The notes under the pieces: generated by a model
What the model was told of the DNA's origin: nothing
Seen by the model: only the letters and a program-made list of their open reading frames with translations
Databases searched by the model: none
Shown here: piece after piece, positions 1 through 64,000 of the stretch
Position numbering within the stretch: position 1 is the first letter of the stretch
How the letters are laid out: each line of letters opens with the position of its first letter
Source: Micromonospora sp. FIMYZ51
GTDB taxonomy: Bacteria > Actinomycetota > Actinomycetes > Mycobacteriales > Micromonosporaceae
Length of the DNA: 64,000 nt
Reading direction: 5' to 3'
NCBI RefSeq assembly: GCF_038246755.1
Contig: NZ_CP134706.1
Coordinates: forward strand, 2,046,001-2,110,000
Made by a program: the position numbers and the translations under genes

Positions 1-201
1 GGAGGCGATGAGACCGGTAATGCGGGCGGCGAATGGTGCGGTGGGGTAGGTGGCGACGTCGCAGCGGATGCGGGGGTGTCCGGCGCGGACGGCGGTGACG
101 CAGGCGTCGTGCCAAAGCTCCAAGCCGACGATGCCGCGTAGACCGATCTGGTAGGCCCCTTGCTCCCAGCCGCCCGCCCCGGCGTACAGGTCCACGATCA
201 T
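1..201 (-). CDS. DNA (cytosine-5)-methyltransferase, N-terminal part (cut by window edge)
   Basis: The minus strand from an ATG at 201 encodes a 67-residue N-terminus that runs off the window. It opens with DLYAGAGGW, matching motif I (the S-adenosylmethionine-binding D-L-F-A-G-x-G-G box) of C5 DNA methyltransferases, followed by an acidic residue in GLEL as expected for the second SAM contact, then AC..AV.AGH as seen in phage and ICE orphan methyltransferases. The start overlaps the stop of the upstream gene (ATGA, 198-201), so translation is probably coupled. The catalytic PC motif lies outside the window. In a prophage such an enzyme usually protects element DNA from host restriction; that role is inferred. 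Confidence 0.7.
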   Translation of the reverse strand, partial: MIVDLYAGAGGWEQGAYQIGLRGIVGLELWHDACVTAVRAGHPRIRCDVATYPTAPFAARITGLIAS

Positions 202-542
202 GCGGCCACCTCACGGCGGGCGTCGGCGTGACGGCGGGCGGCATCGATGTGCACGTCAAGCGCACCCAACGCGGCCAGGGCGTCCGCATCCGAGGTGCCG
301 TACATGTCGGCCAGATCGGCAGGCGTCGGCTCCGGGTTGACGTGGTCACCGGACGGCACCCAGCCGCCATCCCACACCTCACCGGCGAGGATGGCCGGCA
401 CCGTGGCGGGGTCAGACCAGGCGGCCTCATCCGACCACGACGGCAGCGGGCGAGGGCTGGTGCGGAAGTCGTCCAGGGTGCGCAGCGTCATACCGGGCCG
501 CGTGTCGGCCGTTCGGCTGGTGTGCTGTACTTGGATAGTCAC
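198..542 (-). CDS. small hypothetical phage/element protein (114 aa)
   Basis: Open reading frame of 114 residues in the minus-strand operon between the repressor-type gene and the methyltransferase. The N-terminal half is Pro/Asp/Trp rich (SPRPLPSWSDEAAWSDP), the C-terminal half is acidic and helical (DLADMYGTSDADALAALGALDVHIDAARRHAD). No catalytic motif is recognised. The stop codon overlaps the methyltransferase start by four bases, which supports real expression. Small genes of this kind fill early operons of actinophages; function unknown. Confidence 0.5.
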   Translation of the reverse strand: MTIQVQHTSRTADTRPGMTLRTLDDFRTSPRPLPSWSDEAAWSDPATVPAILAGEVWDGGWVPSGDHVNPEPTPADLADMYGTSDADALAALGALDVHIDAARRHADARREVAA

Positions 543-619
543 GTGGCTTGCTCCAATCGGTTGGTCACGTGGGGCTTGTCGGACGCCTGCCGGATGCGAC
601 CCGGTGGGCGTCCAGCCCG

Positions 620-805
620 TCAGGGGTCGATCTGCTGCCGAACCCGCAGCGCGTACTCACGCTCATCCAGCAGCCGAACCACCTGCGCCTCGCTGTCGGC
701 GATTACCGGCATCCAGTCGCCAACCCGGTCGACCGTGAAGTGGCCCGGCATCGTGCGGAGCCGCTTCGCGACACCGCCGGGACGGGTGATCAGGTCAGGC
801 TTCAT
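620..805 (-). CDS. small hypothetical protein (61 aa)
   Basis: 61 residues starting MKPDLITRPGG and ending RVRQQIDP. The ATG overlaps the stop of the next upstream gene as ATGA (802-805), supporting a translated operon member. The protein is amphipathic with an acidic/basic C-terminal helix (EAQVVRLLDEREYALRVRQQ). It is probably a small phage protein of unknown role. The 77 bp between it and the 198-542 gene hold nothing recognisable. Confidence 0.45.
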   Translation of the reverse strand: MKPDLITRPGGVAKRLRTMPGHFTVDRVGDWMPVIADSEAQVVRLLDEREYALRVRQQIDP

Positions 806-966
806 GCGGCCCGCCGCTGCGGTGCGCGTCGGGTGCGGCGCTTCGGCTGCTCAGCCGCAACCGCCTTGGGTGCGAACACCAGCCGCAGGGTGTCGACCTG
901 GGCGGTGGTGAGAGCGGGGGCGGCGGCGGTGAGCGCCTGCACCATCTGCTGTTCGGTGTCGGTCAC
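802..966 (-). CDS. small basic protein with GTG start (54 aa)
   Basis: A GTG at 966-964 opens a 54-codon frame ending TGA at 802. It starts VTDTEQQMVQALTAAAPAL and ends with a strongly basic tail (KRRTRRAPQRRA). The start overlaps the stop of the upstream HTH gene (GTGA, 963-966) and its stop overlaps the ATG of the next gene (ATGA). It therefore sits exactly in a chain of translationally coupled genes, which is the main reason to accept it. The basic tail suggests nucleic-acid contact, but no family is recognised. Confidence 0.5.
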   Translation of the reverse strand: MTDTEQQMVQALTAAAPALTTAQVDTLRLVFAPKAVAAEQPKRRTRRAPQRRAA

Positions 967-1229
967 GGGTCGCACCGCTCGAACACGCGGGTGATGGGCC
1001 AGCCGATTTCGTCGGCGAACGCGGCGGCCTGGTTGAGGCTGATGGGGTAGGTGCCGGCGAGCAGGCGGAAAAAGCTGCTGCGGCTGATGCCTAGGTGTGT
1101 GGCGAGGCTGTCGAGTCGGCGGAGGCCGAGTTTGCGGCGGGCGCGTTCGGCGGCTGCCCGGGTAAGCCTGTAGCGGGGAGTGTGGGTGTCGGTGGTGACA
1201 CCGCTGTCAGCACTCAGGGTGTCTGGCAT
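963..1229 (-). CDS. phage-type helix-turn-helix regulator (88 aa)
   Basis: An 88-residue protein whose middle holds an XRE-like HTH (residues about 38-75: RRLDSLATHLGISRSSFFRLLAGTYPIS), with the usual GIS-R-S-x-F recognition helix. It is the first gene of the minus-strand operon and diverges from the XRE repressor at 1441, so the pair resembles a lysis/lysogeny or excision switch. Two 18-bp operators lie across its start region (1185-1202, 1218-1235). No Shine-Dalgarno sequence is evident before the ATG at 1229; the message may be leaderless or start slightly downstream. Confidence 0.65.
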   Translation of the reverse strand: MPDTLSADSGVTTDTHTPRYRLTRAAAERARRKLGLRRLDSLATHLGISRSSFFRLLAGTYPISLNQAAAFADEIGWPITRVFERCDP

Positions 1230-1261
1230 GACACCATCATGCGGGTGTCATCGCTGACATG
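1185..1261. promoter_or_regulatory. three 18-bp inverted-repeat operators (GGTGTC-N6-GACACC)
   Basis: Three copies lie at 1185-1202, 1218-1235 and 1244-1261. The first two have perfect arms GGTGTC and GACACC separated by six bases; the third ends GACATG. A further half-site GTGTCA follows at about 1265. They overlap the 5' end of the minus-strand HTH gene, as expected for a repressor that shuts its operon. A fourth copy lies before the divergent repressor. Confidence 0.65.
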
Positions 1262-1388
1262 CAAGTGTCACCGATGTGTTGATCTTTTCTAAGTGAGGTT
1301 GCTCGATGTAGCCTGACCGTGTTCCGTAACCGGCATCTCGCTCTATGTGGCGAGATGGGGAACATCAGGCTGGGGGGCCAACAGTGCG

Positions 1389-1406
1389 AGTGTCACCAAT
1401 GACACC
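1389..1406. promoter_or_regulatory. fourth copy of the 18-bp operator, in front of the XRE repressor
   Basis: The sequence AGTGTC-ACCAAT-GACACC has the same arms and spacing as the copies at 1185-1261. It lies 35 bp before the preferred repressor start (ATG 1441) and covers an alternative ATG at 1399. This placement fits autoregulation by the repressor and argues for the downstream start. Confidence 0.6.
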
Positions 1407-1440
1407 TGATCTCGGCGTCTACCTGCACTATCGTGACGCC

Positions 1441-1845
1441 ATGCAGCCCGACGAAGCTGGGGTCAAGCGACTCGGCGCACTCATCCGCCGAACCCGCGAA
1501 GAACGCGGATGGACGCAAAAAGACCTAGCGGAAGAATCCGGCGTCAGCGTCGAAAGCATCAAACGCTACGAAAACGGCAAAATCCCGGAACCCAAGCGCG
1601 GCAACGTCCGCGCCGTCATCGCCGCACTCAAAATCCACCCCAGCAGAGTGCCCATCGCCCTCGGGCTCACCACCTCAGACGAACTCGACCTACCACCCCA
1701 GCCCACGCGAAGGCCCATCGTGCAACGCATCATCGACGCCGTCGAAGACCCCAACATCACCGACCGGGAACTAGACGCCATCGCCGCACTCCTCGAAGCA
1801 CGACGCCAACCACCAGCCCGCCGCGCCCGACGCAAAACCGGCTAA
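1441..1845 (+). CDS. XRE-family repressor of the serine-integrase element
   Basis: From ATG 1441 the product is 134 residues. Its N-terminal Cro/cI-type HTH (residues about 10-60) reads LIRRTREERGWTQKDLAEESGVSVESIKRYENGK, with the canonical WTQKDLAE / GVS..SIKRYE helices. The C-terminal part is Pro/Arg rich and short, without a peptidase domain, so it is not a LexA-like self-cleaving repressor. Upstream in-frame ATGs at 1345 and 1399 exist but the latter lies inside an operator. It diverges from the early operon and its stop overlaps that of the convergent integrase (1842-1845). Confidence 0.75.
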   Translation: MQPDEAGVKRLGALIRRTREERGWTQKDLAEESGVSVESIKRYENGKIPEPKRGNVRAVIAALKIHPSRVPIALGLTTSDELDLPPQPTRRPIVQRIIDAVEDPNITDRELDAIAALLEARRQPPARRARRKTG

Positions 1846-3338
1846 CCAAGCCCCTTCGCACGCCACACATCACCCCACGTGCGGTCATCACCATGCCAGC
1901 GGGACTCCGCCAACCGCCACCACGACCACGCCCCCGGCCCAGACTTGGTGGCAGGCGACAACACCACCTCCGCCAACGAGGAGATCACCAGCCGGCGCTC
2001 ACCTACCGGATACTCCGACCACCGCCGCACCAAATCGGCACGGTCATAGCCGCGCAACACCGGAGGCGTCCGCAGACGACGAACCCGCGCCGACGCCTCA
2101 TCAATCTGCGGCCGAAGCCTGCGCTCCGCCGCAGCCAAAAACGCCGCCGACGGGCCATCCGGCTTGCCCGCCGCCTCCACCAACTCCCGCAGTCGGCGCT
2201 CCAACCCCTCCAACTCGGCCTCAGCCTCCGACAGTTCGGCCGACTTCTCGGCCGGCGTGAACGCCGCATCCGCGCCCGGATCCAACAGCCGCGCCTTGAC
2301 GATCGCGTCAACTGCCGCATCCACATCCGACCGGAACGCCGACGTGCCCAGGCAGCCGCGCCACGTGCACTGGTAGCGCGGCACGCCGCGAGAATTCTTC
2401 GCCCGAACCGTCCGGCGACACTTGCCGCACAGCATCGCCCCACTGAGTTGGTGAACCAGCGTCGGATCAGCATGGTTGCGGCGCCCAGGCTGTTCCAGCA
2501 TCGCCCGCAACTGCCCGGCAGTCGCCGGGTCCAGGATCGCCGGCCACGCATTCTCAGTCACCACCAAGCCGCCGAGCACCCGATGACCCTGATAGCCGGC
2601 ATTCAACAGCAGGTTCCGGATGGTCCCGCCCTTCCACAAACCCCGACCGGACGCAGTCGGCACCCCGGCGTCGTTGAGCAGGTTCGCTTGCCGTTGCAGC
2701 GGCACCCCGGCGAGCGTGTCTTTGGCTAGCTTGAGGATCACCTTCGCCTTTTCGGCGTCGATGACCTGCTGCACCTCCCGCCGCTTATGACCGGACGGGG
2801 TGACGCTGTCTTCCAGCGGCGCCCCGTAAACGCGCCGGTAGCCGAACAGCAACGGGCCGGGCGGGCGACCCAGGTGGGCGGTGTCCAAGATTCCGTTCCT
2901 CACTCGCGCCCGCAGCTTCTCCACCTCAGCTTCGGCGGCGATGCCTTCCTTGAGGAGCTGTTCGCGGTCACGCTGGCGGCGCGGATCGTAGGTGACCGGG
3001 TCGTCGTCGCCGAACACACGGATCAACACGCCCATGTCGCGGCACAGGTCCAGGAAGTAAACCCACGACCCCATCTGCCGGTCGGTGCGGGTCACTTCCC
3101 AAACGGAAACCATCTCGCTGTTGCGGCCCCGAATCCACTCCAGCAGCGCCTCGTAGTCGGGTCTGGCCTTTTTCGCATACCGGGATGCGGAGAAGTGTGG
3201 GTCTACGAACGTGCGCCCCGGCGTGACGCCCAGGGCGGCGCAGTCGGCACGCCAAAACCGCTCTTGCCGGTCCACGCTGCGCGCCTGGTCTTTGTTCGAC
3301 TTGCGGGCGTACAGGTCGGAGCGCATGCCGCACACCAT
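1842..3338 (-). CDS. int: large serine recombinase (site-specific integrase)
   Basis: 498 residues. The N-terminal resolvase domain starts with YARKS (catalytic Ser near residue 14) and SVDRQ, typical of large serine integrases. It is followed by a recombinase domain (about residues 160-270: GPLLFGYRRVY..., N-D-A-G-V-P-T-A-S-G). A zinc ribbon has Cys pairs in CGKC...YQC...GC (about 305-330), then a coiled-coil stretch rich in Glu/Leu (about 365-430). It catalyses attP x attB recombination through a Ser-DNA link. The gene start is within 30 bp of the junction with a broken dehydrogenase gene, the usual position beside an att site. An alternative start is Met5. Confidence 0.93.
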   Translation of the reverse strand: MVCGMRSDLYARKSNKDQARSVDRQERFWRADCAALGVTPGRTFVDPHFSASRYAKKARPDYEALLEWIRGRNSEMVSVWEVTRTDRQMGSWVYFLDLCRDMGVLIRVFGDDDPVTYDPRRQRDREQLLKEGIAAEAEVEKLRARVRNGILDTAHLGRPPGPLLFGYRRVYGAPLEDSVTPSGHKRREVQQVIDAEKAKVILKLAKDTLAGVPLQRQANLLNDAGVPTASGRGLWKGGTIRNLLLNAGYQGHRVLGGLVVTENAWPAILDPATAGQLRAMLEQPGRRNHADPTLVHQLSGAMLCGKCRRTVRAKNSRGVPRYQCTWRGCLGTSAFRSDVDAAVDAIVKARLLDPGADAAFTPAEKSAELSEAEAELEGLERRLRELVEAAGKPDGPSAAFLAAAERRLRPQIDEASARVRRLRTPPVLRGYDRADLVRRWSEYPVGERRLVISSLAEVVLSPATKSGPGAWSWWRLAESRWHGDDRTWGDVWRAKGLG

Positions 3339-3340
3339 AG

Positions 3341-3372
3341 CCCGTACGCCTCAACTGCGCATCAACCAAGGC
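3341..3372. other. junction (att site) of the serine-integrase element with the host SDR gene
   Basis: The SDR reading frame can be followed left only to a TAG at 3338-3340. The codon four before the conserved Lys (AAG, 3368-3370) is TGC (Cys) instead of the Tyr codon TAC/TAT that the family requires. The simplest reading is that element sequence replaces host sequence immediately left of about 3358-3365, which places the recombination crossover here. The exact core dinucleotide cannot be fixed without the other junction. Confidence 0.6.
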
Positions 3373-3649
3373 GGCCGTGCACATGATGACCCGGAACCTG
3401 GCCCACCAGCTGGCCGGTGAGCGGATCACGGTAAACGCGATCGCACCCGGTCCGTTCGAGAGCAAAATGATGGCCTTCGCGCTTGACGATCCGGGCACCC
3501 GGGCGGCCATCGAGTCCCAGATTCCGCTGGGCCGGATTGGCCGGCCGGAGGATATGGCAGGTACCGCGATCTACCTGGCCTCCCGGGCCGGCGCCTACCT
3601 CACCGGTGCGGTGATCCCGGTAGACGGCGGCCTGACCACCCACGGCTAA
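3359..3649 (+). pseudogene. short-chain dehydrogenase/reductase, 3' half left by integration
   Basis: The frame ASTKAAVHMMTRNLA...ITVNAIAPGPF...PVDGGLTTHG is the C-terminal half of a classical SDR. It covers the active-site Lys region, the N-A-I-A-P-G motif after beta-6, the IPLGRIGRPEDMAG loop and the terminal VDGG. The Rossmann half with the TGxxxGxG motif is absent and the catalytic Tyr position is Cys, so any product is inactive. A GTG at 3377 could start a 90-residue remnant. The 5' half should lie at the far side of the inserted element, outside the window. Excision would restore the gene. Confidence 0.85.
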
Positions 3650-3686
3650 CCCACCCTCCCCGCCCTCCCCGCCCGCCCTAACCCCC

Positions 3687-3758
3687 GCGATCTTGCACTT
3701 TGTGTCCCCGCAATTGGGGCGTAAGCCGCGTATCGCAGACCGAAAGTGCATGATCGGC
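3687..3758. repeat. imperfect inverted repeat / bidirectional terminator
   Basis: The arm GCGATCTTGCACTTT (3687-3701) pairs with GAAAGTGCATGATCGGC (about 3742-3758). The loop contains a second small palindrome around CCCCGCAATTGGGG. It sits between the convergent SDR remnant and the SsgB-like gene. From memory, hairpins with this GATCTTGCACTTT core recur in Micromonosporaceae intergenic regions; this was not checked against a genome. Confidence 0.55.
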
Positions 3759-3824
3759 GTCGAGTCTTGGTTGGGGCTGGGCCGCGCGGAGCGGAGAGCT
3801 TCGCGCGGCCTTGGTCCGTCGCGG

Positions 3825-4256
3825 TCAACGGCCGGCGAGCAGCCGGTTCACCGCCGTGTCGACGTCCAGGTGCTCGGCCTCCCGGCCGCGCGGGACGACG
3901 ACGTAGGTCCGCCGCAGGAAGCGCACCAGCACGCTGCGTGGCACCTCGAACAGGGCGTTGCCGTCGGGCGACGACAGCGCCAGGGCGACGAAGTCCCCGC
4001 GCGGCGTTGCCCAGGGCCAGACCCGCACGTCTCCGATGCCGGCCGGTTCGTCAAGCCCGGTGACCAGCAACTCGCGGGCGAAGGACCAACTCACCGCCTC
4101 GCCACCGGCCGATTCGGCATGGAACAGGACATGGACCGCATACGGATCAGCAGGGTCGTATCGCAGACTGGCGCGCACCGGCAAGGCGGTTGCGTCAGGT
4201 GCGACGAGCCTTAGTGACGTCTCGACCTCTACGGTCGTCGGTCGGATGACACTCAT
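3825..4256 (-). CDS. ssgB: SsgA/SsgB-like sporulation and cell-division protein
   Basis: 143 residues matching the SsgA-like family (SALP) over its full length. Visible signatures are SLRLVAPDATALPVRASLRYDPADPYAVHVLFH, W-x-FARELL, GDVRVWPW and ALSSPDGNALFEVPR...FLRRTYVVVPRG. Overall features are closer to SsgB than SsgA. In Streptomyces SsgB recruits FtsZ to sporulation septa; SsgB-like single homologues occur in Micromonospora. It is a small cytosolic protein without a DNA-binding domain. It is monocistronic, transcribed towards the element boundary. Confidence 0.85.
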   Translation of the reverse strand: MSVIRPTTVEVETSLRLVAPDATALPVRASLRYDPADPYAVHVLFHAESAGGEAVSWSFARELLVTGLDEPAGIGDVRVWPWATPRGDFVALALSSPDGNALFEVPRSVLVRFLRRTYVVVPRGREAEHLDVDTAVNRLLAGR

Positions 4257-4844
4257 GTACGTTCTCCCCCCGGCACCGCTGCGGAACGCGCCGTCCCGCT
4301 TTTCCCATACTCAGCCGCTAGTCCTGGCTACGCTCCGCCATACGCTGACTTCACCCAGTGGTGGGAAGGGGGTCGGAAAGGCCGTGTGAATGTGAAGATT
4401 CATGTAGGATTTCCGGTTCTGCCCAGTGCGTAGATCCCGCCCGGCATCGGGTGGCTCAGTCGTCGACTTACTCCGGTAACGTCCAGTCGGCCGTTGCAGT
4501 GACGGGCTCGCGTCACACTGGGGATGAAATGGCTCGGTAAGCGATCCTCAGTGGACCTCTCGGCGACGCGAAATTCGTCGAACGTCGCGGTCCGCGCAGC
4601 CGAACAGCGGGGGTACGGGGTGCCAGAGGAGCAGGGGGACCGGCATGGTCGGTCCGTGGCCGAACGCGGTCCGTCCGGCGGTGGCCGGCCGGGCCGGGCC
4701 GGACGTGGCGACGCCAGGGGGAATGGTCCCGCCGGACGGGGTAAAACCTCAGTACGGCGAACGGGTCCGGTCGAGGCGAACGACGGTGGGTCGGTCAAGG
4801 TGAATGACAGCGCGGAACGCGAGCGCGAGGGCAGTGGTGGCACC
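4257..4844. other. intergenic region without a convincing gene
   Basis: 588 bp between the divergent SsgB-like and PGPGW genes. It must contain both promoters. In-frame extension of the PGPGW gene to an ATG at 4524 is possible but the translated leader is Gly/Arg/Ala rich and unlike the family, so it is treated as untranslated. No RNA gene or repeat was recognised. Confidence 0.4.
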
Positions 4845-5261
4845 ATGTCCGAGCGCCGCGCCCCGGCGCGCTGGCGGCAGCGGATGTCCACCACCCTGGC
4901 CCTGGTCCGGGCCAACCCCACCGGCCGGGTCGCCCTCAAGATCATGATCGGGGTGCTGGGTGCCCTCGTGGTCTGCGTCGGCATCGTGCTCATCCCGCTA
5001 CCGGGCCCCGGCTGGCTGATCGTGATCGCCGGCCTCGGCATCTGGGCGGTGGAGTTCCACTGGGCCAAGCGGCTGCTCGGATTCACCCGCCGCCACGTCC
5101 ACGGCTGGGCCAACTGGGTGAAGAAGCAATCACTCGCTGTGCGCTTCCTGATCGGCCTGCTCGGCATCGTCTTCGTCAGCGCGGTGGCCCTGTTTTCGAT
5201 CAAGCAAAGCCTCGGCATCGACGTGATCGCCAGCGTCCTGCACTACCTCGCGACGCACTGA
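4845..5261 (+). CDS. TIGR02611/PGPGW-family transmembrane protein
   Basis: From the ATG at 4845 the product has 138 residues. A hydrophobic hairpin is centred on IVLIPLPGPGWLIVIAGLGIW, the diagnostic PGPGW motif. A short amphipathic link (EFHWAKRLL) and another membrane segment near the C-terminus (FLIGLLGIVFVSAVALF) follow. The basic N-terminus (RRAPARWRQRM) is expected inside. This start fits the usual length of the family. The role is unknown; in actinomycetes it is a conserved single gene. It ends 50 bp before tRNA-Val. Confidence 0.75.
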   Translation: MSERRAPARWRQRMSTTLALVRANPTGRVALKIMIGVLGALVVCVGIVLIPLPGPGWLIVIAGLGIWAVEFHWAKRLLGFTRRHVHGWANWVKKQSLAVRFLIGLLGIVFVSAVALFSIKQSLGIDVIASVLHYLATH

Positions 5262-5311
5262 CCCCGGGTTCGCGGTCCGGACGCTCGATCGGGTAGAGTC
5301 ATCCGCGCTGA

Positions 5312-5383
5312 GGGCGATTAGCTCAGCGGGAGAGCGCTTCGTTCACACCGAAGAGGTCACTGGTTCGATCCCAGTATCGCCCA
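5312..5383 (+). tRNA. tRNA-Val (anticodon CAC)
   Basis: A 72-nt cloverleaf without encoded CCA. The acceptor stem GGGCGAT (5312-5318) pairs with ATCGCCC (5376-5382), discriminator A 5383. The D arm is GCTC...GAGC, the anticodon stem CTTCG/CGAAG has the loop TTCACAC, giving anticodon CAC (GTG codons), and the T arm contains GGTTCGATCC. Its 3' 43 bases (5341-5383) are the integration target of the two elements that follow, and the gene is kept intact because attL restores the 3' end. Confidence 0.97.
5341..5383. repeat. att repeat copy A (attL, inside tRNA-Val)
   Basis: 43 bp from GTTCACACCG to the discriminator A, covering the anticodon loop, T arm and acceptor 3' strand. The same sequence recurs at 17148-17189 (one base shorter) and 25931-25973. 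These are the direct repeats expected from tyrosine-integrase insertion into a tRNA 3' end. Confidence 0.93.
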
Positions 5384-5391
5384 CGCACGTC

Positions 5392-5424
5392 AAAGGCCAC
5401 CTTCCATCGATGAAGGTGGCCTTT
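5392..5424. terminator. bidirectional hairpin terminator between tRNA-Val and int
   Basis: Perfect 13-bp stem AAAGGCCACCTTC (5392-5404) / GAAGGTGGCCTTT (5412-5424) with a 7-base loop. A-tract and T-tract at the ends allow it to serve both the tRNA and the convergent integrase. Confidence 0.8.
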
Positions 5425-5434
5425 CTGCTGCCCG

Positions 5435-5456
5435 TACAGCAGCTAAATACAGCAGT
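5435..5456. repeat. putative integrase arm-type sites (TACAGCAG x2), left end
   Basis: TACAGCAG occurs at 5435-5442 and 5449-5456, 14 bp apart, just inside attL. Matching pairs occur inside both right ends (17044-17064 and 25827-25847), as expected for arm-binding sites of a lambda-type integrase. Confidence 0.5.
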
Positions 5457-5459
5457 TCG

Positions 5460-6680
5460 TCATTGCGTCAGGGATTCGCCGAGGCGCTTGAGCGCGTCTC
5501 TCGTTGCCTTCGAGGACACCTGCGTGTAGATCTCCATGGTCACGGAGAAGCGGGCGTGCCGGAGGATCTGCATGGCTACTCGCGGGTGGACGTCGAGGTC
5601 GGCCAGGAGGGTGGCGCAGGTCCGCCGCGCGTCGTGGACGGTGATCGGCTTGACCGCCGCCTTGTCGCAGCGGGTCTGCCAGGAGCGCTGGAAGTTGCGC
5701 GGCTCGATGGGCGTGCCGTAGCGGGTGGTGAAGACCAGGTCGTTGTCGTGCCACGCCTTACCGGCCGTCGCGCGGGCCTCGTCGCGTTGGTGTTTGCGCA
5801 GTCGCAGTGCGGCCAGGCAGATGTCGGGCAGCGGCAGGGTGGCGTCGGACGCCTGGGTCTTGGTGTCGCGGTGCAGGAGCTTTCCGCGTACGCGTTGCAG
5901 TTGCCGGCCGATGGTCAGCTCCCCGGCGTCGAGGTCGGCGTCGGCCCAGGTGAGGCCGAGGGCTTCGCCTTTGCGCAAGCCGGTGACGAGGACCAGGGCG
6001 TACGCGGCGTAGAGCGGATCGCTGGCGGCACGCGCGGATTCGAGGAACCTCCGTGCTTCGTCACTGGACCAGGACTTGCCGCGTCGACGGCGGACGGTGG
6101 CGAGGGTGACCGGCACGGCCGGGTTGCGGGTGATGAGGTCTTCGGCCTGGGCGTGGGTGAGGGCGGCCCGCAGTGCGGCCCGGATGTCGCTGACCGTGCG
6201 CGTCGACGGGACCGCCTGGCAGCACCGGCCGACCGCGCAGCAGCGCCGCTTCTCCTGACGGCGGGTGGCGTCCTTGCCCTGGGCGCAGCACTGGCAGGTG
6301 CGGGCCACCTGGTTCAGCCAGGTCTGCACGTCCCGCGCCTGGAGCCGATCGAGCCGCTTTCCCCCGAGGCCGGGGGAGAGGTAACGCCGGACGAACGTCT
6401 CGTAGGTGGCGTAGGTCAGCGGTGCCCGGTTCGGCTCGATGATCTCGGTCAGCCAGTAGGCGAGGAAGCTGCCCACAGTTGGCACACTGGTCGCCACCGG
6501 TCCGGCCTTGGCCTGCTGGTGCAGCTTGATCCACTTGTCGTGGACGGCGTCCCGGGTCTTGCCGTAGACGTACTTGCGGGTCCGCTTCCCGTCGGGCTTG
6601 GTGACCCAGACGTACGCGGCGAAGCCGTGGCGGTACGGGAAGATCGACCCTTCCCCGTTGGCGCGGGCACGGGCGGGCAT
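5460..6680 (-). CDS. int: tyrosine recombinase integrase of element 1
   Basis: 406 residues from ATG 6680, chosen because it overlaps the xis stop (TGATG) and gives the usual start MPARARANGEGSIFPY. It has an N-terminal arm-binding domain, then a SAM-like core-binding domain containing a Cys-rich insert (CQCCAQG...RRCC..GRCC), seen in actinomycete integrases. The C-terminal catalytic domain has Arg in TGLRKGEALGL, HDARR (His-x-x-Arg), RHARFS (second His) and the nucleophile Tyr in MEIYTQV. It catalyses integration into tRNA-Val. Transcribed towards attL, after rep and xis. Confidence 0.95.
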   Translation of the reverse strand: MPARARANGEGSIFPYRHGFAAYVWVTKPDGKRTRKYVYGKTRDAVHDKWIKLHQQAKAGPVATSVPTVGSFLAYWLTEIIEPNRAPLTYATYETFVRRYLSPGLGGKRLDRLQARDVQTWLNQVARTCQCCAQGKDATRRQEKRRCCAVGRCCQAVPSTRTVSDIRAALRAALTHAQAEDLITRNPAVPVTLATVRRRRGKSWSSDEARRFLESARAASDPLYAAYALVLVTGLRKGEALGLTWADADLDAGELTIGRQLQRVRGKLLHRDTKTQASDATLPLPDICLAALRLRKHQRDEARATAGKAWHDNDLVFTTRYGTPIEPRNFQRSWQTRCDKAAVKPITVHDARRTCATLLADLDVHPRVAMQILRHARFSVTMEIYTQVSSKATRDALKRLGESLTQ

Positions 6681-6877
6681 CAGGCGGCCTCCTGCCGGTC
6701 GACCTGGTCGCGGATGTAGTCGTCGACCCATTCGGGGAGGATGCGGCGGTACTTGCCGTCCTTGATGGAGCGCAGCTCACCGGTGGCGATCTTCATCTTG
6801 ACCTTGGAGATGCCGAAGCCGAGCAGCACGGCGACCTCGGCGGGCGAGTACCAGCGGGGGCGGAGTTCGTGGTTCAT
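6680..6877 (-). CDS. xis: excisionase, helix-turn-helix domain protein
   Basis: 65 residues with a MerR-like winged HTH (YSPAEVAVLLGFGISKVKMKIATGELRSIKDGKYRRILPEWVDDYI), the common excisionase/HTH_17 fold. It lies between rep and int with a four-base overlap to rep (ATGA, 6874-6877) and a one-base overlap to int, the standard rep-xis-int operon of these elements. It bends att DNA and directs Int to excision. Confidence 0.9.
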   Translation of the reverse strand: MNHELRPRWYSPAEVAVLLGFGISKVKMKIATGELRSIKDGKYRRILPEWVDDYIRDQVDRQEAA

Positions 6878-8442
6878 GCGGCGGCTCCGCTGAGCCAGGA
6901 TTCGTGGGCGAGTTCTTCCCGGCCGACGCGTCTGCTTTCCCGTCGCTGTCGGGCGGCGGTGTTGGCGAGCAGCGCGTCACCGTCGGTGCGCCAGCCGGCC
7001 CCGAGGTAGGTGAGCGTCCCGACCGTCAGGGTGTCGGCGGGTTCGTCATCTTCGGCGCGGCGGTAGGTGGCGCGGGTGTCGCGGAGCAGGCCGAAGGTGA
7101 CCGAGTAACGGCGGGCTTTGGTCAGGAAGTGGCCGCCGAAGCCGAGCATGTGTGCCCAGCGGCGCAGTCCGGCGTAGGGATTCGGTGTGGTGTCAACGCG
7201 GCCTTGACGGTCGCCGTCCTGTGCATCGCTGCGGGTAGTGCGGGTGGCCGTGGGGCGTCCGAGTCGCCAGCAGGCGTCGATGAGGCGGGCGACGTGGTCG
7301 CCGTCGGGGTTGGCGTAGGCGTCGATGGTCTCGGAGGTGAGGCGGGTCGAGGTGTGGCCGGTGACCTCGGTGGCTTTGGTGGCGTACTTGGCGAGGTAGG
7401 CGGCCACCTTGGCGTCGGTCACGTCATCGTCGCCGCTGCCGATGCGGCGTACGTCGGTCTGCTCTCCCCAGGCCACCGGCCAGCCGTCCGGACGGTCGGG
7501 GTGTGGCGGGGTGGTGACGGTGATCTGCCGGGCGGCGGCGTGCACGGCGGCGTCCAGGTCGTCGGCGGTGATGCCGGCCGGCGGCGGCACCAGAGCGCCG
7601 GAGTCGCCGGAGTCGACGCCGTCGAGGCGCAGCAGGACGTGGAAGTGGACAGCTCCCCGGCGTTGCATCTCGGCGACCTTGCCGTGAGACACCCGAACCG
7701 GCGGCACCCGACGTACCCGGCCCGAGTCGGCGACGACCTGGACGTGGCCGATGCCGCGTCGGCGGCATAGGGCGGCAAGCTGACGTTCGATCGCCTGCTT
7801 GGTGCGTCGCCACAGCTCACCGGCAAAGCCGTTCCACACAGCCTGGTGGTCATGGTCGTAGCAGTCCAGACAGAGTGGCCGCCCGAGCCGCGGATCGTCG
7901 GCGTCGTGACGGGCGAAGCAGGCCGCGGGCTGCCCGTGCGCGCAGGTGTCGGCGTCACGGCGGGCGCGGCACGGTGCGGGTCGGCAGTCGCACCGCTGGC
8001 GGGTGGCGCAGGTGTGGCGGGGGATGTGCCGGTGGTGGACCGCGCCGAAGGAGGGTGCGGTGAAGGTGGCGAACACGACCGGATGCCGCGCGACGGTGGC
8101 GGGGACGGTCTTGCCACCGGTCAGGCCGGTGCGGACGACCTGGAAGGCGTCACCCGCGTAGACCCAGGCGCAGTCCGGGCACTGCGACGCACGGCGGTTG
8201 CCGCACGCCTTATAGATCGCCCGGTCGGGCAGCTCATCGGTGTGCAGCTCCCGGACGATCCGGCCGGTGTCAGCGTCCACGGCGGTGAGGGTGCCGGTGA
8301 GGCGGATCGGGCGGGTACAGCCGCCAGCGGAGGCGGTGTGCTCCAGCCAGCCGAAGTAGTCCGGCGTGGCGACACGGTGCAGGGCTTGGGCGAACCGGCC
8401 GGCGGCGAGGCCGGGCCGGGACAGGGTGAGCGGGGCGGACAT
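6874..8442 (-). CDS. repSA: RepSA-family replication initiator
   Basis: 522 residues related to the pSAM2 RepSA rolling-circle initiators. Cys clusters lie at CGNRRASQCPDC and CATRQRCDC...C (about residues 80-170), followed by LCLDCYDHDHQAVWNGFAGELWRRT. The AVHFHVLLRLDG segment contains the H-x-H of a HUH endonuclease. The C-terminal half has the conserved AAYLAKYATKATE and H...MLGFGGHFLTKARRYSVTFG. A strong GAGGAG Shine-Dalgarno precedes ATG 8442. It drives replication of the excised circle. Downstream xis and int are coupled to it. Confidence 0.92.
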   Translation of the reverse strand: MSAPLTLSRPGLAAGRFAQALHRVATPDYFGWLEHTASAGGCTRPIRLTGTLTAVDADTGRIVRELHTDELPDRAIYKACGNRRASQCPDCAWVYAGDAFQVVRTGLTGGKTVPATVARHPVVFATFTAPSFGAVHHRHIPRHTCATRQRCDCRPAPCRARRDADTCAHGQPAACFARHDADDPRLGRPLCLDCYDHDHQAVWNGFAGELWRRTKQAIERQLAALCRRRGIGHVQVVADSGRVRRVPPVRVSHGKVAEMQRRGAVHFHVLLRLDGVDSGDSGALVPPPAGITADDLDAAVHAAARQITVTTPPHPDRPDGWPVAWGEQTDVRRIGSGDDDVTDAKVAAYLAKYATKATEVTGHTSTRLTSETIDAYANPDGDHVARLIDACWRLGRPTATRTTRSDAQDGDRQGRVDTTPNPYAGLRRWAHMLGFGGHFLTKARRYSVTFGLLRDTRATYRRAEDDEPADTLTVGTLTYLGAGWRTDGDALLANTAARQRRESRRVGREELAHESWLSGAAA

Positions 8443-9520
8443 CGTTTTCTCCTCACGGGGGTGGCAGGGACGGAAGACGAATCACTACCAGCCGTGGACG
8501 CCTGTCCGCTGGTGGTGTTCGTCGTGTCTCCTGGCACCGCCGAAAGGGCGGCTCACGCCGGAGGGCGGAATCGTGGTGGTGCCACACTCCGCCGATCGAT
8601 GATGTCCTCTCGTGCTCGTGGAGGTTATGGGGCCGGCACGGGTGAGGAGCCTGGGATACCGGCATCCGGCGGGGATTTCCGCAGGCTGCCCCACCCGTGA
8701 AAGGTGAGCGAATCCGAGCCATCGTGGACGGCGGAAGACCGTGCTGGGCCGCTCGGCGGATTCAGAGAGCCGGCGTTGTGGCCGGGGTGGTGGAGAGGCG
8801 GCGGGACGTGGCCCGCATCAGCGGCAGGAAGGCCGCTCGGGGTCTCAGTGGTCGAGTCCAGCGTTGCGGCGGGAAGGCCGCGCTGGCGTGCTCAACGAGG
8901 GCCAGAGTAGCACCGGGTACCGACACGTCAACCCGCCGTGACCCCGCTGGCCCGAGGCGGGGCGACCGGCTGCCGGCCGGTGTGGGAGGACTTTCTGTAC
9001 GTCTATCAAGGCGGCCCTGAACGGGCCGCACGCGCCGCCGCCTGGGCGCGCGTCCGTCGCTCCGCTGGCGCTCCGACTCCGGCCACGCAACACGCCCGGC
9101 GGCTGGCGCGGAGGGCGGGTAGCCCGGTGGGCCGCCGCAGCACGACAGCCGCGTTGACCGAGTGGGTAGGCCGGCAGCCGGCCGGGCCGCGCGGCCACGA
9201 GCCCACGCGGCGTAGGGCAGGGGACGCCGGCTGCGTCGGCGAGCTGGCGGCGGTCGCGGGGTTGCGGCTACTGCGCCTCCGGCGGGGGCGCTCCGGCTCC
9301 AGGATGGCCGGGGCTCCGTCGGCGGGTCGCGGTTCGTGGGTGGTGGCGGTGGAAGCCATCCCGCCCACCGTCGACCCGGGCGAGCCGAGCAGACCACCGC
9401 CCGACCCGCCAGCGCCCGACCGTGCGTCAAGGTCCGCTTGACGTGGCGGGCCGGGCGGCGGCCCGCTCTCCAGGAGGACGGGTCGATGGCAGACGGGATG
9501 GTAGCCACAACGTGGCTTGC
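8443..9520. other. 1.1-kb GC-rich non-coding block; candidate origin/transfer region
   Basis: No frame here looks coding: translations are Pro/Arg/Ala rich in every phase. The block is dense in inverted repeats, for example GCGGCCC-tgaac-GGGCCGC at 9011-9029 and others around 8965 and 9170-9205. It lies upstream of rep, where related elements carry tra/spd genes or replication sequences. I read it as a non-coding remnant that may hold a single- or double-strand origin; direct evidence is lacking. Confidence 0.4.
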
Positions 9521-10489
9521 CTACGAGATCTGTGTAGGTGATGGTGTTTTGAGAGACAGAATCTCTCCAAGCAGAACATATGTTTCGAGGAATAAAAACC
9601 TCGCTTCTGAAAGCGTCACGTCATTGTGAATACCAGTGGAGACTCGGTCATATATTCCTCGCATCGCCTGTCGGAGGCGACCTTGGCGACTCTTGCTGCT
9701 GGTGCATTGCCGGACAAAGGCGTCAATCCGATTCAGTACGTTTGACTTGCGTACGTCGACCTTCTGCTCTCCATGCTGAATCGGCTCTTCCTGTGGAGGA
9801 AATACAGCATCAGCGAAGCTGTCAATGAGGCGTCGGCATGTGCTCATGGCTTGGCTGATGGCTTCAGGGTCGCCAGCATCCAGTCGCTCGATGATCGACT
9901 CGACCTTCGTGAGCGCTGTCCCGCTTAGCGGGGCGAGCATCGAGTCGACATGCTGCCGAGTCGACTCGAACAACTCTCCTTGTGACTCGCTGAAGAGCAG
10001 TTCATGATACGTGCGGGTCGCGACTTCGTAAAGGTTTGCGATTACGGCAGAGCGAATGGCGGACAGTTCGGCAATGCTGTTCGTAACCTGGCCCACGTTT
10101 CGGTAGTGGGCATTCAATGCGAGACTCAAATGTTCGCCACTAAGGCTGGGTGTGTGGAGAGTACTTAGCATTCCCTCTAGGGATTTGATGTTCGAAGCAA
10201 TCGCCCCAAAGCTCCTTACTTTCGCCCGCTCTTCGCCCTTTTCGTTCTTGTATATTCGACCCGAACGCTTCAAGTGTGGGCGCGTTGATTGGTTGAAGGT
10301 GTAGCCATTTAGTTCTAGCTGCAACCATTGCAAGCTATCCTCGTCGCCGATCAATCGGGCGAGCCGAGAAGCTTTGAGTAGCAAATTTTCAGCGTCAACT
10401 CGGCTAAGCTCGATGTCCGCAAGAAGATCTTCAGCTAGTTTCAGCGCTTCAGTCTGCTTTTTCAGCACAATCTTGACCTTCCTTGCCAA
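9521..10489 (-). CDS. AbiTii-domain protein (putative abortive-infection defence)
   Basis: 322 residues, in DNA clearly lower in G+C than its surroundings. The N-terminal about 60 residues (LAEDLLADIELSRVDAENLLLKASRLARLIGDEDSLQWLQLELNGY) match the AbiTii domain pattern, an N-terminal module found in predicted antiphage proteins, including the diagnostic WLQLELNGY. The rest is helical with no recognised catalytic motif (an E/K-rich middle and a long C-terminal helix bundle). It is likely an acquired defence gene and lies one pseudogene away from a SLATT gene in the same orientation. Its mechanism is unknown. Confidence 0.65.
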   Translation of the reverse strand: MARKVKIVLKKQTEALKLAEDLLADIELSRVDAENLLLKASRLARLIGDEDSLQWLQLELNGYTFNQSTRPHLKRSGRIYKNEKGEERAKVRSFGAIASNIKSLEGMLSTLHTPSLSGEHLSLALNAHYRNVGQVTNSIAELSAIRSAVIANLYEVATRTYHELLFSESQGELFESTRQHVDSMLAPLSGTALTKVESIIERLDAGDPEAISQAMSTCRRLIDSFADAVFPPQEEPIQHGEQKVDVRKSNVLNRIDAFVRQCTSSKSRQGRLRQAMRGIYDRVSTGIHNDVTLSEARFLFLETYVLLGEILSLKTPSPTQIS

Positions 10490-10679
10490 GTGAAGGTGCT
10501 AGGGCGGGCAAGCCTGCTCACCCGGGACTCGTCCGACGTCCGGCTCATCGTCCGGCGGGGCGTGAGCACCCTGAGGCCGCACGAGGCTGTCAGCCCATGC
10601 CGTGCGCGACGAGGGCTGTCGGGCATAGTAGCTAGCCGGCGGCGGCCGAGGCTACTGAGATGCTGCATCGCGTGCGCCA

Positions 10680-10860
10680 GTGAGGCAAGCCGACGAGGAG
10701 CAGGGCCAGGCCGTCGACAGCGACGGGCACGGACAGGAACATAGCAAGATCAGCATTGCGGGCACAGAGGCCCAGCAGAGCGTGGCGAGGCCCGAGCGTG
10801 GGACCACAGCCTGACGGGCGCTGTCGACAGCCACGGTGACAGCAACAAGCCGCGACATGG
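10680..10860 (-). pseudogene. possible frameshifted DUF2637-like (SpdB-type) fragment
   Basis: One minus-strand frame gives MSRLVAVTVAVDSARQ, and a second gives HALLGLCARNADLAMFLSVPVAVDGLALLLVGL. The second resembles the hydrophobic core of DUF2637 membrane proteins (A-x-L-x-G...LaWllPvavDgl). Such proteins are common next to the replication and transfer genes of actinomycete elements. The break between frames suggests a decayed gene. The remainder of 10490-11108 holds nothing else convincing apart from a copy of the 41-bp repeat. Confidence 0.3.
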
Positions 10861-10912
10861 ACAGCCGGCAGCGGCCGGGCATGGACGGTTGCCCGAGGTC
10901 GCAGACGTGGAT

Positions 10913-10953
10913 GGACCCCGCCGGACGACGCGCCCAGAACTTACAAGCGAGGG
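10913..10953. repeat. 41-bp direct repeat, copy 1
   Basis: The sequence beginning GGACCCCGCCGGACGACG and ending CAAGCGAGGG recurs at 11799-11839 with three mismatches. A preceding CCCGAGGTC (about 10892 and 11779) is also shared, so homology extends about 20 bp upstream. The two copies flank the SLATT gene. Confidence 0.8.
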
Positions 10954-11108
10954 ATCGGCCTGAGTCGTCTCTGGGGCGTCGCCGGCCGCCAAAGATGACT
11001 AAAGACGACTACAACACCCAAGGAACTTGCACGTCAGCCACCATTCGATAGCGGCTAACCTGATGGGCGACGGACGAGTCGACCTGCACGGCGACTTTGT
11101 CTCGGGGC

Positions 11109-11681
11109 CTACTGCCTTCCGCTTGTCGAGGTGTCGGCCGCTCGCTCCGCGTCCTTCACGAAGAATGCCCGTGACCTCCTGGCTCTGCGATGGCCGAGCC
11201 TCAAGGCGATCTCGGATGGTGGGTCTGCGATTCGATGGATCTCGTTAATCCTCATCGTTAGCTCGCGCACGCGGTCACGGGCATCCTGCGGAGACATGCC
11301 TTCCAAGTCCAGCCTGAGTAGCTGTCGAGCGTCGTTGCGTACCTCGGTTGCGGCGTTTGCGCAATTCTGTGCGGTAAGCTCCTTGCGTGCTGGGTTTAGC
11401 GCAGCTTGTACACCAGCAAGGGCAGAGGCCACAAGCGCTAAGACTCCTGCCAAGTTCCCTGACGAGGGATCGGACAACGAGATGCCTCCAGCTAGCGCCG
11501 CAAGCGCCGCCGCAGGAACCACAAGGCAATTGCTTATGAGTCGCCATAGACGAGCCTGGGCGAACTGGGTGCTCGCCCCGTAGTGGGCGTTGTTCTGGAG
11601 CAGGATCAGTTCTTGCGCAACTGCCGCCTGGCCGCCTGAGCGCTTGGCTTCGTTGTGGGGGAGCGGCTCCTCTGTGGCCAT
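11109..11681 (-). CDS. SLATT-domain 2TM protein (putative membrane effector)
   Basis: 190 residues with the SLATT layout: an N-terminal helix (ELILLQNNAHYGASTQFAQARLWRLI), two adjacent membrane segments (CLVVPAAALAALAGG and LAGVLALVASALAGVQAAL, about residues 50-95), then a long cytosolic helical region with N-P-A-R-K and YxxLR-like elements. SLATT proteins are predicted pore-forming effectors of nucleotide-dependent defence and conflict systems. No nucleotide cyclase or SLOG sensor lies next to it here; the nearest genes are the AbiTii gene and an IS. Lower G+C than neighbours and flanking direct repeats suggest acquisition. Confidence 0.65.
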   Translation of the reverse strand: MATEEPLPHNEAKRSGGQAAVAQELILLQNNAHYGASTQFAQARLWRLISNCLVVPAAALAALAGGISLSDPSSGNLAGVLALVASALAGVQAALNPARKELTAQNCANAATEVRNDARQLLRLDLEGMSPQDARDRVRELTMRINEIHRIADPPSEIALRLGHRRARRSRAFFVKDAERAADTSTSGRQ

Positions 11682-11798
11682 CCGGTGATGGTATGGCGAG
11701 CGCTCAGTCTGGTACAGGGCAGCTGAGTTCGACAGCAGCAGTGAGGCGAGTCGCCAGTCGTCGGCCGCGGATAGTCACCCGAGGTCATCCACGCGAAC

Positions 11799-11839
11799 GG
11801 ACCCCGCCGGACGACGCGCCCAGATTTTCCAAGCGAGGG
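11799..11839. repeat. 41-bp direct repeat, copy 2
   Basis: Second copy of the repeat at 10913-10953 (38 of 41 positions identical by eye). It lies upstream of the SLATT start, while copy 1 lies downstream of its stop. Confidence 0.8.
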
Positions 11840-11940
11840 GCCAAAATGCCCCTGGCTTCAGGCCGTCGCCAGGCCGTAGAACGTCAACCAGTAGTGACCA
11901 AAATGACACTCGATGCCGAGTGTTTGTGCAGCCCAGGCTA

Positions 11941-12828
11941 AGGGACGTCTCGTAACTCTGGCATCTGTCCCTTAAGGATGATCGGGCAGGATGCCCAGGT
12001 GCAGGTGATCACGGCAGCCCGCCCGGAGTGGATCTTTCCGTTCACCGGGTTGCAGCCCGCCCAGTTCCGCACGCTGGTCCGACTGGTCGCCGAGCGTGGC
12101 GGTGACGGCATCGCCGACGGCCGGCCGGGCCGGCAGTGGGCCCTGGGCCTCGCCGACCGGGTGCTGCTGGTCGCGGCGTACTGGCGGACGAATCTGACGA
12201 TGCGGCAGATCGGCCCGCTGTTCGGGGTGTCGCACTCCGCCGCGCACCGGGTCATCGACACCCTCGCGCCGCTGCTGGCCCTGGCGCCGGTGCGCAAACG
12301 GCCGGTCGAGCAGATCGCGATCGTCGACGGGACGCTCATCCCCACCCGCGATCACCGCCTGGCCGCCCGGAGCAAGAACTACCGGTACTCGACGAACCTG
12401 CAGGTCGCCATCGACGCCAGCACCCGACTGGTCATCGCCGTCGGCGACCCGCAGCCCGGCAACCGCAATGACACCATCGTCTACCGCACCTCGGGCATCG
12501 ACCAGAAACTCGCAGGCAGGCCGGTGATGGCCGACGGCGGCTACCGCGGCAACCCGGAGGTGATCATGCCGTACCGCAAGCCCACTGACGGCGGCTTGCT
12601 GCCGGAGTGGAAGGAGGCCTTGAACGTCGAGCACCGCACCGTTCGGGCTGGGGTCGAACATGCCCTGGCCAGGATGAAGTGCTTCAAGATCCTGCGCGAC
12701 TACCGCCGCGCCGCCCACACATTGACCGATGCCGCTTCTGGCATCGCCAACCTCCACAACATCATCCTCGCCGGCTGACCACCGGTCCGGTGCCGGGCAA
12801 CGCCTTCACCCAGTTACGAGACGTCCCT
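11941..12828. mobile_element. IS5-family insertion sequence (888 bp)
   Basis: Perfect 17-bp terminal inverted repeats AGGGACGTCTCGTAACT at 11941-11957 and its complement at 12812-12828, flanked by a TA duplication (11939-11940 and 12829-12830) within CTA...TAG. A single transposase gene fills the element. A 2-bp TA duplication fits the IS427 group of IS5. The copy looks intact and recently inserted into element 1. Confidence 0.9.
11978..12778 (+). CDS. IS5-family (DDE_Tnp_4) transposase
   Basis: 266 residues. An N-terminal HTH (LADRVLLVAAYWRTNLTMRQIGPLFGVSHSAAHRVI) is followed by the DDE catalytic core: first Asp in AIVDGTLIP, second Asp in VMADGGYRG, and Glu in RAGVEHALARMK. The gene ends 50 bp before the right inverted repeat. 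It is full length with no frameshift, so the element may be active. Confidence 0.9.
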   Translation: MIGQDAQVQVITAARPEWIFPFTGLQPAQFRTLVRLVAERGGDGIADGRPGRQWALGLADRVLLVAAYWRTNLTMRQIGPLFGVSHSAAHRVIDTLAPLLALAPVRKRPVEQIAIVDGTLIPTRDHRLAARSKNYRYSTNLQVAIDASTRLVIAVGDPQPGNRNDTIVYRTSGIDQKLAGRPVMADGGYRGNPEVIMPYRKPTDGGLLPEWKEALNVEHRTVRAGVEHALARMKCFKILRDYRRAAHTLTDAASGIANLHNIILAG

Positions 12829-12963
12829 TAGTGATGGGCGACCTATGTCCGGTTCGCCTGGCACCCGGTTCCAGTTCAACGCCAAGTGACGTGCGGCGGT
12901 GCGAGTCGGGTGCCGGACAGACGATGGTAACCCTAGGCATGCGTTCCGATACGTTCGATCACC

Positions 12964-13362
12964 ATGAAGGGTCTGGAACGGTACTGGGGCTATCTGGCGT
13001 TCATCATCCTCGTCACGGCTTGGTGGACTCGTTCCGTGGGGCCGGTGGCGCTGCTCGTGCTGTCGATACTGGTGACCGGATTCTTCCTGCTCCAAGCCCC
13101 GGTGTGGTGCTGCGCCGTCAATCGGGATGGCACCCTATGCCGGAACAACTCAGCTGGCCTCCTGCTCGGGTGCAGCAAGCGGCAGCACAAGTGGCAGAAG
13201 CTAAGGATGACCATCGTTCCGCATGCTTGGCGTCAAATGAACCGTGGGCTTTGGGCGTCACCTCGGGAAGGGCTGACGACCCTGGGCGCGATCGCGGGGC
13301 TCCTTTCGACGATTGCGGCGACGGCGATCACCGTTGCTGGGCAGTTTGCTGGCACAGCCTGA
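12964..13362 (+). CDS. small membrane protein with a Cys-containing loop (132 aa)
   Basis: 132 residues. Two N-terminal membrane segments (YLAFIILVTAWW and VALLVLSILVTGFFLLQ) are followed by a Cys/His loop (WCCAVNRDGTLCRNN...LLLGCSKRQHKW) that could bind metal, a short basic region and a C-terminal membrane segment (LTTLGAIAGLLSTIAATAITVAGQ). The loop pattern C-x-x-x-x-x-G-x-x-C-R-N-N is familiar from uncharacterised actinomycete proteins. No ribosome-binding site is obvious. It lies between the IS and NUDIX gene in element 1. Confidence 0.55.
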   Translation: MKGLERYWGYLAFIILVTAWWTRSVGPVALLVLSILVTGFFLLQAPVWCCAVNRDGTLCRNNSAGLLLGCSKRQHKWQKLRMTIVPHAWRQMNRGLWASPREGLTTLGAIAGLLSTIAATAITVAGQFAGTA

Positions 13363-13492
13363 CCACCTGCCGTGGGAGAAGGCGCAGGGGAGGCCCTTCC
13401 ATCCGACACTGGTGCGGTCAGCGGCGTAGAGCTTGCTGCCGGGACGCATCGGCGCCGCAGCGCGCGGTGAGGCCGGCGCGGATACTGGCGGG

Positions 13493-14059
13493 GTGGTGGA
13501 GAAGCAGGCGACGGAGTTGACCCGGTGGACCATCCACGGCGAGCGGGTGGTTGATGACTCCCGGCGAGCGCGGCTCAGCATCGCCGAGGTGGAGTTGCCG
13601 GACGGGGTGCGCTTCGAGCAGTACGTGATCCGGGCTCCCCGGTCGGCCATGGTCGCCGTGCTCGATGATCGGGAGCGGCTGCTGTTGATGCGGCGGCACC
13701 GGTTCGTGTTCGACCGGTGGGTGTGGGAACTGCCTGGCGGCTACGTCGATGACGAGGAGCAGCCGGCGCAGTGCGCGGCGCGGGAGGTCGAGGAGGAGAC
13801 CGGCTGGCGGCCCCACGCGGTGGAGCCGTTGCTCTCCTTCCAGCCGTGGGTCGGGACTGCCGACGCCGAGAATCTGCTGTTCCTGGCGCGGCAGGCCGAG
13901 CACATCGGCGCACCCGTGGACGTGAACGAGGCTGAGCAGGTCGCGTGGATTCCGCTCGACGAGGCGTACGGGTTGGTGTCTCGGGGTGAGATCGTCGGTG
14001 CCGGCACGGTGATTGCGGTGCTGGAGTTGGTGGCGCGTAAGGCCCGGGGAGAGCTGTAG
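13493..14059 (+). CDS. NUDIX hydrolase (ADP-ribose pyrophosphatase-like)
   Basis: About 188 residues from the GTG at 13493 (an earlier ATG at 13433 would add an unlikely leader). The Nudix box has GGYVDDEE...REVEEETGW, satisfying G-x5-E-x7-R-E-U-x-E-E-x-G-U. A SAMVAVLDDRERLLLMRRHRF strand-loop precedes it and LSFQPWVGTADAENLLFLARQ follows, as in the ADP-ribose/NADH group. NUDIX genes are regular cargo of actinomycete integrative elements, paired with XRE regulators; their physiological role there is not settled. Convergent with the next regulator (5 bp apart). Confidence 0.85.
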   Translation: MVEKQATELTRWTIHGERVVDDSRRARLSIAEVELPDGVRFEQYVIRAPRSAMVAVLDDRERLLLMRRHRFVFDRWVWELPGGYVDDEEQPAQCAAREVEEETGWRPHAVEPLLSFQPWVGTADAENLLFLARQAEHIGAPVDVNEAEQVAWIPLDEAYGLVSRGEIVGAGTVIAVLELVARKARGEL

Positions 14060-14063
14060 AAGG

Positions 14064-15518
14064 TCAGCGTCGTGGGCCGAGGCTGGCGTCGATGCGGCCG
14101 GTGAAGTGCCGGACGGCGGGTAGTCGCCGGTGTGGGGCGAGTTGGGTTTGCAGGTCGCGGAGGTAGCGGACGGCCCTGGCGGAGCGGAGTTGGGTGGTCA
14201 GGGTGAGGGCTTCTGCGCCGATGGTGCAGGCGCGGTCGGGGTTGCCCTGTTGGGCGTGGATGCTGGCGAGTAGTGCGAGGTTGAAGGCTCTGCCGCGTAC
14301 GTAGCGGTTGTCCATGTGTAGGGATCGGACGGCGAAGCGTTCGGCGTGGGTGTTGCGGCCGAGGGCGTGGAAGCAGTGGCCGAACTTGGCGGACAGGTAT
14401 GCCTCGTCGAAGTAGCTGAGCCATTGCGGGTCGGTGCTGCGGTCGGCCCGGTCGAGGGCTTGTTCTGCCTGGTGCAGGGCGGCGGCGCAGGCCCGTTCGT
14501 CGTGGGCTTTGGCCAGGGCGTGGGCTTCCATGACGTGGGCTTCGGCGGACAGGACGGGGACCCCGGCGCGGCGGGCGGTCCGGCCGGCGGCGCGGGCGAG
14601 GTCGAGTCCGGTGGCGGTGTGGCCGAGGTAGGTGGCCTGGTGGCTCATGGCGGCGAGGATTTCCGCGCCGAGGCCGTCGTCTGCGGCGGCGTGGGCGAAG
14701 TCCAGGGCGAGGGTGAGGTGCCGCTGGGCGATGCCGTGCTCGGCGGTGTCGTACGCCTGCCATCCGGCGAGCTGGGCCAGTTCGGCGGCGGCGCTGAGCA
14801 GCCGTTGGCCGGTGGGGTGGTCGTAGCGGCCGTCGGTGAGCAGCGGGGTCACCTCCTGGTGGAGGTAGCGGGCGACGGTGTCGCGGGCGTGCCCGCCGCC
14901 GTACTGGTTGTCTAACTGGCGATAGGTCGCGGTCATCGCGCGGATGGTGTCAATCTGCGGTTGACCGACGGCGTCCCGGCCGGGTTGGGTCACCGGGGCT
15001 GGATCGGGGGCGGTGAACCAGCGCAACGCCGGCAGGGTGTAGCCGGCGGAACTGAAGGCCACCTGCCGGAGTACCTCTCGACGGTTCACGTCACCTCGCC
15101 AAAGCTCTGCGGCACTGCGTACGTCCTCTTGCCAGGTCCGGGTGGTTGGCGGCTCGCTGGGTCGACCGGGGGTGAGCCGGCCGGGTTCGGCCGGCGGCGC
15201 GGCCTGCTTGGGTGCCAGGCCCATCGCGATTCGCGCCTGGTCGGGCATCCGGCATCCGTCGGCGATCCGCTCCAGGACGTCGATTGAGGTGACCTTGCGT
15301 CCGGCCATGATTCGGCTGACGTAGCCCTGCTCCAGCCCGACGGCGGCCCCGATCCGGCTCTGACTCGCGCCGGTGAGGCTGGTGATCCAGCGGAACAGCC
15401 CGGCGATGTCGCGGGCGGCCAGGGCGGCGAGCACCTCGCCGTGCGACCACGCGTCGTCTGGTATTCGAAGCGGATCGAGCAGCACGGCGGCTCCTAGCGT
15501 CGCGTTTCGACTACTCAT
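14064..15518 (-). CDS. XRE-family regulator with TPR-like sensor region
   Basis: 484 residues from ATG 15518, chosen because the longer frame upstream is Arg/Pro-rich antisense. The N-terminal HTH (about residues 30-75) reads ITSLTGASQSRIGAAVGLEQGYVSRIMAGRKVTSIDVLERIADG. A twin-Arg-like stretch (NRREVLRQVAFSSAGYTLPAL) follows. The C-terminal about 300 residues form helix-turn-helix TPR-like repeats (LAQLAGW.AYD...A..HL..AL..A..A). This architecture is frequent in Micromonospora and Streptomyces and resembles RRNPP receptors, but no ligand is known. It diverges from the 15660 gene across a 17-bp palindrome. Confidence 0.8.
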   Translation of the reverse strand: MSSRNATLGAAVLLDPLRIPDDAWSHGEVLAALAARDIAGLFRWITSLTGASQSRIGAAVGLEQGYVSRIMAGRKVTSIDVLERIADGCRMPDQARIAMGLAPKQAAPPAEPGRLTPGRPSEPPTTRTWQEDVRSAAELWRGDVNRREVLRQVAFSSAGYTLPALRWFTAPDPAPVTQPGRDAVGQPQIDTIRAMTATYRQLDNQYGGGHARDTVARYLHQEVTPLLTDGRYDHPTGQRLLSAAAELAQLAGWQAYDTAEHGIAQRHLTLALDFAHAAADDGLGAEILAAMSHQATYLGHTATGLDLARAAGRTARRAGVPVLSAEAHVMEAHALAKAHDERACAAALHQAEQALDRADRSTDPQWLSYFDEAYLSAKFGHCFHALGRNTHAERFAVRSLHMDNRYVRGRAFNLALLASIHAQQGNPDRACTIGAEALTLTTQLRSARAVRYLRDLQTQLAPHRRLPAVRHFTGRIDASLGPRR

Positions 15519-15569
15519 GGTGTTCAAGGCAAGAGCGTATGGCGACCGCTCGCGCCGGTCGAGCCGCTT

Positions 15570-15586
15570 CATGTCACGGTGACATG
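15570..15586. promoter_or_regulatory. 17-bp palindromic operator candidate
   Basis: CATGTCAC-G-GTGACATG is a perfect inverted repeat with one central base. It lies in the 141-bp intergenic space between two divergent regulator operons (14064-15518 and 15660-17019), the expected place for an autoregulatory site of one of the two XRE proteins. Confidence 0.6.
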
Positions 15587-15659
15587 ACCGCTGGTCATGG
15601 GCCCGTCTCTTAGCCTTTCGTAGCTTCTCCGTCACTTGATGTGGCGCGGGAGGCAAGAG

Positions 15660-15830
15660 ATGCCGGGTAAGGGCGACGAGCCGGCGGTGAGCCGGGGTGA
15701 GCAGATTCAGGAGGCTGAGCGGGAGGCGGCCAGGCGGCGGCTTCTCGCCCAGGCGGAGGCGGACCGCATTTCGGTAGAGGAGACGACCCGAGCCGTACCG
15801 GATCGGCGGTGGCGTCGTGGGCAGCGTTGA
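15660..15830 (+). CDS. 56-residue charged protein paired with an XRE-TPR regulator (element 1)
   Basis: ATG 15660 is preceded by GGGAGG. The product has a conserved core RGEQIQEAEREAARRRLLAQ followed by AEADRISVEETTRAVPDRRW, highly helical and charged. A paralogue of 54 residues at 24349-24513 in element 2 has nearly the same core, and both overlap the start of an XRE-TPR regulator. The conservation of such a short protein in two elements argues that it is real. It has no secretion signal. Role unknown; a regulator partner or modulator is a reasonable guess. Confidence 0.65.
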   Translation: MPGKGDEPAVSRGEQIQEAEREAARRRLLAQAEADRISVEETTRAVPDRRWRRGQR

Positions 15831-17019
15831 GTTGTTGCCGGTTGGCCGGCGGGTGGCGTATTGGCGGGGTCGGCGGAAGTTGTCGCAGCAGGTGTTCGCT
15901 GATCGGCTCGGCAAGTCGAAGAGCTGGGTCGACAAGGTCGAACGTGGAGTCCGGCGGCTGGACAAGCTGTCGACGCTTCAGGAGATTGCCCGCGTACTCC
16001 GCATCGACGCCGCCGTTCTTGTGGGCCAGGATGCCGCGCCGGTCCGAGCAACGGGTCGCGGCGACGGCGTCGACCGGATCAGGGCGGCGCTGTCCCGCTA
16101 CGAGATCCCGTTGGGCAAGCCGGCGGGTCGCCGTCCGGTGGTGTCGGTGGATCGGATGCTGCGGGATGTGGGGTACGCGTGGACGACGTTTCAGCACGCC
16201 CGCTACCCACAAATGGTCGATTTAGTGCCGGACCTACTTACCGATGCCCAGCGCACCGATGCCGCGGCTCCGGTAGCGGGCCGGGTGCCGCTGGTCGAGG
16301 CGTACCGGGTCACCGCCGCTCTGCTGGTCAAGCTCGGTGACGCTGAGCTTGCGTGGCTGGCCGTGGACCGGGCGATGCTCGCCGCCACCGGCGATCGGGA
16401 GCTGGTGGCTGCCGCAGCCGTCCAGCTCGGCCAGGTGTTGCGCGCGCTCGGGCGGGCGCGGGAGGCGAAGTCGGTGATGCTCGCCGCCGCGTACCGGATA
16501 GCCCCGCCGGTGATCGACCACGGCCTGCCAGCGGAATTGTCCCTGTGCGGGACCCTGCTTATCCAGGCCGGCCTGGCGGCGGCGCAGGACGGGAACGAGT
16601 CCGCCGCCGGGGATCTGATCGCTGAGGCCGCCGGTATGGCGGAGCGGGTCGGCGACAGGTACGACCATCACCGCACCGCTTTCGGGCCCACCGCCGTGGA
16701 CCTGGCCCGCGCCGCCGCAGCCGTCGAAGTCGGCGACACCGAGGAGGCGATCGTTTGGCACGAGAAGGCCACCGCGCGGTCCGGCTGGCTGTGGCTACCC
16801 GCTGAACACCGCGCCGCGCACCTGCTCGACATCGCCCGCGCCCACCTGCATGCCGGGGACGTGGGCAACGCGGCTCGCATGCTGACCGAAACCGAGCGCA
16901 TTGCACCGGCCGAGACCACGCACCGGCCTGTCGCCCGGGACATCCTTGCCGAGGTTGCCCGCGACCCGCGCGCCCCGACCACGATCGCCAAGCTCGCTGC
17001 CACGCTCGGGGTCGGCTGA
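15817..17019 (+). CDS. XRE-family regulator with TPR-like region, right end of element 1
   Basis: 400 residues from GTG 15817, overlapping the upstream small gene by 14 bases. The HTH lies at residues about 9-65 (VGRRVAYWRGRRKLSQQVFADRLGKSKSWVDKVERGVRRL), followed by IDAAVLVG. The remainder is TPR-like (LVEAYRVTAALLVKLGDAELAWLAVDRAM... HLLDIARAHLHAGD...A..ML). The element-2 protein at 24503-25681 is a close paralogue in sequence, order and distance to attR. It probably controls element genes or host genes; the target is unknown. Confidence 0.82.
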   Translation: MGSVELLPVGRRVAYWRGRRKLSQQVFADRLGKSKSWVDKVERGVRRLDKLSTLQEIARVLRIDAAVLVGQDAAPVRATGRGDGVDRIRAALSRYEIPLGKPAGRRPVVSVDRMLRDVGYAWTTFQHARYPQMVDLVPDLLTDAQRTDAAAPVAGRVPLVEAYRVTAALLVKLGDAELAWLAVDRAMLAATGDRELVAAAAVQLGQVLRALGRAREAKSVMLAAAYRIAPPVIDHGLPAELSLCGTLLIQAGLAAAQDGNESAAGDLIAEAAGMAERVGDRYDHHRTAFGPTAVDLARAAAAVEVGDTEEAIVWHEKATARSGWLWLPAEHRAAHLLDIARAHLHAGDVGNAARMLTETERIAPAETTHRPVARDILAEVARDPRAPTTIAKLAATLGVG

Positions 17020-17043
17020 GCAGCGCTACACGCGGATGAGAAG

Positions 17044-17064
17044 TACAGCAGTGAAGTACAGCAA
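17044..17064. repeat. putative integrase arm-type sites (TACAGCAR x2), right end of element 1
   Basis: TACAGCAG at 17044-17051 and TACAGCAA at 17057-17064, about 85 bp inside att copy B. The same pair with the same 13-bp periodicity occurs at 25827-25847 inside copy C, and similar sites lie inside copy A. Confidence 0.5.
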
Positions 17065-17147
17065 CCGCGCCAGCCGAACCTGGCCGAGAAGCGCCTCAGC
17101 AGGCCGTCTGACCTCGCGTCGAGCCCGATCCGACCCGCTTGCCGAGA

Positions 17148-17189
17148 GTTCACACCGAAGAGGTCACTGGTTCGATCCAGTATCGCCCA
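17148..17189. repeat. att repeat copy B (junction of elements 1 and 2), one base deleted
   Basis: Identical to copies A and C except that the run of three C in the T-loop region (GATCCCAG) is two C here (GATCCAG), giving 42 bp. This is attR of element 1 and attL of element 2. Confidence 0.9.
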
Positions 17190-17208
17190 CCATCGAAACA
17201 ACGAAGGA

Positions 17209-17234
17209 GAGGCACCCTCAAGCGAGGGTGCCTC
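17209..17234. terminator. hairpin terminator after att copy B
   Basis: Stem GAGGCACCCTC (17209-17219) / GAGGGTGCCTC (17224-17234) with loop AAGC, followed by T-rich sequence. It ends the integrase remnant, like the hairpins after copies A and C. Confidence 0.7.
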
Positions 17235-17249
17235 TTGCTGATTGCATCG

Positions 17250-17560
17250 CTAGTCGCCGTTGGAAGTCAGCGGATCATCAGCAAACGCGTCGCGGATGCG
17301 CCGATCCCGCCCGTCCGACCGGTGGGTGTAGAGGTTGAGCGTGGTCGACGGCTTCTCGTGGCCCATCACAGCCTGGACGTCGTTGACCGGAACGCCGCGC
17401 GACACCAGCTTGGCCGCGTACGAGTGCCGCAGGTCATGGAACCGCAGCCCGTCCGGAGCCATCTTCGCCACGTGCGCGACCGCTCCCCGCTCGGTGGTGA
17501 ACTCCGCATTCCACGGGACGCCTTCCGCGTCGAACCAGCGACGGCCGCCAGACGCGAGCC
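17250..17560 (-). pseudogene. tyrosine integrase, C-terminal fragment (element 2)
   Basis: About 100 residues: MAPDGLRFHDLRHSYAAKLVSRGVPVNDVQAVMGHEK followed by TTLNLYTHRSDGRDRRIRDAF. It includes His-x-x-Arg (HDLRH), the second His (GHEK) and the catalytic Tyr (LYTH), but the N-terminal domains and the first catalytic Arg are missing. The upstream sequence is replaced by the end of the ABC permease gene at 17567. Its sequence differs from the element-1 integrase. It cannot function alone, so element 2 is not self-mobile. Confidence 0.85.
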
Positions 17561-17566
17561 CAGCCG

Positions 17567-19126
17567 TCAGCCGGCGACGAGGTCTCGCCGACGGTAGACC
17601 ACCGTGGACCCGATGGTGAGGACCACGGCGAACACGGCCAGGGTGAGAGCGGCCGGCCGATCCCACGCAGCCCGGGGAACGGCCCCGACCCAGTGCAGGG
17701 GCGAGAGCTGGCGGGCCCATGACGGCAGTTCCAGGAGGTCGGCCCGCAGGCAGACCACGAGGGCCCAGCCGACGGGCAGCCACACGATGGAGACCCACCG
17801 GGGGCTGAGCGAATGGACGGCCAGGGCGAGCCCGATCAGCAGAACGACGGCCGGCAGGTAGGCGGCAGTGGCGGTCATCCCCCGGCCGATGTAATGGGCT
17901 TCACCGAAACCGGCCGCGAGGCCCAGGCCGGTGGAGAGGCCACCCGTGAGCAGGACGAGCACCGACCACGCCGTGACCAGCAGGGCAACCGATGCCCACC
18001 AGCGTGGACGGCTGACCGCGGCAGACAGGCTGTATCCCACCCGGCCGGAGGTCTCCTCGGTCGCCAGCCACTGCGTGATGTGGATCCCCGCTGCTGCGGC
18101 GAGCAACGCGGTGAGCTGGACGAAGATGGTCAAGCTGGCGTTGACCGGGTCGTCGTGGTCGGCTCGGGCGACGGCGTTGAGGGCGTTCATCTGGCGGGTC
18201 AGGTATCCGAACGCGAAGGCGAACAGTGCCGTGGCGGCGATCCACCCGACACCGACGCCGGCGGTGAGCCGGGCGAGGAGGGTCAGGGGTGAGCGTATCC
18301 AGGTCGGCGCGGCGGCCGGCCCGGGTCGGGGGGTGATGATGCCTGCCCCCAGGTCACGCCGGGCGGCCACGGCGGCGGCGGTGGCGAGCGACGCGACGGC
18401 CAGCGCGCCGAAGGCGGCCCACGGCCACGACGGCGGTTCCGCGCTGAACGGCCGGATTTCGGCCAGCCAGGACTGCGGGTTGATCCAGACGGCATCCCAC
18501 TGACGCGCATCCACCACAGCCCGGGCCAGGTAGCCGACGAGCCAGCATCCGGTGGCGAGGATGTACGCGGTCCGGGCCGTCCGGCAGCATTGCGCGATCA
18601 AGGCGCCGAGAGCGGTGAATGCGAGCATGAGCATCGCCAGACCACCGGCGTAACGCCAGGATCCCGCGATGGGGTAACCCAGAGCCGTGAGTGCGACCCC
18701 GTTGAGTACGGCGGTCAGCGCCGCCGTGGCCGCGGCGGCGCTGGCTCCGGCGGCAGCCGGCGCCAGCCGGTGGACCGGGTAGGAGGTCAGGATGTCCAGG
18801 CGTCCGGTGTCTTCGAGGCCGCGGGTGAACCGGATCGCCAGATGCAACCCGATCAGGGGGATCATGATCAGCGTCAGGTAGCCCATCTCGTTGGCCAGGA
18901 TGCCGCCGAGGGTGTCCAGGGCGTACCCGCGGCCCTGGAGCGCCGCACTGCCACTCATCACCTGGTACGCGTCGGCGTAGTGGTCGCGGGCGGCCTGCTC
19001 GGAGTACGTACCGTTGATGGTGGCCGCACTCGTGGCCACCAGCGCGGCGACCACGATCGGCCAGCCGATCACCTGCGGCAGGCCGGTACGCAAGCTCAAC
19101 GACAGAAAGCGCCAGTAGCCGGTCAT
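17567..19126 (-). CDS. ABC-2 type exporter permease (polyketide-antibiotic-transporter-like)
   Basis: 519 residues with about 12 membrane segments, two similar halves (each begins with a long extracellular loop after a first helix, e.g. ATINGTYSEQAARDHYADAYQV). It ends VVYRRRDLVAG. It overlaps the ATP-binding gene by four bases (ATGA, 19123-19126). Pairs of this type (annotated as polyketide antibiotic transporters) export hydrophobic compounds, and the divergent TetR gene fits ligand-induced export. Its 3' end abuts the broken integrase, suggesting a recombination boundary. Confidence 0.8.
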   Translation of the reverse strand: MTGYWRFLSLSLRTGLPQVIGWPIVVAALVATSAATINGTYSEQAARDHYADAYQVMSGSAALQGRGYALDTLGGILANEMGYLTLIMIPLIGLHLAIRFTRGLEDTGRLDILTSYPVHRLAPAAAGASAAAATAALTAVLNGVALTALGYPIAGSWRYAGGLAMLMLAFTALGALIAQCCRTARTAYILATGCWLVGYLARAVVDARQWDAVWINPQSWLAEIRPFSAEPPSWPWAAFGALAVASLATAAAVAARRDLGAGIITPRPGPAAAPTWIRSPLTLLARLTAGVGVGWIAATALFAFAFGYLTRQMNALNAVARADHDDPVNASLTIFVQLTALLAAAAGIHITQWLATEETSGRVGYSLSAAVSRPRWWASVALLVTAWSVLVLLTGGLSTGLGLAAGFGEAHYIGRGMTATAAYLPAVVLLIGLALAVHSLSPRWVSIVWLPVGWALVVCLRADLLELPSWARQLSPLHWVGAVPRAAWDRPAALTLAVFAVVLTIGSTVVYRRRDLVAG

Positions 19127-20049
19127 CGCGCCGCGCCCTCGGCCACGGCGTAGGGGACGTCACTGCGGTAGTTGGTGAGGAACAGTTCGTCGAGGCTGGG
19201 TGGCTGGACGTTGAGGCTGCTCGGACCGGCGGTGAGGACGCAACCGACTGCTGCGGCAAGGGTTGCCGGGCCGGCCCGGAAGGTGACGTGCGTGCCGTCC
19301 GGCCGCGTCACCACGGACAGGTCGACGAGGCCGTCGAGCCGATCCAGTCCGGACACCGCACACCTTGTCACCGCGTCCACCCGGGTGAGGGTGTGATCAC
19401 GCAGGTCGGCCAACGTGCCGGTCCGGATCACCGTACCGCGCCTGATGATGCTCACCCGGTCACACAGAGCTTCCGCCTCGGACAGGATGTGGCTGCTCAA
19501 CAACACCGTGCGGCCGTCGTTCCGCAGCTCTCGCACGCACTGTTGGAACACCTCCTCCATCAGCGGGTCCAGTCCCGAGGTCGGTTCGTCGAGCAGGAAC
19601 AGGTCGGCGTTCGTGCCGAGCGCCGCGATCAGTGCCACCTTCTGCCGGTTGCCCTTCGAGTAGGTCCGCGTGCGTTTCGTCGGGTCCAGTTCGAACCGGT
19701 CGATCAACTCGCGCCGGCGACGCGGGTCGGTGCCGCCGTGGAGCCGGCCGAGGATGTCGATGCACGCTCCGCCGGTCAGTCCCGGCCACAGCGCCACGTC
19801 GCCCGGGACGTACGCCAGGCGCCGGTGGGCCTGCACCGACTGGGCCCAGCAGTCCAGGCCGAAGACCTTTGCCTCGCCGTCGTCCACCCGAAGCTGGCCG
19901 AGCAGGGCCCGGATGGTGGTGCTCTTGCCGGCGCCGTTGGGGCCGAGGAAGCCGTGCACCTCGCCCTTGGCGACCGTGAGGTCCAGGCCGTTGAGCGCCA
20001 TCGTCCGGCCGAACGCCTTGCGCACTCCTCGCACGGTGATCGCATCCAT
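19123..20049 (-). CDS. ABC transporter ATP-binding protein (drug-exporter type)
   Basis: 308 residues from ATG 20049. Walker A is GPNGAGKST, the signature is YSKGNRQKVALIAAL (a DrrA-like variant of LSGGQ), Walker B is DLFLLDEPTSGLD, and the switch His is in SSHILSE. The C-terminal extension (about 90 residues) is typical of the DrrA/CcmA group. It energises the permease encoded downstream. Transcription is divergent from the TetR gene with a palindrome between them. Confidence 0.88.
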   Translation of the reverse strand: MDAITVRGVRKAFGRTMALNGLDLTVAKGEVHGFLGPNGAGKSTTIRALLGQLRVDDGEAKVFGLDCWAQSVQAHRRLAYVPGDVALWPGLTGGACIDILGRLHGGTDPRRRRELIDRFELDPTKRTRTYSKGNRQKVALIAALGTNADLFLLDEPTSGLDPLMEEVFQQCVRELRNDGRTVLLSSHILSEAEALCDRVSIIRRGTVIRTGTLADLRDHTLTRVDAVTRCAVSGLDRLDGLVDLSVVTRPDGTHVTFRAGPATLAAAVGCVLTAGPSSLNVQPPSLDELFLTNYRSDVPYAVAEGAAR

Positions 20050-20070
20050 CCTGGCATCCTGACACAGGAA

Positions 20071-20083
20071 GACAGTAGCTGTC
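20071..20083. promoter_or_regulatory. palindrome, candidate TetR operator
   Basis: GACAG-TAG-CTGTC lies between the divergent ABC exporter and TetR genes. It covers an in-frame ATG at 20084, which argues for a later TetR start (20129 or the GTG at 20138). Confidence 0.5.
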
Positions 20084-20128
20084 ATGTTGGCAGCCACTAC
20101 CGATAGCGGCCGCCCGCCGGTCGATAGG

Positions 20129-20722
20129 ATGACGGGCGTGCCACTTAACCTGCGTCAACGCAACCGGATGGCCGCAATCCGGGCCGTCCAGGACACGGCC
20201 ATGAACCTTTTCGACGCCCAGGGTTACCACAACGTCACCATCGAGGACATCTGCCGGGAAGCGGGCGTTTCGCCGTCCACCTTCTACCGCTATTTCGTGA
20301 CCAAAGAGGGACTGTTCACGGTCGATCCTTTTGCCGCCGTCGGTGCCGACGGTTTCCGCGAAGTCCTCGACCTCGACGACCTACCCGGCACGATGGAACG
20401 CCTCGCGGCCAGCGCCGGGCCCGGCGGCCCGTGGCGCGGAATGCGCTACGTACTGGAAGAGCCGACCGTGCGGGCCGCCGTCTACGCCACCATGGATGCC
20501 ATGGCCGGCCGCCTCGCCGCGGCTCTCGCCGACCGTGGACACGACGCCATCCAAGCCCGGGTGCTGGCCCGCACCTACCTGTTCGGCGTCTACTTCGGCG
20601 CCCTCGAACAATGGCACAGTGACGGCCGGACCCGGCCCATCGGCGAATACGCCCGCGCGGCTCTGGACGCGATCGAGACCCGCGCGGGCGCCGCCGGACG
20701 GCAGCCGGGTGCGGCAGACTGA
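20129..20722 (+). CDS. TetR-family regulator of the ABC exporter
   Basis: About 197 residues. The N-terminal TetR HTH (RQRNRMAAIRAVQDTAMNLFDAQGYHNVTIEDICREAGVSPSTFYRYFVTKEGL) is complete with the YFxTKE motif. The C-terminal ligand domain is helical and ends in a disordered tail. The start at 20129 was chosen because 20084 overlaps the putative operator; GTG 20138 is equally possible. Divergent orientation implies repression of the exporter operon and of itself. Confidence 0.82.
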   Translation: MTGVPLNLRQRNRMAAIRAVQDTAMNLFDAQGYHNVTIEDICREAGVSPSTFYRYFVTKEGLFTVDPFAAVGADGFREVLDLDDLPGTMERLAASAGPGGPWRGMRYVLEEPTVRAAVYATMDAMAGRLAAALADRGHDAIQARVLARTYLFGVYFGALEQWHSDGRTRPIGEYARAALDAIETRAGAAGRQPGAAD

Positions 20723-21177
20723 CGCCACGCCGGCGCGCCCGCGCGGCGTTCCGCTCGGGCCGGCAAGTGGCAGGCACGGTTTTCGCGGGTGATTCGCACA
20801 GCTGGCGGATTTCGTCGCCCGACTGCGGCAAACCTTGACAGCACGGCGTCTGGATCTGCCGCCGACCGAACGGCCGGTTATCACCCGGTCGAGACGTCTC
20901 CGCCGATGCCGATCTCGCGCCGGTCTACCAGGCCAACCGATCCAGCAGTGAGGTGCGGACCGATCCGCCGCCCAGCGTAACGCTCGGCGACTGGTACGCG
21001 GTGTTGCCCGTGGTCTCCAGGTCGCCACCTGTCCGCGTGGCCGCTTCAAGCGCTGACAACCGGACAGAGGGATCAACTGCGTCAGGCTGTCATCGGTGCG
21101 GGGCGGTGTACCGTCCGAAGTGGCAGCCTGCCGGGGATGGTCGGCAGGGATCTCATGTGACCTGGGAGTGCCGCTGA
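20723..21177. other. intergenic region, no gene seen
   Basis: 455 bp between the TetR gene and the frameshifted regulator. No frame looks coding. It presumably contains the promoter of the 21178 gene, whose ATG is preceded by GGGAG. Confidence 0.4.
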
Positions 21178-22351
21178 TGCCTCGTCGGCCTATACCTGCT
21201 GATCCGTCGATTGGTGATCGCATCCGGGCTCGTCGGGAGTTGCGTGGTTGGAGTGTGCGGTACGCGGCCAGTCGGGGATCTCTCATACGTCGTGGTCGCG
21301 GATTGAGCGTGGTCAGCAGCGCACGGACCGGTACATGGTGGTGGATCTGGCGGCGGCTCTTGAATGTTCGGTGGTTGACCTGACTGGGCAGGCGTACATG
21401 CCGGCTGATCGACAGCTTGATGCGGCTCGCATCGATGCGGAGCGGGTGTGGCGGATCATGATGGATACGCCGATGGCTAGACGTTCCAGTGCGGTGGCGA
21501 CTGTTGAGCAGGTGCGTCGGGAGGCGGCGCTCGTGCGTGAACTGTACGGGCGGTGCGACTACGCGGGTGCGCTGCGGCGGCTCGTTGATCTGGTGCCGGC
21601 GATGCACAGTCTGGCTGATCGACGGGTGGCGTTGATGGTGATGGTGCCGGTGTACGGCGTGGTGATGGGGTCGTTGCTGAATGTGAGTTTTCCGGCGCAC
21701 GCATGGCTGGCTGCGGAGCGGTGTGCCGAGGCGGCGGGGTTGCTCGATGACCCGGTGGCGGTCGGGGTCGCGGCGGCCAATCGAGCGCGGGTGTTGGCCT
21801 ATTCGGGGGCGTACGGTCCGGCGCGGACGCTGTGTGATGCCGCCGCATCTGATCTTGCCGGTAGCGGGACGGAAGGGGCGTTGGACGTGCTGGGGTTCCT
21901 GCACCTGGCGCGGGCGCTTCACCTCGGCGGGCTGCATGACGAGGCCGGTGCGGAGGAGCATCTTGCCGAGGCCGGGCGGATCGCGGCGCACACCGGGGAA
22001 ACCGAGAGCTGGGATCTCGCCTGGGGGCCACGGAACGTGACGCTGTGGTTGATGGCGTTCCTGCTCGACACGGGCCGTCCGGAGGCGGCGATGAAGACAG
22101 CGGCGGGTGTGGAGTTGGCGGGTCTGCCAGCGGTGCGACAGATTTACTTCTGGCTCGATATGGGCCGTGCCGCCGAGGCGGTCGGTCGGGACCGCGATGC
22201 CGTACGGATGCTCCTCGCGGCGGAGCGGATCGGGCCGCAGCATGCCCGCTCGTCGGTGGCGGCGCGGGAGACGGCCCGGTCGTTGCTGCGCAAGGGGTCG
22301 ATGTCACCGGAGTTGCGAGGACTGTGCGAGCGGCTGAGCCTGGCCGCGTAG
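21178..22351 (+). pseudogene. XRE-TPR regulator interrupted by a frameshift in the HTH
   Basis: The frame from ATG 21178 gives MPRRPIPADPSIGDRIRARR then LRGWSVRYAAS, the first HTH helix. The recognition helix and the rest (QSGISHTSWSRIERGQQRTDRYMVVDLAAALECSVVDL and about 320 TPR-like residues) are in another phase, entered at about 21280. Joined, they give a complete regulator of about 390 residues, so one base is missing or extra there. The TPR part is open to 22351. It is a recent pseudogene, a sequencing error, or a case of recoding. Confidence 0.75.
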
Positions 22352-22446
22352 TTAGGGCGGCTCCGGTGCTCGCCGACTTGTGGCGAGGAATGACAAGCTT
22401 GATATGGCTGCTTCCGCAACAAGGGATCTCGGTTCAGATCCAGCCC

Positions 22447-22761
22447 TCAGTGAGGTGAGTTCCAGTGCCGGAACAGTTGCTGTACCTCCGCATGCCAGCG
22501 GACGGCCCCGTCGGTCCAGCCGGCACCTGGCTGTCCTGTTGTGGCATTGACAACCAGTGCGGGCAATGATGGTTCACCGGCTGCGATGCACTCATCGGCG
22601 ACCTGGGCGAGCACGTGGCGCATCTGATTTCGGAGATCTATGCCGGCCATGCCGATGGCCCGCCCCAGTTCGCCGTAGGTGAGCAGTGACCTTCGCATTG
22701 CGGCGATGATCAGGGCTGCACGAGCCATCCGGACCCACTGTTCCCGTTGCTCACTTGCCAT
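22447..22761 (-). CDS. conserved hypothetical protein (104 aa)
   Basis: 104 residues: a helical N-terminus (WVRMARAALIIAAMRRSLLTYGELGRAIGMAG), then LRNQMRHVLAQVADECIAAGEPSLPALVVN..TGQPGAGW and an aromatic C-terminus (WHAEVQQLFRHWNSPH). The order LTYGELG / lr.qm..vL / P-x-L-x-ALVV / G-x-PG is one I have seen in uncharacterised proteins of mobile elements, but no function is established. It diverges from the XRE-TPR gene at 23013. Confidence 0.55.
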   Translation of the reverse strand: MASEQREQWVRMARAALIIAAMRRSLLTYGELGRAIGMAGIDLRNQMRHVLAQVADECIAAGEPSLPALVVNATTGQPGAGWTDGAVRWHAEVQQLFRHWNSPH

Positions 22762-23012
22762 GCCTGCAAGCGTGACACCTGCTCATCTCTTGATCGACCC
22801 TTCGAACAGCCCACTCGCCACGGGCCGTACGGATGGCGTCGAAACTGCCCTGGCGTACTGGCCTGAAGTTGTTGGTTCAAGGTCGGGATGCTGCCAGGAC
22901 CAGGGGTCGCCGGCGTGTGAGGGTTATGGGACGGTCTGTCGATCGGTAGCGTTGGGCGTGATCGCGGCCGATCAATCGGTTCCGCGTCCCGCGCTATGCG
23001 AGGAGGTTCCGG

Positions 23013-24224
23013 GTGGATTCCTTGCCGGAGTTGACGTTCGGGCAGCGGTTGAAGGTCTACCGGGAGCGGTCCGGGAAGACTCGGGCGGTGCTCGGTGGGT
23101 TGGTGGGGCGCAGCGCCGAGTGGGTCAAGGCGGTGGAGACCGATCGGATTCTGCCGCCGCGCATTCACATGCTGGATCGGATCGCGCGTGCCCTCAAGAT
23201 CGACGTGTCGGTGTTGGCCGTGGAGCTTGGTGACCGCTCTGCTGTGGTCAACGGGCCGGAGCATCCGGCGCTGGGATCGGTCCGGGACGCCGTTAACCGC
23301 GTCGCGTTCTCCGGCGACGACCCGGCCGAATCGCTGTCCAGTCTGAGGGAGCGGCTTGCGGTGGCGTGGCGGGCACGTCATCAGGCGTCGGATCACCGTA
23401 CGGTGCTGGGTGGGTTGTTGCCGGGGCTGCTGCGGGACGGGCAGCGTGCCGTGTTGGCGTACGAAGGTGACGAGCGTCGGCAGGCACAAGCGCTGTTGGC
23501 AGAGACGCTCGGGTTGGCGCAGATTTTCATTGCGTACCAGCCTGCCGCCGAGTTGCTCTGGCGGGTGGCGGACCGGGCGATGGTGGCGGCACAGGAGTCC
23601 GGCGACCCGGAGGCGATCGCGCGGGCGGGGTGGTTCCTGGGTCAGGTGCATCGGGACGCGGGGGACTGGGACACGGCGATGGCGGTGACCCTGGACGTGC
23701 TCTCGGCTCTGGAGCCGCAGGTGGTCGATGGGAGCACGAATCTGCTGGCGCTGTGGGGTGCACTGAACTTCGAGGCCGCGTACACAGCTGCTCGTGCAGG
23801 TGAGGAAGGACGGGCGTGGCGGTACTGGGATCGTGCGGACCAGGTGGCGCAGCGCCTGCCGCAGGGTTTCTACCAGCCGCAGACGTCGTTTTCCCGGGTC
23901 ATCATGGGCGCTCACGCGGTGACGGTGGCGGTGGAGTTGCAGAAGTCGGGTGAGGCGGTGCGGCAGGCCCGTCGTCATGATGCGGCGGCGATTCCGTCGA
24001 GGCCGCGTCGGGCACGCCATCTCATCGAGGTCGCGCGGGCGCACTACGGCAAGGACGACAAGGAGTCGACTGTGGCGACGCTGCGGCGGGCGTACGAGTC
24101 GGCTCCTGAGACGATCCGCTTCAATGGGTACGCCCGTCAGATCACCTTGGATTTGCTCGACGGGCCACGCTCCACCCGCAACGATGCTCGTGATCTGGCG
24201 ATAAAGGTTGGCCTCGCCTCTTGA
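23013..24224 (+). CDS. XRE-family regulator with TPR-like region (intact parent of the 32.7-kb copy)
   Basis: 403 residues from GTG 23013 with AGGAGG upstream. The HTH is at residues about 8-65 (FGQRLKVYRERSGKTRAVLGGLVGRSAEWVKAVETDRILPPR). The sensor region (about 120-400) is TPR-like: AELLWRVADRAMVAAQESGDPEAIARAGWFLGQVHRDAGDWDTA and further repeats, ending LIEVARAHYGKDDKE. A truncated near-identical copy lies 9 kb away at 32717-33407, outside the element. No target is known. Confidence 0.82.
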   Translation: MDSLPELTFGQRLKVYRERSGKTRAVLGGLVGRSAEWVKAVETDRILPPRIHMLDRIARALKIDVSVLAVELGDRSAVVNGPEHPALGSVRDAVNRVAFSGDDPAESLSSLRERLAVAWRARHQASDHRTVLGGLLPGLLRDGQRAVLAYEGDERRQAQALLAETLGLAQIFIAYQPAAELLWRVADRAMVAAQESGDPEAIARAGWFLGQVHRDAGDWDTAMAVTLDVLSALEPQVVDGSTNLLALWGALNFEAAYTAARAGEEGRAWRYWDRADQVAQRLPQGFYQPQTSFSRVIMGAHAVTVAVELQKSGEAVRQARRHDAAAIPSRPRRARHLIEVARAHYGKDDKESTVATLRRAYESAPETIRFNGYARQITLDLLDGPRSTRNDARDLAIKVGLAS

Positions 24225-24348
24225 ATCGCGGGTAGGAACCTTACCCATTCCGCCTCGCGACTGACCGTAGTTTTTCGCTCACGGGATGCGGTGGGCGATG
24301 TTGGTCCTTCAGGAGCATGACGCCGCGCCCCTACCAGCGGAGGTGGGG

Positions 24349-24513
24349 ATGAGCGAGAACTCTTCGTCCAAGAGTCGGGGCGAGCAGATCCAGGAGGCGG
24401 AGCGGGAGGCGGCGAGGCAGCGGATTCTTGCTCAGGCTGAGGCGGAACGGATACCGGTCGAGGAGACGACTCGGGCGGTGCCGGATCGGCCGTGGCGTCG
24501 TCGTGACCGGTGA
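24349..24513 (+). CDS. 54-residue charged protein paired with an XRE-TPR regulator (element 2)
   Basis: ATG 24349 follows GCGGAGGTGGGG. After a Ser-rich start (MSENSSSKS) the core RGEQIQEAEREAARQRILAQ and VEETTRAVPDRPWRR matches the element-1 protein at 15660-15830 at most positions. The stop overlaps the GTG of the next gene by 11 bases. It is predicted to be helical and cytosolic. No known family is recognised. Confidence 0.65.
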   Translation: MSENSSSKSRGEQIQEAEREAARQRILAQAEAERIPVEETTRAVPDRPWRRRDR

Positions 24514-25681
24514 CCGGGTGCCGATCGGTCGGCGGGTGGCGTATCTGCGGGCGCGGCGGCGGTTGTCGCAGCAGACCCTTGCTGATCGGTTGGGCAAGTC
24601 GAAGAGTTGGGTGGACAAGGTCGAGCGTGGGGTCCGCCGCCTGGAGCGGGTGTCGACGATCCGGGAGGTCGCCTCGGTGTTGCGGGTCGACGCGGCGACG
24701 CTGCTCGGTCGGGACGCCCAGCCCGCCGGTATGGTCGAGCGGGACGAGGACGTGGCGCGGGTTCGGGCAGCCTTGTCGGCGTACGAGATAGGGCGTGACC
24801 GGCCGGCGCCGGTGCTGCCGGACGACCAGGTTGCCCGGCACGTCGGGTACGCCTGGACGGCATATCAGCATGCTCGATATCCGCAGGTGGTGGAGCTGAT
24901 ACCGAGTCTGCTCAGCGATGTGCGGCGCGCGTATGCCCGGGATCCGTCGGCTGGGCGTCTGGTGGTGGAGGCGTATCGGGTGACGGCTGCCCTGTTGGTG
25001 AAGCTGGGTCAGGCGGATCTGGCGTGGCTGGCGGCGGATCGGGCGATGGCTGCCGCTGCGGGTGATCCCGTGTTGGTGGGGTGTGCGGCGGTGCAGCTTG
25101 GGCAGGTGTTGCGGTCCTCGGGTCGGGCGCGGTCGGTGTTGCTGGCGGCGGCGTACCGGATTGCTCCTTCGGATTTTGATTCCGGTGGGGTGGGGGAGGT
25201 GTCGTTGTGTGGGGCGTTGGTGGTGCAGGCGGGGTTGGTGGCGGCTCGGTGTGGTGAGGAGCGGGTCAGCGGCGAGTTGTTGGACGAGGCTGCTGAGATG
25301 GCGGTGCGGGTGGGGGAGGGGTTCGACCTGCATCGGACGGGGTTCGGGCCGACGGCGGTGGAGCTGGCTCGGGTAACCGCTGCGGTGGAGTTGGGTGACG
25401 GGTCGGCGGCGGTCGCCCGGCACCGGCAGGCGATCCGCCGGGCTGGGTGGGGGGTGTTGCCGGTTGAGCATCGGGCCGCGTACCTGATTGATGCTGCCCG
25501 CGCGTATCTCCAGGTCGATGATCCGGCCAACGCGGCGCGGGTGCTGCTGAATGCAGAGCGGCTGGCGCCGTACGAGGTACGCCGCCGCCCGGTGGGCCGG
25601 GACGTGCTGGCGGAGATCGCCCGTGCTCCGAAGGCTCCGGCGATGGTCGGTGAGTTGGCGCTGAGCCTCGGGCTGGTGTGA
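24503..25681 (+). CDS. XRE-family regulator with TPR-like region, right end of element 2
   Basis: 392 residues from GTG 24503. The HTH (IGRRVAYLRARRRLSQQTLADRLGKSKSWVDKVERGVRRLERVSTIREVASVLRVDAATLLG) and the TPR-like remainder parallel the element-1 protein at 15817-17019 throughout, including the HVGYAWTAYQHARYPQVVELIP stretch and the C-terminal RRPVGRDVLAEIARAPKAP. It is the last gene before attR. Co-conservation with the overlapping small gene suggests a functional pair. Confidence 0.82.
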   Translation: MTGDRVPIGRRVAYLRARRRLSQQTLADRLGKSKSWVDKVERGVRRLERVSTIREVASVLRVDAATLLGRDAQPAGMVERDEDVARVRAALSAYEIGRDRPAPVLPDDQVARHVGYAWTAYQHARYPQVVELIPSLLSDVRRAYARDPSAGRLVVEAYRVTAALLVKLGQADLAWLAADRAMAAAAGDPVLVGCAAVQLGQVLRSSGRARSVLLAAAYRIAPSDFDSGGVGEVSLCGALVVQAGLVAARCGEERVSGELLDEAAEMAVRVGEGFDLHRTGFGPTAVELARVTAAVELGDGSAAVARHRQAIRRAGWGVLPVEHRAAYLIDAARAYLQVDDPANAARVLLNAERLAPYEVRRRPVGRDVLAEIARAPKAPAMVGELALSLGLV

Positions 25682-25826
25682 CCGGTGACCGCGCCGTTCC
25701 TGTCGCTCGCGCAGATCCGTAACCGGCTGACCCTCGCGGCCCGGCGCACCCTTCGCGACCGGAGGTGGCAGGGGAGCCGGTGCCCGGTGTGCGGCGCGGC
25801 GGATGCCCTCCGGGCGCTGGCGAAAA

Positions 25827-25847
25827 TACAGCAGCGAAGTACAGCAA
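25827..25847. repeat. putative integrase arm-type sites (TACAGCAR x2), right end of element 2
   Basis: TACAGCAG at 25827-25834 and TACAGCAA at 25840-25847, same order and spacing as at 17044-17064. The surrounding sequence to the att repeat is also recognisably related between the two right ends. Confidence 0.5.
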
Positions 25848-25930
25848 CCGTGCCAACCGAACCCGACGAGCACGAGCGCCACCAGGCCGGACGACCTCGC
25901 ACGGCACCCGATCCGGCCAGCCTGCCGTGA

Positions 25931-25973
25931 GTTCACACCGAAGAGGTCACTGGTTCGATCCCAGTATCGCCCA
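25931..25973. repeat. att repeat copy C (outer attR)
   Basis: 43 bp identical to the tRNA-Val 3' end at 5341-5383. It marks the outer right boundary of the tandem array. Confidence 0.92.
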
Positions 25974-25993
25974 CCGTAAATATTCGCAGGTTG

Positions 25994-26028
25994 GAAGCCC
26001 GTGACCGGAAGCGCCGGTAACGGGCTTC
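25994..26028. terminator. hairpin terminator after att copy C
   Basis: Stem GAAGCCCGT (25994-26002) / ACGGGCTTC (26020-26028) with inner ACCGG/CCGGT pairing. It may be the original tRNA-Val terminator or belong to a lost third element. Two GGGAGCAGG direct repeats follow at about 26049 and 26060; they resemble arm-type sites. Confidence 0.65.
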
Positions 26029-26255
26029 TGGCCGTTGACCCCTTGAATTGGGAGCAGGATGGGAGCAGGCCGCTCCCTGATCAACCACCCATCATGCTCG
26101 TACCTGACGTGAGGATGAAGGAGCATCCGCCCGGCTGTCCGACTCCTGCTCTGACCGACGATTGCTGTCTTCAAACGGATTCGTCGACTGTCCGGGTGGC
26201 CCCTACGTGAGGCGACGAAAGCCCGGGATCGCCGCTGGCCACCCACCGCCCCCGC

Positions 26256-26471
26256 ATGGCAGCGGATCGCCGGGTCGCGGACCGGGCGCGGGCGGTGGAG
26301 ATCCTGGACCGCGCGCACGACTCGGCCGAACTGGCCCGAGCGGAGCTTCGCAGTGTCGTACGCGGGATGCTGCCCCCGGTGCTCGACGACCGTGGGCTCG
26401 CCGCCGCGCTCGACGACCGTGGGCTCGCCGCCGCGCTCGACGGCCTGGCGACCGCGCCGACCGGCGGGTGA
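26256..26471 (+). pseudogene. sensor histidine kinase fragment with an internal 27-bp duplication
   Basis: The frame has ARAVEILDRAHDSAELARAELRSVVRGMLPPVLDDRGLAAAL, matching the segment after the phospho-acceptor His of NarL-type (HisKA_3) kinases (A-x-x-E-L-R-x-x-V-R-x-x-x-P-P-V-L...G-L). The unit encoding LDDRGLAAA (27 bp, 26381-26407) is directly repeated at 26408-26434. The His box and ATPase domain are absent. It precedes the MacB-like exporter genes and may be what is left of the sensor that once controlled them. Confidence 0.6.
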
Positions 26472-26625
26472 CGGCGGTCCTGCGTCACCTCGAAGACGCC
26501 CAGCGGCGCGGCTAGTACAGCCTGCGCTACCCCGGTCGGCCAGTACGCTGGATCGTCCGATAGCCCGTCTGACCATAGCTTTTTCCATGTCATCGTCCTC
26601 TGACGACATGGAGAGGTTGGTCCAG

Positions 26626-27399
26626 ATGTCCGTCCGCGTTGGACGCCCCGCCGACCCGGCGGTCCGCGTGATACAGCTCGCCCGTACGTATGGTTCCGGA
26701 CCGCAGGCGGTCACCGCGCTCGCCGGCGTCGACGCGGAGTTCCACCGCGGCACGTTCACTGCGGTGATGGGGCCGTCCGGTTCCGGCAAGAGCACCCTGT
26801 TGCAGACCGCGGCCGGCCTGGACCGGCCCTCCTCCGGGCAGGTGTGGATCGGTGACCAGGAGCTGTCGCGACTGTCGGAGACGAGGCTGACCAAGCTGCG
26901 GCGCAGCCGGATCGGCTTCGTCTTCCAGGCATTCAACCTGATCGGCGCGCTGAACGTCGAGGAGAACATCCACCTGCCGCTGCGGCTGTCCGGGGCACGC
27001 CCCAACGCGACGTGGCTGCGCCAGGTGGTGGACCGGGTCGGGCTCGGCGACCGGCTGCACCACCGCCCCGCCGAGTTGTCCGGCGGGCAGCAGCAGCGGG
27101 TGGCGATCGCCCGGGCACTGGCGATGCGCCCCGAGGTGATCTTCTGTGACGAGCCGACCGGCGCGCTGGACACCCAGACCGCCGCTGACGTGCTGGCCCT
27201 GCTGCGGTCGGTGGTGGACGAGTCGCAGCAGACGGTGATCATGGTGACCCACGATCCGGTGGCGGCCTCGTACGCCGACCGGGTGATGGTCCTGGCCGAC
27301 GGCCGGATCGTGCGGGACATGCCCCAGCCGGGTGCGGAGCAGATCGCCGAGCAGTTGGCGTGGCTCGGCCGCCGCCAGCTCACCACTGTGGAGAGCTGA
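26626..27399 (+). CDS. MacB/LolD-type ABC transporter ATP-binding protein
   Basis: 257 residues from ATG 26626, preceded by GGAGAGG (an ATG at 26587 lacks a ribosome-binding site). Walker A GPSGSGKST, Q-loop VFQAFNLI, signature LSGGQQQRVAIARAL, Walker B VIFCDEPTGALD and H-loop VTHDPVAA are intact. This group works with FtsX-like permeases in export of peptides, antibiotics or in cell-envelope stress. Only 3 bp separate it from the permease gene. Confidence 0.9.
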   Translation: MSVRVGRPADPAVRVIQLARTYGSGPQAVTALAGVDAEFHRGTFTAVMGPSGSGKSTLLQTAAGLDRPSSGQVWIGDQELSRLSETRLTKLRRSRIGFVFQAFNLIGALNVEENIHLPLRLSGARPNATWLRQVVDRVGLGDRLHHRPAELSGGQQQRVAIARALAMRPEVIFCDEPTGALDTQTAADVLALLRSVVDESQQTVIMVTHDPVAASYADRVMVLADGRIVRDMPQPGAEQIAEQLAWLGRRQLTTVES

Positions 27400-27402
27400 G
27401 CG

Positions 27403-29940
27403 ATGCTGATGCTCGCCCTCCGGATGCTGCGCCACCGCATCGGCAGCGCGGTCGCCACCCTCGTCGCGCTCACCTGCGGCGTCATGATCCTCATGTCGAT
27501 GGGCGTGCTGGTCGAGTCCGGGATGCGGTTCACACCCGCACCGCAGCGGTACCCGGCCGCCGACATCCTGGTCGCGGATCGCGACATGACCATCGAGCAC
27601 ACCGAGTTCGGTCAGACCACCACGGTCACCGTGGACCTGCCCACCGGCGGAAGCGTGCCGGTCGACCTGGCCGACCGCATCGGGCGGCTGCCCGGCGTGG
27701 CGGTCGCCGCCGCCGACCGCTCGATCCAGGCGGTCGTACCGATCCAGGACACGGCACAGGAGGCGGTCGCGCACGGTTGGAGCAGCGCCGCGCTCACCCC
27801 GTACCGGATCGTCGACGGCAACCGGCCGGACACCACCGACGAGGTCGCCATCGACACCCGGCTCGCCACGGCGGCCGGTGCCCAGCTTCGGCCCGGTGAT
27901 CAGATCCCGGTCCGCGCCGCCGGATCGGAGCGCCAGTACCGGGTCAGCGGCATCGTGGACCGTACCGCCACCGGTGACACCCCGGCCGCGATCTTCTTCA
28001 CCGACGACCACGCCGCGGCGCTCAGTGGCAGCCCGGACCGGGCCGGACTGATCGGGATCGTCCTGGCCCAGGGCGCGGACTCCGCCGCCGTCACGAGCGA
28101 GGTCGGCCGGCTGGCCGCCGAATCCGGCGCGACCGTCCACACCGGCGACGATCGCGGAAAGCTCGAACAGTCCGAGGCACTCGCGGCGGCCACCATGCTG
28201 ATCCAGCTCGGTGCCGTCTTCGGCGGCTACGTCGCCGGGCTCGTGATGTTCGTCGTCGCCGGAACGATCGGCCTGGCGGTCCGCCACCGCCGCCGCGACC
28301 TGGCCCTGTTGCGTGCCGTCGCGGCGACCCCGGGACAGGTACGCCTGATGATCGTCGCCGAGGTCGCGCAGTTGAGCATCGTCTCAGCCGTGCTCGGCGT
28401 CCCTGCCGGGCTGTGGGTGACCGACTGGGTGCACGGACAGCTCATGACCAGAGGCTTCATCCCCGACGGCTTCCCGATCGCCGGCGGGGTGCTCTCCGCG
28501 GTGGCGGTCAGCGCGGCGACGGTGCTGGTGGCGGTGACGGCAGGGCTGATCGCGGCCCGCCGTACGGTGAAGATCCGCCCGACCGAGGCGCTCGGCGAGG
28601 TCGCCGTGGAGCCGGCCCGCAGCAGCCGCGTCCGGCTCGTCGCCGGTCTGATCGCGCTCGGCGGCGGGGTCACGCTGACCATGTTCGGTACGGCCCTCCG
28701 TGGCGAAGCAGCGCTCGGCGCGGCGCTGGGCATGCTGTTCGTCTTCGTGCTCGCCGCCGCGCTGCTCGCGCCGTGGATCAACCGGTACGCCGCGCAGGTA
28801 CTCGGCCCGGTGCTGCGTGCCGTGTGGGGCGACAGTGGATACCTGGCGGCGGCCAACCTGCGGGCGAACGCTCGGGGCATGGCGACCGTACTGACCGCGC
28901 TGGTGCTGTCGGTCGGCTTCGGTGGTTCGATCTGGTTCTTGCAGGACAACCTGGAGCGGGAAAGCATCGCCCAGACCCGCGACGGAATGCTGGCCCAGCA
29001 CGCGCTGGTGTCGGCGGTCGGGCTGCCGGCTACCGCCGTGGCGGACGCCCGCCAGGTGCCCGGCGTCGTCGCCGCCACCGGAATCCGGCGTACCTCGGTG
29101 ATCGTCCCGGTGATGGGGGGCGTCGAACCCGTCGCCGCCCAGGTGATCGACCCCGACGGGGCCGACCGGGCCCTGGACCTGTCGGTCACCGAGGGCAGCC
29201 TCGCTGACCTGCGTGGCGACGCCGTGGCAATGTCGACCTTGCAGGCGTCCACACAGGGGGCGGATCTCGGCGACCAGGTCGAGTTCTGGCTCGGTGACGG
29301 CACCCCGGTGTCGTTGCGGCTGGTCGCCGTCTACGAACGCGGGCTCGCCTTCGGGGACGTGACTCTCCACCGGGAGACGGGCGACGGCCACACCCCGACC
29401 AACCTCGACGACCAGGTCCTGATCAGCACCGTACCGGGCGACGCCGAGGCCGTCGCCGGGCTCGCCGGCCTGGTCGAGCGGTACCCGGGCAGCGGCCTGA
29501 TCGACACCGGGGTCATCGGCGCCCAGCTCGCCACCGACCTGGCGCTCAGCGCCTGGCTGAACAAGCTGCTCATCGGCGTCATGGTCGGCTACGCCGCCCT
29601 CGCCGCCGCCAACACCATGATCATGGCGGCGCTGGCCCGGGGCCGCGAGCTGGCCCTGCTGCGCCTGGTCGGCGTCACGACCCGTCAGGTCAAGCGGATG
29701 GTGCACGCCGAACAGGCCGGCCTGCTCGGCACGTCGCTGCTCATCGGTGGCGTCATCGCCGCCGTCACGCTGGTCTCAGTGGTCCGGACGATGACCGGGC
29801 AACTGATCCCGTACGTCCCGCCGCTCGGCTGGATCTCGATCATCGGCGGTACCGCGCTGCTCGCGCTGGTCACCACCGTCGCCCCCATCAGCGTGCTCCT
29901 TCGTACGCCGCCGGTGCACAGCATCGGCGTCAAGGAGTGA
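27403..29940 (+). CDS. FtsX-like ABC transporter permease (MacB type)
   Basis: 845 residues with the duplicated FtsX layout: an N-terminal helix (about residues 15-38), a large extracytoplasmic domain (about 40-250), three membrane helices (FGGYVAGLVMFVVAGTIGLAV and two more to about 385), a further helix pair, a second extracytoplasmic domain (about 510-700), and three C-terminal helices. It ends with VLLRTPPVHSIGVKE. Partner of the preceding ATPase. The substrate is unknown; cell-envelope active peptides are typical for actinomycete members. Confidence 0.88.
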   Translation: MLMLALRMLRHRIGSAVATLVALTCGVMILMSMGVLVESGMRFTPAPQRYPAADILVADRDMTIEHTEFGQTTTVTVDLPTGGSVPVDLADRIGRLPGVAVAAADRSIQAVVPIQDTAQEAVAHGWSSAALTPYRIVDGNRPDTTDEVAIDTRLATAAGAQLRPGDQIPVRAAGSERQYRVSGIVDRTATGDTPAAIFFTDDHAAALSGSPDRAGLIGIVLAQGADSAAVTSEVGRLAAESGATVHTGDDRGKLEQSEALAAATMLIQLGAVFGGYVAGLVMFVVAGTIGLAVRHRRRDLALLRAVAATPGQVRLMIVAEVAQLSIVSAVLGVPAGLWVTDWVHGQLMTRGFIPDGFPIAGGVLSAVAVSAATVLVAVTAGLIAARRTVKIRPTEALGEVAVEPARSSRVRLVAGLIALGGGVTLTMFGTALRGEAALGAALGMLFVFVLAAALLAPWINRYAAQVLGPVLRAVWGDSGYLAAANLRANARGMATVLTALVLSVGFGGSIWFLQDNLERESIAQTRDGMLAQHALVSAVGLPATAVADARQVPGVVAATGIRRTSVIVPVMGGVEPVAAQVIDPDGADRALDLSVTEGSLADLRGDAVAMSTLQASTQGADLGDQVEFWLGDGTPVSLRLVAVYERGLAFGDVTLHRETGDGHTPTNLDDQVLISTVPGDAEAVAGLAGLVERYPGSGLIDTGVIGAQLATDLALSAWLNKLLIGVMVGYAALAAANTMIMAALARGRELALLRLVGVTTRQVKRMVHAEQAGLLGTSLLIGGVIAAVTLVSVVRTMTGQLIPYVPPLGWISIIGGTALLALVTTVAPISVLLRTPPVHSIGVKE

Positions 29941-30035
29941 CCGCCAGTCAGTCCACCGCAGGCTCCGACGAATCGTCGTCGGCTCCGTGGATCGGCGCAC
30001 AGGGTGCCCGGTCCGAACACTCACCAGGAGGTTCC

Positions 30036-31271
30036 ATGTCAACGCTACACACCGAGAGGTATGGCAAGGCGAACACCAACGACGACGGCACCGCGACGCC
30101 GCGCAAGCGGTTCGGCGCCGGACGCCGCACCGCCGCCGCACTGGCGCTCGTCGCGCTGACCGGCACCGCCGGCATCGGACTTCAGCACGCCGACGCCGCG
30201 CAGGCCCACCGCCCGAAGAAGGACACCATCCAGAGCAGCCTGGACGCCCTGGTCAAGGCCGGCGTCGCGCCCGGGGCGCTGGCCTCGGTACGGGACAGCA
30301 CGGGCCGCGTCACCAACTACACCGCCGGCGTCAACGACCCGCGTACCCGGGCGAAGGTGCCCACCGACGGGTACGTACGGATGGCGAGCAACACCAAGAT
30401 GTACACCGCCGTCGCCGTCCTACAGCTCGTCGACGAGGGCAAGGTGCAGCTGGACGAGCCGATCGAGACGTACCTGCCGGGGCTGGTCCGTGGCAAGGGA
30501 TTCGACGGACACACCATCACGGTCCGGCACCTGCTGGGTATGACCAGCGGCCTGCCCGAGTATGACCTGCCGGATGTCTCCGTGTGGAGCAAGAGGTACT
30601 ACGAGCCGCGCGACATGCTCGACTCGGCGTTCGCCCACGAGGCGCACGCCCCGGCCCCCGGCGGGCAGGTGCAGTACCGCAACGCCAACTACATCGTGGC
30701 CGGTCTGCTGGTGCAGAAGGTCACCGGTCGCCCGCTGGCCGAAGTGATCACCAACAAGATCCTGAAGCCGGTCGGGCTGCACGAGACGTACTGGCCGAGT
30801 GTCGGTGACAAGACCATCCGCCGGCCGTACGCCAAGGGCTACCTGCCGGACCCGGAGACGATGAAGTGGGTCGACACCACCCAGGTGGATCCCTCCATCG
30901 CCTGGGCGGCCGGCCAGATGATCTCCACCCCGAGTGACCTCAACAAGTTCCTGGTGGCGCTGCAGAACGGGAAGCTGATCTCGCCTGCGACCCTGGCCGA
31001 GATGCGCGACAGCAAGGTCTTCCTCCCCGGTGGCGAGGCTTTCCCGGACCTGGTGTGGCACTACGGCCTCGGCACCACCGGGTACGACCTCTCCTGCGGC
31101 GGTCGCGCCTGGGGGCACGGCGGTGACATCGACGGCTACTCCAGCCGGACCGCCATCACCGCCGACGGTCGGGCCGTGACCATCGTGGTGACCGCCGAAT
31201 CGAGCCCGGTCCCCGACGGCATCTTCCAGGTCCTGGACGCCTTCGACGCCGCCCTGTGCGCCGGCAGTTAG
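30036..31271 (+). CDS. secreted serine hydrolase, class C beta-lactamase/DD-peptidase family (copy 1)
   Basis: 411 residues from ATG 30036 with AGGAGG before it. The N-terminal signal includes FGAGRRTAAALALVALTGTAGIGLQHADAAQA. Catalytic motifs of serine DD-peptidases/class C beta-lactamases are present: S-x-x-K in ASNTKMYTA, Y-x-N in YRNANY, and HGGD near the C-terminus in place of K-T-G (H-x-G as in the R61 enzyme). This fits a D-alanyl-D-alanine carboxypeptidase or esterase acting on the cell wall. It lies 95 bp after the ABC permease and is followed by a paralogue. Confidence 0.85.
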   Translation: MSTLHTERYGKANTNDDGTATPRKRFGAGRRTAAALALVALTGTAGIGLQHADAAQAHRPKKDTIQSSLDALVKAGVAPGALASVRDSTGRVTNYTAGVNDPRTRAKVPTDGYVRMASNTKMYTAVAVLQLVDEGKVQLDEPIETYLPGLVRGKGFDGHTITVRHLLGMTSGLPEYDLPDVSVWSKRYYEPRDMLDSAFAHEAHAPAPGGQVQYRNANYIVAGLLVQKVTGRPLAEVITNKILKPVGLHETYWPSVGDKTIRRPYAKGYLPDPETMKWVDTTQVDPSIAWAAGQMISTPSDLNKFLVALQNGKLISPATLAEMRDSKVFLPGGEAFPDLVWHYGLGTTGYDLSCGGRAWGHGGDIDGYSSRTAITADGRAVTIVVTAESSPVPDGIFQVLDAFDAALCAGS

Positions 31272-31412
31272 CTGTCGCGAGTCAACTTGCCCCGGTCCCT
31301 TCGCCCGAACAGCCACTGGCGGAGCGATCCGCCGCCGGTGCCGGAACGCCTGGCGTACCCGCACCGGCGGCGGCCCGGCCGCCATCCGTACCCAGTCAAG
31401 GAGCAGCCTGCC

Positions 31413-32597
31413 ATGCCCACTCACCTCACTCGACTCCGCCGGCCCACCCGGTCGCGTCGCCGGGTCGTCGCGATGGCGACGACCGCGGTGATCGCGGCGG
31501 GTGGTCTCACGACCGCCGGCCCGGTCGGTGCCGCCTGGGCCGAGACCCGCCCCGACGCCATCGGGCAACGCATCGACGCCCTCGTCGGCGCCGACCGGCA
31601 CCCGGGGGCGCTGGCCGCCGTCCGGGACCGCCGCGGCCGGACCCACTACTACACGGCCGGGGTCGGCGACCTGCGCACCGGCGCGAAGGTGCCGAAAAAC
31701 GGCCAGGTACGCATCGGCAGCGCCAGCAAGATGTTCGCCGCCGTCGTCGTGCTGCAACTCGTCGACGAAGGCGCAGTCGACCTCGACGAGTCGGTCGAGA
31801 CGTACCTGCCGGGTCTGGTGCGCAGCCCCGGGGTGGACGCCGACGCGATCACGGTCCGTCAACTGCTGCAACACACCAGCGGGTTGCCCGACTACACCGA
31901 CACGATGTTCCCGGAAATGATCGACATTCCGCGGTACCAGCACATCTACTTCGAGCCCCGGGAGCTGCTGGACATGGCCAACGCCAGGGCAGGCAGGCCG
32001 GCCGGCGACTGGGCCTACAGCAACACCAACTACCTGCTGACCGGCCTGATCGCCCAACGGGTCACCGGCCGGCCGTTCAACGAGTTGGTCACCACCCGGG
32101 TCATCGAGCGGATAGGTCTGCGTGACACCTATGCGCCCGGGATCGGTGAGGAAGGTATCCGCGGCAGGCATCCCAAGGGTTACCAGCTCGACGAAGCCAC
32201 CGGCGAACTGCTCGACTTCACCCGGATGGACCCGAGCTGGGGTTGGGCCGCCGGCCAACTGGTCTCCACTCCGGCCGATCTCAACACGTTCCTGCTGGCC
32301 CTTCTGGCTGGCAAACTGCTCAAACCTGCGCAGCTGGCCGAGATGCGCACCGCCGTCGCGCTGCATCCGCAATCAGGTGTGGGGTACGGGCTCGGCCTCT
32401 TCCGCACCCCGTTGAGTTGCGGCGGGGTGGCGTGGGGCCACGGCGGTGACATCCCCGGTTACTCGACCGTCAACGGCGCCACCGACGACGGTCGCGCGGC
32501 GACCGTGGTGGTCACCTCGCTCAACGGGTCGGTCACGGACGGCTCTGTCGCCGCCGAACGGGCCGACCTCGTCGACGCCGCGCTCTGCGCGAAGTGA
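31413..32597 (+). CDS. secreted serine hydrolase, class C beta-lactamase/DD-peptidase family (copy 2)
   Basis: 394 residues from ATG 31413 with AAGGAGCAG before it. The signal segment is RRRVVAMATTAVIAAGG...GAAWAET. Motifs: S-x-x-K in GSASKMFAA, Y-x-N in YSNTNY, and HGGD in WGHGGDIPGYS. Sequence similarity to the preceding gene spans the entire catalytic domain (shared YLPGLVR, HTSGLPDY, PADLN.FL.AL), so the pair arose by tandem duplication. Likely a cell-wall carboxypeptidase; substrate preference unknown. Confidence 0.85.
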   Translation: MPTHLTRLRRPTRSRRRVVAMATTAVIAAGGLTTAGPVGAAWAETRPDAIGQRIDALVGADRHPGALAAVRDRRGRTHYYTAGVGDLRTGAKVPKNGQVRIGSASKMFAAVVVLQLVDEGAVDLDESVETYLPGLVRSPGVDADAITVRQLLQHTSGLPDYTDTMFPEMIDIPRYQHIYFEPRELLDMANARAGRPAGDWAYSNTNYLLTGLIAQRVTGRPFNELVTTRVIERIGLRDTYAPGIGEEGIRGRHPKGYQLDEATGELLDFTRMDPSWGWAAGQLVSTPADLNTFLLALLAGKLLKPAQLAEMRTAVALHPQSGVGYGLGLFRTPLSCGGVAWGHGGDIPGYSTVNGATDDGRAATVVVTSLNGSVTDGSVAAERADLVDAALCAK

Positions 32598-32716
32598 CCG
32601 GCATGGCAGGAGTTCCGCTCTCAGCATCGCGTCTGACCTGCGGAAAAGTGCGGGTCAAACACCTTCGTGTTTGTGTCCCTTGTGGTCGGCTGGGTGCTCG
32701 GTGGGCGCATCGCGGC

Positions 32717-33407
32717 GGGCTGTTGCCGGGGTTGCCGCGGGACGGGCAGCGGGCCGTGTTGGTGTACGAGGGTGGCGAGCGGCGGCAGGCACAGGTGCTG
32801 TTGGCGGAGGCGCTCGGGTTGGCGCAGATGTTCATTGCGTACCAGCCGGCTGCCGAGTTGTTGTGGCGGGTGGCGGATCGGGCGATGGTGGCGGCGCAGG
32901 AGTCCGGTGATCCGGAGGCGATCGCGTGTGCGGGGTGGTTTCTGCGTCAGGTGCATCGGGACGCCGGGGATTGGGATACCGCGATGGCGGTGACGCTTGA
33001 CGTGTTGTCGGCTCTGGAGCGGCAGGTGGCCGATGGGGGCACGAATCTGCTGGCGTTGTGGGGTGCGTTGAACTTCGAGGCCGCGTATACGGCTGCTCGT
33101 GCGGGTGAGGAAGGGCGGGCCTGGCGGTACTGGGATCGTGCGGACCAGGTGGCGCAGCGCCTGCCGCAGGGTTTCTACCAGCCGCAGACGTCGTTTTCCC
33201 GGGTCATCATGGGCGCGCACGCGGTGACGGTGGCGGTGGAGTTGCAGAAGTCGGGTGAGGCGGTGCGGCAGGCTCGTCGTCATGATGCGGCGGCGATTCC
33301 GTCGAGGCCGCGTCGGGCACGCCATCTCCTTGGATTTGCTCGACGGGCCACGCTCCACCCGCACCGATGCTCGTGATCTGGCGATAAAGGTTGGCCTCGC
33401 TTCATAG
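32717..33407 (+). pseudogene. truncated copy of the XRE-TPR regulator at 23013-24224
   Basis: Near-identical to 23415-24211 at the DNA level, strongest from about 33100 onward. The N-terminal HTH region is missing, and 122 bp corresponding to 24024-24145 are deleted, which puts the C-terminus out of frame before the shared ending (GGTTGGCCTCGC then TAG). It lies outside element 2, in direct orientation, directly after the second serine hydrolase. It is non-functional as a regulator. Confidence 0.85.
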
Positions 33408-33454
33408 GGCCAGCCTGTCGTCCTGGCTGCCGGCGAAGAGTGGATCAGCGATGG

Positions 33455-33547
33455 TCATCGTGCGACGAGGCTGAATCGCTGGTTGGTGCCGCCGTGGCAG
33501 TCGTAGAGCTGGACCCCAGCCGGGGATCGGGCCGCGTTCACCATTGC
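33455..33547 (-). pseudogene. C-terminal scrap of a ricin-type lectin domain
   Basis: About 30 residues on the minus strand (NAARSPAGVQLYDCHGG then TNQRFSLVAR and stop) match the end of a ricin B/CBM13 beta-trefoil unit (V-Q-L-Y-D-C-x-G-G-x-N-Q-x-W/F). Nothing upstream continues the domain. It is evidently the tail of a deleted secreted carbohydrate-binding protein. Confidence 0.6.
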
Positions 33548-33635
33548 GACAATGACCGGTGGGGCGCCCGCGACGCGGCGCGCCCCACCGATCACAGCGG
33601 TGTCGTGTTGCGGTTGTCGGGGTTGGACCCTGCGG

Positions 33636-35561
33636 CTACCAGGTGAGCAGGGCGGATCGGATCTCGGCGCGGAACAGCTCGGCGTTGATCGTCGCCACGG
33701 CGTTGTCCAGCGACACCGTCGAGCAGGTGGTGCAGAGGTACTGATTGTCCACGAATGTGCCGTACACAAAGACCCGCTCGCTCACGACGCCGCCCGACTT
33801 GACCGGCAGGGCCATCCTGCCCGCGTTGGTGCGGACGTAGACCCAGCCGTTCGAGCAACCGACCTGGGCACACGGCACGTTGTAGCTGCCGCCCTTGAAG
33901 TGGTTGCGCATGAGGGCGATGAACTGGGCGGCCACGGCGCCCTTGCCCTGCGCGTTGGCCTCCGCCGTCACGATCGCCGCCAGCGGGCTACCGCCACCCA
34001 CGCCGGTGTTCATCGGCTGGTAGAACTCGGTGCGGAACTGCCCGGTGCCGAGCAGGGTGCCGTCCTCCACTCCTTCGTAGAGCCGGCCCATGTCGACGAG
34101 GGTGGTGAAGTTGCGCTTCCCGCCGAGGTACGCGCAACCGGCCTGGTCCTGATCGATGGTGGTCGAGGTCATCCCGGCGGCGTTCGCCGCGTTCTGGACC
34201 GCGGCCAACCCGTATCGCAGGACGACGCCCCTGGTCGTGCGGTTGTCCGAGATGGACATCATGTTGTCCTTGCCGAAGTCGAGGGTGCTGGTGACCCGGT
34301 TGGCCACCACCTCGTCGGCCGGGATCGGGCAGGCGTCCTTCGTGTTCGCGTTGAACGGGCTGTTCGGGTAGTTGTAGTAGGTGAACGACGAGTTGAGCGA
34401 TTCGCCGTTGCGCACGCTGCGCATGACGGTGAGGTTGTGCACCGCCTTGATGGAGCTGGCCGGCTCGTACTGCAAGGTGGTTCGCAGGCCGGTGCTCTGG
34501 CTGCCGCCCACCCGCTTGAGGTAGAAGCCGAAGTCGGCGGTGGGTAGCCCATCGGCGTCGGTGTACGCGGGTGCGATGAGGTCGGAAAGCCGTCGGGTCT
34601 CCGCGTTCACATTGTCGATCATGAGAGCGTCGTAGCGGCGTACGCCGCCGACCAGGTACGTGTCCACGTCGAACACTCGTGCCCCGTGCTGTGCCGCGAC
34701 GTTGAGCGCCTGGCTCAGCGAGGTGAGGCCGAAATGCACCCAGGATGCCTTGGCGTCGCTGCCCGAGTTGTGCACCTGGATGAAGTTGTACGTGCCGTCG
34801 GCCTGACGTTCCAGGTTGGTGATCCGTCCGCCGAAGTCGTTCATCTTCTGCCGGACCGAGGCAGCGCTCTGGTTGAGCCACCACTGCCAGGACTTGGCAT
34901 CGGTCCCGGTGTTGGCGACGTAGATGGCGGAGTACACCTTGGTGCCCCCGACGGTGTGTGTCTCCAGGTCGATCAGACGCTTCACCGGGTCGCCCGCGTT
35001 GGGCTTGTTCGCCGCCAGGAAATCACCGACCGCCGCCGAGGTGACGCCGCTCGACCACCACCAGGTGCGCGCGGCGGAGCCGGTGTTGGAGACCATCACC
35101 ACGGCATACCGGACCTGGCCGTTGATCACGTACGGATCGATGTCGATCAGCCGGGCGGTGTGCTGGTTGATCTTCTGGCCCACCTCGGCGAAGGTGAGGC
35201 TCGGGTACCACCACCAGCCGGGCACCGCGTACGCGCCCGAGTCACGGACCATGACGACGGTGTAGGTGCCGGCAGCGGCGTCGTACACCTCGATGTCGGT
35301 CAACCTGGCGTCGTGCTCGTTGATTCGGTCCGTCACGAACTGCTCGGTGACGTTGGTGTAGGACCACCATCCGGTGACCACGGACACCGACTTGTCATCG
35401 GTGAGCGCGTCGGCATCGGCGTGTGCCGGTCGCTGGCCGCTCCAGACGGCGGCGACGGCGGCGACGACGAGCGCCAACAGCAGCGCGCCGAGCCGCTGAT
35501 GGCTGATGAGAACCGACGAGTTGGTGCGGCTGACGCTCAGCAGCCGATCGGTTTCTGTCAT
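33636..35561 (-). CDS. secreted serine hydrolase with five tandem repeats (polyglycine-hydrolase-like)
   Basis: 641 residues from ATG 35561 (GGGGAGG just upstream; an in-frame ATG at 35627 also has a ribosome-binding site). A membrane/signal segment (LGALLLALVVAAVAAVW) is followed by five repeats of about 50 residues with W-W-W, ARLIDIDPY and YAVVMVSNTG elements (about 55-300). The catalytic domain is beta-lactamase-like: S-x-x-K in PASSIKAVH (about residue 369) and a Y-x-N-like YYNYP. This arrangement (BTRD1-type repeats plus beta-lactamase fold) matches polyglycine hydrolases, proteases best known from fungi. The natural substrate here is unknown. Confidence 0.75.
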   Translation of the reverse strand: MTETDRLLSVSRTNSSVLISHQRLGALLLALVVAAVAAVWSGQRPAHADADALTDDKSVSVVTGWWSYTNVTEQFVTDRINEHDARLTDIEVYDAAAGTYTVVMVRDSGAYAVPGWWWYPSLTFAEVGQKINQHTARLIDIDPYVINGQVRYAVVMVSNTGSAARTWWWSSGVTSAAVGDFLAANKPNAGDPVKRLIDLETHTVGGTKVYSAIYVANTGTDAKSWQWWLNQSAASVRQKMNDFGGRITNLERQADGTYNFIQVHNSGSDAKASWVHFGLTSLSQALNVAAQHGARVFDVDTYLVGGVRRYDALMIDNVNAETRRLSDLIAPAYTDADGLPTADFGFYLKRVGGSQSTGLRTTLQYEPASSIKAVHNLTVMRSVRNGESLNSSFTYYNYPNSPFNANTKDACPIPADEVVANRVTSTLDFGKDNMMSISDNRTTRGVVLRYGLAAVQNAANAAGMTSTTIDQDQAGCAYLGGKRNFTTLVDMGRLYEGVEDGTLLGTGQFRTEFYQPMNTGVGGGSPLAAIVTAEANAQGKGAVAAQFIALMRNHFKGGSYNVPCAQVGCSNGWVYVRTNAGRMALPVKSGGVVSERVFVYGTFVDNQYLCTTCSTVSLDNAVATINAELFRAEIRSALLTW

Positions 35562-36008
35562 GGGGCCTCCCCTTCGGTCGCGCGGTAACGTCGCCGGCCC
35601 TCGCGCTGTCACGTGCCGGAAGTTCATGTCGTGTTCCTTCCTCGATCTGCTGGGCGGGGACGATCCCGCCCATGGACGGTGGCACGCGTTTCCGCCGGGC
35701 GCGGGGCATCCTGGACGCCACTGGACGCCGCTGGACACGGGCAATTGGGACCGAAATCCCGGGTGGACCCTGGTGACGGCCGGCACCGTCGAACCGACCT
35801 GCCGGGTACCGGCCATGACCCTCGACCCGGGTTCCGAGCCCCGGCGACGATCGCCCACCACGATGGACGGACGAGGCGAAGGCAAGCGCCTTCCCGAAGT
35901 CTGGGTGCATTGACGGATATCGGTCGGTTTGCTGCCGGTGCCCAACCGGGATGATTACGCTCCCGGACATCAGCGCCCACCGCCGGGCGGCCAGCACGCG
36001 GAGGCCGC
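35562..36008. other. divergent intergenic region
   Basis: 447 bp between the minus-strand hydrolase and the plus-strand AfsR-like gene. Apart from an alternative upstream start of the hydrolase (35627), no gene or repeat is recognised. It should hold both promoters. Confidence 0.4.
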
Positions 36009-38630
36009 ATGTCCGACCAACGGGTACGTCCCGACGCCCGACCGGCGATCGACCGAGTGTCTGAGGCATCCCGTTCCACGCTCGCGATCGTGCGCGAGTC
36101 CGCCGACGTGCGGACGGTGCACGATCTGGCCGGGCTGCTGCGCCAGCTCCGGCGCCGACACGCCCGGCAGCAGGGCGACACCCCATTGACGTACCGGCAG
36201 TTGGCGGCGAAGACCGGCTGGTCGCGCGGCATCATCGGGGAGTACTTCGCGGGAAACGTGCTGCCCTCGACCGAGCGCTTCGACATCCTGACCGGCCTGC
36301 TCGGCGCCACCGGAGTCGAGCAGGGGGCGCTGGCCACCGCGCGCGACCGGGTCGAGGAAGGTCGGCGGCAGCCGAACCCGGCCGACGGGCAGGAGGAAGC
36401 CGAAGTCCCGGTGGCCCAGGCGAGCGCCCCGGCAGCAGGTGCCGCCCGGAGATCGACCGTCGTGCCGCACCAGCTACCACCGGCCCTGGCCAGCTTCGTC
36501 GGCCGTACCGCGCAACTCGCCCAACTCGACGTCGCGTGCGGCGTCGACAACGGGTCTGCCGTCCCCGGGGCAGGTGGCCCCGGTGAACCCGCCGCGACGA
36601 GCGTGGTGTTGTCCGGCACCGCCGGGGTCGGCAAGACGACCCTGGCGGTGTACTGGGCGCACCGGGTCGCCGAGCGCTACCCGGACGGACAGCTCTACGT
36701 CAACCTCCGGGGATTCGACCCCGCCGGCCCGATGACGACGCCCGCCGAAGCGGTTCGGGGGTTCCTTGAGGCCCTCGACGTGCCGCCCGAACGCATCCCC
36801 GCTCACCTGCCTGCACAGGTGGGGCTGTACCGAAGCCTTCTCGCCGGCCGGCGGATGCTGGTGGTGCTGGACAACGCCCACGACGCCGACCAGGTTCGCC
36901 CCCTGCTGCCCGGCAGCCCAGGCTGCCTGGCGTTGGTGACCAGCCGCAACCGTCTCGCCGGCCTGGTCGCCGCCGAGGGAGCCCGACCGATCACCGTGGA
37001 CCTGCTCACCGTCGAGGAGGCCCGGCAGATGCTGGCCCGACGCCTCGGTGCCGACCGGTTGACGGTCGAACCACGGGCCGTCGACGAGATGATCGAGCGG
37101 TGCGCGCGGTTGCCGCTCGCGCTGGCCGTGGTCGCCGCCCGAGGACTGGCGCACCCGGGGTTTCCCCTGGCCACCCTCGCCGCCGAACTGCGGCAGACGC
37201 GGCGCCTACGCGACGCGTTCGACGGTGGTGACGTCGGTACCGATGTGCAGGCGGTCTTCTCCTGGTCGTACCAGAGCCTCACTCCGCCCGCCGCGCGCCT
37301 GTTCCGGCTGCTCGGCTGCCACTGCGGGCCGGAGATCGGGATACCCGCCGCCGCCAGCCTGGCTGGACTGCCCCGCGATCAGGTGCACCGGCTGCTGGCA
37401 GAGCTGGCCAACGCCCACCTCGTCACCGAACACGCGCCGGGCAGGTTCGGCACCCACGACCTGTTACGCGGGTACGCGGCCGAACTGATCGAGAGCACCG
37501 AGACACCCGGGACCCACCGCGCGGCAATCCAACGCGGCCTCGACCACTACCTGCACTCGGCACACAGCGCCGCGCTGCGGTTGCAGCCCAGCTGGGATCC
37601 GATCCCGCTGGCCGCTGCCCCACCCGGGGTGGTGCCCGAGGCGATCAGCGACCACCGCCACGCGCTGGCCTGGTTCACCGCCGAGCATCGCGTCCTCCTC
37701 GCGGCGGTCGCCCACGCGGCGCGTATCGGGTTCGAGGGGCACGCGTGGCGGCTGGCACGCACCCTGGTGGACTTCCTGCAACGCCGGGGCCACTGGTTCG
37801 ACCTGGTCGACGCGCAGCAGACCGCCCTGGCCGCGGCGCGGCGGGCGAACGACCCGTCCGGGCAGGCCAGCGCCCACCGCGACCTCGCCCGGGTGCTGGC
37901 CCGGACAGGCGAGCGGGAGAGGGCGGAGAGTCACTACCGCGCGGCGCTGAAGCTCTTCGGTGAGCTCGACGACTGCACCGGCCAGGCGCGTACCCATCGG
38001 GCGTTCGGCGCGATGCTGGATCGACTCGGTCGGCACACCGAGGTCCTGTACCACGCGCAACGGGCCGCGGATCTGTATCGGGCCGTCGGTCACCTGTCCG
38101 GGGAGGCCAGCGCGCAGAACGGGATCGGTTGGGCGTACGCGCAACTCGGCCAGTACGGGCCGGCGCTCGAACACTGCCGGCGGGCATTGGTACTGCTGCG
38201 TCGAACCGACGACCGGCACGGCGAGGCGAACACCTGGGACAGTCTCGGCTTCATCTACGACCGTCTCGGCCGCCATCGTCGAGCGGTCCGGTGTTACCAC
38301 CGGGCGCTGCGCCTGTTCGTGCAGATCGGTGACCGGTACGACGAGGCGGAGAGCCTGATCCGGCTCGGTGCCAGCCGACGCTCGTCGGGCGACCGGGCGG
38401 GTGCCGCGCGCACCTGGCAGCGGGCCCTGCGCATCCTTGACGATCTCGGTCATCCCGACGCGGAGTGCGTCCGCGAGCAGCTCGTCCGCACCCGGGGCGG
38501 GCGACAGGAGCGCGCGACGAGCAGAAGACAAGCCCGATGGCTGTCGGTGCGGCGCCGAAAGATGGTGCCGAGAGATCGGCTTTCCCACCGACAGGGTTCT
38601 TGTTCGCGTACGCCCGACCGGCCTCACTGA
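36009..38630 (+). CDS. AfsR-like STAND regulator: XRE HTH, NB-ARC ATPase, TPR
   Basis: 873 residues. An N-terminal HTH (about 35-110: LRQLRRRHARQQGDTPLTYRQLAAKTGWSRGIIGEYFAGNVLP) replaces the SARP domain of AfsR. The NB-ARC NTPase starts at SFVGR (about 163), with Walker A GTAGVGKTT (about 203), Walker B RMLVVLDNA, RNBS-like LALVTSRNRL, GLPL-like RLPLALAVVAARG and a winged helix (VFSWSYQSLTPPAARLFRLL). At least five TPRs fill about 580-830. It is a signal-transducing ATPase that binds DNA or controls transcription; targets unknown. Confidence 0.85.
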   Translation: MSDQRVRPDARPAIDRVSEASRSTLAIVRESADVRTVHDLAGLLRQLRRRHARQQGDTPLTYRQLAAKTGWSRGIIGEYFAGNVLPSTERFDILTGLLGATGVEQGALATARDRVEEGRRQPNPADGQEEAEVPVAQASAPAAGAARRSTVVPHQLPPALASFVGRTAQLAQLDVACGVDNGSAVPGAGGPGEPAATSVVLSGTAGVGKTTLAVYWAHRVAERYPDGQLYVNLRGFDPAGPMTTPAEAVRGFLEALDVPPERIPAHLPAQVGLYRSLLAGRRMLVVLDNAHDADQVRPLLPGSPGCLALVTSRNRLAGLVAAEGARPITVDLLTVEEARQMLARRLGADRLTVEPRAVDEMIERCARLPLALAVVAARGLAHPGFPLATLAAELRQTRRLRDAFDGGDVGTDVQAVFSWSYQSLTPPAARLFRLLGCHCGPEIGIPAAASLAGLPRDQVHRLLAELANAHLVTEHAPGRFGTHDLLRGYAAELIESTETPGTHRAAIQRGLDHYLHSAHSAALRLQPSWDPIPLAAAPPGVVPEAISDHRHALAWFTAEHRVLLAAVAHAARIGFEGHAWRLARTLVDFLQRRGHWFDLVDAQQTALAAARRANDPSGQASAHRDLARVLARTGERERAESHYRAALKLFGELDDCTGQARTHRAFGAMLDRLGRHTEVLYHAQRAADLYRAVGHLSGEASAQNGIGWAYAQLGQYGPALEHCRRALVLLRRTDDRHGEANTWDSLGFIYDRLGRHRRAVRCYHRALRLFVQIGDRYDEAESLIRLGASRRSSGDRAGAARTWQRALRILDDLGHPDAECVREQLVRTRGGRQERATSRRQARWLSVRRRKMVPRDRLSHRQGSCSRTPDRPH

Positions 38631-38661
38631 GGTCCGGCGCCGCTGCCTAGGAAAGCGCGCC

Positions 38662-39402
38662 TCAGTTGAACCGGCGGACCTGATCGCGGCGGTGACCCCA
38701 GACGGTGAGCCCGGCGAAGATCGTGATCCATACTGCGAGCATCACCAGTGACAGCGGCCCGACGGGCTCCCCGGTGAGCGCGACCAGCACCAGGTCGGTC
38801 GCGCCCCGGGTGGGTACGAAGGGTGCGATCTGCTCGATGATTCGCGGCGTGTCCGCCTCGTCGAAGAACATCCCGCCGGCCACCGCCAGTGGCAGGAAGC
38901 CGATGCTGTTGGCGATGGCCGCCACCCGCATCGTCATCAGGTAGCCCATCGCCAGCCCCAGTAGGGTGAAGGTCACCACCGTGATCAGCAGCGCCCCCGC
39001 TGCCAGCAGCACCCGTGACGGCGGAGCCGAGGCGGCGGTGAACACTCCGGCCACCAGCAGGATCGGGATGATCGCTGCGGCGACGACCGCGAGCCCGACC
39101 AGCAGGTAGCCGAACATCTGCGGCGCGATCCCGCCGGGCAGGGTGCGCAGATAATGCCCCCAGACCGATTCCCGTTGCGCGGCGATCGCAACGCTGAAGT
39201 GGGCGACGCAGGCCATGAGCACCCCGAACACCACAAGGGTCGCGGTGGCCGAGGTGATCGCCGCCGCATCCTGCCCGATGAACGGTACGACGAAGAACAC
39301 CATGACTCCGACCGGGACCAGTGCCACGGTCAGGAACATCGTGGGCGTACGGATGGTCTCGGCGAGGTTTCGCCGGGTGTAGGTCATGGTCAATGAGGAC
39401 AT
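38662..39402 (-). CDS. ABC-2 type transporter permease
   Basis: 246 residues, six membrane helices (MFLTVALVPVGVMVFFVVPF, VVFGVLMACVAHFSVAIAA, MFGYLLVGLAVVAAAIIPILLVAGVF, LLAAGALLITVVTFTLLGLAMGYL, IGFLPLAVAGGMFF, LSLVMLAVWITIFAGLTVW). The conserved central E-x-x-x-x-Y/H-x-R-T-L-P-like turn is present. It ends a four-gene operon (TetR, SDR, ATPase, permease), 16 bp after the ATPase. Drug or lipid export is likely. Confidence 0.82.
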   Translation of the reverse strand: MSSLTMTYTRRNLAETIRTPTMFLTVALVPVGVMVFFVVPFIGQDAAAITSATATLVVFGVLMACVAHFSVAIAAQRESVWGHYLRTLPGGIAPQMFGYLLVGLAVVAAAIIPILLVAGVFTAASAPPSRVLLAAGALLITVVTFTLLGLAMGYLMTMRVAAIANSIGFLPLAVAGGMFFDEADTPRIIEQIAPFVPTRGATDLVLVALTGEPVGPLSLVMLAVWITIFAGLTVWGHRRDQVRRFN

Positions 39403-39418
39403 GGAACGGCCTTTCGGG

Positions 39419-40297
39419 TCAGGTGGTCCGCCGGTCGCCGGTGATCGCCAGGAAGGCGTCCTCCAGCGATGCGGCTTCGATCTCGATGTCGGTAAAGGAC
39501 GCGCCGGAGGCCACCAGTTCCCGGACCAGCGCGGTGGCGTCGTTGGTGAGCAGATGGGTGCGGTCGGCGTCTCGCTCGATCGAGGCGACCGCGCGTAGCG
39601 CGGGCAGCACCGGGTCGGTCAGGGTGACCCGTTTGAGCCGGACCTGGCTGCGGATCTCGGCGACACTGCCGTCGGCGATGATCCGGCCGTGGTTCATCAC
39701 CACGACCCGGTCGGCCAGCGCCTCTACCTCCTCGATGTAGTGGCTGGTCAGCAGGACGGCTCCGCCGTCGGCGTGGAAGGAACGGATGCCGTCCCACAGC
39801 GCCCGCCGGGCGTCCACGTCGAGACCGGTGGTGGGCTCGTCCAGGAACACCAGTCGGGGCCGCCCGACGAAGGCCAGCGCGACCGCGACCCGCCGCTGCT
39901 GTCCGCCGGAAAGGCCGCCGGCCTGCCGGTCGGCCAGCGGGGTGAGGTCGAAGCGGTCAAGTAGTTCGGCCCGGTCCACCGGATCGGGGAAGTGCGCCGC
40001 GACGAAGTCCACAAGTTCGGCGACCCGCCAGGTTTCCGGGAGCCCGGTCTCCTGCGGCGTCACACCGATGACACGGCGGGTCGACTCGCTGCGCGGGTCG
40101 CCGCCGCACAGTTCGACACGGCCGGAACTGGGCCGCAGCAGGCCCGTCATGACGTTGATCAGTGTGGACTTTCCGGCACCGTTGGGGCCAAGCAATCCGA
40201 GTACCTGCCCGGCAGGGATATCCAGGGACACGCCGTCAAGCGCGGTCGTGTCGTTGTACCGGCGGGTGAGGTCGATTGCGCGGGCGAGGACGGTCAT
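39419..40297 (-). CDS. ABC transporter ATP-binding protein
   Basis: 292 residues from ATG 40297, which overlaps the SDR stop by four bases. Walker A GPNGAGKST, signature LSGGQQRRVAVALAF, Walker B RLVFLDEPTTGLD, H-loop TSHYIEEVEAL. The C-terminal 90 residues form the DrrA-type extension. Pairs with the permease encoded downstream. Confidence 0.9.
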   Translation of the reverse strand: MTVLARAIDLTRRYNDTTALDGVSLDIPAGQVLGLLGPNGAGKSTLINVMTGLLRPSSGRVELCGGDPRSESTRRVIGVTPQETGLPETWRVAELVDFVAAHFPDPVDRAELLDRFDLTPLADRQAGGLSGGQQRRVAVALAFVGRPRLVFLDEPTTGLDVDARRALWDGIRSFHADGGAVLLTSHYIEEVEALADRVVVMNHGRIIADGSVAEIRSQVRLKRVTLTDPVLPALRAVASIERDADRTHLLTNDATALVRELVASGASFTDIEIEAASLEDAFLAITGDRRTT

Positions 40298-41067
40298 GAG
40301 GCGGCCTCCGGGACCTGTCGGTTCGGGGCGGACATGATCGACGGGATGTCGGGGAAGGCGAACGGGCCCGGCTCGCCGTGCGGCACGACCGGCCACGCCT
40401 GTCCGGTCCCGCCGCGTGTCAGCACCAGTTCGGCGACCTCGGCGACCCGTTCGGGCGACAGGACCGCCACGCCCAGGTCGCTGATGAACGGGATCGCCTC
40501 CCCCAGGATCGGGGTGTCGATGAAGGTGGGGCAGAGCGCGTTGACGGTGACGCCCCGGTCGGCCACGACCGGCGCGACGGAGCGGACCAGCCCGATCACG
40601 GCGTGTTTGGTGGCCGCGTAGAGCGGGTTCATCGGGCTCTCGCTCAAGCCGGCGAGGCTGGAGGTGGCCAGGATCGCGCCGGAACCCTGGGCGGTGAATA
40701 CCTCCAGGGCGGCGTGCAGCCCGTAGACCACCCCGTCGAGATTGACCGAGACCAGGTCGCGGTAGTGCTCGGGCCGGAAATCCTCGATGAAGCTGCCCTG
40801 TTCACCGATTCCGGCGTTCAGCACGGCGATGTCGAGGCTGCCGAAGTGCGTGGTCGCGGTTCGGACGGCGGCGAAGTTGTCGCTCGGCCGGGTGACGTCG
40901 GTACGGACAAAGGCGCCGGCAACCTCCCGGGCGACCGTCTCGCCGGCCGGATCGACGTCGGCGATGACGACGCGGGCGCCGCCAGATGCGAAGCGGCGGG
41001 CGATGGCCGCGCCGATTCCGCTGGCTCCGCCGGTGACGAGTGCGACTCTGCCGTCGAGGGGGTTCAT
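40294..41067 (-). CDS. SDR-family oxidoreductase
   Basis: 257 residues from ATG 41067. Classical SDR: NAD(P) motif TGGASGIG, NAG motif (LNAGIG), catalytic Ser region ATSSLAG, Y-x-x-x-K in YAATK, and NALCPTFIDTP after beta-6. The C-terminus lacks the usual VDGG ending and runs into a Pro-rich tail. It is translationally coupled to the TetR gene upstream (ATGA) and the ABC ATPase downstream, suggesting that it modifies a compound handled by the exporter. Confidence 0.87.
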   Translation of the reverse strand: MNPLDGRVALVTGGASGIGAAIARRFASGGARVVIADVDPAGETVAREVAGAFVRTDVTRPSDNFAAVRTATTHFGSLDIAVLNAGIGEQGSFIEDFRPEHYRDLVSVNLDGVVYGLHAALEVFTAQGSGAILATSSLAGLSESPMNPLYAATKHAVIGLVRSVAPVVADRGVTVNALCPTFIDTPILGEAIPFISDLGVAVLSPERVAEVAELVLTRGGTGQAWPVVPHGEPGPFAFPDIPSIMSAPNRQVPEAAS

Positions 41068-41711
41068 GTCTGCTCCGTGGTGGACGGGACCGGCCGGGTG
41101 GCGTGGTCGATAGCGGTGGTGATCTCCCGCAGGTAACGGTCGATGTCGAGGTCGGGATCCCGGGACAGCGCGGTGGGTACGGCGTCGATCACGCCGCGCA
41201 CGATCCGGGCCATGACGGTGACGTCGAAGTCCCGGAATTCGCCGCATTCCTGCCCCGCCGCGAACAGTTGCTCCAGCGGCAGCAGCATTTGCCGGTCGAA
41301 TGCGGCTGGGTCGGTGTCGGGCAGGTCAGCCAGGCCACCGCTGGTGAGAATCTCAACGAGCGCGATCATCCGGGCCGGATGGGCGCGCATGTATTCCAGG
41401 TTCGAGCTGAGGTAGGCGCGCAGCTGGCCGGCCGGCGTGGTCTCGGCGTCGATCATCGGGGCCATGAACGCTGCCGCATCGGTGTAGACGGTGGTGACGA
41501 CCTGGGCGATCAGCTCGGACTTGCCCGCGAAGTGGTACGAGATCAGTCCGCGGCTGATCCCGGCACGGGTGCCGATCTTGCCCATCGACGCGCGGTGGTA
41601 ACCGACCTCGGCGATGGTCTCAACGGCGGCGTTCACAATCTGGGCCCGCCGTGCCTCTTCGATGAAGGAGCGTGACTGGCCGTCGTGATCAGAATTTGGC
41701 ACCATGGCCAA
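41064..41711 (-). CDS. TetR-family regulator heading the SDR-ABC operon
   Basis: 215 residues (ATG 41711; Met3 at 41705 is an alternative). HTH: ARRAQIVNAAVETIAEVGYHRASMGKIGTRAGISRGLISYHFAGKSELIAQV, the TetR_N pattern. The C-terminal domain is helical and carries a TetR_C ligand pocket type (EYMRAHPARMIALVEI). First gene of an operon with overlapping neighbours, so it probably represses its own operon. The 96-bp space to the divergent PadR gene contains the promoters. Confidence 0.87.
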   Translation of the reverse strand: MAMVPNSDHDGQSRSFIEEARRAQIVNAAVETIAEVGYHRASMGKIGTRAGISRGLISYHFAGKSELIAQVVTTVYTDAAAFMAPMIDAETTPAGQLRAYLSSNLEYMRAHPARMIALVEILTSGGLADLPDTDPAAFDRQMLLPLEQLFAAGQECGEFRDFDVTVMARIVRGVIDAVPTALSRDPDLDIDRYLREITTAIDHATRPVPSTTEQT

Positions 41712-41807
41712 AAATTTAGCATCACCGCCAAGTGGGCCGCCATGCGCCCAGATCCGGACGCATGGTCATGCTGGCTAGATACTCATGTTGCTTGTGTATT
41801 CGACACC

Positions 41808-42191
41808 ATGCGATCGACCTCGCGCCCCGCGCTGCGGGAACCGTCGTACTTCGTCCTTGCTGCCCTGCTCGGTGGCCCGCTCCACGGTTATGCCGTGATC
41901 AAGCGGGTGACCGAGTTGTCCGATGGGCGGGTGACGCTCGCTGCCGGCTCGCTGTACTCGGTGATCGACCGGCTGCTCGGCGAGGGGCTCATCACCGCCG
42001 ACGGTGAAGAGATCGTCAACGGGCGTGCCCGTCGCTACTACCGGCTCACCGACGAGGGTTACCGCGTACTCGCCGAGGAAGCCGACCGGCTCGCCCGGGC
42101 CGCCCGGGTGGTCATGGACCGCCTGTCGCACCGGAGCTTCCCGCAGGGAAGCACGTCTCAACCTTCTATCGCGAGGATCAGACCAGCATGA
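41808..42191 (+). CDS. PadR-family transcriptional regulator
   Basis: 127 residues from ATG 41808. The winged HTH is typical of PadR: EPSYFVLAALLGGPLHGYAVIKRVTELSDGRVTLAAGSLYSVIDRLLGEGLITADGEEIVNGRARRYYRLTDEG, with a short C-terminal dimerisation helix. Its stop overlaps the ATG of the membrane protein gene (ATGA, 42188-42191). PadR plus membrane-protein pairs are common in actinomycetes and usually respond to drugs. Confidence 0.88.
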   Translation: MRSTSRPALREPSYFVLAALLGGPLHGYAVIKRVTELSDGRVTLAAGSLYSVIDRLLGEGLITADGEEIVNGRARRYYRLTDEGYRVLAEEADRLARAARVVMDRLSHRSFPQGSTSQPSIARIRPA

Positions 42192-43084
42192 GTTCTGACG
42201 TTCTGGAGAAGCGCTACCGCATGCTGCTGCGGGCCTATCCGGCCGGCTACCGCCGCGAACGTGCCGACGAACTGATCGACACGTTGATCGGCGACGAACC
42301 GACCACCCGCCGCTGGCCCAGCGTCCGGCAGGCGGCCTCGCTGATCCGGGGCGCCCTACGGGTGCACGGTGGCAGCACCGCGGCTCGACCCACCGCCGTG
42401 CTGCTCTGGCAGGGCATCCACCTGGGCGCCATGGCGGTGCTGGCGCTGGGTGTGCTCATCGGCCTGGACGACCTCGTCGAGGCGTTCCAGTTCGGCGGAT
42501 TCTTGGACCCCCTGGCCGTCCTGCGGGATCAGGGCATCCAGCCGGTCATGGTGAGCGCGGCGCTGGTGGCGCTCGTCGCGGGCCGCGCCCGCGCCGCTGC
42601 CGTCCTGGTGGTGGCTGCGGCGGTGGTGCCGACCGTAATCTCTCCGTACCTGTTCCTCAACGGCCTGCCGCAGTGGTGGGCACCGGTCGTCGCCACGCCC
42701 TTGATCGTGGTGGGCCTGCGGCGTCCGGCGGACGTGCCGCCGGCACCCCGGGCCAACGCCGTTCTGGTCACCGCCGGCATACTCGCCCTGCATCTGATCC
42801 CTGCGGACGGCTTCCGCCACGCCGACATCAGCTCGCAGATCGTTGCCGCCACCATGGTGATCGCCGCGGCAGCCGCCTTCCTGTGGGTGGCCACGGCCGA
42901 CCAGCGACTGCTGATCGCCGTCGCTCCCACCTTCCTGCTGGGCACGCTCTACCAACTGGGCAACGCCGGGCCGACGGGGGAACTGCTGTACCGGCCCGAC
43001 GCCCTGCCGTCCCTGGTCGTCGCGATCCTCATGGCCGCCACCGCGGTCGTCTCGACCCGGCTGCGGCAGCGCACCCGCGCCTGA
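42188..43084 (+). CDS. integral membrane protein co-transcribed with PadR
   Basis: 298 residues. A cytosolic start (LEKRYRMLLRAYPAGYRRERADELIDTLI, the signature of many PadR-linked membrane proteins) is followed by about seven membrane helices from residue 75 on. No transport motif is visible. Function unknown; the linkage to PadR suggests envelope-stress or drug response. A strong hairpin follows the stop. Confidence 0.72.
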   Translation: MSSDVLEKRYRMLLRAYPAGYRRERADELIDTLIGDEPTTRRWPSVRQAASLIRGALRVHGGSTAARPTAVLLWQGIHLGAMAVLALGVLIGLDDLVEAFQFGGFLDPLAVLRDQGIQPVMVSAALVALVAGRARAAAVLVVAAAVVPTVISPYLFLNGLPQWWAPVVATPLIVVGLRRPADVPPAPRANAVLVTAGILALHLIPADGFRHADISSQIVAATMVIAAAAAFLWVATADQRLLIAVAPTFLLGTLYQLGNAGPTGELLYRPDALPSLVVAILMAATAVVSTRLRQRTRA

Positions 43085-43094
43085 CCAACCGGTG

Positions 43095-43120
43095 GGCGGT
43101 CCGGCCACGGCCGGACCGCC
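43095..43120. terminator. hairpin terminator after the PadR operon
   Basis: Perfect stem GGCGGTCCGGCC (43095-43106) / GGCCGGACCGCC (43109-43120) with a two-base loop, 10 bp after the stop at 43084. Confidence 0.65.
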
Positions 43121-43218
43121 CCGGCAGGACTCGGTGCCAGCCTGTCGCCGGGTCTGCCGCGCACCCCGGGTCGCCGTCGTCGGGTCGTACGACGAGGGTC
43201 TTTCGTCTGGCTACGCCG

Positions 43219-43863
43219 CTAGGACGAGCAGCGTGCGCGCATGATGGGCACGCCGGGACCGGTCAGCTCGTCGTGGTAGACGTGGCGGCCCGCCATGGCC
43301 ATGGTGAGCGCGAGCGTTGTGCCGCTTACCAGCGGGCCCGTGCCGGTCGCGAAGGGCCCGTCGGTGGCTTCCAGGCGTAGTCCCTTGGTGGCGCTGCGGC
43401 TGGCGACGGTGAAGTCCCGGCTGGCGTAGAAGCGGGCGACCTCGGTGACGGCTGGCACCGGCGGTGTGTGCGGCAGTCCGAGCGGCCGGCGGATGTCCTG
43501 TCCGTGCACGATGACCTCGCCCAGCCAGGCGGCGGTATGCCCGGTCGCTGCCGTGGTGCTGGTGATGACGCGACGGAATCGTTCGAGGGTTTCGGCGGGT
43601 GTCGCACCACGCTGCTCGGCCAGCCGGCGCTGGTTGTGCAGATCGGAGTCGAAGCGTGCGCCCAGGATGCTGGTCAGCCAGCGCACTGTTCCGGTGCTCG
43701 CCGCCGCGGTCAGGTGGGCGACGACCTCTTCAATTGTCCAGTTTCCACACAGTGAGGGCTGCGCCCAGTTGGCGTCGCGGAGTTCGGCGAGGTCGTCGGC
43801 GAGGGCGGCGCGCTCGGCGTGAGTGGCGGACCACAGGGCATCCCGTGCGGTGGTCTCGGCCAA
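43219..43863 (-). CDS. maleylpyruvate-isomerase-family (mycothiol-dependent DinB-like) protein
   Basis: About 214 residues from a TTG at 43863 with GGAG upstream (an ATG at 43923 would add a leader unlike the family). The N-terminal MDMPI/DinB-like bundle has ERAALADDLAELRDANWAQPSLCGNWTIEEVVAHLTAAA, where the W-x-V/I-x-x-V-x-A-H-L motif supplies a metal-binding His. Further metal ligands are expected in WLGEVIVHGQDI (His). The C-terminal part resembles MDMPI_C. Probably a mycothiol-linked S-transferase or isomerase; the substrate is unknown. Confidence 0.75.
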   Translation of the reverse strand: MAETTARDALWSATHAERAALADDLAELRDANWAQPSLCGNWTIEEVVAHLTAAASTGTVRWLTSILGARFDSDLHNQRRLAEQRGATPAETLERFRRVITSTTAATGHTAAWLGEVIVHGQDIRRPLGLPHTPPVPAVTEVARFYASRDFTVASRSATKGLRLEATDGPFATGTGPLVSGTTLALTMAMAGRHVYHDELTGPGVPIMRARCSS

Positions 43864-44054
43864 GGGAACTCCAGTAGCTGGGTGGCTTTGTGGGGGAGGG
43901 CCTGACGCATGCGCCAGTGTCATCGGTGGAAGCGTACTCGTCTTCGGATCACGCCGAGAGCCTCGCCGCCGCTACGTCCCAACCCAGGGTTGACATTGTC
44001 GCATGCTATGACTCATTGTTTTGATACAAAGCTTGCGACATTTGGAGGTGGGGC

Positions 44055-44831
44055 ATGCGACAGGCAGATCACCCGGAGGTCAGGCGGTGGCTGGCCCGGC
44101 ACGGCCTGGCCGACATCGAGCCGACCTCGTTGCTCGCGACGCGGCTGGCGGTGCGGCGGCGCGCCAGGCTCGCCGACAGCCTCCTGCTGGCCGGGTTCCT
44201 GATCGGCGCGGCACTCACGCACGCGTTGCGACTCACCTACGCCAGGTCCTCCTGGCTGCCACTGCTGGCGCTGACCGGGCTGGTGGTCGGGTTGCTGGTG
44301 GCGCAGTGGCTGCTCGGCTGGTGGGTGCGGCGCGTCGACAAGCGGGCCGGCGCGCACCTGTCCCGACGGGTCGCCCATCCGGTCAAGCTCGGCTGGCCGG
44401 CGGTGCTGGGTCGGCCGTACGCGATCTTCACCGCCGCCGCCTTCACCAGCGCCGTGCTGCTCGCCGTGAGCGTGCTGCCGGTTTCGGATTCCGGCTTGCG
44501 GTACGGGGCGATCGTCGTGCTGATCGGCCTCGCCGGCACCGGTGCCGGCACCATCATGCAGCTGCGCCAGGTGCTGGCGAGCCCGGCCGTGGCGGAGGAC
44601 GAAGCGTCGCTCACCGCCGATGTCATCATGCGGGTCGAGGACGCCCGCGCCCTCGTCACACCCAGCCTGGTGTGGTCGCTGCCGGCGATTTTCCTGTACG
44701 GGGAGTCGCTCGGCTGGTGGAACGCGGTCTCGCTGGTGCTCGTGGTGGCGGGCGCGCTCGCGCTCAGCCTGATCCAGATCCGGGGCGCCGGTGCCGGGAC
44801 GGCCGCCCGGCGAGCGATGGCGACCCGATGA
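44055..44831 (+). CDS. integral membrane protein upstream of a GntR regulator
   Basis: 258 residues from ATG 44055 (GGAGGTGGGGC upstream). About six membrane helices in three pairs separated by a cytosolic stretch (VRRVDKRAGAHLSRRVAHPVKLGW). No known family motif. The stop overlaps the start of the GntR gene (ATGA), so the two are coupled; GntR/YtrA-like regulators usually accompany transport proteins. Confidence 0.7.
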   Translation: MRQADHPEVRRWLARHGLADIEPTSLLATRLAVRRRARLADSLLLAGFLIGAALTHALRLTYARSSWLPLLALTGLVVGLLVAQWLLGWWVRRVDKRAGAHLSRRVAHPVKLGWPAVLGRPYAIFTAAAFTSAVLLAVSVLPVSDSGLRYGAIVVLIGLAGTGAGTIMQLRQVLASPAVAEDEASLTADVIMRVEDARALVTPSLVWSLPAIFLYGESLGWWNAVSLVLVVAGALALSLIQIRGAGAGTAARRAMATR

Positions 44832-45193
44832 TCGTCATCGACGGGGCCTCGCCAACGCCGCCGTACGAGCAGCTCCGGGCCCAGCTCGCGAGGCAGATCC
44901 AGGACCGCTCGCTCGCCGTAGGCACCAGACTGCCGACGATCCGCCGGCTCGCGGCCGACCTCGGCCTCGCCGTGAACACCGTCGGTCGGGCGTACCGGGA
45001 ACTGGAGGAGGCCGGGCTGATCGAGACCCGCGGGCGGGCCGGCTCGTTCGTCTCGGCCGCCGGCGAGCAGGCCCTCGAACAGGCCCGCCGGGCCGCCCGC
45101 GACTACGCAGCCGTCATCACCAGCATCGGCATCGAACCGGCCGAGGCGATTCGGATCGTCGAGGCGGCACTGGCAAATGCTTCGACACCATGA
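44828..45193 (+). CDS. GntR-family (YtrA-like) regulator
   Basis: 121 residues. The winged HTH (PPYEQLRAQLARQIQDRSLAVGTRLPTIRRLAADLGLAVNTVGRAYRELEEAGLIETRGRAGSFV) is the classical GntR_N domain; the short C-terminal helix pair without an effector domain defines the YtrA-like group. Expected to repress the adjacent membrane gene. Its 3' end overlaps the convergent XRE/MmyB-like gene by 77 bp. Confidence 0.87.
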   Translation: MIVIDGASPTPPYEQLRAQLARQIQDRSLAVGTRLPTIRRLAADLGLAVNTVGRAYRELEEAGLIETRGRAGSFVSAAGEQALEQARRAARDYAAVITSIGIEPAEAIRIVEAALANASTP

Positions 45194-45833
45194 CCGGGTT
45201 CGGCGCCTGGCCCGACGGCCAACGTCTGGTCCGGTCGTCGCCGCCGGGATAGCCCCGAAGCTCCTCGTGTAGTTCGGACAGCCGCGGGTCGTTGGTTGTC
45301 GCGGCCTGTTGGCGCAGCCGGTGCAGCAGGTGGGCGCGCCACTCGGGCAGGTTGAGGATTCGCGGCGCCATGCCGTCGGGGTGCAGGCTGAGCCGCAGCA
45401 CGTTGACCGGCGGGGTGAGCAGGCGGGGCGCGGCACCGGCGGTGAGCAGGGCGACGGCAGGGTTGGCCTCGACGAGACGCCAGTGCTTGTCGATCAGCAC
45501 TGCGGGATACGGGCGGTGTCCGTCGAGGATCTGCCGTACGGCGGCACGTACCGGAGCCAGTTCCGGGTCGCTCAGCTCGTGGCTGGGGTAGGCGGGCGCG
45601 TAGCCGGCGGCGAGCAGCATCGTGTTGCGCTCCACCAGCGGAATGTCGAGCTGTTCCGCCAGTCGCAGGATCAGTTCCGGGCTCGGCCGAGATCGGCCGG
45701 TCTCCACGAAGCTCAGATGCCGGGCCGACACCCCCGCCTCGATCGACAGGTCGAGCTGACTGATTCCGCGAGTTCGGCGCCAGTCGCGCAGCAGCTCTCC
45801 GACCGGTCGCGCCGCCCTGGTCATAGTCGTCAC
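45117..45833 (-). CDS. MmyB-like XRE regulator, C-terminus apparently truncated
   Basis: 238 residues. HTH at about 10-65 (LLRDWRRTRGISQLDLSIEAGVSARHLSFVETGRSRPSPELILRLAEQL), followed by the MmyB-type ligand domain (ERNTMLLAAGYAP, YPAVLIDKHWRLVEANPAVALL, NVLRLSLHPDGMAPRILNLPEWRAHLLHRLRQQ). After ELRGYPGG the family-typical VPLRLR...LSFFSTV...ELAIESF is missing and is replaced by an Arg/Pro-rich tail antisense to the GntR gene. The last 60 or so residues of the domain seem lost. Divergent from the DUF1330 gene. Confidence 0.75.
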   Translation of the reverse strand: MTTMTRAARPVGELLRDWRRTRGISQLDLSIEAGVSARHLSFVETGRSRPSPELILRLAEQLDIPLVERNTMLLAAGYAPAYPSHELSDPELAPVRAAVRQILDGHRPYPAVLIDKHWRLVEANPAVALLTAGAAPRLLTPPVNVLRLSLHPDGMAPRILNLPEWRAHLLHRLRQQAATTNDPRLSELHEELRGYPGGDDRTRRWPSGQAPNPVMVSKHLPVPPRRSESPRPVRCRCW

Positions 45834-45989
45834 GCCGCCGACCCTAATTGCCGCGTTGGCGTACCGATCATTACCTGCGAGGTAATCGACAGCCCGTCAA
45901 GGCGGCGGAGATCATCTCTGTCAGCTGCGGCGACAGCCCTCGCCCTGGCAATGACGAGATCCCCGGGTGGCTGACGAACGGAGAAACCC

Positions 45990-46343
45990 ATGACTGCGTA
46001 CGCGCTTGCGCACCTGCGCCGGGCACCCATCCACGCCGACGTGCTTGAGTACCTGGAGCGCATCGAGGGCACCCTTGCTCCGTTCGGTGGGCGGTTCATC
46101 GTCCACGGTGGCACCCTCGACGTACTTGAAGGCGACTGGCCGGGCGACTTGGTGATCATCGAGTTTCCGGACCTGGCCAAGGCCCGCTCCTGGTACGACT
46201 CCAGCACCTACCAGGAGATCAAGCCCCTGCGGACCAGGCACCTCGCCGGTGAGGTGATTCTTGTCGAAGGTGTTGCGCCCGACCACGACTCAGCGCAGAT
46301 GGCTGCCGAACTCCGTCGGGCCAGTGATTCGGTGGCGTCGTGA
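45990..46343 (+). CDS. DUF1330-family protein
   Basis: 117 residues, ferredoxin-like alpha/beta fold of the DUF1330 family: HLRRAPIHADVLEYLERIEGTLAPFGGRFIVHGG, then LEGDWPGDLVIIEFPDLAKARSWYDSSTYQEIKPLR. The PFGGRFIVHGG and W-Y-x-S-x-x-Y-x-x-I motifs are diagnostic. Biochemical role unknown. Divergent from the MmyB-like regulator, which probably controls it. Confidence 0.82.
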   Translation: MTAYALAHLRRAPIHADVLEYLERIEGTLAPFGGRFIVHGGTLDVLEGDWPGDLVIIEFPDLAKARSWYDSSTYQEIKPLRTRHLAGEVILVEGVAPDHDSAQMAAELRRASDSVAS

Positions 46344-46401
46344 AGTAGCACGTTGCCGGCGGGGGCCGCGCGGCACCGCCGCTTCTGGCAGGATCCGTCG
46401 G

Positions 46402-46923
46402 ATGCGCAGATTGATGGCGTGCTTTCTCGTGCTGGCCGTTGCTGGCTGCGGTGGCGGTGCGGTGACCGAGACGGGGGCCACCGAACAGTTCACCCAGGGC
46501 GGCGTCAGCATGGAGCCGACGGTCAGGGCCGGCCAGGTTGTCACCGCACGGACAGTCAGCGGCAGCTATCAGCCCCGGCGCGGTGATGTCGTCCTGTTCC
46601 GTGCCCCGGGCGGTCTCTGGGGTGAGCGTAAGGTGCCGTTGCTCAGCCGCGTGGTCGCGGTCGGCGGCGAAACCATCGCCTGCTGCGATGCCTCGGGCAA
46701 GGTGACCGTCGACGGTGAGCCGCTGGCCGAACCGTACGTGGCTGAGGATGCCTCGCTTGACGAGCCGCCGAATCCGAACTACTGCGGGCCGCGCCGGTTC
46801 GCTGCGGTCACCGTGCCGGCCGACTCCGTCTTCGTCATGGGCGACAGCCGCGCTCGGTCGAACGACTCCCGGTGTGCCGGGCCGGTGCCGGTGTCGTCGG
46901 TCTTCGCCGTGATGGTCGACTGA
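46402..46923 (+). CDS. signal-peptidase-I-like (S26) lipoprotein, catalytic Lys not seen
   Basis: 173 residues from ATG 46402. The first 16 residues MRRLMACFLVLAVAGC form a lipoprotein signal with lipobox AVAGC, unusual for S26 peptidases. The catalytic Ser motif SMEPT is present (GVSMEPTVRAGQVV), followed by RRGDVVLFRAP and the C-terminal FVMGDSRARSNDSR. Where active enzymes have V-K-R-V-x-G-x-x-G-D, this protein has LLSRVVAVGGE, with Ser in the Lys position. It may be an inactive homologue or use another base. The CC pair after VGGETIA could form a disulfide or bind metal. Confidence 0.72.
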   Translation: MRRLMACFLVLAVAGCGGGAVTETGATEQFTQGGVSMEPTVRAGQVVTARTVSGSYQPRRGDVVLFRAPGGLWGERKVPLLSRVVAVGGETIACCDASGKVTVDGEPLAEPYVAEDASLDEPPNPNYCGPRRFAAVTVPADSVFVMGDSRARSNDSRCAGPVPVSSVFAVMVD

Positions 46924-46934
46924 CCAGAGGCGCA

Positions 46935-47290
46935 TGCGATGTGGTCGAGCCGGTGGGCCAGCGCGCTGGTCGGCACGGTTTTCCGGCGCTGCGGTTGCCG
47001 CTGCGAATCGGCGAGGATGGCGACGGCCGCCTCGACCGCGTCCAGGGTTTCCCGGTCGCGCTGCAACATGGGCATGGCTGTGGTCGATCGTGCGCAGTGC
47101 CGCGTCGATCTCTCCCCGGTTGATGGCTCGCATGATGTCGCCGCTTGCCGCGTAGCCGTGACCCGCGATCAGCGCGAGGTAGGCGCTCAGCGCCCTGGCG
47201 TGCCGCGGTGAACCGGCGGTAGCCGGTCCGGACTGAGCCCGGCGACCAGCGCCACAGCGGACGTACGCGCGTCCTGACCACCGTCGTCGG
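46935..47290 (-). pseudogene. frameshifted MerR-type regulator remnant
   Basis: Three minus-strand phases carry consecutive pieces. The first has GSVRTGYRRFTAA (MerR recognition-wing pattern). The second has ALSAYLALIAGHGYAASGDIMRAINRGEIDAALRTIDHSHA. The third has QRDRETLDAVEAAVAILAD (C-terminal coiled coil, H-A-x-L-x-x-x-R-x-x-L-D-x-x-E). Together they read as a decayed MerR-family protein with at least two frameshifts. No intact gene remains in this 375-bp gap. Confidence 0.5.
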
Positions 47291-47299
47291 GACGCCCGT

Positions 47300-48031
47300 T
47301 CAGTGCGCTCGCACTTCGGCGAGCCGCTTGACCGCGTAGTCGTCGCCCCAGCAGACGGCGGCCTCCCACGCGGCCGACGCCTGCGCGGCGAGGTCGTACG
47401 CGCCGTCGTCGAGACCGGCGGCGTTGTCCGGCAGCACCAGGTCGAGGTCGGGGACGTCGACGTGCGACTCGTCCCAGTCGATAAGCGCGACCTGGTGCGC
47501 CGTCATGCGGATGTTGCCCGGATTCGGGTCGCCGTGCACGACACAGGTCTCGCGTCCGGCCAGTCGCGCCCACGCTGCCCGGCATCGCGCGACGCCCTCC
47601 GGGGGCATCGCGCCCAGGTCGATCTTCGTCCCGGTCTCGGCGTGCAGGAGGTCGGTCGACGATCGCCACCCCGGGCGCTGCGGCCAGCCCCGCGTCAACC
47701 GATGCAGCTCGCGGAGCGTGGCGGCCACCCGACGCCAGTCGGCGGGCGTCTCGGGCGGTCCGCCGTCCAGATAGGTCATCACCACCAGACCATCGGCGAA
47801 GAGCCGGCCGTCCACGGTAGGGATCGGCACCGGCACGGTCAGACCTGCACGGTCGAGGTAGCCCAGAAGATCGGTCTCCCAGGCGAGATCAGCGTCGCTC
47901 CGGACACCGAGACGACCGACGGCACGCTGCCCGTTGACCCGTACGCTCCACACGTCGTTTGCGACGCCGCCAGCGAGCCGTTCGACGCGAGCGGCGTCGT
48001 CTCCCCAATACCGAAGTGCCTCCCACCCCAT
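47300..48031 (-). CDS. aminoglycoside phosphotransferase (APH)-family kinase
   Basis: 243 residues with the APH fold: nucleotide loop region ERLAGGVANDVWSVRVNGQRAVGRLG, hinge MTYLDGG, catalytic loop VVHGDPNPGNIR (Brenner H-x-D-x-x-x-x-N) and metal-binding IDWDES in place of DFG. This family covers antibiotic kinases as well as choline, fructosamine and other small-molecule kinases, so resistance is not implied. Monocistronic. Confidence 0.82.
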   Translation of the reverse strand: MGWEALRYWGDDAARVERLAGGVANDVWSVRVNGQRAVGRLGVRSDADLAWETDLLGYLDRAGLTVPVPIPTVDGRLFADGLVVMTYLDGGPPETPADWRRVAATLRELHRLTRGWPQRPGWRSSTDLLHAETGTKIDLGAMPPEGVARCRAAWARLAGRETCVVHGDPNPGNIRMTAHQVALIDWDESHVDVPDLDLVLPDNAAGLDDGAYDLAAQASAAWEAAVCWGDDYAVKRLAEVRAH

Positions 48032-48165
48032 TGACCAGATCTTACGGAGCTCCGGGGCACGATGCCGGCGATGCTCGCGGCAGTCTGGCCATCGAGATCA
48101 GTCGTACTGATCTCGGGCATGAGCAGCGCGGTTCTGCTCCCCGGTGACGGCATAGGATCAGCGAC

Positions 48166-48360
48166 GTGCCCTCCTCCCTCGACACCCTGCCGAAGATCGG
48201 TGCGCCAGCGACGCGAGCGCTGCACAACGCCGGCTATTCGACGCTGCGCGACCTGGTGGGGGTACCCCGCGCCGAGTTGGCCAAGCTGCACGGCATGGGC
48301 CCGAAAGCGCTGGGCATCATTCAGAGTGCGCTGGAGCAGCACGATCTGAGCCTGGGATAG
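48166..48360 (+). CDS. small helix-hairpin-helix protein
   Basis: 64 residues from GTG 48166. SLDTLPKIGAPATRALHNAGYSTLRDLVGVPRAELAKLHGMGPKALGIIQSALEQ is a complete pair of HhH motifs (L-P-x-I-G-x-x-x-x-x-A-L and L-x-x-L-H-G-x-G-P-K-A-x), as in the C-terminal domain of RNA polymerase alpha and small DNA-binding proteins. Likely binds DNA without sequence specificity. Convergent with and overlapping the WYL regulator by 44 bp. Confidence 0.72.
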   Translation: MPSSLDTLPKIGAPATRALHNAGYSTLRDLVGVPRAELAKLHGMGPKALGIIQSALEQHDLSLG

Positions 48361-49381
48361 GGCTTCCGCCTGGAGCATCGGGCAGGTGGGCGGTCCGGGC
48401 GAAGCGGCGGGCCAGGTGGCCGAAGGCGTCGGTGAGCTCGGCGGGACCGACGACGTCGATCTCGGTGTCGAAGCGGGCGAAGGCGGCGGCGAGGCTGGGC
48501 CAGGACCAGGAGCCGAGCGTGAGCCGGCAGCGGTACGGGCCGAGGTCCTCGACGATCCCGTCGCGGGTGTAGCGGGCGACGGTGGCGGCCGGCAGGTCGA
48601 GGATCGCGGTGCCCTGGCAGGGCCAGCCGGTGGTGCCGTCGTCGGCACCACGGAACCTGCCGGTGACGAAGGTGGCCACCTCGCCGCCGGGTAGCTGCCT
48701 GGGCGTGAAGCGGGGTCCGTTGGGGACGCGCAGGTTGATTCGGTCGACGCGGAAGGTGCGCCAGTCCGCCCGGTCGAGGTCCCACGCGACGAGGTACCAG
48801 CGTCCGTCCCAGGTGATGACGTGGTGCGGCTCGACGCGGCGCGGAGGTTTGTCGACGGTCTCGGCACCGTAGTCGAAGCGTACGATCTCGTGGGCTTGCA
48901 CGGCGGAGCCGAGCGCCAGGAGCGTGTCGTTGTCGATCGGGGCGGCCGGTCGGATGGCGGGCCGTTCGACGGCCGTGATCTGGAGGGCGTTGACGCGGTG
49001 CCGGAGTCGGGACGGCATGACCTGTCGGATGGTGGTCAACGCCCGGGCCGCCGCTTCGCCGGTGCTGTCGCCAAGTGTGGTGGTGGCGATCTGGAGCGCG
49101 ATGGTGAGTGCGACGGCCTGCTCGTCGTCGAAGAGCAGGGGCGGTAGTTCGGTGCCGGCGCGGAGCCGGTAGCCGCCGTAGGGGCCCTTGCCGGCGGCGA
49201 TGGGGTAGCCCAGCTCGCGGAGCCGGTCGACGTCGCGGCGCACGGTCCGCAGGCTGATGTCGAGCCGCTCGGCCAGCAGCGTGCCCGGCCAGTCGCGGCG
49301 CGTCTGGAGCAGCGACAACAGCGCCAGCAGTCGAGCAGAGGTCTTCGGCACGGGTTCGAACCTAAGCGTAGTAGGTGCCAC
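48317..49381 (-). CDS. WYL-domain transcriptional regulator (YafY-like)
   Basis: 354 residues (ATG 49381; a GTG at 49351 just before PKTSARLLALLSLLQ is an alternative). HTH_11 domain: RLLALLSLLQTRRDWPGTLLAERLDISLRTVRRDVDRLRELGYPIAAGKGPYGGYRL. WYL domain: IVRFDYGAETVDKPPRRVEPHHVITWDGRWYLVAWDLDRADWRTFRVDRI, followed by the WCX C-terminal part. WYL regulators sense oligonucleotides or metabolites. Divergent to the VOC gene at 49459, which it probably controls. Confidence 0.87.
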   Translation of the reverse strand: MAPTTLRFEPVPKTSARLLALLSLLQTRRDWPGTLLAERLDISLRTVRRDVDRLRELGYPIAAGKGPYGGYRLRAGTELPPLLFDDEQAVALTIALQIATTTLGDSTGEAAARALTTIRQVMPSRLRHRVNALQITAVERPAIRPAAPIDNDTLLALGSAVQAHEIVRFDYGAETVDKPPRRVEPHHVITWDGRWYLVAWDLDRADWRTFRVDRINLRVPNGPRFTPRQLPGGEVATFVTGRFRGADDGTTGWPCQGTAILDLPAATVARYTRDGIVEDLGPYRCRLTLGSWSWPSLAAAFARFDTEIDVVGPAELTDAFGHLARRFARTAHLPDAPGGSPIPGSDRAAPAHSE

Positions 49382-49458
49382 AACCTGTCACCTACGTCGT
49401 CGAATCTTGGGGACGACGCCGGTCGGACGCTCCGACCGCGATTCTCACCAGGAGTCTC

Positions 49459-49926
49459 ATGAGCATCACCACTACCGCCCACCTGAACTTCCGGGGCAAC
49501 GCCCGGGAGGCGCTGGAGTTCTACCACTCGGTGTTCGGCGGCGAGGTCACGGTCATCACCTACGGCGATTTCGGCATGCCGAAGGAACTGCCCGACGCCA
49601 ACAAGGTCGTGTGGGGCCAGGTCGCGGCCGACGACGGCTTCCGCGTCATGGCCTACGACGTGCCCAGCCAGGCCGGCGCCGGCAGCGCGCCGGTGCCCGC
49701 CACCCGGCGCGAGCACGGCATGACACTGACCGGCGAGCCGTTCTTCCTGTCCGTACGCGGCGAGAGCGTCGAAGAGGTCGGCGCGCTGTGGGAGAAGCTG
49801 GCCGTCGGTGCCACCGTCGTCGAGGCGTACGGCCCGGCGCAGTGGGCGCCGGCGTTCGGCATGCTTACCGACCGCTTCGGCATCACCTGGATCCTCGACG
49901 TCGCCACCCGGTACGCCGACGCCTGA
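49459..49926 (+). CDS. VOC-family (PhnB-like) protein
   Basis: 155 residues from ATG 49459 (AGGAGT upstream). Features of the PhnB subgroup: AHLNFRGNAREALEFYHSVFGGEVTVITYGDFGMP, FFLSVRGESVEEVGALWEKLA and the C-terminal PAFGMLTDRFGITWILDV. Metal-binding His/Glu positions of active glyoxalases are only partly present, as usual in this subgroup. Often co-located with YafY-like regulators; the activity is unknown. Confidence 0.85.
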   Translation: MSITTTAHLNFRGNAREALEFYHSVFGGEVTVITYGDFGMPKELPDANKVVWGQVAADDGFRVMAYDVPSQAGAGSAPVPATRREHGMTLTGEPFFLSVRGESVEEVGALWEKLAVGATVVEAYGPAQWAPAFGMLTDRFGITWILDVATRYADA

Positions 49927-50015
49927 TCCGCAAAAAGGAGTCGCGGGGTGGTGAACCGTGGCCGGTGGCGGGCCGTGGTACCCGCAACCAGCCACGGATG
50001 CCGAGGAGCACGTTC

Positions 50016-51257
50016 ATGACCCCACGTACTACGAGCCGCCGCCGGCTCGTGCGCGTCATCGCGACGCTGACCGGTAGCGCGATCATGGTCGGCCTGGCCG
50101 CGGCACCGGCGGCGGTGGCCGACGTCAGCACCCAGATCGTCGGCGTGGCCGGGAAGTGTGTCGACGTCCAGTGGTCCGGAACTGCGAACGGCACGACCGT
50201 CTGGCTGTGGGACTGCAACGGCACCAACGCGCAGAACTGGGCCGGGGTCGGGCAGCGGGGCACCCTGCGTGCCTTCGGCAAGTGCCTCGACGTGGCTGGC
50301 GGCTCGCACCAGGACGGTACCCGGGTGCAGCTGTGGGAGTGCAACGGCACCGACGCGCAGAGCTGGATCGCCGAGAACGGGCAGCTGATCAATACCGGGT
50401 CCGGCAAGTGCCTGGACGCGGCCGGTGGGGCGGCGACCGGGACGCCACTACGGATCCGCACCTGCTCCGGTGCCGCCACCCAGACCTGGGCACCGCGCGG
50501 CGGTTCGCCAGCTGCCGGCCAGGTGACGAAGAAGGGCGTGGCCACCTGGCAGTTCGCACCCACCGGCGACGGCATCCGTGACGTGGGTGCGACCTGGTAC
50601 CACGACTGGTCCACCGCCAACAGCGACGTACCGGCGGCGGCCGAGTTCGTGCCGATGATCTGGGGTGCCGCGTTCGTCACCGACGCCGAGTTGGCCACCG
50701 CCAAACGGTCCGGGCGTACGCTGCTCGGCTTCAACGAGCCGGACCTGCCGTCGCAGGCGAACATGTCGGTCGACCACGCGCTGGACCTGTGGCCCCGACT
50801 CCAGGGCACCGGCATGCGGCTGGGTAGCCCGGCTGTCGCCTTCGGCGCCGACACTCCGGGCGGCTGGCTGGACCGGTTCATGGCCGGCGCCCGGGAGCGC
50901 GGGCTGCGGGTCGACTTCATCGCCCTGCACTGGTACGGCTCGGACTTCGGCGACGACGCCGCAGAGCACCTGATGCGGTACGTGCACGCGGTCCACGAGC
51001 GCTATCGCCTGCCGATCTGGATCACCGAGTTCGGTCTGATCGACTTCAGCCAGGGCGCCCCCCGCTACCCGTCGCCGCAGCAGCTCGTCACGTTCATCGC
51101 CAAGGCGAGCGCCGCTTTGCAGGCCACGCCGTACGTCGAGCGGTACGCCTGGTTCGGGCTGCCGGCCACCGGCGAGCACGCGGCGCACGGTCTGTACCGC
51201 GAAGACGGCACCCTCACCGAGGCGGGGGCGGCCTACCGGGCGGCGGGCCGTTCGTAG
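50016..51257 (+). CDS. secreted ricin-lectin plus GH128 beta-1,3-glucanase
   Basis: 413 residues from ATG 50016 (GAGGAG upstream). A signal peptide (RRLVRVIATLTGSAIMVGLAAAPAAVADV, cleavage near residue 36) is followed by a ricin B/CBM13 beta-trefoil with three Q-x-W-type units (LWDCNGTNAQNW, LWECNGTDAQSW, TCSGAATQTW; about 38-160). A GH128 (Asl1-like) catalytic domain occupies about 170-413, with the acid/base Glu in LLGFNEPDLPSQ and the nucleophile Glu in WITEFGL. Expected to cleave beta-1,3-glucans such as fungal wall polysaccharide outside the cell. Confidence 0.87.
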   Translation: MTPRTTSRRRLVRVIATLTGSAIMVGLAAAPAAVADVSTQIVGVAGKCVDVQWSGTANGTTVWLWDCNGTNAQNWAGVGQRGTLRAFGKCLDVAGGSHQDGTRVQLWECNGTDAQSWIAENGQLINTGSGKCLDAAGGAATGTPLRIRTCSGAATQTWAPRGGSPAAGQVTKKGVATWQFAPTGDGIRDVGATWYHDWSTANSDVPAAAEFVPMIWGAAFVTDAELATAKRSGRTLLGFNEPDLPSQANMSVDHALDLWPRLQGTGMRLGSPAVAFGADTPGGWLDRFMAGARERGLRVDFIALHWYGSDFGDDAAEHLMRYVHAVHERYRLPIWITEFGLIDFSQGAPRYPSPQQLVTFIAKASAALQATPYVERYAWFGLPATGEHAAHGLYREDGTLTEAGAAYRAAGRS

Positions 51258-51468
51258 TCCGCGGTCGGCCACCAGCGGAAACACCACTTGTCGCGCCTAA
51301 TCGCTACCGCGCCGGGGCGAATCACTCGCTGGACAATGATGGTCCGGAGATAGCCAGAACCGCGTGCCGGTGAGACACGTGTACGACGGTTCTGAGGCTT
51401 GGGGACCGACGTCGACGTCATAGGGTGGGCGCCATGAAACCGAAGGAGCCCAACCCCGGGCCTCGGGG

Positions 51469-52257
51469 ATGAGTGCCGAGGGTCTGCACCTCACGGTCCT
51501 GGGTAGCGCGACGCCCTATCCGAGTGTGGACAATCCGTGCTCCGGCTATCTGGTGTCCAGCGGGAAGACCCGGATCTGGGTGGACGCGGGCAGTGGGACA
51601 CTCGGCCCGCTGCAACGTCAGGTGCGGCTGGACGAGTTGGCCGCGATCTGGATCTCGCATCTGCACGCCGACCACAGTGCGGATCTGCTCACCGCGTACT
51701 ACGGGCTGTTGTACGCGGACCTTGAGCCGGCCGCGCCGATCCCGCTCTACGGCCCGCCCGGAATCGCCGACCGGCTCGCCGGCTTCCTCACCAACTCGGC
51801 GACCCGCAGCCCGATCGAATCCGCCTTCGCGGTCACCGAGTTGCACGACGGGCATCAGGCGGTCGTCGGCTCGCTCCGACTGACCAGCCGGGCGGTGTCG
51901 CACGGCATGCCGGCCTTCGCCGTACGCATCGAGGCGGCGGGCCGGTCGCTTGTGTACTCCGGGGACACGGCGCCGTGCCCGAGCCTCACCGCGCTGGCGC
52001 AGGGGTGCGACGTGCTGTTGTGCGAGGCCGACAGCACAGCCGCGCTGGCCGACGGCGAGCCGGTGCACCACACGCCGGAGGAGAGCGGCGAGACCGCACG
52101 CGCGGCGCGGGCGGGCCGGCTGATCGTCACGCACGTCGGCCGTTCGCTCACCCCGCAGCAGGCGGTGGCGCGTGCCTCGGCGCGGTTCGGCGGTGTCGTC
52201 GACTACGCGGCGCCCGGCGCAACCTTCGCGATCGGGCCTGTCACGATTCCCGCCTGA
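51469..52257 (+). CDS. MBL-fold metallo-hydrolase (RNase Z/arylsulfatase-like)
   Basis: 262 residues. The metallo-beta-lactamase motif HLHADH is in WISHLHADHSADLL, with further ligands SRAVSHGMPAFAVRI, YSGDTAPC (Asp) and the distal His in IVTHVGRSLTP. Its layout resembles RNase Z-like hydrolases lacking the exosite. The substrate is unknown. Only 17 bp separate it from the sigma-factor gene, so they may be co-transcribed. Confidence 0.85.
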   Translation: MSAEGLHLTVLGSATPYPSVDNPCSGYLVSSGKTRIWVDAGSGTLGPLQRQVRLDELAAIWISHLHADHSADLLTAYYGLLYADLEPAAPIPLYGPPGIADRLAGFLTNSATRSPIESAFAVTELHDGHQAVVGSLRLTSRAVSHGMPAFAVRIEAAGRSLVYSGDTAPCPSLTALAQGCDVLLCEADSTAALADGEPVHHTPEESGETARAARAGRLIVTHVGRSLTPQQAVARASARFGGVVDYAAPGATFAIGPVTIPA

Positions 52258-52274
52258 CCGGACATGGAGTAGGC

Positions 52275-52841
52275 GTGGGCTCCGGGACTGAGCACGAGGA
52301 CCGCTTCCGACGTGTCTACGCGGTCAACTTCGAGGCGCTGTTGGCGTACGCGATGCGGCGCGTCGACCAGCCTGACGATGCGGCGGACGTGGTCGCCGAG
52401 ACGTTCCTCATCGCCTGGCGGCGCAGCCGCGACATGCCGCCGGAGGCCGAGGTCCGGCTCTGGCTCTACGGGGTGGCCCGGCGGGTGCTGGCCAACCACC
52501 ACCGCGCCGGCACGCGCCGGGAACGGCTGGGCGAGCGGCTACGGCAGCGACTGCGGAACGGCGTCGCCGTCGACCCGGGCAGCCAGGTGCCCGAACGGCT
52601 CACGGTCCGGGCCGCGCTGGCCCGGCTGGGGGAGTTGGACCGCGAGGTGTTGACGTTGACCTGCTGGGAGGGACTGGAGCCGCGCGAGGCCGCCGCGGTG
52701 CTTCAGGTGAGCCCGACGGTGGTCCGTACCCGGCTGTCCCGCGCCCGGGCCCGGATGCGCAATCTCGTCGGTGACGACCTGGGCCCGCCCGGACATGTAC
52801 TCGACGTCATGACCGTACGCACCTCGGAGGAGGGCAGATGA
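52275..52841 (+). CDS. ECF RNA polymerase sigma factor
   Basis: 188 residues from GTG 52275 (GGAGTAGGC upstream). Sigma region 2: FRRVYAVNFEALLAYAMRRVDQPDDAADVVAETFLIAWRRSRDMPPEAEVRLWLYGVARRVLANHHR. Region 4: LARLGELDREVLTLTCWEGLEPREAAAVLQVSPTVVRTRLSRARARM. No C-terminal SnoaL extension. The stop overlaps the ATG of the membrane protein gene (ATGA), the usual sigma/anti-sigma arrangement. Confidence 0.9.
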   Translation: MGSGTEHEDRFRRVYAVNFEALLAYAMRRVDQPDDAADVVAETFLIAWRRSRDMPPEAEVRLWLYGVARRVLANHHRAGTRRERLGERLRQRLRNGVAVDPGSQVPERLTVRAALARLGELDREVLTLTCWEGLEPREAAAVLQVSPTVVRTRLSRARARMRNLVGDDLGPPGHVLDVMTVRTSEEGR

Positions 52842-53911
52842 GCGACGAGCAACTGGACCGGATGGTCCGAGACGCCGACCCGTACCGACCGGGAGCCATC
52901 CGGCACCTCGACGAGGCCGCGCAAGACCTCCTGGAGGAGATCATGTCCGTGCCGACTCCCAGCTCGGCCGAAGCACCGGTCAGACGCTTGCGTCCACGCC
53001 GCGCCGTGCTGAACGGGCTTGCCGGCGCAAGCGTCGCGGCCACCCTCCTCGCCGGTGTGCTTGTCGTCTCGACGATGCGTGGCCAGTCGGAGGAGCCGGC
53101 GGTCCCGCCGACCGCCGCCGAGACGATGGACCCGGAAGCCTATTCGGCGATGGTCCTGAAGGCGGCCGAGGAGAACCCCCGGCTGCTTATCGAACAGCCT
53201 GGCTGGACGGTGACCAGCGCGTACGGCTTCGCCGAGAAGGAGGGCAGCATGACCTTCAGCAACGGCGGACGGGAATTGGAGATCACCTGGTACCCGGCGA
53301 GCCAGCACGACAGCTACTACCGGGATCGGCTCGGGGTCAGCGCGCCGGAAGAGGTCAAGATCGACGGCTGGCCGGCCGACCTGTTCCGCTACAGCGACAG
53401 CGACTTCGCGGCCATGCTCCGCCCGCGCGAGGGCTCCTTCGTCGAATTCCGGACCGGTGGAGCCTGGACGCGCAGCGAGTTCGACCGGGTGCTCGCCGAC
53501 GTGGTCCGCGTCGACACCCGTACCTGGCTCGCCGCGCTGCCGGCCGGGATCGTCACCCCGGAACGGGTGAACGAGCAGGCCGCCAAGATCCTCGCCGACG
53601 TGCCGCTCCCGCCCGGCTTCGACGCCACCACGCTGCTCGGTCTCGGTGTCAACGACGCCTACCAGTTCGGTGCCCGGGTGACCAGCCGGGTCGGCTGCGC
53701 CTGGATCGCCGAATGGCTGCGCGCTAAGGAGGCCGGCGACGATGCCGCCCGGCAGCGGGCCGCGGACGCGATGCGCAGCAGCCACAACTGGAAGGTGCTG
53801 CACGAGATGAACGAGGAGGGCGACTGGCCGGAGGTGTTCTGGGAGGTGGCCGACGAGGTGGCCGCCGGTAAGACCCCCGCCGGGTACACGGGCTCGCTGG
53901 GCTGCGAGTAG
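52838..53911 (+). CDS. membrane-anchored partner (putative anti-sigma factor) of the ECF sigma factor
   Basis: 357 residues. The cytosolic N-terminus (about 1-62, DADPYRPGAIRHLDEAAQDLLEEIMSVP) resembles the start of actinomycete CU044_5270-type proteins. A single membrane helix (VLNGLAGASVAATLLAGVLVVSTM, about 63-87) is followed by a 270-residue extracytoplasmic domain. The Z-type zinc motif of ZAS anti-sigma factors is absent. Coupled to the sigma gene; a role in holding the sigma factor inactive is inferred from position. A hairpin terminator follows. Confidence 0.72.
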   Translation: MSDEQLDRMVRDADPYRPGAIRHLDEAAQDLLEEIMSVPTPSSAEAPVRRLRPRRAVLNGLAGASVAATLLAGVLVVSTMRGQSEEPAVPPTAAETMDPEAYSAMVLKAAEENPRLLIEQPGWTVTSAYGFAEKEGSMTFSNGGRELEITWYPASQHDSYYRDRLGVSAPEEVKIDGWPADLFRYSDSDFAAMLRPREGSFVEFRTGGAWTRSEFDRVLADVVRVDTRTWLAALPAGIVTPERVNEQAAKILADVPLPPGFDATTLLGLGVNDAYQFGARVTSRVGCAWIAEWLRAKEAGDDAARQRAADAMRSSHNWKVLHEMNEEGDWPEVFWEVADEVAAGKTPAGYTGSLGCE

Positions 53912-53919
53912 TCGCCGAT

Positions 53920-53956
53920 CGACGGCCACCTTCCTGGTTCGGGGAGGTGGCCGTCG
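53920..53956. terminator. hairpin terminator after the sigma-factor operon
   Basis: CGACGGCCACCTTCC (from 53920) pairs with GGGAGGTGGCCGTCG (about 53942-53956) through a seven-base loop, 9 bp after the stop codon. It can also serve the convergent GlxA gene. Confidence 0.75.
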
Positions 53957-54013
53957 CGCTGCGCGATCCGGCGGGGCCTGGCGGCGAGAAGCCCGACGTC
54001 CTCGGAGCCGGGG

Positions 54014-54961
54014 TCACGAACGGAAGGTGCGGCGGTAGGTGTCCGGGGGAACGCCGATTGTGCGGTGGAAGTGGCGGCGCAGCGTCGTCGCGGTGCCCAG
54101 GCCGGCGGCCGAGGCGATCGCGTCGACGCTGTCGTCCGTGTTCTCCAGCAGTTCCTGGGCGCGACGGATCCGCTGGGTCAGCAGCCACCGCAGCGGGGTG
54201 GTGCCGGTTATCGAGCGGAAGTGGCGGGCCAGGTGACGCGAACTCAGGTTCGCCTGCCGGGCCAGGTCCTGCACAGTCAGCGGTTGATCCAAGCGTCGCA
54301 TCACCCAGGGAAGCAACTCGGCCAGCGGGTGGCCGTCCCGGGTGGGCACCGGGGTGCTGACGAACTGGGCCTGGCCACCGGCCCGGTGGGGCGGCACCAC
54401 CAGGCGTCGGGCGACCACGTTGGCGACCGCTGAGCCGCGGTCGCGGCGGATCAGGTGCAGGCAGAGGTCCATCGCCGCAGCCTTGCCGGCCGAGGTGAGC
54501 ACGCTGCCGTTGTCGACGTAGAGCACGTCCGGGTCGACCTGAACCCGCCGATAGCGCGCGGCCAGTTGCGCGGTGTGCGCCCAATGGGTGGTCGCACGCA
54601 GCCCGTCGAGCAGGTCGGCGGCGGCGAGCACGAAGGCGCCCGTGCACAGCGACGCCACCCGCGCCCCCGCTTCGTGGGCCGCGCGGACCGCCTCGACCAG
54701 GTCGGCCGGCGGGTCCTGGTCGACGTCGGCCAGGGCGGGCACGATCACCGTGTCGGCGTACGCCAACCGGTCGAGTCCGCAGTCCGGCTCCAGCCGGAAC
54801 CGGCCGACCCGGACCTCGTGCGTGCCGCACACCCGGATGTCGTACCAGGGGCCGGGCAGGGCCGCCGGCGCGGCACCGAAGACCTCGAAGGCCAGGGCCA
54901 ACTCGAAGTGCAGCATCCCTTCGGTGGCGGCGACCGCGACGGTACGCGGGGCGGAAGTCAT
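54014..54961 (-). CDS. GlxA-family AraC-type transcriptional regulator
   Basis: 315 residues. An N-terminal DJ-1/PfpI-like domain (about 5-170) contains VIVPALADVDQDPP and the nucleophile-elbow segment VASLCTGAFVLAAADLLDG with Cys, followed by TTHWAHT and SAGKAAAMDLCLHLI. A C-terminal AraC HTH pair (about 220-315: LTVQDLARQANLSSRHLARHFRSITGTTPLRWLLTQRI and VDAIASAAGLGTATTLRRHFHRTIGVPPDTYRRTF) completes it. Divergent from the 55062 gene, which it probably controls. Confidence 0.9.
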   Translation of the reverse strand: MTSAPRTVAVAATEGMLHFELALAFEVFGAAPAALPGPWYDIRVCGTHEVRVGRFRLEPDCGLDRLAYADTVIVPALADVDQDPPADLVEAVRAAHEAGARVASLCTGAFVLAAADLLDGLRATTHWAHTAQLAARYRRVQVDPDVLYVDNGSVLTSAGKAAAMDLCLHLIRRDRGSAVANVVARRLVVPPHRAGGQAQFVSTPVPTRDGHPLAELLPWVMRRLDQPLTVQDLARQANLSSRHLARHFRSITGTTPLRWLLTQRIRRAQELLENTDDSVDAIASAAGLGTATTLRRHFHRTIGVPPDTYRRTFRS

Positions 54962-55061
54962 GTCCGAAACTGTACGCGTCGTGTCGTTTCAGACACTGGC
55001 TCAGCAGAGTGGAGAGGAACAGGATCTGCTCAGTGGATCACTTCGAGCGTGCGGAGCAGAC

Positions 55062-56150
55062 ATGGGACCGGGTCGGGACGTGGCGGTGTTCGGTGCCTAC
55101 GGGCACACCGGACGATTCGTGGTCGCGGAGTTGCAGGCGCGCGGATACACCCCGCTGCTCCTCGGCCGTGACCACGACAGGTTGCTGGCGCTGGCGCGGA
55201 CCGGACCGGGGCTCCAGGCGCGGCCGGCCTCGATCGACGACCCCGCCACACTCGACCGCGCGTTGCGCGGTGCGGCTGCGGTGATCAACTGCGCCGGTCC
55301 GTTCGCCACGACCGCCGCCCCGCTGGTCGAGGCGGCGTTGCGCGCCGGCCTCCCGTACGTCGACGTGGCGGCCGAGATCGAGGCGAACCTGGACACGTTC
55401 GCGCACTTCGCGCAGCGGGCCCGGGACCTCGGCGCGGTGGTGGTCCCGGCGATGGCCTTCTTCGGCGGCCTCGGTGACCTGCTGGTCACCACCGCGCTCG
55501 GGGACTGGACCGCGGCGGACGAGGCGCACATCGCCTACGGCCTGAGCGATTGGCACCCGACCGGCGGGACGCTCGCGTCGGGCACGGTCTCGGCACAGCG
55601 CCGAGGTGGCCGCCGGGTGCGCTACACAGGTGGTCGGCTCGAATACCACGAGGACGTGCTGCCGACCCTGGACTGGCCCTTCCCGGCCCCGCTGGGCCCG
55701 CAGCGTGTCATCGCGGAGTTCAGCATGGCCGACATCGTCACCGTGCCCAGCCACCTGGCCGTCCCGCAGGTGCGCACCTACCTGACCGCCAAGGCGGCGG
55801 CGGACCTGTCCGGCTCCGGCACCCCGGCACCGGTCGCGGTGGACGAGCGCGGACGTTCCGCGCAGACCTTCGTCGTCGACGTCCTGGTCCGCTCCGGCGG
55901 TGCCGAACGCCGCGCGGTCGTCAGCGGCCAGGACATCTACGCCAGCAGCGCGCCGCTTGCGGTGGAGGCCGTCGACCGCATCCTCACCGGCCGGACCAGG
56001 ACCACAGGCGTCGCCTCCGCCGGCGCGATGTTCGACGCCCCGGACTTCCTACGTGCCCTCTCCCCGCACCTCTCGCTGCACGTCCCGCCCCGGGATGCGC
56101 GCTCAGCGCCGGGACTTACGCTGGGTGGGCCGCACCGGAGGGATGGTTGA
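55062..56150 (+). CDS. saccharopine-dehydrogenase-like NAD(P)-binding protein
   Basis: 362 residues from ATG 55062 (GGAG upstream). A Rossmann N-terminus (VAVFGAYGHTGRFVVAELQARGYTPLLLGRDHDRL) has the G-A-x-G-x-T-G motif, then VINCAGPFATTAAPLVEAALRAGLPYVDVAAE, the signature of the saccharopine dehydrogenase-like family (trans-acting enoyl reductase group). FFGGLGDLLVTTAL follows the substrate domain start. Likely an oxidoreductase; substrate unknown. Divergent from the GlxA regulator and just upstream of lutA. Confidence 0.82.
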   Translation: MGPGRDVAVFGAYGHTGRFVVAELQARGYTPLLLGRDHDRLLALARTGPGLQARPASIDDPATLDRALRGAAAVINCAGPFATTAAPLVEAALRAGLPYVDVAAEIEANLDTFAHFAQRARDLGAVVVPAMAFFGGLGDLLVTTALGDWTAADEAHIAYGLSDWHPTGGTLASGTVSAQRRGGRRVRYTGGRLEYHEDVLPTLDWPFPAPLGPQRVIAEFSMADIVTVPSHLAVPQVRTYLTAKAAADLSGSGTPAPVAVDERGRSAQTFVVDVLVRSGGAERRAVVSGQDIYASSAPLAVEAVDRILTGRTRTTGVASAGAMFDAPDFLRALSPHLSLHVPPRDARSAPGLTLGGPHRRDG

Positions 56151-56152
56151 GG

Positions 56153-56932
56153 ATGCGTGTCGCGCTGTTCGTGACCTGCCTGGCTGACACGCTGTTTCCG
56201 CAGGCGGCGTCGGCGACGGTGCGGCTGCTGGAGCGCCTCGGGCATGAGGTGGTGTTTCCGCAGGAGCAGACGTGCTGCGGCCAGATGCACGTCAACACGG
56301 GCTATCCCGACCAGGCGCTGCGGCTGGTTCGCCGGCACGTGCGGGTGTTCGACAGGTACGACGTGGTGGTGGCGCCCTCCGGCTCGTGCGTCGGCTCGGT
56401 CCGGCACCAGCACGCCATGGTGGCCCGGCGGGTGGGTGACGAACGGTTGGCCGGCCGGGCCGAGGAGGTCGCCGCCCGCACGTACGAGCTGTCCGAGTTC
56501 CTGGTCGACGTGCTCGGGGTGACCGAGGTGGGCGCGTACTACCCGCACCGGGTGACGTACCACCCGACCTGCCACTCGCTGCGGCTGCTGCGGGTGGCGG
56601 ACCGGCCGTTGCGCCTGCTGCGCGCGGTACGCGGGCTGGAGCTGGTGGAGTTGCCGCAGGCGGAACAGTGCTGCGGCTTCGGTGGCACCTTCGCGGTGAA
56701 GAACGCCGACACCTCGACGGCGATGCTCGCCGACAAGATGCGCAACGTACTTGCCACCCGGGCCGACGTCTGCACGGCGGGCGACGCCTCCTGTCTGATG
56801 CACATCGGCGGCGGGCTGTCCCGGCTGCGCACCGGGGTGCGTACCGTGCACCTGGCCGAGATCCTGGCCAGCACCGAAGCGACCCCGACCGGCGGTGCGG
56901 TCGCGGCGCCGAGCACCGGAGGTGCGAGATGA
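56153..56932 (+). CDS. lutA: L-lactate oxidation protein LutA ((Fe-S)-binding, CCG domain)
   Basis: 259 residues from ATG 56153. Two CCG (DUF224) domains: FPQEQTCCGQMHVNTGY (N-terminal half) and LPQAEQCCGFGGTFAVK (C-terminal half), each with the cysteine-rich C-C-G motif that binds a non-canonical Fe-S cluster or electron partner. It acts with LutB and LutC in iron-sulphur based L-lactate oxidation to pyruvate. Overlaps lutB by four bases (ATGA). Confidence 0.93.
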   Translation: MRVALFVTCLADTLFPQAASATVRLLERLGHEVVFPQEQTCCGQMHVNTGYPDQALRLVRRHVRVFDRYDVVVAPSGSCVGSVRHQHAMVARRVGDERLAGRAEEVAARTYELSEFLVDVLGVTEVGAYYPHRVTYHPTCHSLRLLRVADRPLRLLRAVRGLELVELPQAEQCCGFGGTFAVKNADTSTAMLADKMRNVLATRADVCTAGDASCLMHIGGGLSRLRTGVRTVHLAEILASTEATPTGGAVAAPSTGGAR

Positions 56933-58359
56933 CCCGGTCATTCCTCGGCATGCCGGCCACCGCCCCGCCCGGGGTCGGGCAGCTGCGCGGCACCGAGCCC
57001 TTCCCTGCTGCCGCACGGCGGGCACTCGCCGACGCCCAACTGCGACGCAACCTCGGCCACGCCACCGCCACCATCCGGGCGAAGTCGGCCGCCGTGGTGG
57101 CGGAGGTGCCGGACTGGGAGCAGTTGCGGGCCGCCGCGCGGGCGATCAAGGCCGACACGATGGCCCGCCTGCCGGAGTTGCTGGAGCAGTTGGCGGCCGA
57201 GGTCACCCGGGCCGGCGGCACGGTGCACTGGGCCGCCGACGCGGTGGCGGCGAACCGGATCGTCACCGACCTGGTCCGGGCGACCGGTGCCGACCGGGTG
57301 ATGAAGGTCAAGTCGATGGTCACCCAGGAGATCGGCCTGAACGAGGCCCTCACCGCCGCCGGGATCGCGCCGGTCGAGACCGACCTTGCCGAGCTCATCG
57401 TGCAGCTCGGCGACGACCGGCCGAGCCACATCCTGGTGCCGGCCATCCACCGCAACCGGGCGGAGATCCGGGAGATCTTCCTGCGGGCGATGCCGGGTGT
57501 CGACCCGGCGCTTACCGACGAGCCGGCGGCCCTGGCCGCCGCCGCGCGCCGCCACCTGCGGGAGACGTTTCTGAGTACGCGGGTGGCCGTCTCCGGAGCC
57601 AACTTCGCCGTCGCCGAGACCGGCACCCTCGCTGTCGTCGAGTCCGAGGGCAACGGGCGGATGTGCCTCACCCTGCCGGAGACCCTGATCACCGTGATGG
57701 GCATCGAGAAGGTCGTCCCCAGCTGGCGCGACCTGGAGGTCTTCCTCCAACTGCTGCCCCGGGCCTCGACCGGCGAGCGGATGAACCCGTACACCTCGAT
57801 GTGGACCGGGGTCACTGCGGGCGACGGCCCGCAGGAGTTCCACCTGGTGCTGCTCGACAATGGACGCAGCGCGGTGCTCGCCGACCCGGTGGGCCGGCAG
57901 GCGCTGCACTGCATCCGCTGCTCGGCCTGCCTGAACGTGTGTCCGGTGTACGAACGCACCGGCGGGCACGCGTACGGGTCGGTCTATCCGGGGCCGATCG
58001 GGGCGGTGCTCTCCCCGCAGCTGACCGGAGTGGCCGACAACGCCTCCCTGCCGTATGCGTCGTCGCTCTGTGGTGCCTGCTACGACGCCTGCCCGGTGAT
58101 GATCGACATTCCGTCCATCCTGGTTCACCTCCGGGGTCAGGCACCTCATTCGCGCGCCGAGACGACGGCGATGGCCGCTGCCGCGTACACGATGGATCAT
58201 CCGGCGCTGTACGCGGCTGCACAGCGCGCCACCCGGCTGAGCCGGCTCGCCGGCCGGCGCGGTCGCGGCCTGCCACCGCCGTTCTCCGGCTGGACGGCCA
58301 GCCGCGACCTGCCGGAGCCGCCGCCGCAGACCTTTCGCCAGTGGTGGGCCGAGCGGTGA
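56929..58359 (+). CDS. lutB: L-lactate oxidation iron-sulphur protein LutB
   Basis: 476 residues. N-terminal LUD domain (about 70-300: GGTVHWAADAVAANRIVTDLV, SGANFAVAETGTLAVVESEGNGRMCL). Two 4Fe-4S motifs: CIRCSACLNVCPVYERTGG and SLCGACYDACPVMIDIP. The C-terminal tail ends in FRQWWAER, usual for LutB. Works as the Fe-S electron-transfer subunit of the LutABC complex. The stop overlaps the lutC start (GTGA, 58356-58359). Confidence 0.94.
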   Translation: MTRSFLGMPATAPPGVGQLRGTEPFPAAARRALADAQLRRNLGHATATIRAKSAAVVAEVPDWEQLRAAARAIKADTMARLPELLEQLAAEVTRAGGTVHWAADAVAANRIVTDLVRATGADRVMKVKSMVTQEIGLNEALTAAGIAPVETDLAELIVQLGDDRPSHILVPAIHRNRAEIREIFLRAMPGVDPALTDEPAALAAAARRHLRETFLSTRVAVSGANFAVAETGTLAVVESEGNGRMCLTLPETLITVMGIEKVVPSWRDLEVFLQLLPRASTGERMNPYTSMWTGVTAGDGPQEFHLVLLDNGRSAVLADPVGRQALHCIRCSACLNVCPVYERTGGHAYGSVYPGPIGAVLSPQLTGVADNASLPYASSLCGACYDACPVMIDIPSILVHLRGQAPHSRAETTAMAAAAYTMDHPALYAAAQRATRLSRLAGRRGRGLPPPFSGWTASRDLPEPPPQTFRQWWAER

Positions 58360-58955
58360 GCGGGCGGGAACTCATCCTCGGCCGACTCCGCGCCGCCCTG
58401 GGCGAGGCGCGGCCGGCACCGGCGGAGGTGGCCCGGGACTACCGGCCCGCCGGCTCGGTCGCCGACCTCGACCTGCTCGTGGCGCGCCTCACCGACTACC
58501 GGGCCACCGTGCACCTGTGCGATTCCGCTGGCGTCGCCCGGGTCGTCGACGAGGTGCTCGGCGGCCGGCAGGTCGTGGTGCCACCCGGGTTGCCCCGGCG
58601 GTGGCTGCCCGACAGCGTCGGCGTGGTGCCGGACGACGACCTGCCCGTGGCCCGGATCGCCGCCGTGGACGGGGCGGTCACCGGGGCGGCGGTGGCCGTC
58701 GCGGCGACCGGCACCATCGTGCTCGACGGTGCTCCGGACCAGGGCCGCCGCCTGATCACTCTGCTGCCCGACGTGCACGTGTGCGTGCTGCGGTCCGATC
58801 AGGTCGTCGCCGCGGTGCCGGACGCCCTGGCCCGCCTCGACCCGCGCCGGCCGTTGACCTGGATCAGCGGTCCCTCCGCCACCAGCGACATCGAACTCAA
58901 CCGGGTCGAGGGCGTGCACGGACCCCGGAACCTGCACGTGATCATCGTCGGCTGA
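58356..58955 (+). CDS. lutC: lactate utilisation protein LutC
   Basis: 199 residues from GTG 58356. LUD domain: short helical start (ELILGRLRAALGEA), VAVAATGTIVLDGAPDQGRRLITLLPDVHVCVL and the terminal SGPSATSDIELNRVEGVHGPRNLHVIIV, the most conserved part of LutC. Third subunit of the lactate oxidation system; completes a typical lutABC operon with overlapping genes. Confidence 0.93.
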   Translation: MSGRELILGRLRAALGEARPAPAEVARDYRPAGSVADLDLLVARLTDYRATVHLCDSAGVARVVDEVLGGRQVVVPPGLPRRWLPDSVGVVPDDDLPVARIAAVDGAVTGAAVAVAATGTIVLDGAPDQGRRLITLLPDVHVCVLRSDQVVAAVPDALARLDPRRPLTWISGPSATSDIELNRVEGVHGPRNLHVIIVG

Positions 58956-58989
58956 CCGGCGACTCGCCGCTGCTGCCGGTGGCTGCGGG

Positions 58990-59530
58990 TCGCTCAGCGG
59001 GGCTGCGGGAGCGGGAGATCCGCCGGGGCGTCCGGGAGAACATCCGTACCGGTGCCGACCAGATCAAGGTGATGGCCAGCGGCGGTGCCATGTCGCCCGC
59101 CGACGAGCTGGACACCATCCAGTACAGCCCGGAGGAGCTGCGGATGGCGGTGCAGACCGCCACGGCGGCCGGCAAGTACGTCCTCGCGCACGCGTACTCC
59201 TCCGCCGCGATCCGCAACTGCGTCGAGGCCGGCGTCCGGTCGATCGAGCACGGCAACCTGATGGACGAGGCGACCGCGGCGCTGCTCGCCGAGGCCGGCA
59301 CCTACCTGGTGCCCACGCTCTCCACCTATGAGCTGCTGCACCGCCAGGGCGCCGAGCACGGGGTGGCCCCGGAGCCGCTGGAGAAGATCCGGATGGCGCA
59401 CGAGCAGGGCCTGCGCTCGTTGGAGTACGCGTACCGCGCCGGGGTACGCATCGCCAGCGGCTCCGACCTGCTCGGCCCGATGTTCGAGCACAAGCACCGG
59501 GAACTGTCGCTGAAGGCGGAGATCATGCCG
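58990..59530 (+). pseudogene. amidohydrolase fragment lacking both ends
   Basis: An open stretch of about 180 residues reads RRGVRENIRTGADQIKVMASGG, YSPEELRMAVQTATAAGKYVLAHAYS, VEAGVRSIEHGNLMDEATAALLAEAG and FASGSDLLGP-like (IASGSDLLGP). These are the central and late parts of a metal-dependent imidazolonepropionase-like amidohydrolase: carboxylated Lys (IKVMASGG), two His (LAHAYS, IEHGN) and the last Asp (SGSDLL). The N-terminal H-x-H and the C-terminal part are missing. The frame passes directly into an ATP-grasp sequence in another phase at about 59530. Confidence 0.78.
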
Positions 59531-59534
59531 ACGA

Positions 59535-60276
59535 CCCGGCAGCGGTACGCCGGTTCGTCGGGTTCACCGCGGGCAGCGGCCGGATGGCCCCGGAGTTGCC
59601 GGTACACGAGCGCAACATCCTGGTGGAGGAGTACGCCGACGGCCCGGAGATCAGCGTCGACTCGGTGGTGTACCGGGGCGAGGTGATCCCGCTCTGCATT
59701 GCCCGTAAGGAGGTCGGCTTCGCGCCGTACTTCGAGGAGACCGGGCACGTGGTCGATCCGGCCGACCCGCTGTGGCAGGACGCGACGCTGGGCGAGGCCG
59801 TCGAACGCACCCACGCGGCCCTGGGGTTCTCCGACGGGGTGACGCACACCGAGGTGAAGCTGACCCGGCAGGGGCCGAAGGTGATCGAGGTCAACGCCCG
59901 GATCGGTGGCGGGCTGATCCCGTACCTCAACCTGCTGGGCGGTGGCGCGGACCTGGGCCTGGCCGCGGCGGCCGTGGCCTGCGGACACCGGCCGCCGGTG
60001 GAGGTCGAGCCCCGCCGGCAGGTGGCCGCCATCCGCTTCTACTATCCGCCGCACGACGACAGCCGGATCGCCGAGATCGCCTTCGACCGGGCGCCGCTGC
60101 CCGCCGCGATCGTCCGGCACGGGCCGCTGGCGCAGCCGGGTGAGGTGAAGTCGCCGCCGCCGCAGGGGCTGATGGACGGGCGGGTCGCCTACGCGATCGC
60201 GCTGGGCGCGACGGCCGACGAGTGCCGGGCCGCGCTGGACGCGGCCAGCCGGGCGCTGCGCGTCGACACATCCTGA
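59535..60276 (+). pseudogene. ATP-grasp ligase, C-terminal part
   Basis: About 245 residues from FVGFTAGSGRMAPELPVHERNILVEEYADGPEISVDSVV through THTEVKLTRQGPKVIEVNARIGGGLIPYL to the stop at 60276. These are the second half of a carboxylate-amine ligase ATP-grasp domain: the E-E-Y adenine-binding region, H-T-E-x-K and the metal-binding E-V-N-A-R-I-G-G. The pre-ATP-grasp and first ATP-binding lobes are absent. An ATG at 59584 could start a truncated product, but it would be inactive. The left edge is a junction with the amidohydrolase fragment. Confidence 0.78.
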
Positions 60277-60294
60277 ACGGCCGGCCGGGCAGAT

Positions 60295-60349
60295 TGTTAA
60301 TAGGGGGCCCCGCTACTACACCAGGCGTTAATAAGGGGCCCTTCCTTAC
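60295..60349. repeat. two copies of a GTTAATAAGGGGCCC-type intergenic repeat
   Basis: GTTAATAGGGGGCCCCGCTAC (from about 60297) and GTTAATAAGGGGCCCTTCCTTA (from about 60327) stand in tandem between the ATP-grasp remnant and the convergent MFS gene. From memory this short motif is widespread in Micromonosporaceae intergenic DNA. It may act as a terminator; this is not tested. Confidence 0.5.
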
Positions 60350-61602
60350 CCCGCAGTGGGTACGGGTGTTCGTTCCTCGGGCAGGATGTTGCGCAGGGAA
60401 CGGACGTGGCGCAGCGGCGAGAGGATGAGGAACAGGCTGGTGCCAAGCAGCCCGACCGTGCCGATCAGCAGGGCGCTGCGGGGCCCGGCCAGCGTGCCGA
60501 GCCAGCCGCCGAGCAGCGAACCGATCGGCTTGACCCCGAGCGCCACGAAAAGGTATGCGGCGTTGGTGCGGCCGAGCAGCCGTTGCGGCGTGATGGCCTG
60601 CCGCACGCTCATCGTGTGCACGTTGCACGCGGTGATCCCGAAGCCCTGGATGAAGAACGCGATCGCGAACATCGGTGCCGCCCAGGTGCCCCGCTGGGTC
60701 ACCGGCAGCAGCAGTGGCGCGAGGTCGCCGATGACCGCGGCGGCCAGCAGCGTACGCCCGAGACCCACCCGCCCCGCGACGCGTTCGGTGACCGTCGCGC
60801 CGAGCAGGGCGCCGACCGCCCCGATGGAGAGCATGAAGCCCAGCGTGCCGGGGCTCATGCCGAGTTCCCGGACGGCGAAGATCACCAGTACGGTCTGCAC
60901 GATCTGCCAGCAGATGTTGTAGCTGGCCGCCTCGCCGAGGAAGGCCCGCAGGTACGGGTTGCGGAAGGTGAACCGGAAGCCCTCCGCGATCTGCGAGCGC
61001 AGCGGCGTCGGATCGACCTCGACCGGCTTCTCCCGGGTGCGTACGGCGGTGACACCGGCGGCCGATGCCAGATAGGTGACGGCGTTGACGAGCAGCGCGA
61101 ACGGCGCGCCGACGATCTGCACGAGCACGCCGCCGAGCCCGGGGCCGCCGATCTCGGCCACCGACTCGCTGGCGGTCAGCCGGGAGTTGGCCCCGGTGAG
61201 GTGCTCGGGCGGCACGATCGTCGGCAGGTAGGAACGGTAGGCGATGTTGAAGAAGACCCGACCGACGCCGGCGAGGCAGGCCATCGTCAGCAGCCAGGAG
61301 AAGGTCAGCCGGTCCAACGCCGCGAGCAGCGGGATGGCACCGATCGCGACGCCCTGGGCGAGGCTGGACATGATCAGTACGCCGCGTCGCTGCCACCGGT
61401 CGACAAGCAGCCCGGCCGGTATCCCGAAGACCAGGTACGGGGCGAAGGTGACCGCCCCGAGCAGGCCGAGCTGCCCGGGGGTGGCGTCCAGGGTCAGCAC
61501 CGCGGTCAGCGGCATCGCGAGCTGGAACACCTGGGTACCGAAGAAGGAGGCGCTCTCGCCTGCCCAGAAGAACCGGAAGTCCCGGCGCCAACCCTCCGCC
61601 AC
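60346..61602 (-). CDS. MFS transporter (MFS_3/EntS-like efflux)
   Basis: 418 residues from GTG 61602, preceded by GGGAG. Twelve membrane helices. The N-terminal WRRDFRFFWAGESASFFGTQVFQLAMPLTAVLTLDATPGQLGLLGAVTFAPYLVFGIPAGLLVDRWQRRGVLI contains the MFS motif-A loop G-x-L-x-D-R-x-x-R-R. It belongs to the MFS_3 group that includes EntS-type exporters. It is the only intact gene in a stretch of gene fragments. Substrate unknown. Confidence 0.85.
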   Translation of the reverse strand: MAEGWRRDFRFFWAGESASFFGTQVFQLAMPLTAVLTLDATPGQLGLLGAVTFAPYLVFGIPAGLLVDRWQRRGVLIMSSLAQGVAIGAIPLLAALDRLTFSWLLTMACLAGVGRVFFNIAYRSYLPTIVPPEHLTGANSRLTASESVAEIGGPGLGGVLVQIVGAPFALLVNAVTYLASAAGVTAVRTREKPVEVDPTPLRSQIAEGFRFTFRNPYLRAFLGEAASYNICWQIVQTVLVIFAVRELGMSPGTLGFMLSIGAVGALLGATVTERVAGRVGLGRTLLAAAVIGDLAPLLLPVTQRGTWAAPMFAIAFFIQGFGITACNVHTMSVRQAITPQRLLGRTNAAYLFVALGVKPIGSLLGGWLGTLAGPRSALLIGTVGLLGTSLFLILSPLRHVRSLRNILPEERTPVPTAG

Positions 61603-61673
61603 GTTGCTCCCTCGACTGCTCGGACCACCTCGACTGCCGTCATCGTGGCGGTGTCGGTACGGCAGGTGACCGC

Positions 61674-61845
61674 TCACTGCCCAGGATCGATGTCGTAGAA
61701 ACCGAACCCGTCCAGGTAGCAGACCGTGGCGAAGTCGGAGAGCAGGACCGACCGGTCCGGGTGGATCAGACCCACCGTCACCGGCTCGCTCTCGTCGTCG
61801 ACCGTCCGGACGAGCCGCTCGCCCGGCTTGAACCGCAGCGCCGGG
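61674..61845 (-). pseudogene. C-terminal fragment of an unidentified protein
   Basis: About 56 residues on the minus strand: ALRFKPGERLVRTVDD then PVTVGLIHPDRSVLLSDFATVCYLDGFGFYDIDPGQ and stop. The composition looks like real coding sequence (balanced hydrophobics and acidic residues), but no start is found before the sequence runs into an adenylation-domain fragment on the other strand. Family not recognised. Confidence 0.4.
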
Positions 61846-61846
61846 C

Positions 61847-62047
61847 CGGGAGCCGGAGCTGGCCGCCTTCGTGGTCCTCGCCGCCGACGCGCCGCCGGTC
61901 GAGGAGAGTGCCATCATGGCCTTCTGTCCGCGGTCCATGCCGTCGTACATGGCACCGAGCCGGATGCGGGTGGCCGACGCGCTGCCGGTCAACCAGCACG
62001 GCAAGACCGATCAGCGCAGGCTGCTCGCCGCACTCGCGGGGGAGTGA
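61847..62047 (+). pseudogene. C-terminal end of an AMP-binding (adenylation) domain
   Basis: 66 residues in one frame: ELAAFVVLAADAPPVEE, RSMPSYMAPSRMRVADALPVNQHGKTDQRRLLAAL and stop. This is the A8-A10 end of a nonribosomal-peptide-type or acyl-ligase adenylation domain; the A10 catalytic Lys is in NQHGKTDQRRL, close to the canonical N-x-x-G-K-x-D-R. No thiolation domain follows, so it was a stand-alone adenylase or the end of one. Everything before residue 1 is lost. Confidence 0.75.
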
Positions 62048-62049
62048 CG

Positions 62050-62580
62050 GGTTGCTCAGTCCTCCCGGATCACCTGTTTCGGCGGCGGCGAGCACGACCT
62101 CCAGGGCGGGATGACGGGCGCTGCTGCGTCGCCACACCGCCTGGGTGAACGTCTGCATCGGCCGGTCGCCAGGGCACCTTGTGGAGGACACCCGCCGCGA
62201 TGTCCCGGGAGACCGCGACCTCGGGCAGCAGCCCGGCACCCACCCCGTTGGCGACGCTGCGCTTGACCGCCTCCAACGAGTTCAGCTTGAGCATCCGCCG
62301 GGGCGGGGCCGCGAAGGGGGGTGTCCTGAGGCGGAAAGGCCAGGCACTGCCGGGCATCGACGTCGGAACAGACAAGCATCGTGCTGAAGATCTCCTCGGT
62401 GCCGGCGGGTCGACCGCAACCGCTCTCCGGCGCGGCCACCAACGCCAGTGGTTCCGGCCGGAGGATGCTGAACTCCAGATCCTCGTACGACTGCTCCACC
62501 CCGATCAGGAAGGCGCAGTCCAGTTGCCCGTCGCGGAGACGGTCGACGGCGACGGTCCGGTGCCGCAACAGCTGCATCTG
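62050..62580 (-). pseudogene. LysR-type regulator effector domain, frameshifted and headless
   Basis: Successive minus-strand phases give VDRLRDGQLDCAFLIG and EFSILRPEPLALVAAPES (start of the LysR substrate-binding domain), then MLKLNSLEAVKRSVANGVGAGLLPEVAVSRDIAAGVL, then AVWRRSSARHPALEVVLAAAE. In order these make a LysR_substrate domain with two frameshifts. The N-terminal HTH is absent; its place is taken by a VOC fragment on the opposite strand. Confidence 0.68.
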
Positions 62581-62739
62581 GACCTCAGCGTGACCTCCAT
62601 CGAGGAGCTGAAGGCGCAGCACGAGCGGGTGCTGGCGCGGGGCGGTCGCCTGCTCTCCGACCAGAAGAACGGCCCCGACGAACCGTTCCGGGTCTACGCC
62701 GACCCGGCCGGGCATCCGTTCTGCATCTTCGTGGCCTGA
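62560..62739 (+). pseudogene. C-terminal end of a VOC (glyoxalase-like) protein
   Basis: About 58 residues: QQLHLDLSVTSIEELKAQ, HERVLARGGRLLSDQKNG and FRVYADPAGHPFCIFVA with stop. It matches the last beta-alpha-beta-beta-beta unit of VOC proteins (Q-x-H-L-D-L, D-P-x-G-H-P-F-C). The first unit is missing and the fragment joins the LysR remnant head to head at about 62580. Confidence 0.72.
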
Positions 62740-62743
62740 GCCG

Positions 62744-62781
62744 CGATCGGGCCGCCCCTGGTTGCCGGGGCGGCCCGATCG
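62744..62781. terminator. strong hairpin terminator
   Basis: Perfect 15-bp stem CGATCGGGCCGCCCC (62744-62758) / GGGGCGGCCCGATCG (62767-62781), loop of 8 bases. It stands just after the stop of the secreted repeat protein on the minus strand and after the VOC fragment on the plus strand. Confidence 0.8.
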
Positions 62782-62787
62782 TTCGTA

Positions 62788-63690
62788 CTACCTGGTCGCG
62801 CAGATGGCGTACGCCTGCACCCGCCACGTGCTCGGGTAGGCGTCCTCCTCGTACGCTCCCGCGGTGACCGCGGTGGGCGCGGTGCCGGCGTTGCCGTTGG
62901 GCCGGAAGTCGTCCACCACGACCTCGCCGAGCGCGCCAACGACCTCGTACCCGGCGCCGGTCAGCACCTTCGCAGCCGGGCAGGCGGCGCTGACGAAGCG
63001 CGAGTCGGTCGAGTTGCTGGCGCTGGTCGCGGTGACCCGCACCAGCCCGGGTAGCGGGTTGGCGCAGATGGCGTACGCCCGCACGTTCCAGTTGCCGAGG
63101 AAGCTGTCCGCCTCGTACGCGCCCACCGTGACGGCGGTTGGCGCGCTGATGGTGCTGCCGTTGGGGCGCAGGTCGTCCACCACGCCCTCGCCGAGGATGC
63201 CGGTCATCTCGTAGCCGGTGCCGGTGAGTCGCTTGCCGGCCGGGCAGGTCGCGGTGGTGCTGTGGAAGTCGTTTGAGTTGGTGGGGCTGACCGTGGTGAC
63301 CCGAACCAGTCCGGGTAGCGGGTTGGCGCAGATGGCGTACGCGGTGACGTTCCAGTTGCCGGCGAGAGGGTCGGCCTCGTACGCGCCCACCGTGACGGCG
63401 GTTGGCGCGCTGATGGTGCTGCCGTTGGGGCGCAGGTCGTCCACGACGACCTCGCCGAGCGCACCGTTGATCTCGTAGCCGGTGCCGGTGAGCACCTTGC
63501 CGGCCGGGCAGGTGGCGGTGACGCTCCGGAAGGAGGCGGAGTTGGTGGCGCTGACGGCGGCGATGCGTACCAGGCCGGGTACGGCGGCGGTGGCCGAGGT
63601 GGCCGGGACGACCAGGGTCGCGCCGGTGACACCCAGGACGAGGGCGAGCGTACGCGCGACGAGACGGCGGTGTCCGGTGTGAGCTGACAT
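62788..63690 (-). CDS. secreted protein made of three tandem repeats of about 86 residues
   Basis: 300 residues from ATG 63690. A signal peptide (RRLVARTLALVLGVTGATLVVPATSATA, cleavage near residue 35) is followed by three repeats. Each reads PGLVRI/VTxVSxTNS...S.TATCPAGK.LTGTGYE..GALGEVVVDDLRPNGSTISAPTAVTVGAYE.D...NWNVTAYAICA. Each repeat has two cysteines (TCPAGK and AICA), probably one disulfide per module. The repeats are highly alike, so expansion is recent. Family not named; the role is extracellular, perhaps adhesive or binding. Confidence 0.8.
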   Translation of the reverse strand: MSAHTGHRRLVARTLALVLGVTGATLVVPATSATAAVPGLVRIAAVSATNSASFRSVTATCPAGKVLTGTGYEINGALGEVVVDDLRPNGSTISAPTAVTVGAYEADPLAGNWNVTAYAICANPLPGLVRVTTVSPTNSNDFHSTTATCPAGKRLTGTGYEMTGILGEGVVDDLRPNGSTISAPTAVTVGAYEADSFLGNWNVRAYAICANPLPGLVRVTATSASNSTDSRFVSAACPAAKVLTGAGYEVVGALGEVVVDDFRPNGNAGTAPTAVTAGAYEEDAYPSTWRVQAYAICATR

Positions 63691-63900
63691 GGTGTTGCTC
63701 CTGTTCCGCTACCCGCAGCTGGCGTCTCTCCACGCCTGTCGCCTGCGGGGGTGCAGCAATGGCGTTTTCACGCTACGTGTTCGCCTGACCTGGTGTTATC
63801 CAAGATCTGACTACTGTGGGTATTCATGTTTCGGTGAGGTTGCCGGTGCACGGACCCGGCGATCTCGAACCACCACCGGGCGACTGCTACCGTCCCCGGG

Positions 63901-64000
63901 GTGGACAGCCCAACGGGTCGCCTCTACGCGATCAGTGACCTGCATGTCCGGTACGACGAGAACCGGGAGTTCGTTACCAGCCTGCGGCCCTCGTCCGAGC
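63901..64000 (+). CDS. metallophosphoesterase, N-terminal part (cut by window edge)
   Basis: GTG 63901 opens a frame with GRLYAISDLHVRYDENREFV, the first metal-binding motif (D-x-H) of calcineurin-like phosphoesterases. The gene continues past the window. The 210-bp gap before it holds the promoters of this gene and of the secreted repeat protein. Confidence 0.75.
   Translation, partial: MDSPTGRLYAISDLHVRYDENREFVTSLRPSSE

Follow-up and report, generated by a model that had tools for sequence, protein, structure and literature searches.

Two tandem elements in the 64,000-nucleotide stretch of Micromonospora sp. FIMYZ51 analysed here (the window) raise the question of whether the very short open reading frame that overlaps an XRE-TPR regulator gene in each of them encodes a protein and, if so, how that protein relates to the regulator. 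In Streptomyces, XRE regulators with small DUF397 partners influence development and antibiotic production. A preliminary description had placed the same small-protein core, overlapping the same regulator type, at the right end of both elements; both pairs were located there, with overlaps of 14 nt (small 1 and REG1) and 11 nt (small 2 and REG2). Start codons of the small ORFs and of the regulators were chosen by homology. The features of the locus are as follows.

5312–5384, plus strand: tRNA-Val (cac), attachment site of both tandem elements (ARAGORN; Rfam RF00005; 3'-end pattern search)
5460–6680, minus strand: tyrosine integrase of element A (PF00589, 1.5e-20)
6680–6877, minus strand: excisionase-like HTH_17 protein (PF12728, 8e-6, just under the cut-off)
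6874–8442, minus strand: RepSA replication initiator (pSAM2 family) of element A (PF20199, 6e-145)
13493–14059, plus strand: Nudix hydrolase, close to element A's right end (PF00293, 1.4e-21 on ORF 13433–14059)
14064–15500, minus strand: NsdA-family XRE-TPR regulator, divergent from small 1 (NF053720, 6e-113; the ORF extends to 15965)
15569–15587: 19-nt palindrome TCATGTCACGGTGACATGA, candidate operator between the divergent NsdA-type gene and small 1 (sequence and dyad scan)
15660 (ATG)–15830 (TGA), plus strand: small protein 1, 56 aa (sequence, homology, profile scan, codon-position test)
15817 (GTG)–17019, plus strand: REG1, XRE-TPR regulator 1, 400 aa (HTH_31, 1.2e-8; phrog_5823)
17040–17066: doubled GTACAGCA arm-like repeat behind REG1 (sequence pattern)
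17160–17191, plus strand: copy of the tRNA-Val 3' end at the A/B junction (sequence), missed by the 2-mismatch pattern because it is one base shorter than the tRNA end
17250–17597, minus strand: remnant of an integrase C-terminus, left end of element B (PF00589, profile positions 125–170 only)
23013–24224, plus strand: XRE-TPR regulator upstream of small 2 (HTH_31, 4e-13)
24349 (ATG)–24513 (TGA), plus strand: small protein 2, 54 aa (sequence, homology, profile scan)
24503 (GTG)–25681, plus strand: REG2, XRE-TPR regulator 2, 392 aa (Pfam HTH; AlphaFold2 pLDDT 89; Foldseek best match PlcR)
25685–25930, plus strand: CPxC small protein (CPXC type) of element B, directly behind REG2 (start resembles CPXC proteins; no Pfam match)
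25824–25849: doubled TACAGCA arm-like repeat of element B (sequence pattern)
25943–25975, plus strand: copy of the tRNA-Val 3' end at the right end of element B (sequence; pattern search)

The short frames are genuine genes. A profile scan of all six frames of the window gave 113 bits for small 1, 99 for small 2 and 9 for the next-best ORF. The preliminary description had made purifying selection a test of its proposal, and we obtained a dN/dS of about 0.26 (0.19 in one helix block), with differences at codon positions 1, 2 and 3 of 0.093, 0.089 and 0.436; since the differences concentrate at the third position, the small protein is real and coding. It is charged and helical, with a predicted helix at residues 12–35 (structure model, mean pLDDT 72) and a conserved VEETTRAVPDRRWRR tail, and its C-terminus is near-invariant although the regulators differ by up to about half. 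Searches of Pfam, NCBIfam and PADLOC families gave no matches, and the match of small 1 in PHROG (E 0.011) is not meaningful. DUF397, named earlier as a known partner family, was rejected as its identity: all 26 DUF397 places in the FIMYZ51 genome lie outside the six small-gene places. Judged by sequence, the small protein thus belongs to a family independent of and unrelated to DUF397.

This family unites 574 clusters of short proteins. Among the 120 listed, every taxon named is Micromonospora and the annotation, where given, is almost always 'hypothetical protein'; among the matches listed, strong profile matches occur only in Micromonosporaceae genomes and IMG/VR contigs. Weak matches outside the genus (G407, G589, G389, G368, G107, G155) cover short parts of the profile and were excluded as members. 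Genomes that have the small gene carry 1–10 copies.

Pfam placed HTH_31 and HTH_3 in the regulator beside the small gene above the cut-off, with TPR matches below it. Both REG1 and REG2 match the phage regulator family phrog_5823 over their full length (E 4e-75 and 6e-70); its label is only 'transcriptional regulator' and the small proteins are not included in it. The REG2 model is all-helical, with an N-terminal HTH and a predicted C-terminal TPR superhelix. Foldseek ranked PlcR first (E 5.7e-4, the sole match below 1e-3), with ComR and PrgX also among the top matches. Eukaryotic TPR proteins, human APC/C subunits among them, are matched by the TPR fold too, with TM-scores that are low, as they are for the RRNPP receptors. 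The two modules share a stretch of 80% identity over 300 nt and are homologous, as the preliminary description held in calling them duplicated. A recent duplication within the window was ruled out: REG1 and REG2 are 61% identical, and among the matches listed their nearest relatives elsewhere reach 89% and 84%, so that the duplication is old.

Elements A and B are tandem inserts at tRNA-Val, A being of pSAM2 type, and both modules sit just within a direct repeat containing the tRNA-Val 3' end. An Rfam scan of positions 5000–27000 returned tRNA only. Element A has its integrase, excisionase-like protein and RepSA beside the tRNA site, the arrangement of a pSAM2-type AICE with the HTH_17 match just sub-cut-off, and shares this block, the tRNA site, and Nudix and NsdA-like genes with the pSAM2-type AICEs of PMC3218068, as far as the consulted parts of that account go; these name XRE and GntR regulators and Pra, and do not mention an overlapping small protein. 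NsdA/NsdB TPR-like regulators are also XRE-TPR proteins near AICE ends, and one adjoins module 1, but the window's NsdA-type gene has no overlapping small gene of this family, and neither REG1 nor REG2 matched NF053720 in the NCBIfam search.

Location at an element end is not the general case. With a strict pattern (at most one mismatch), an att-arm repeat lies behind 17 of 109 modules, a lower bound because up to three mismatches reveal it in more loci; this count and those over 144 loci below pool genome sets, with some places entered twice (e.g., L111 and L186). Of 71 regulator rows, 3 have a tRNA T-arm pattern behind them, with one place counted twice among these. Most of the 109 modules have no pSAM2-type element nearby, although most were scanned over 5 or 10 kb per side, where a missing integrase is weak evidence. 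The suggestion that the pair senses element copy therefore fails as a general role.

What does recur is the association of the two genes. A regulator, or a piece of one, follows the small gene in 107 of 119 places in 61 genomes of the genus (80 by locus scan and 27 more counted by hand from the locus listing) and in 76 of 82 places in named genomes, so the small frame is far rarer without the regulator than with it, as the preliminary description had expected. All 76 close pairs (gap ≤11 nt) share one fixed relative frame, as do 72 of 73 pairs with a gap below 40 nt in named genomes. The pair also occurs in another genus (locus L291), and in IMG/VR a diverged small gene precedes the regulator in three of four loci with a close regulator (L264, 60 bits; L262, 48; L263, only 28). 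The reverse link is looser, with a small gene beside 74 of 91 close regulators. In the regulator tree, 96 of 116 rows have a small gene and 20 have none, with 12 label changes. The regulator search gave at least 150 rows, and the 150 listed were checked, 132 in a first pass and 18, all of about 44% identity, in a second; 70 of 150 listed rows have no small gene, among them all 18 of the second pass, and this distant relative is seemingly present in all 61 genomes (two looked at). Two orphan small genes keep the end of a regulator (L139a, 39 aa at 87%; L200, 37 aa at 70%), and a search for such a scrap beside a third, L115, found none. Small-protein and regulator trees correlate (r 0.41, reached by 0 of 2000 shuffles), but linkage alone accounts for this; for the TPR part, the partial correlation drops to 0.18.

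Our preferred reading, which we put somewhat short of an even chance, is that the small protein is a cytoplasmic, cis-encoded modulator that would bind the XRE-TPR regulator behind it. The pair is found in many species, both chromosomally and on mobile elements, and thus probably represents a novel type of built-in control component for regulators of this class. The overlap would couple translation, yielding both proteins at once. Through its long charged helix and VEETTRAVPDRRWRR tail, the small protein may dock on the regulator, most likely on the TPR region, and thereby control DNA binding or activation, an action also proposed for BldB-type (DUF397) proteins on WhiJ-type regulators. The operon may control its own expression by way of a dyad ahead of the small gene; 7-bp dyads are present there in 69% of 108 leaders, compared with 36% in base shuffles. 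In elements like A and B, where it sits beside the attachment site, the pair would serve as an accessory regulatory cassette. An undescribed regulator-modulator system had been proposed at the outset; an uncharacterised, linked small protein under selection supports this much of it, whereas a peptide signal, and copy sensing as a general role, are not supported. We found no description of the pair in the literature searched, and one may exist in print. A family so tightly linked to one regulator clade, with fusions and losses that arose naturally, offers ready comparisons for how TPR regulators are switched inside the cell.

The operon is larger than the two genes first described. Cys-rich small proteins of the types CRCG, PWPC and CPXC recur in module operons, and a CWRC type occurs in IMG/VR contigs; Pfam and NCBIfam searches with them gave no useful match. 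Relatives of the CPXC gene behind REG2 were found in 39 of 144 other loci. These proteins may be further subunits or sensors of the complex. It is tempting to speculate, although we hold it rather unlikely, that the small protein works as an adaptor, a coupled charged helix that never leaves the cell, linking the TPR regulator to interchangeable CRCG, PWPC, CPXC or CWRC proteins in a multi-part switch that senses metals or redox state; this switch would have reached as many as ten copies per genome in Micromonospora and would also travel on integrative elements and provirus-like contigs. On the same speculative terms, XRE-TPR regulators would then have a third way of working with a partner, in addition to exported RRNPP peptides and DUF397 proteins.

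The small protein could instead be the output of the operon, an effector whose level the autoregulating XRE-TPR gene sets. Perhaps together with the Cys-rich proteins, it might target RNA polymerase, RNA or some other host component. The small core is fused to CRCG in both orders (N-terminal in P0005–P0007; C-terminal in P0010, P0012 and P0014), and in 5 of 119 places such a fusion stands without this regulator clade, so that the partner may be the CRCG protein; these operons (L122, L136, L144, L145, L147) show just one XRE-TPR gene, which lies upstream and is a different one. The near-invariant C-terminus points the same way. Against this, the same regulator clade follows the small gene more tightly than an output requires, and CRCG is limited to 17 of 144 loci, a count in which some places figure twice. 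We regard an effector role as possible but doubtful.

A toxin-antitoxin function, which had earlier been suggested for XRE-DUF397 pairs, would suit the two-gene overlap, the mobility and the small partner. WhiJ-BldB and XRE-DUF397 systems of Streptomyces likewise join an XRE-HTH regulator to a small partner, in large paralog sets per genome (PMC10294661, PMC10364602). The adjacent XRE-HTH regulator is present here too, but Pfam finds no DUF397 domain in the Micromonospora partner, whose gene lies upstream and overlaps, whereas DUF397 proteins are encoded downstream (PMC10364602). The same paper reports that none of 14 overexpressed XRE-DUF397 pairs behaved as toxin-antitoxin. Small genes persist beside a largely deleted regulator (L139a, L200), and the regulator is also found alone (20 of 116 tree rows). 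We consider such a function very unlikely.

Even less probable is RRNPP-type signalling, in which the small protein would leave the cell, be cleaved and then re-enter it to bind the TPR domain. PlcR, ComR, PrgX, Rap and AimR similarly combine an HTH, a TPR superhelix (here a predicted fold) and a neighbouring small gene, and such systems are recognised by a propeptide of 10–100 aa with a hydrophobic export signal, a TPR receptor of 250–500 aa, direct neighbourhood and binding of the mature peptide (PMC10075063). Size (54–56 aa), the 392- and 400-aa receptors with an all-helical model, and adjacency agree with this, and the RRNPP-like architecture noted earlier holds in the HTH-TPR model and the match to PlcR. 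The peptide signal finds no support: a hydropathy scan of 71 sequences found no hydrophobic export segment (top 12-residue Kyte-Doolittle mean 1.04, median 0.43), and without an export signal the system is not RRNPP. The charged, helical protein is moreover confined in its strong listed matches to Micromonosporaceae and IMG/VR contigs, and its hardly varying C-terminus across regulators is the opposite of a private code.

That the small ORF is a mere leader setting regulator translation, its amino-acid sequence irrelevant, accords with the fixed overlap and the GGAGG-type site ahead of most small genes, but is largely refuted by the purifying selection on the peptide and its fusion to CRCG, and we find it scarcely credible. 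For the window copy, folding of a leader hairpin was no better than in shuffles (z 0.41); the hairpin pattern occurs in 19 of 119 leaders (18 aligned).

The small ORF that overlaps the start of both XRE-TPR regulators encodes a real protein. Most copies begin at an ATG behind a GGAGG-type ribosome site, 32 could be aligned with few gaps, and the consensus core, RGEQIQAAEREAAKRRLLAQAEAERIPVEETTRAVPDRRWRR, is preceded by about 12 variable residues. Purifying selection, on which the preliminary description had staked this frame, was borne out: dN/dS was 0.27 across the core and 0.26 with the overlap excluded, falling to 0.19 in one helix block and rising to 0.69 in the N-terminal one (127 distinct sequences), and the first, second and third codon positions differed on average by 0.093, 0.089 and 0.436 (94 distinct 29-codon blocks). 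In the predicted model (mean pLDDT 72), residues 12-35 form a single long helix and the placement of the tail is loose.

The co-occurrence proposed for the small core ahead of an XRE-TPR gene also held. Among 119 small-gene places in 42 genomes of the genus, 80 have a regulator among the matches listed behind them; the gap is at most 11 nt in 76 of these pairs, which all share a single relative frame, and 177-695 nt in the other four. By hand count, 27 of the remaining 39 places have a regulator that scores under the cut, is fragmented or lies at the edge of a contig, giving 107 of 119 in total. Five of the other 12 places are fusions with a domain of the Cys-rich CRCG type (L122, L136, L144, L145, L147), L111 holds a small-CRCG pair, L139a retains 39 residues of a truncated regulator and L146 lies at a contig edge, which leaves L115, L142, L143 and the weak L148b without explanation. 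In named genomes the regulator is present at 76 of 82 small places (80 loci, one scoring under the profile cut), and 72 of 73 pairs with a gap below 40 nt share the relative frame. Of the six places lacking it, L200 keeps a 37-residue regulator end, and at L186, L189, L213, L226 and L232 CRCG and/or PWPC, another Cys-rich type, come next.

Viewed from the regulator, the small gene is present at 80 of the 150 among the matches listed: 74 of 91 with scores of at least 320 bits, 5 of 16 scoring 300-320 and 1 of 43 lower. A regulator relative of about 44% identity recurs among these matches, and each of 61 genus genomes has a regulator match at E 1.3e-78 or better; this relative apparently occurs genus-wide. 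The small gene is absent at L169 and L170, the two such loci examined; at L169 (4660-6484) a flavoprotein (PF02441) follows, and the two may be a conserved XRE-TPR/flavoprotein pair of their own. The small gene accompanies 96 of the 116 regulators placed on a tree, where this label requires 12 changes against a shuffled mean of 18.9; the small gene is therefore common in the clade, with several losses or gains.

Six small-gene copies lie in the window's own genome. Matches occur in 42 of 101 genomes in a draw of relatives, all 42 within the 61 of the genus; in 88 of 300 genomes and 4 of 44 genera in a family draw; and in 7 of 296 in a class draw, where the four outside the genus are weak and partial. 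Among the matches listed in the family draw, G211 is the only strong case outside the genus, and its locus (L291) keeps the order upstream XRE-TPR gene, small gene, regulator. A protein search gave 574 clusters; the best 120 lack a Pfam domain and, where named, are almost always "hypothetical protein" of Micromonospora. The 80 relatives retained from named records all belong to Micromonospora, two of them labelled Verrucosispora. Four IMG/VR contigs hold a close regulator; in three of them a diverged small gene, weak in one case, precedes it, with an additional Cys-containing small ORF in between, and the fourth, L266, has no small gene there. In the provirus-like L262 and L264, xre is followed in turn by the diverged small gene, a CWRC-type small protein and the regulator.

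The module had been described as two genes. The pair does recur, yet three Cys-rich types recur around it across 144 loci: CPXC behind the regulator at 39, CRCG at 17 and PWPC at 16, arranged for example as CRCG-PWPC-small-REG-CPXC (L196) or xre-small-CRCG-REG-CPXC (L014). The examples searched gave no Pfam or NCBIfam match. Within CRCG proteins, the small core sits on the N-terminal side in P0005-P0007 and on the C-terminal side in P0010, P0012 and P0014, and because fusions exist in both orders, we argue that the two act in one complex.

With the gene, its selection, its linkage and its fold class established, we tentatively prefer, at slightly below even odds, a co-translated intracellular modulator of the regulator: the small protein would bind the regulator and switch it in one direction or the other. 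That the small protein is itself an autoregulated effector appears somewhat less likely, and the CRCG fusions in both orders, with the one-complex reading they suggest, compete with direct modulation. For the modulator, the nearest working precedent, in logic and not descent, is BldB/WhiJ of Streptomyces venezuelae; there the authors found no sign of DNA binding by BldB, and a WhiJ paralog was required for a target gene over-expressed in the bldB mutant (PMC10294661). The palindrome at 15569-15587 is a candidate operator, and dyads occur in 69% of 108 leaders versus 36% in base shuffles. At 18 loci a GC-rich hairpin/dyad with the conserved centre GGTCCTTCC..GAGCA immediately precedes the ribosome site of the small gene; folding z is -3.25 at L198, and the window copy (24268-24343) has no such signal (z 0.41).

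The window covers positions 2046001-2110000 of a 7.05 Mb single-contig genome. Two inserts, element A (5385-17191) and element B (17192-25975), stand in tandem at one tRNA.

5312-5384, tRNA-Val(cac), followed by the two tandem inserts
9521-10468, minus strand, AbiTii-domain protein (PF18864, 4e-14), within element A
11999-12778, plus strand, DDE_Tnp_4 transposase, within element A

Element A begins with an integrase, an excisionase-like gene and a RepSA of the pSAM2 family and ends with a Nudix gene, an NsdA-family XRE-TPR gene on the opposite strand, the small gene and its regulator. In element B the integrase is reduced to a C-terminal piece, and the right end carries an XRE-TPR gene (23013-24224), the small gene, its regulator and a CPxC small protein. 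Both right ends have doubled TACAGCA repeats (the arm repeat) and a copy of the tRNA-Val 3' end. An actinobacterial element survey lists, as one possible obstacle to several AICEs sharing a genome, that they cannot form tandem arrays (PMC3218068), so the A-B array deserves a look.

With at most one mismatch, the arm repeat stands behind 17 of 109 modules having 400 nt downstream, and it is absent at the own genome's four copies outside the window; integrative elements are thus one vehicle for the pair, not its sole home. Relatives of the window's integrase or RepSA (>100 bits, within 12 kb) accompany 5 of the 17 versus 0 of the 92 others, many loci containing just 5 kb per side.

The AbiTii-domain gene has a low GC3 (0.57), and its product is possible defence cargo. 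A 91-nt direct repeat, 76% identical (10863-10953 and 11749-11839), flanks a small unknown ORF (11109-11432). In the XRE-TPR gene at 21179-22351 of element B, the HTH part seems by eye to lie in a different frame from the remainder, and the gene is probably a pseudogene.
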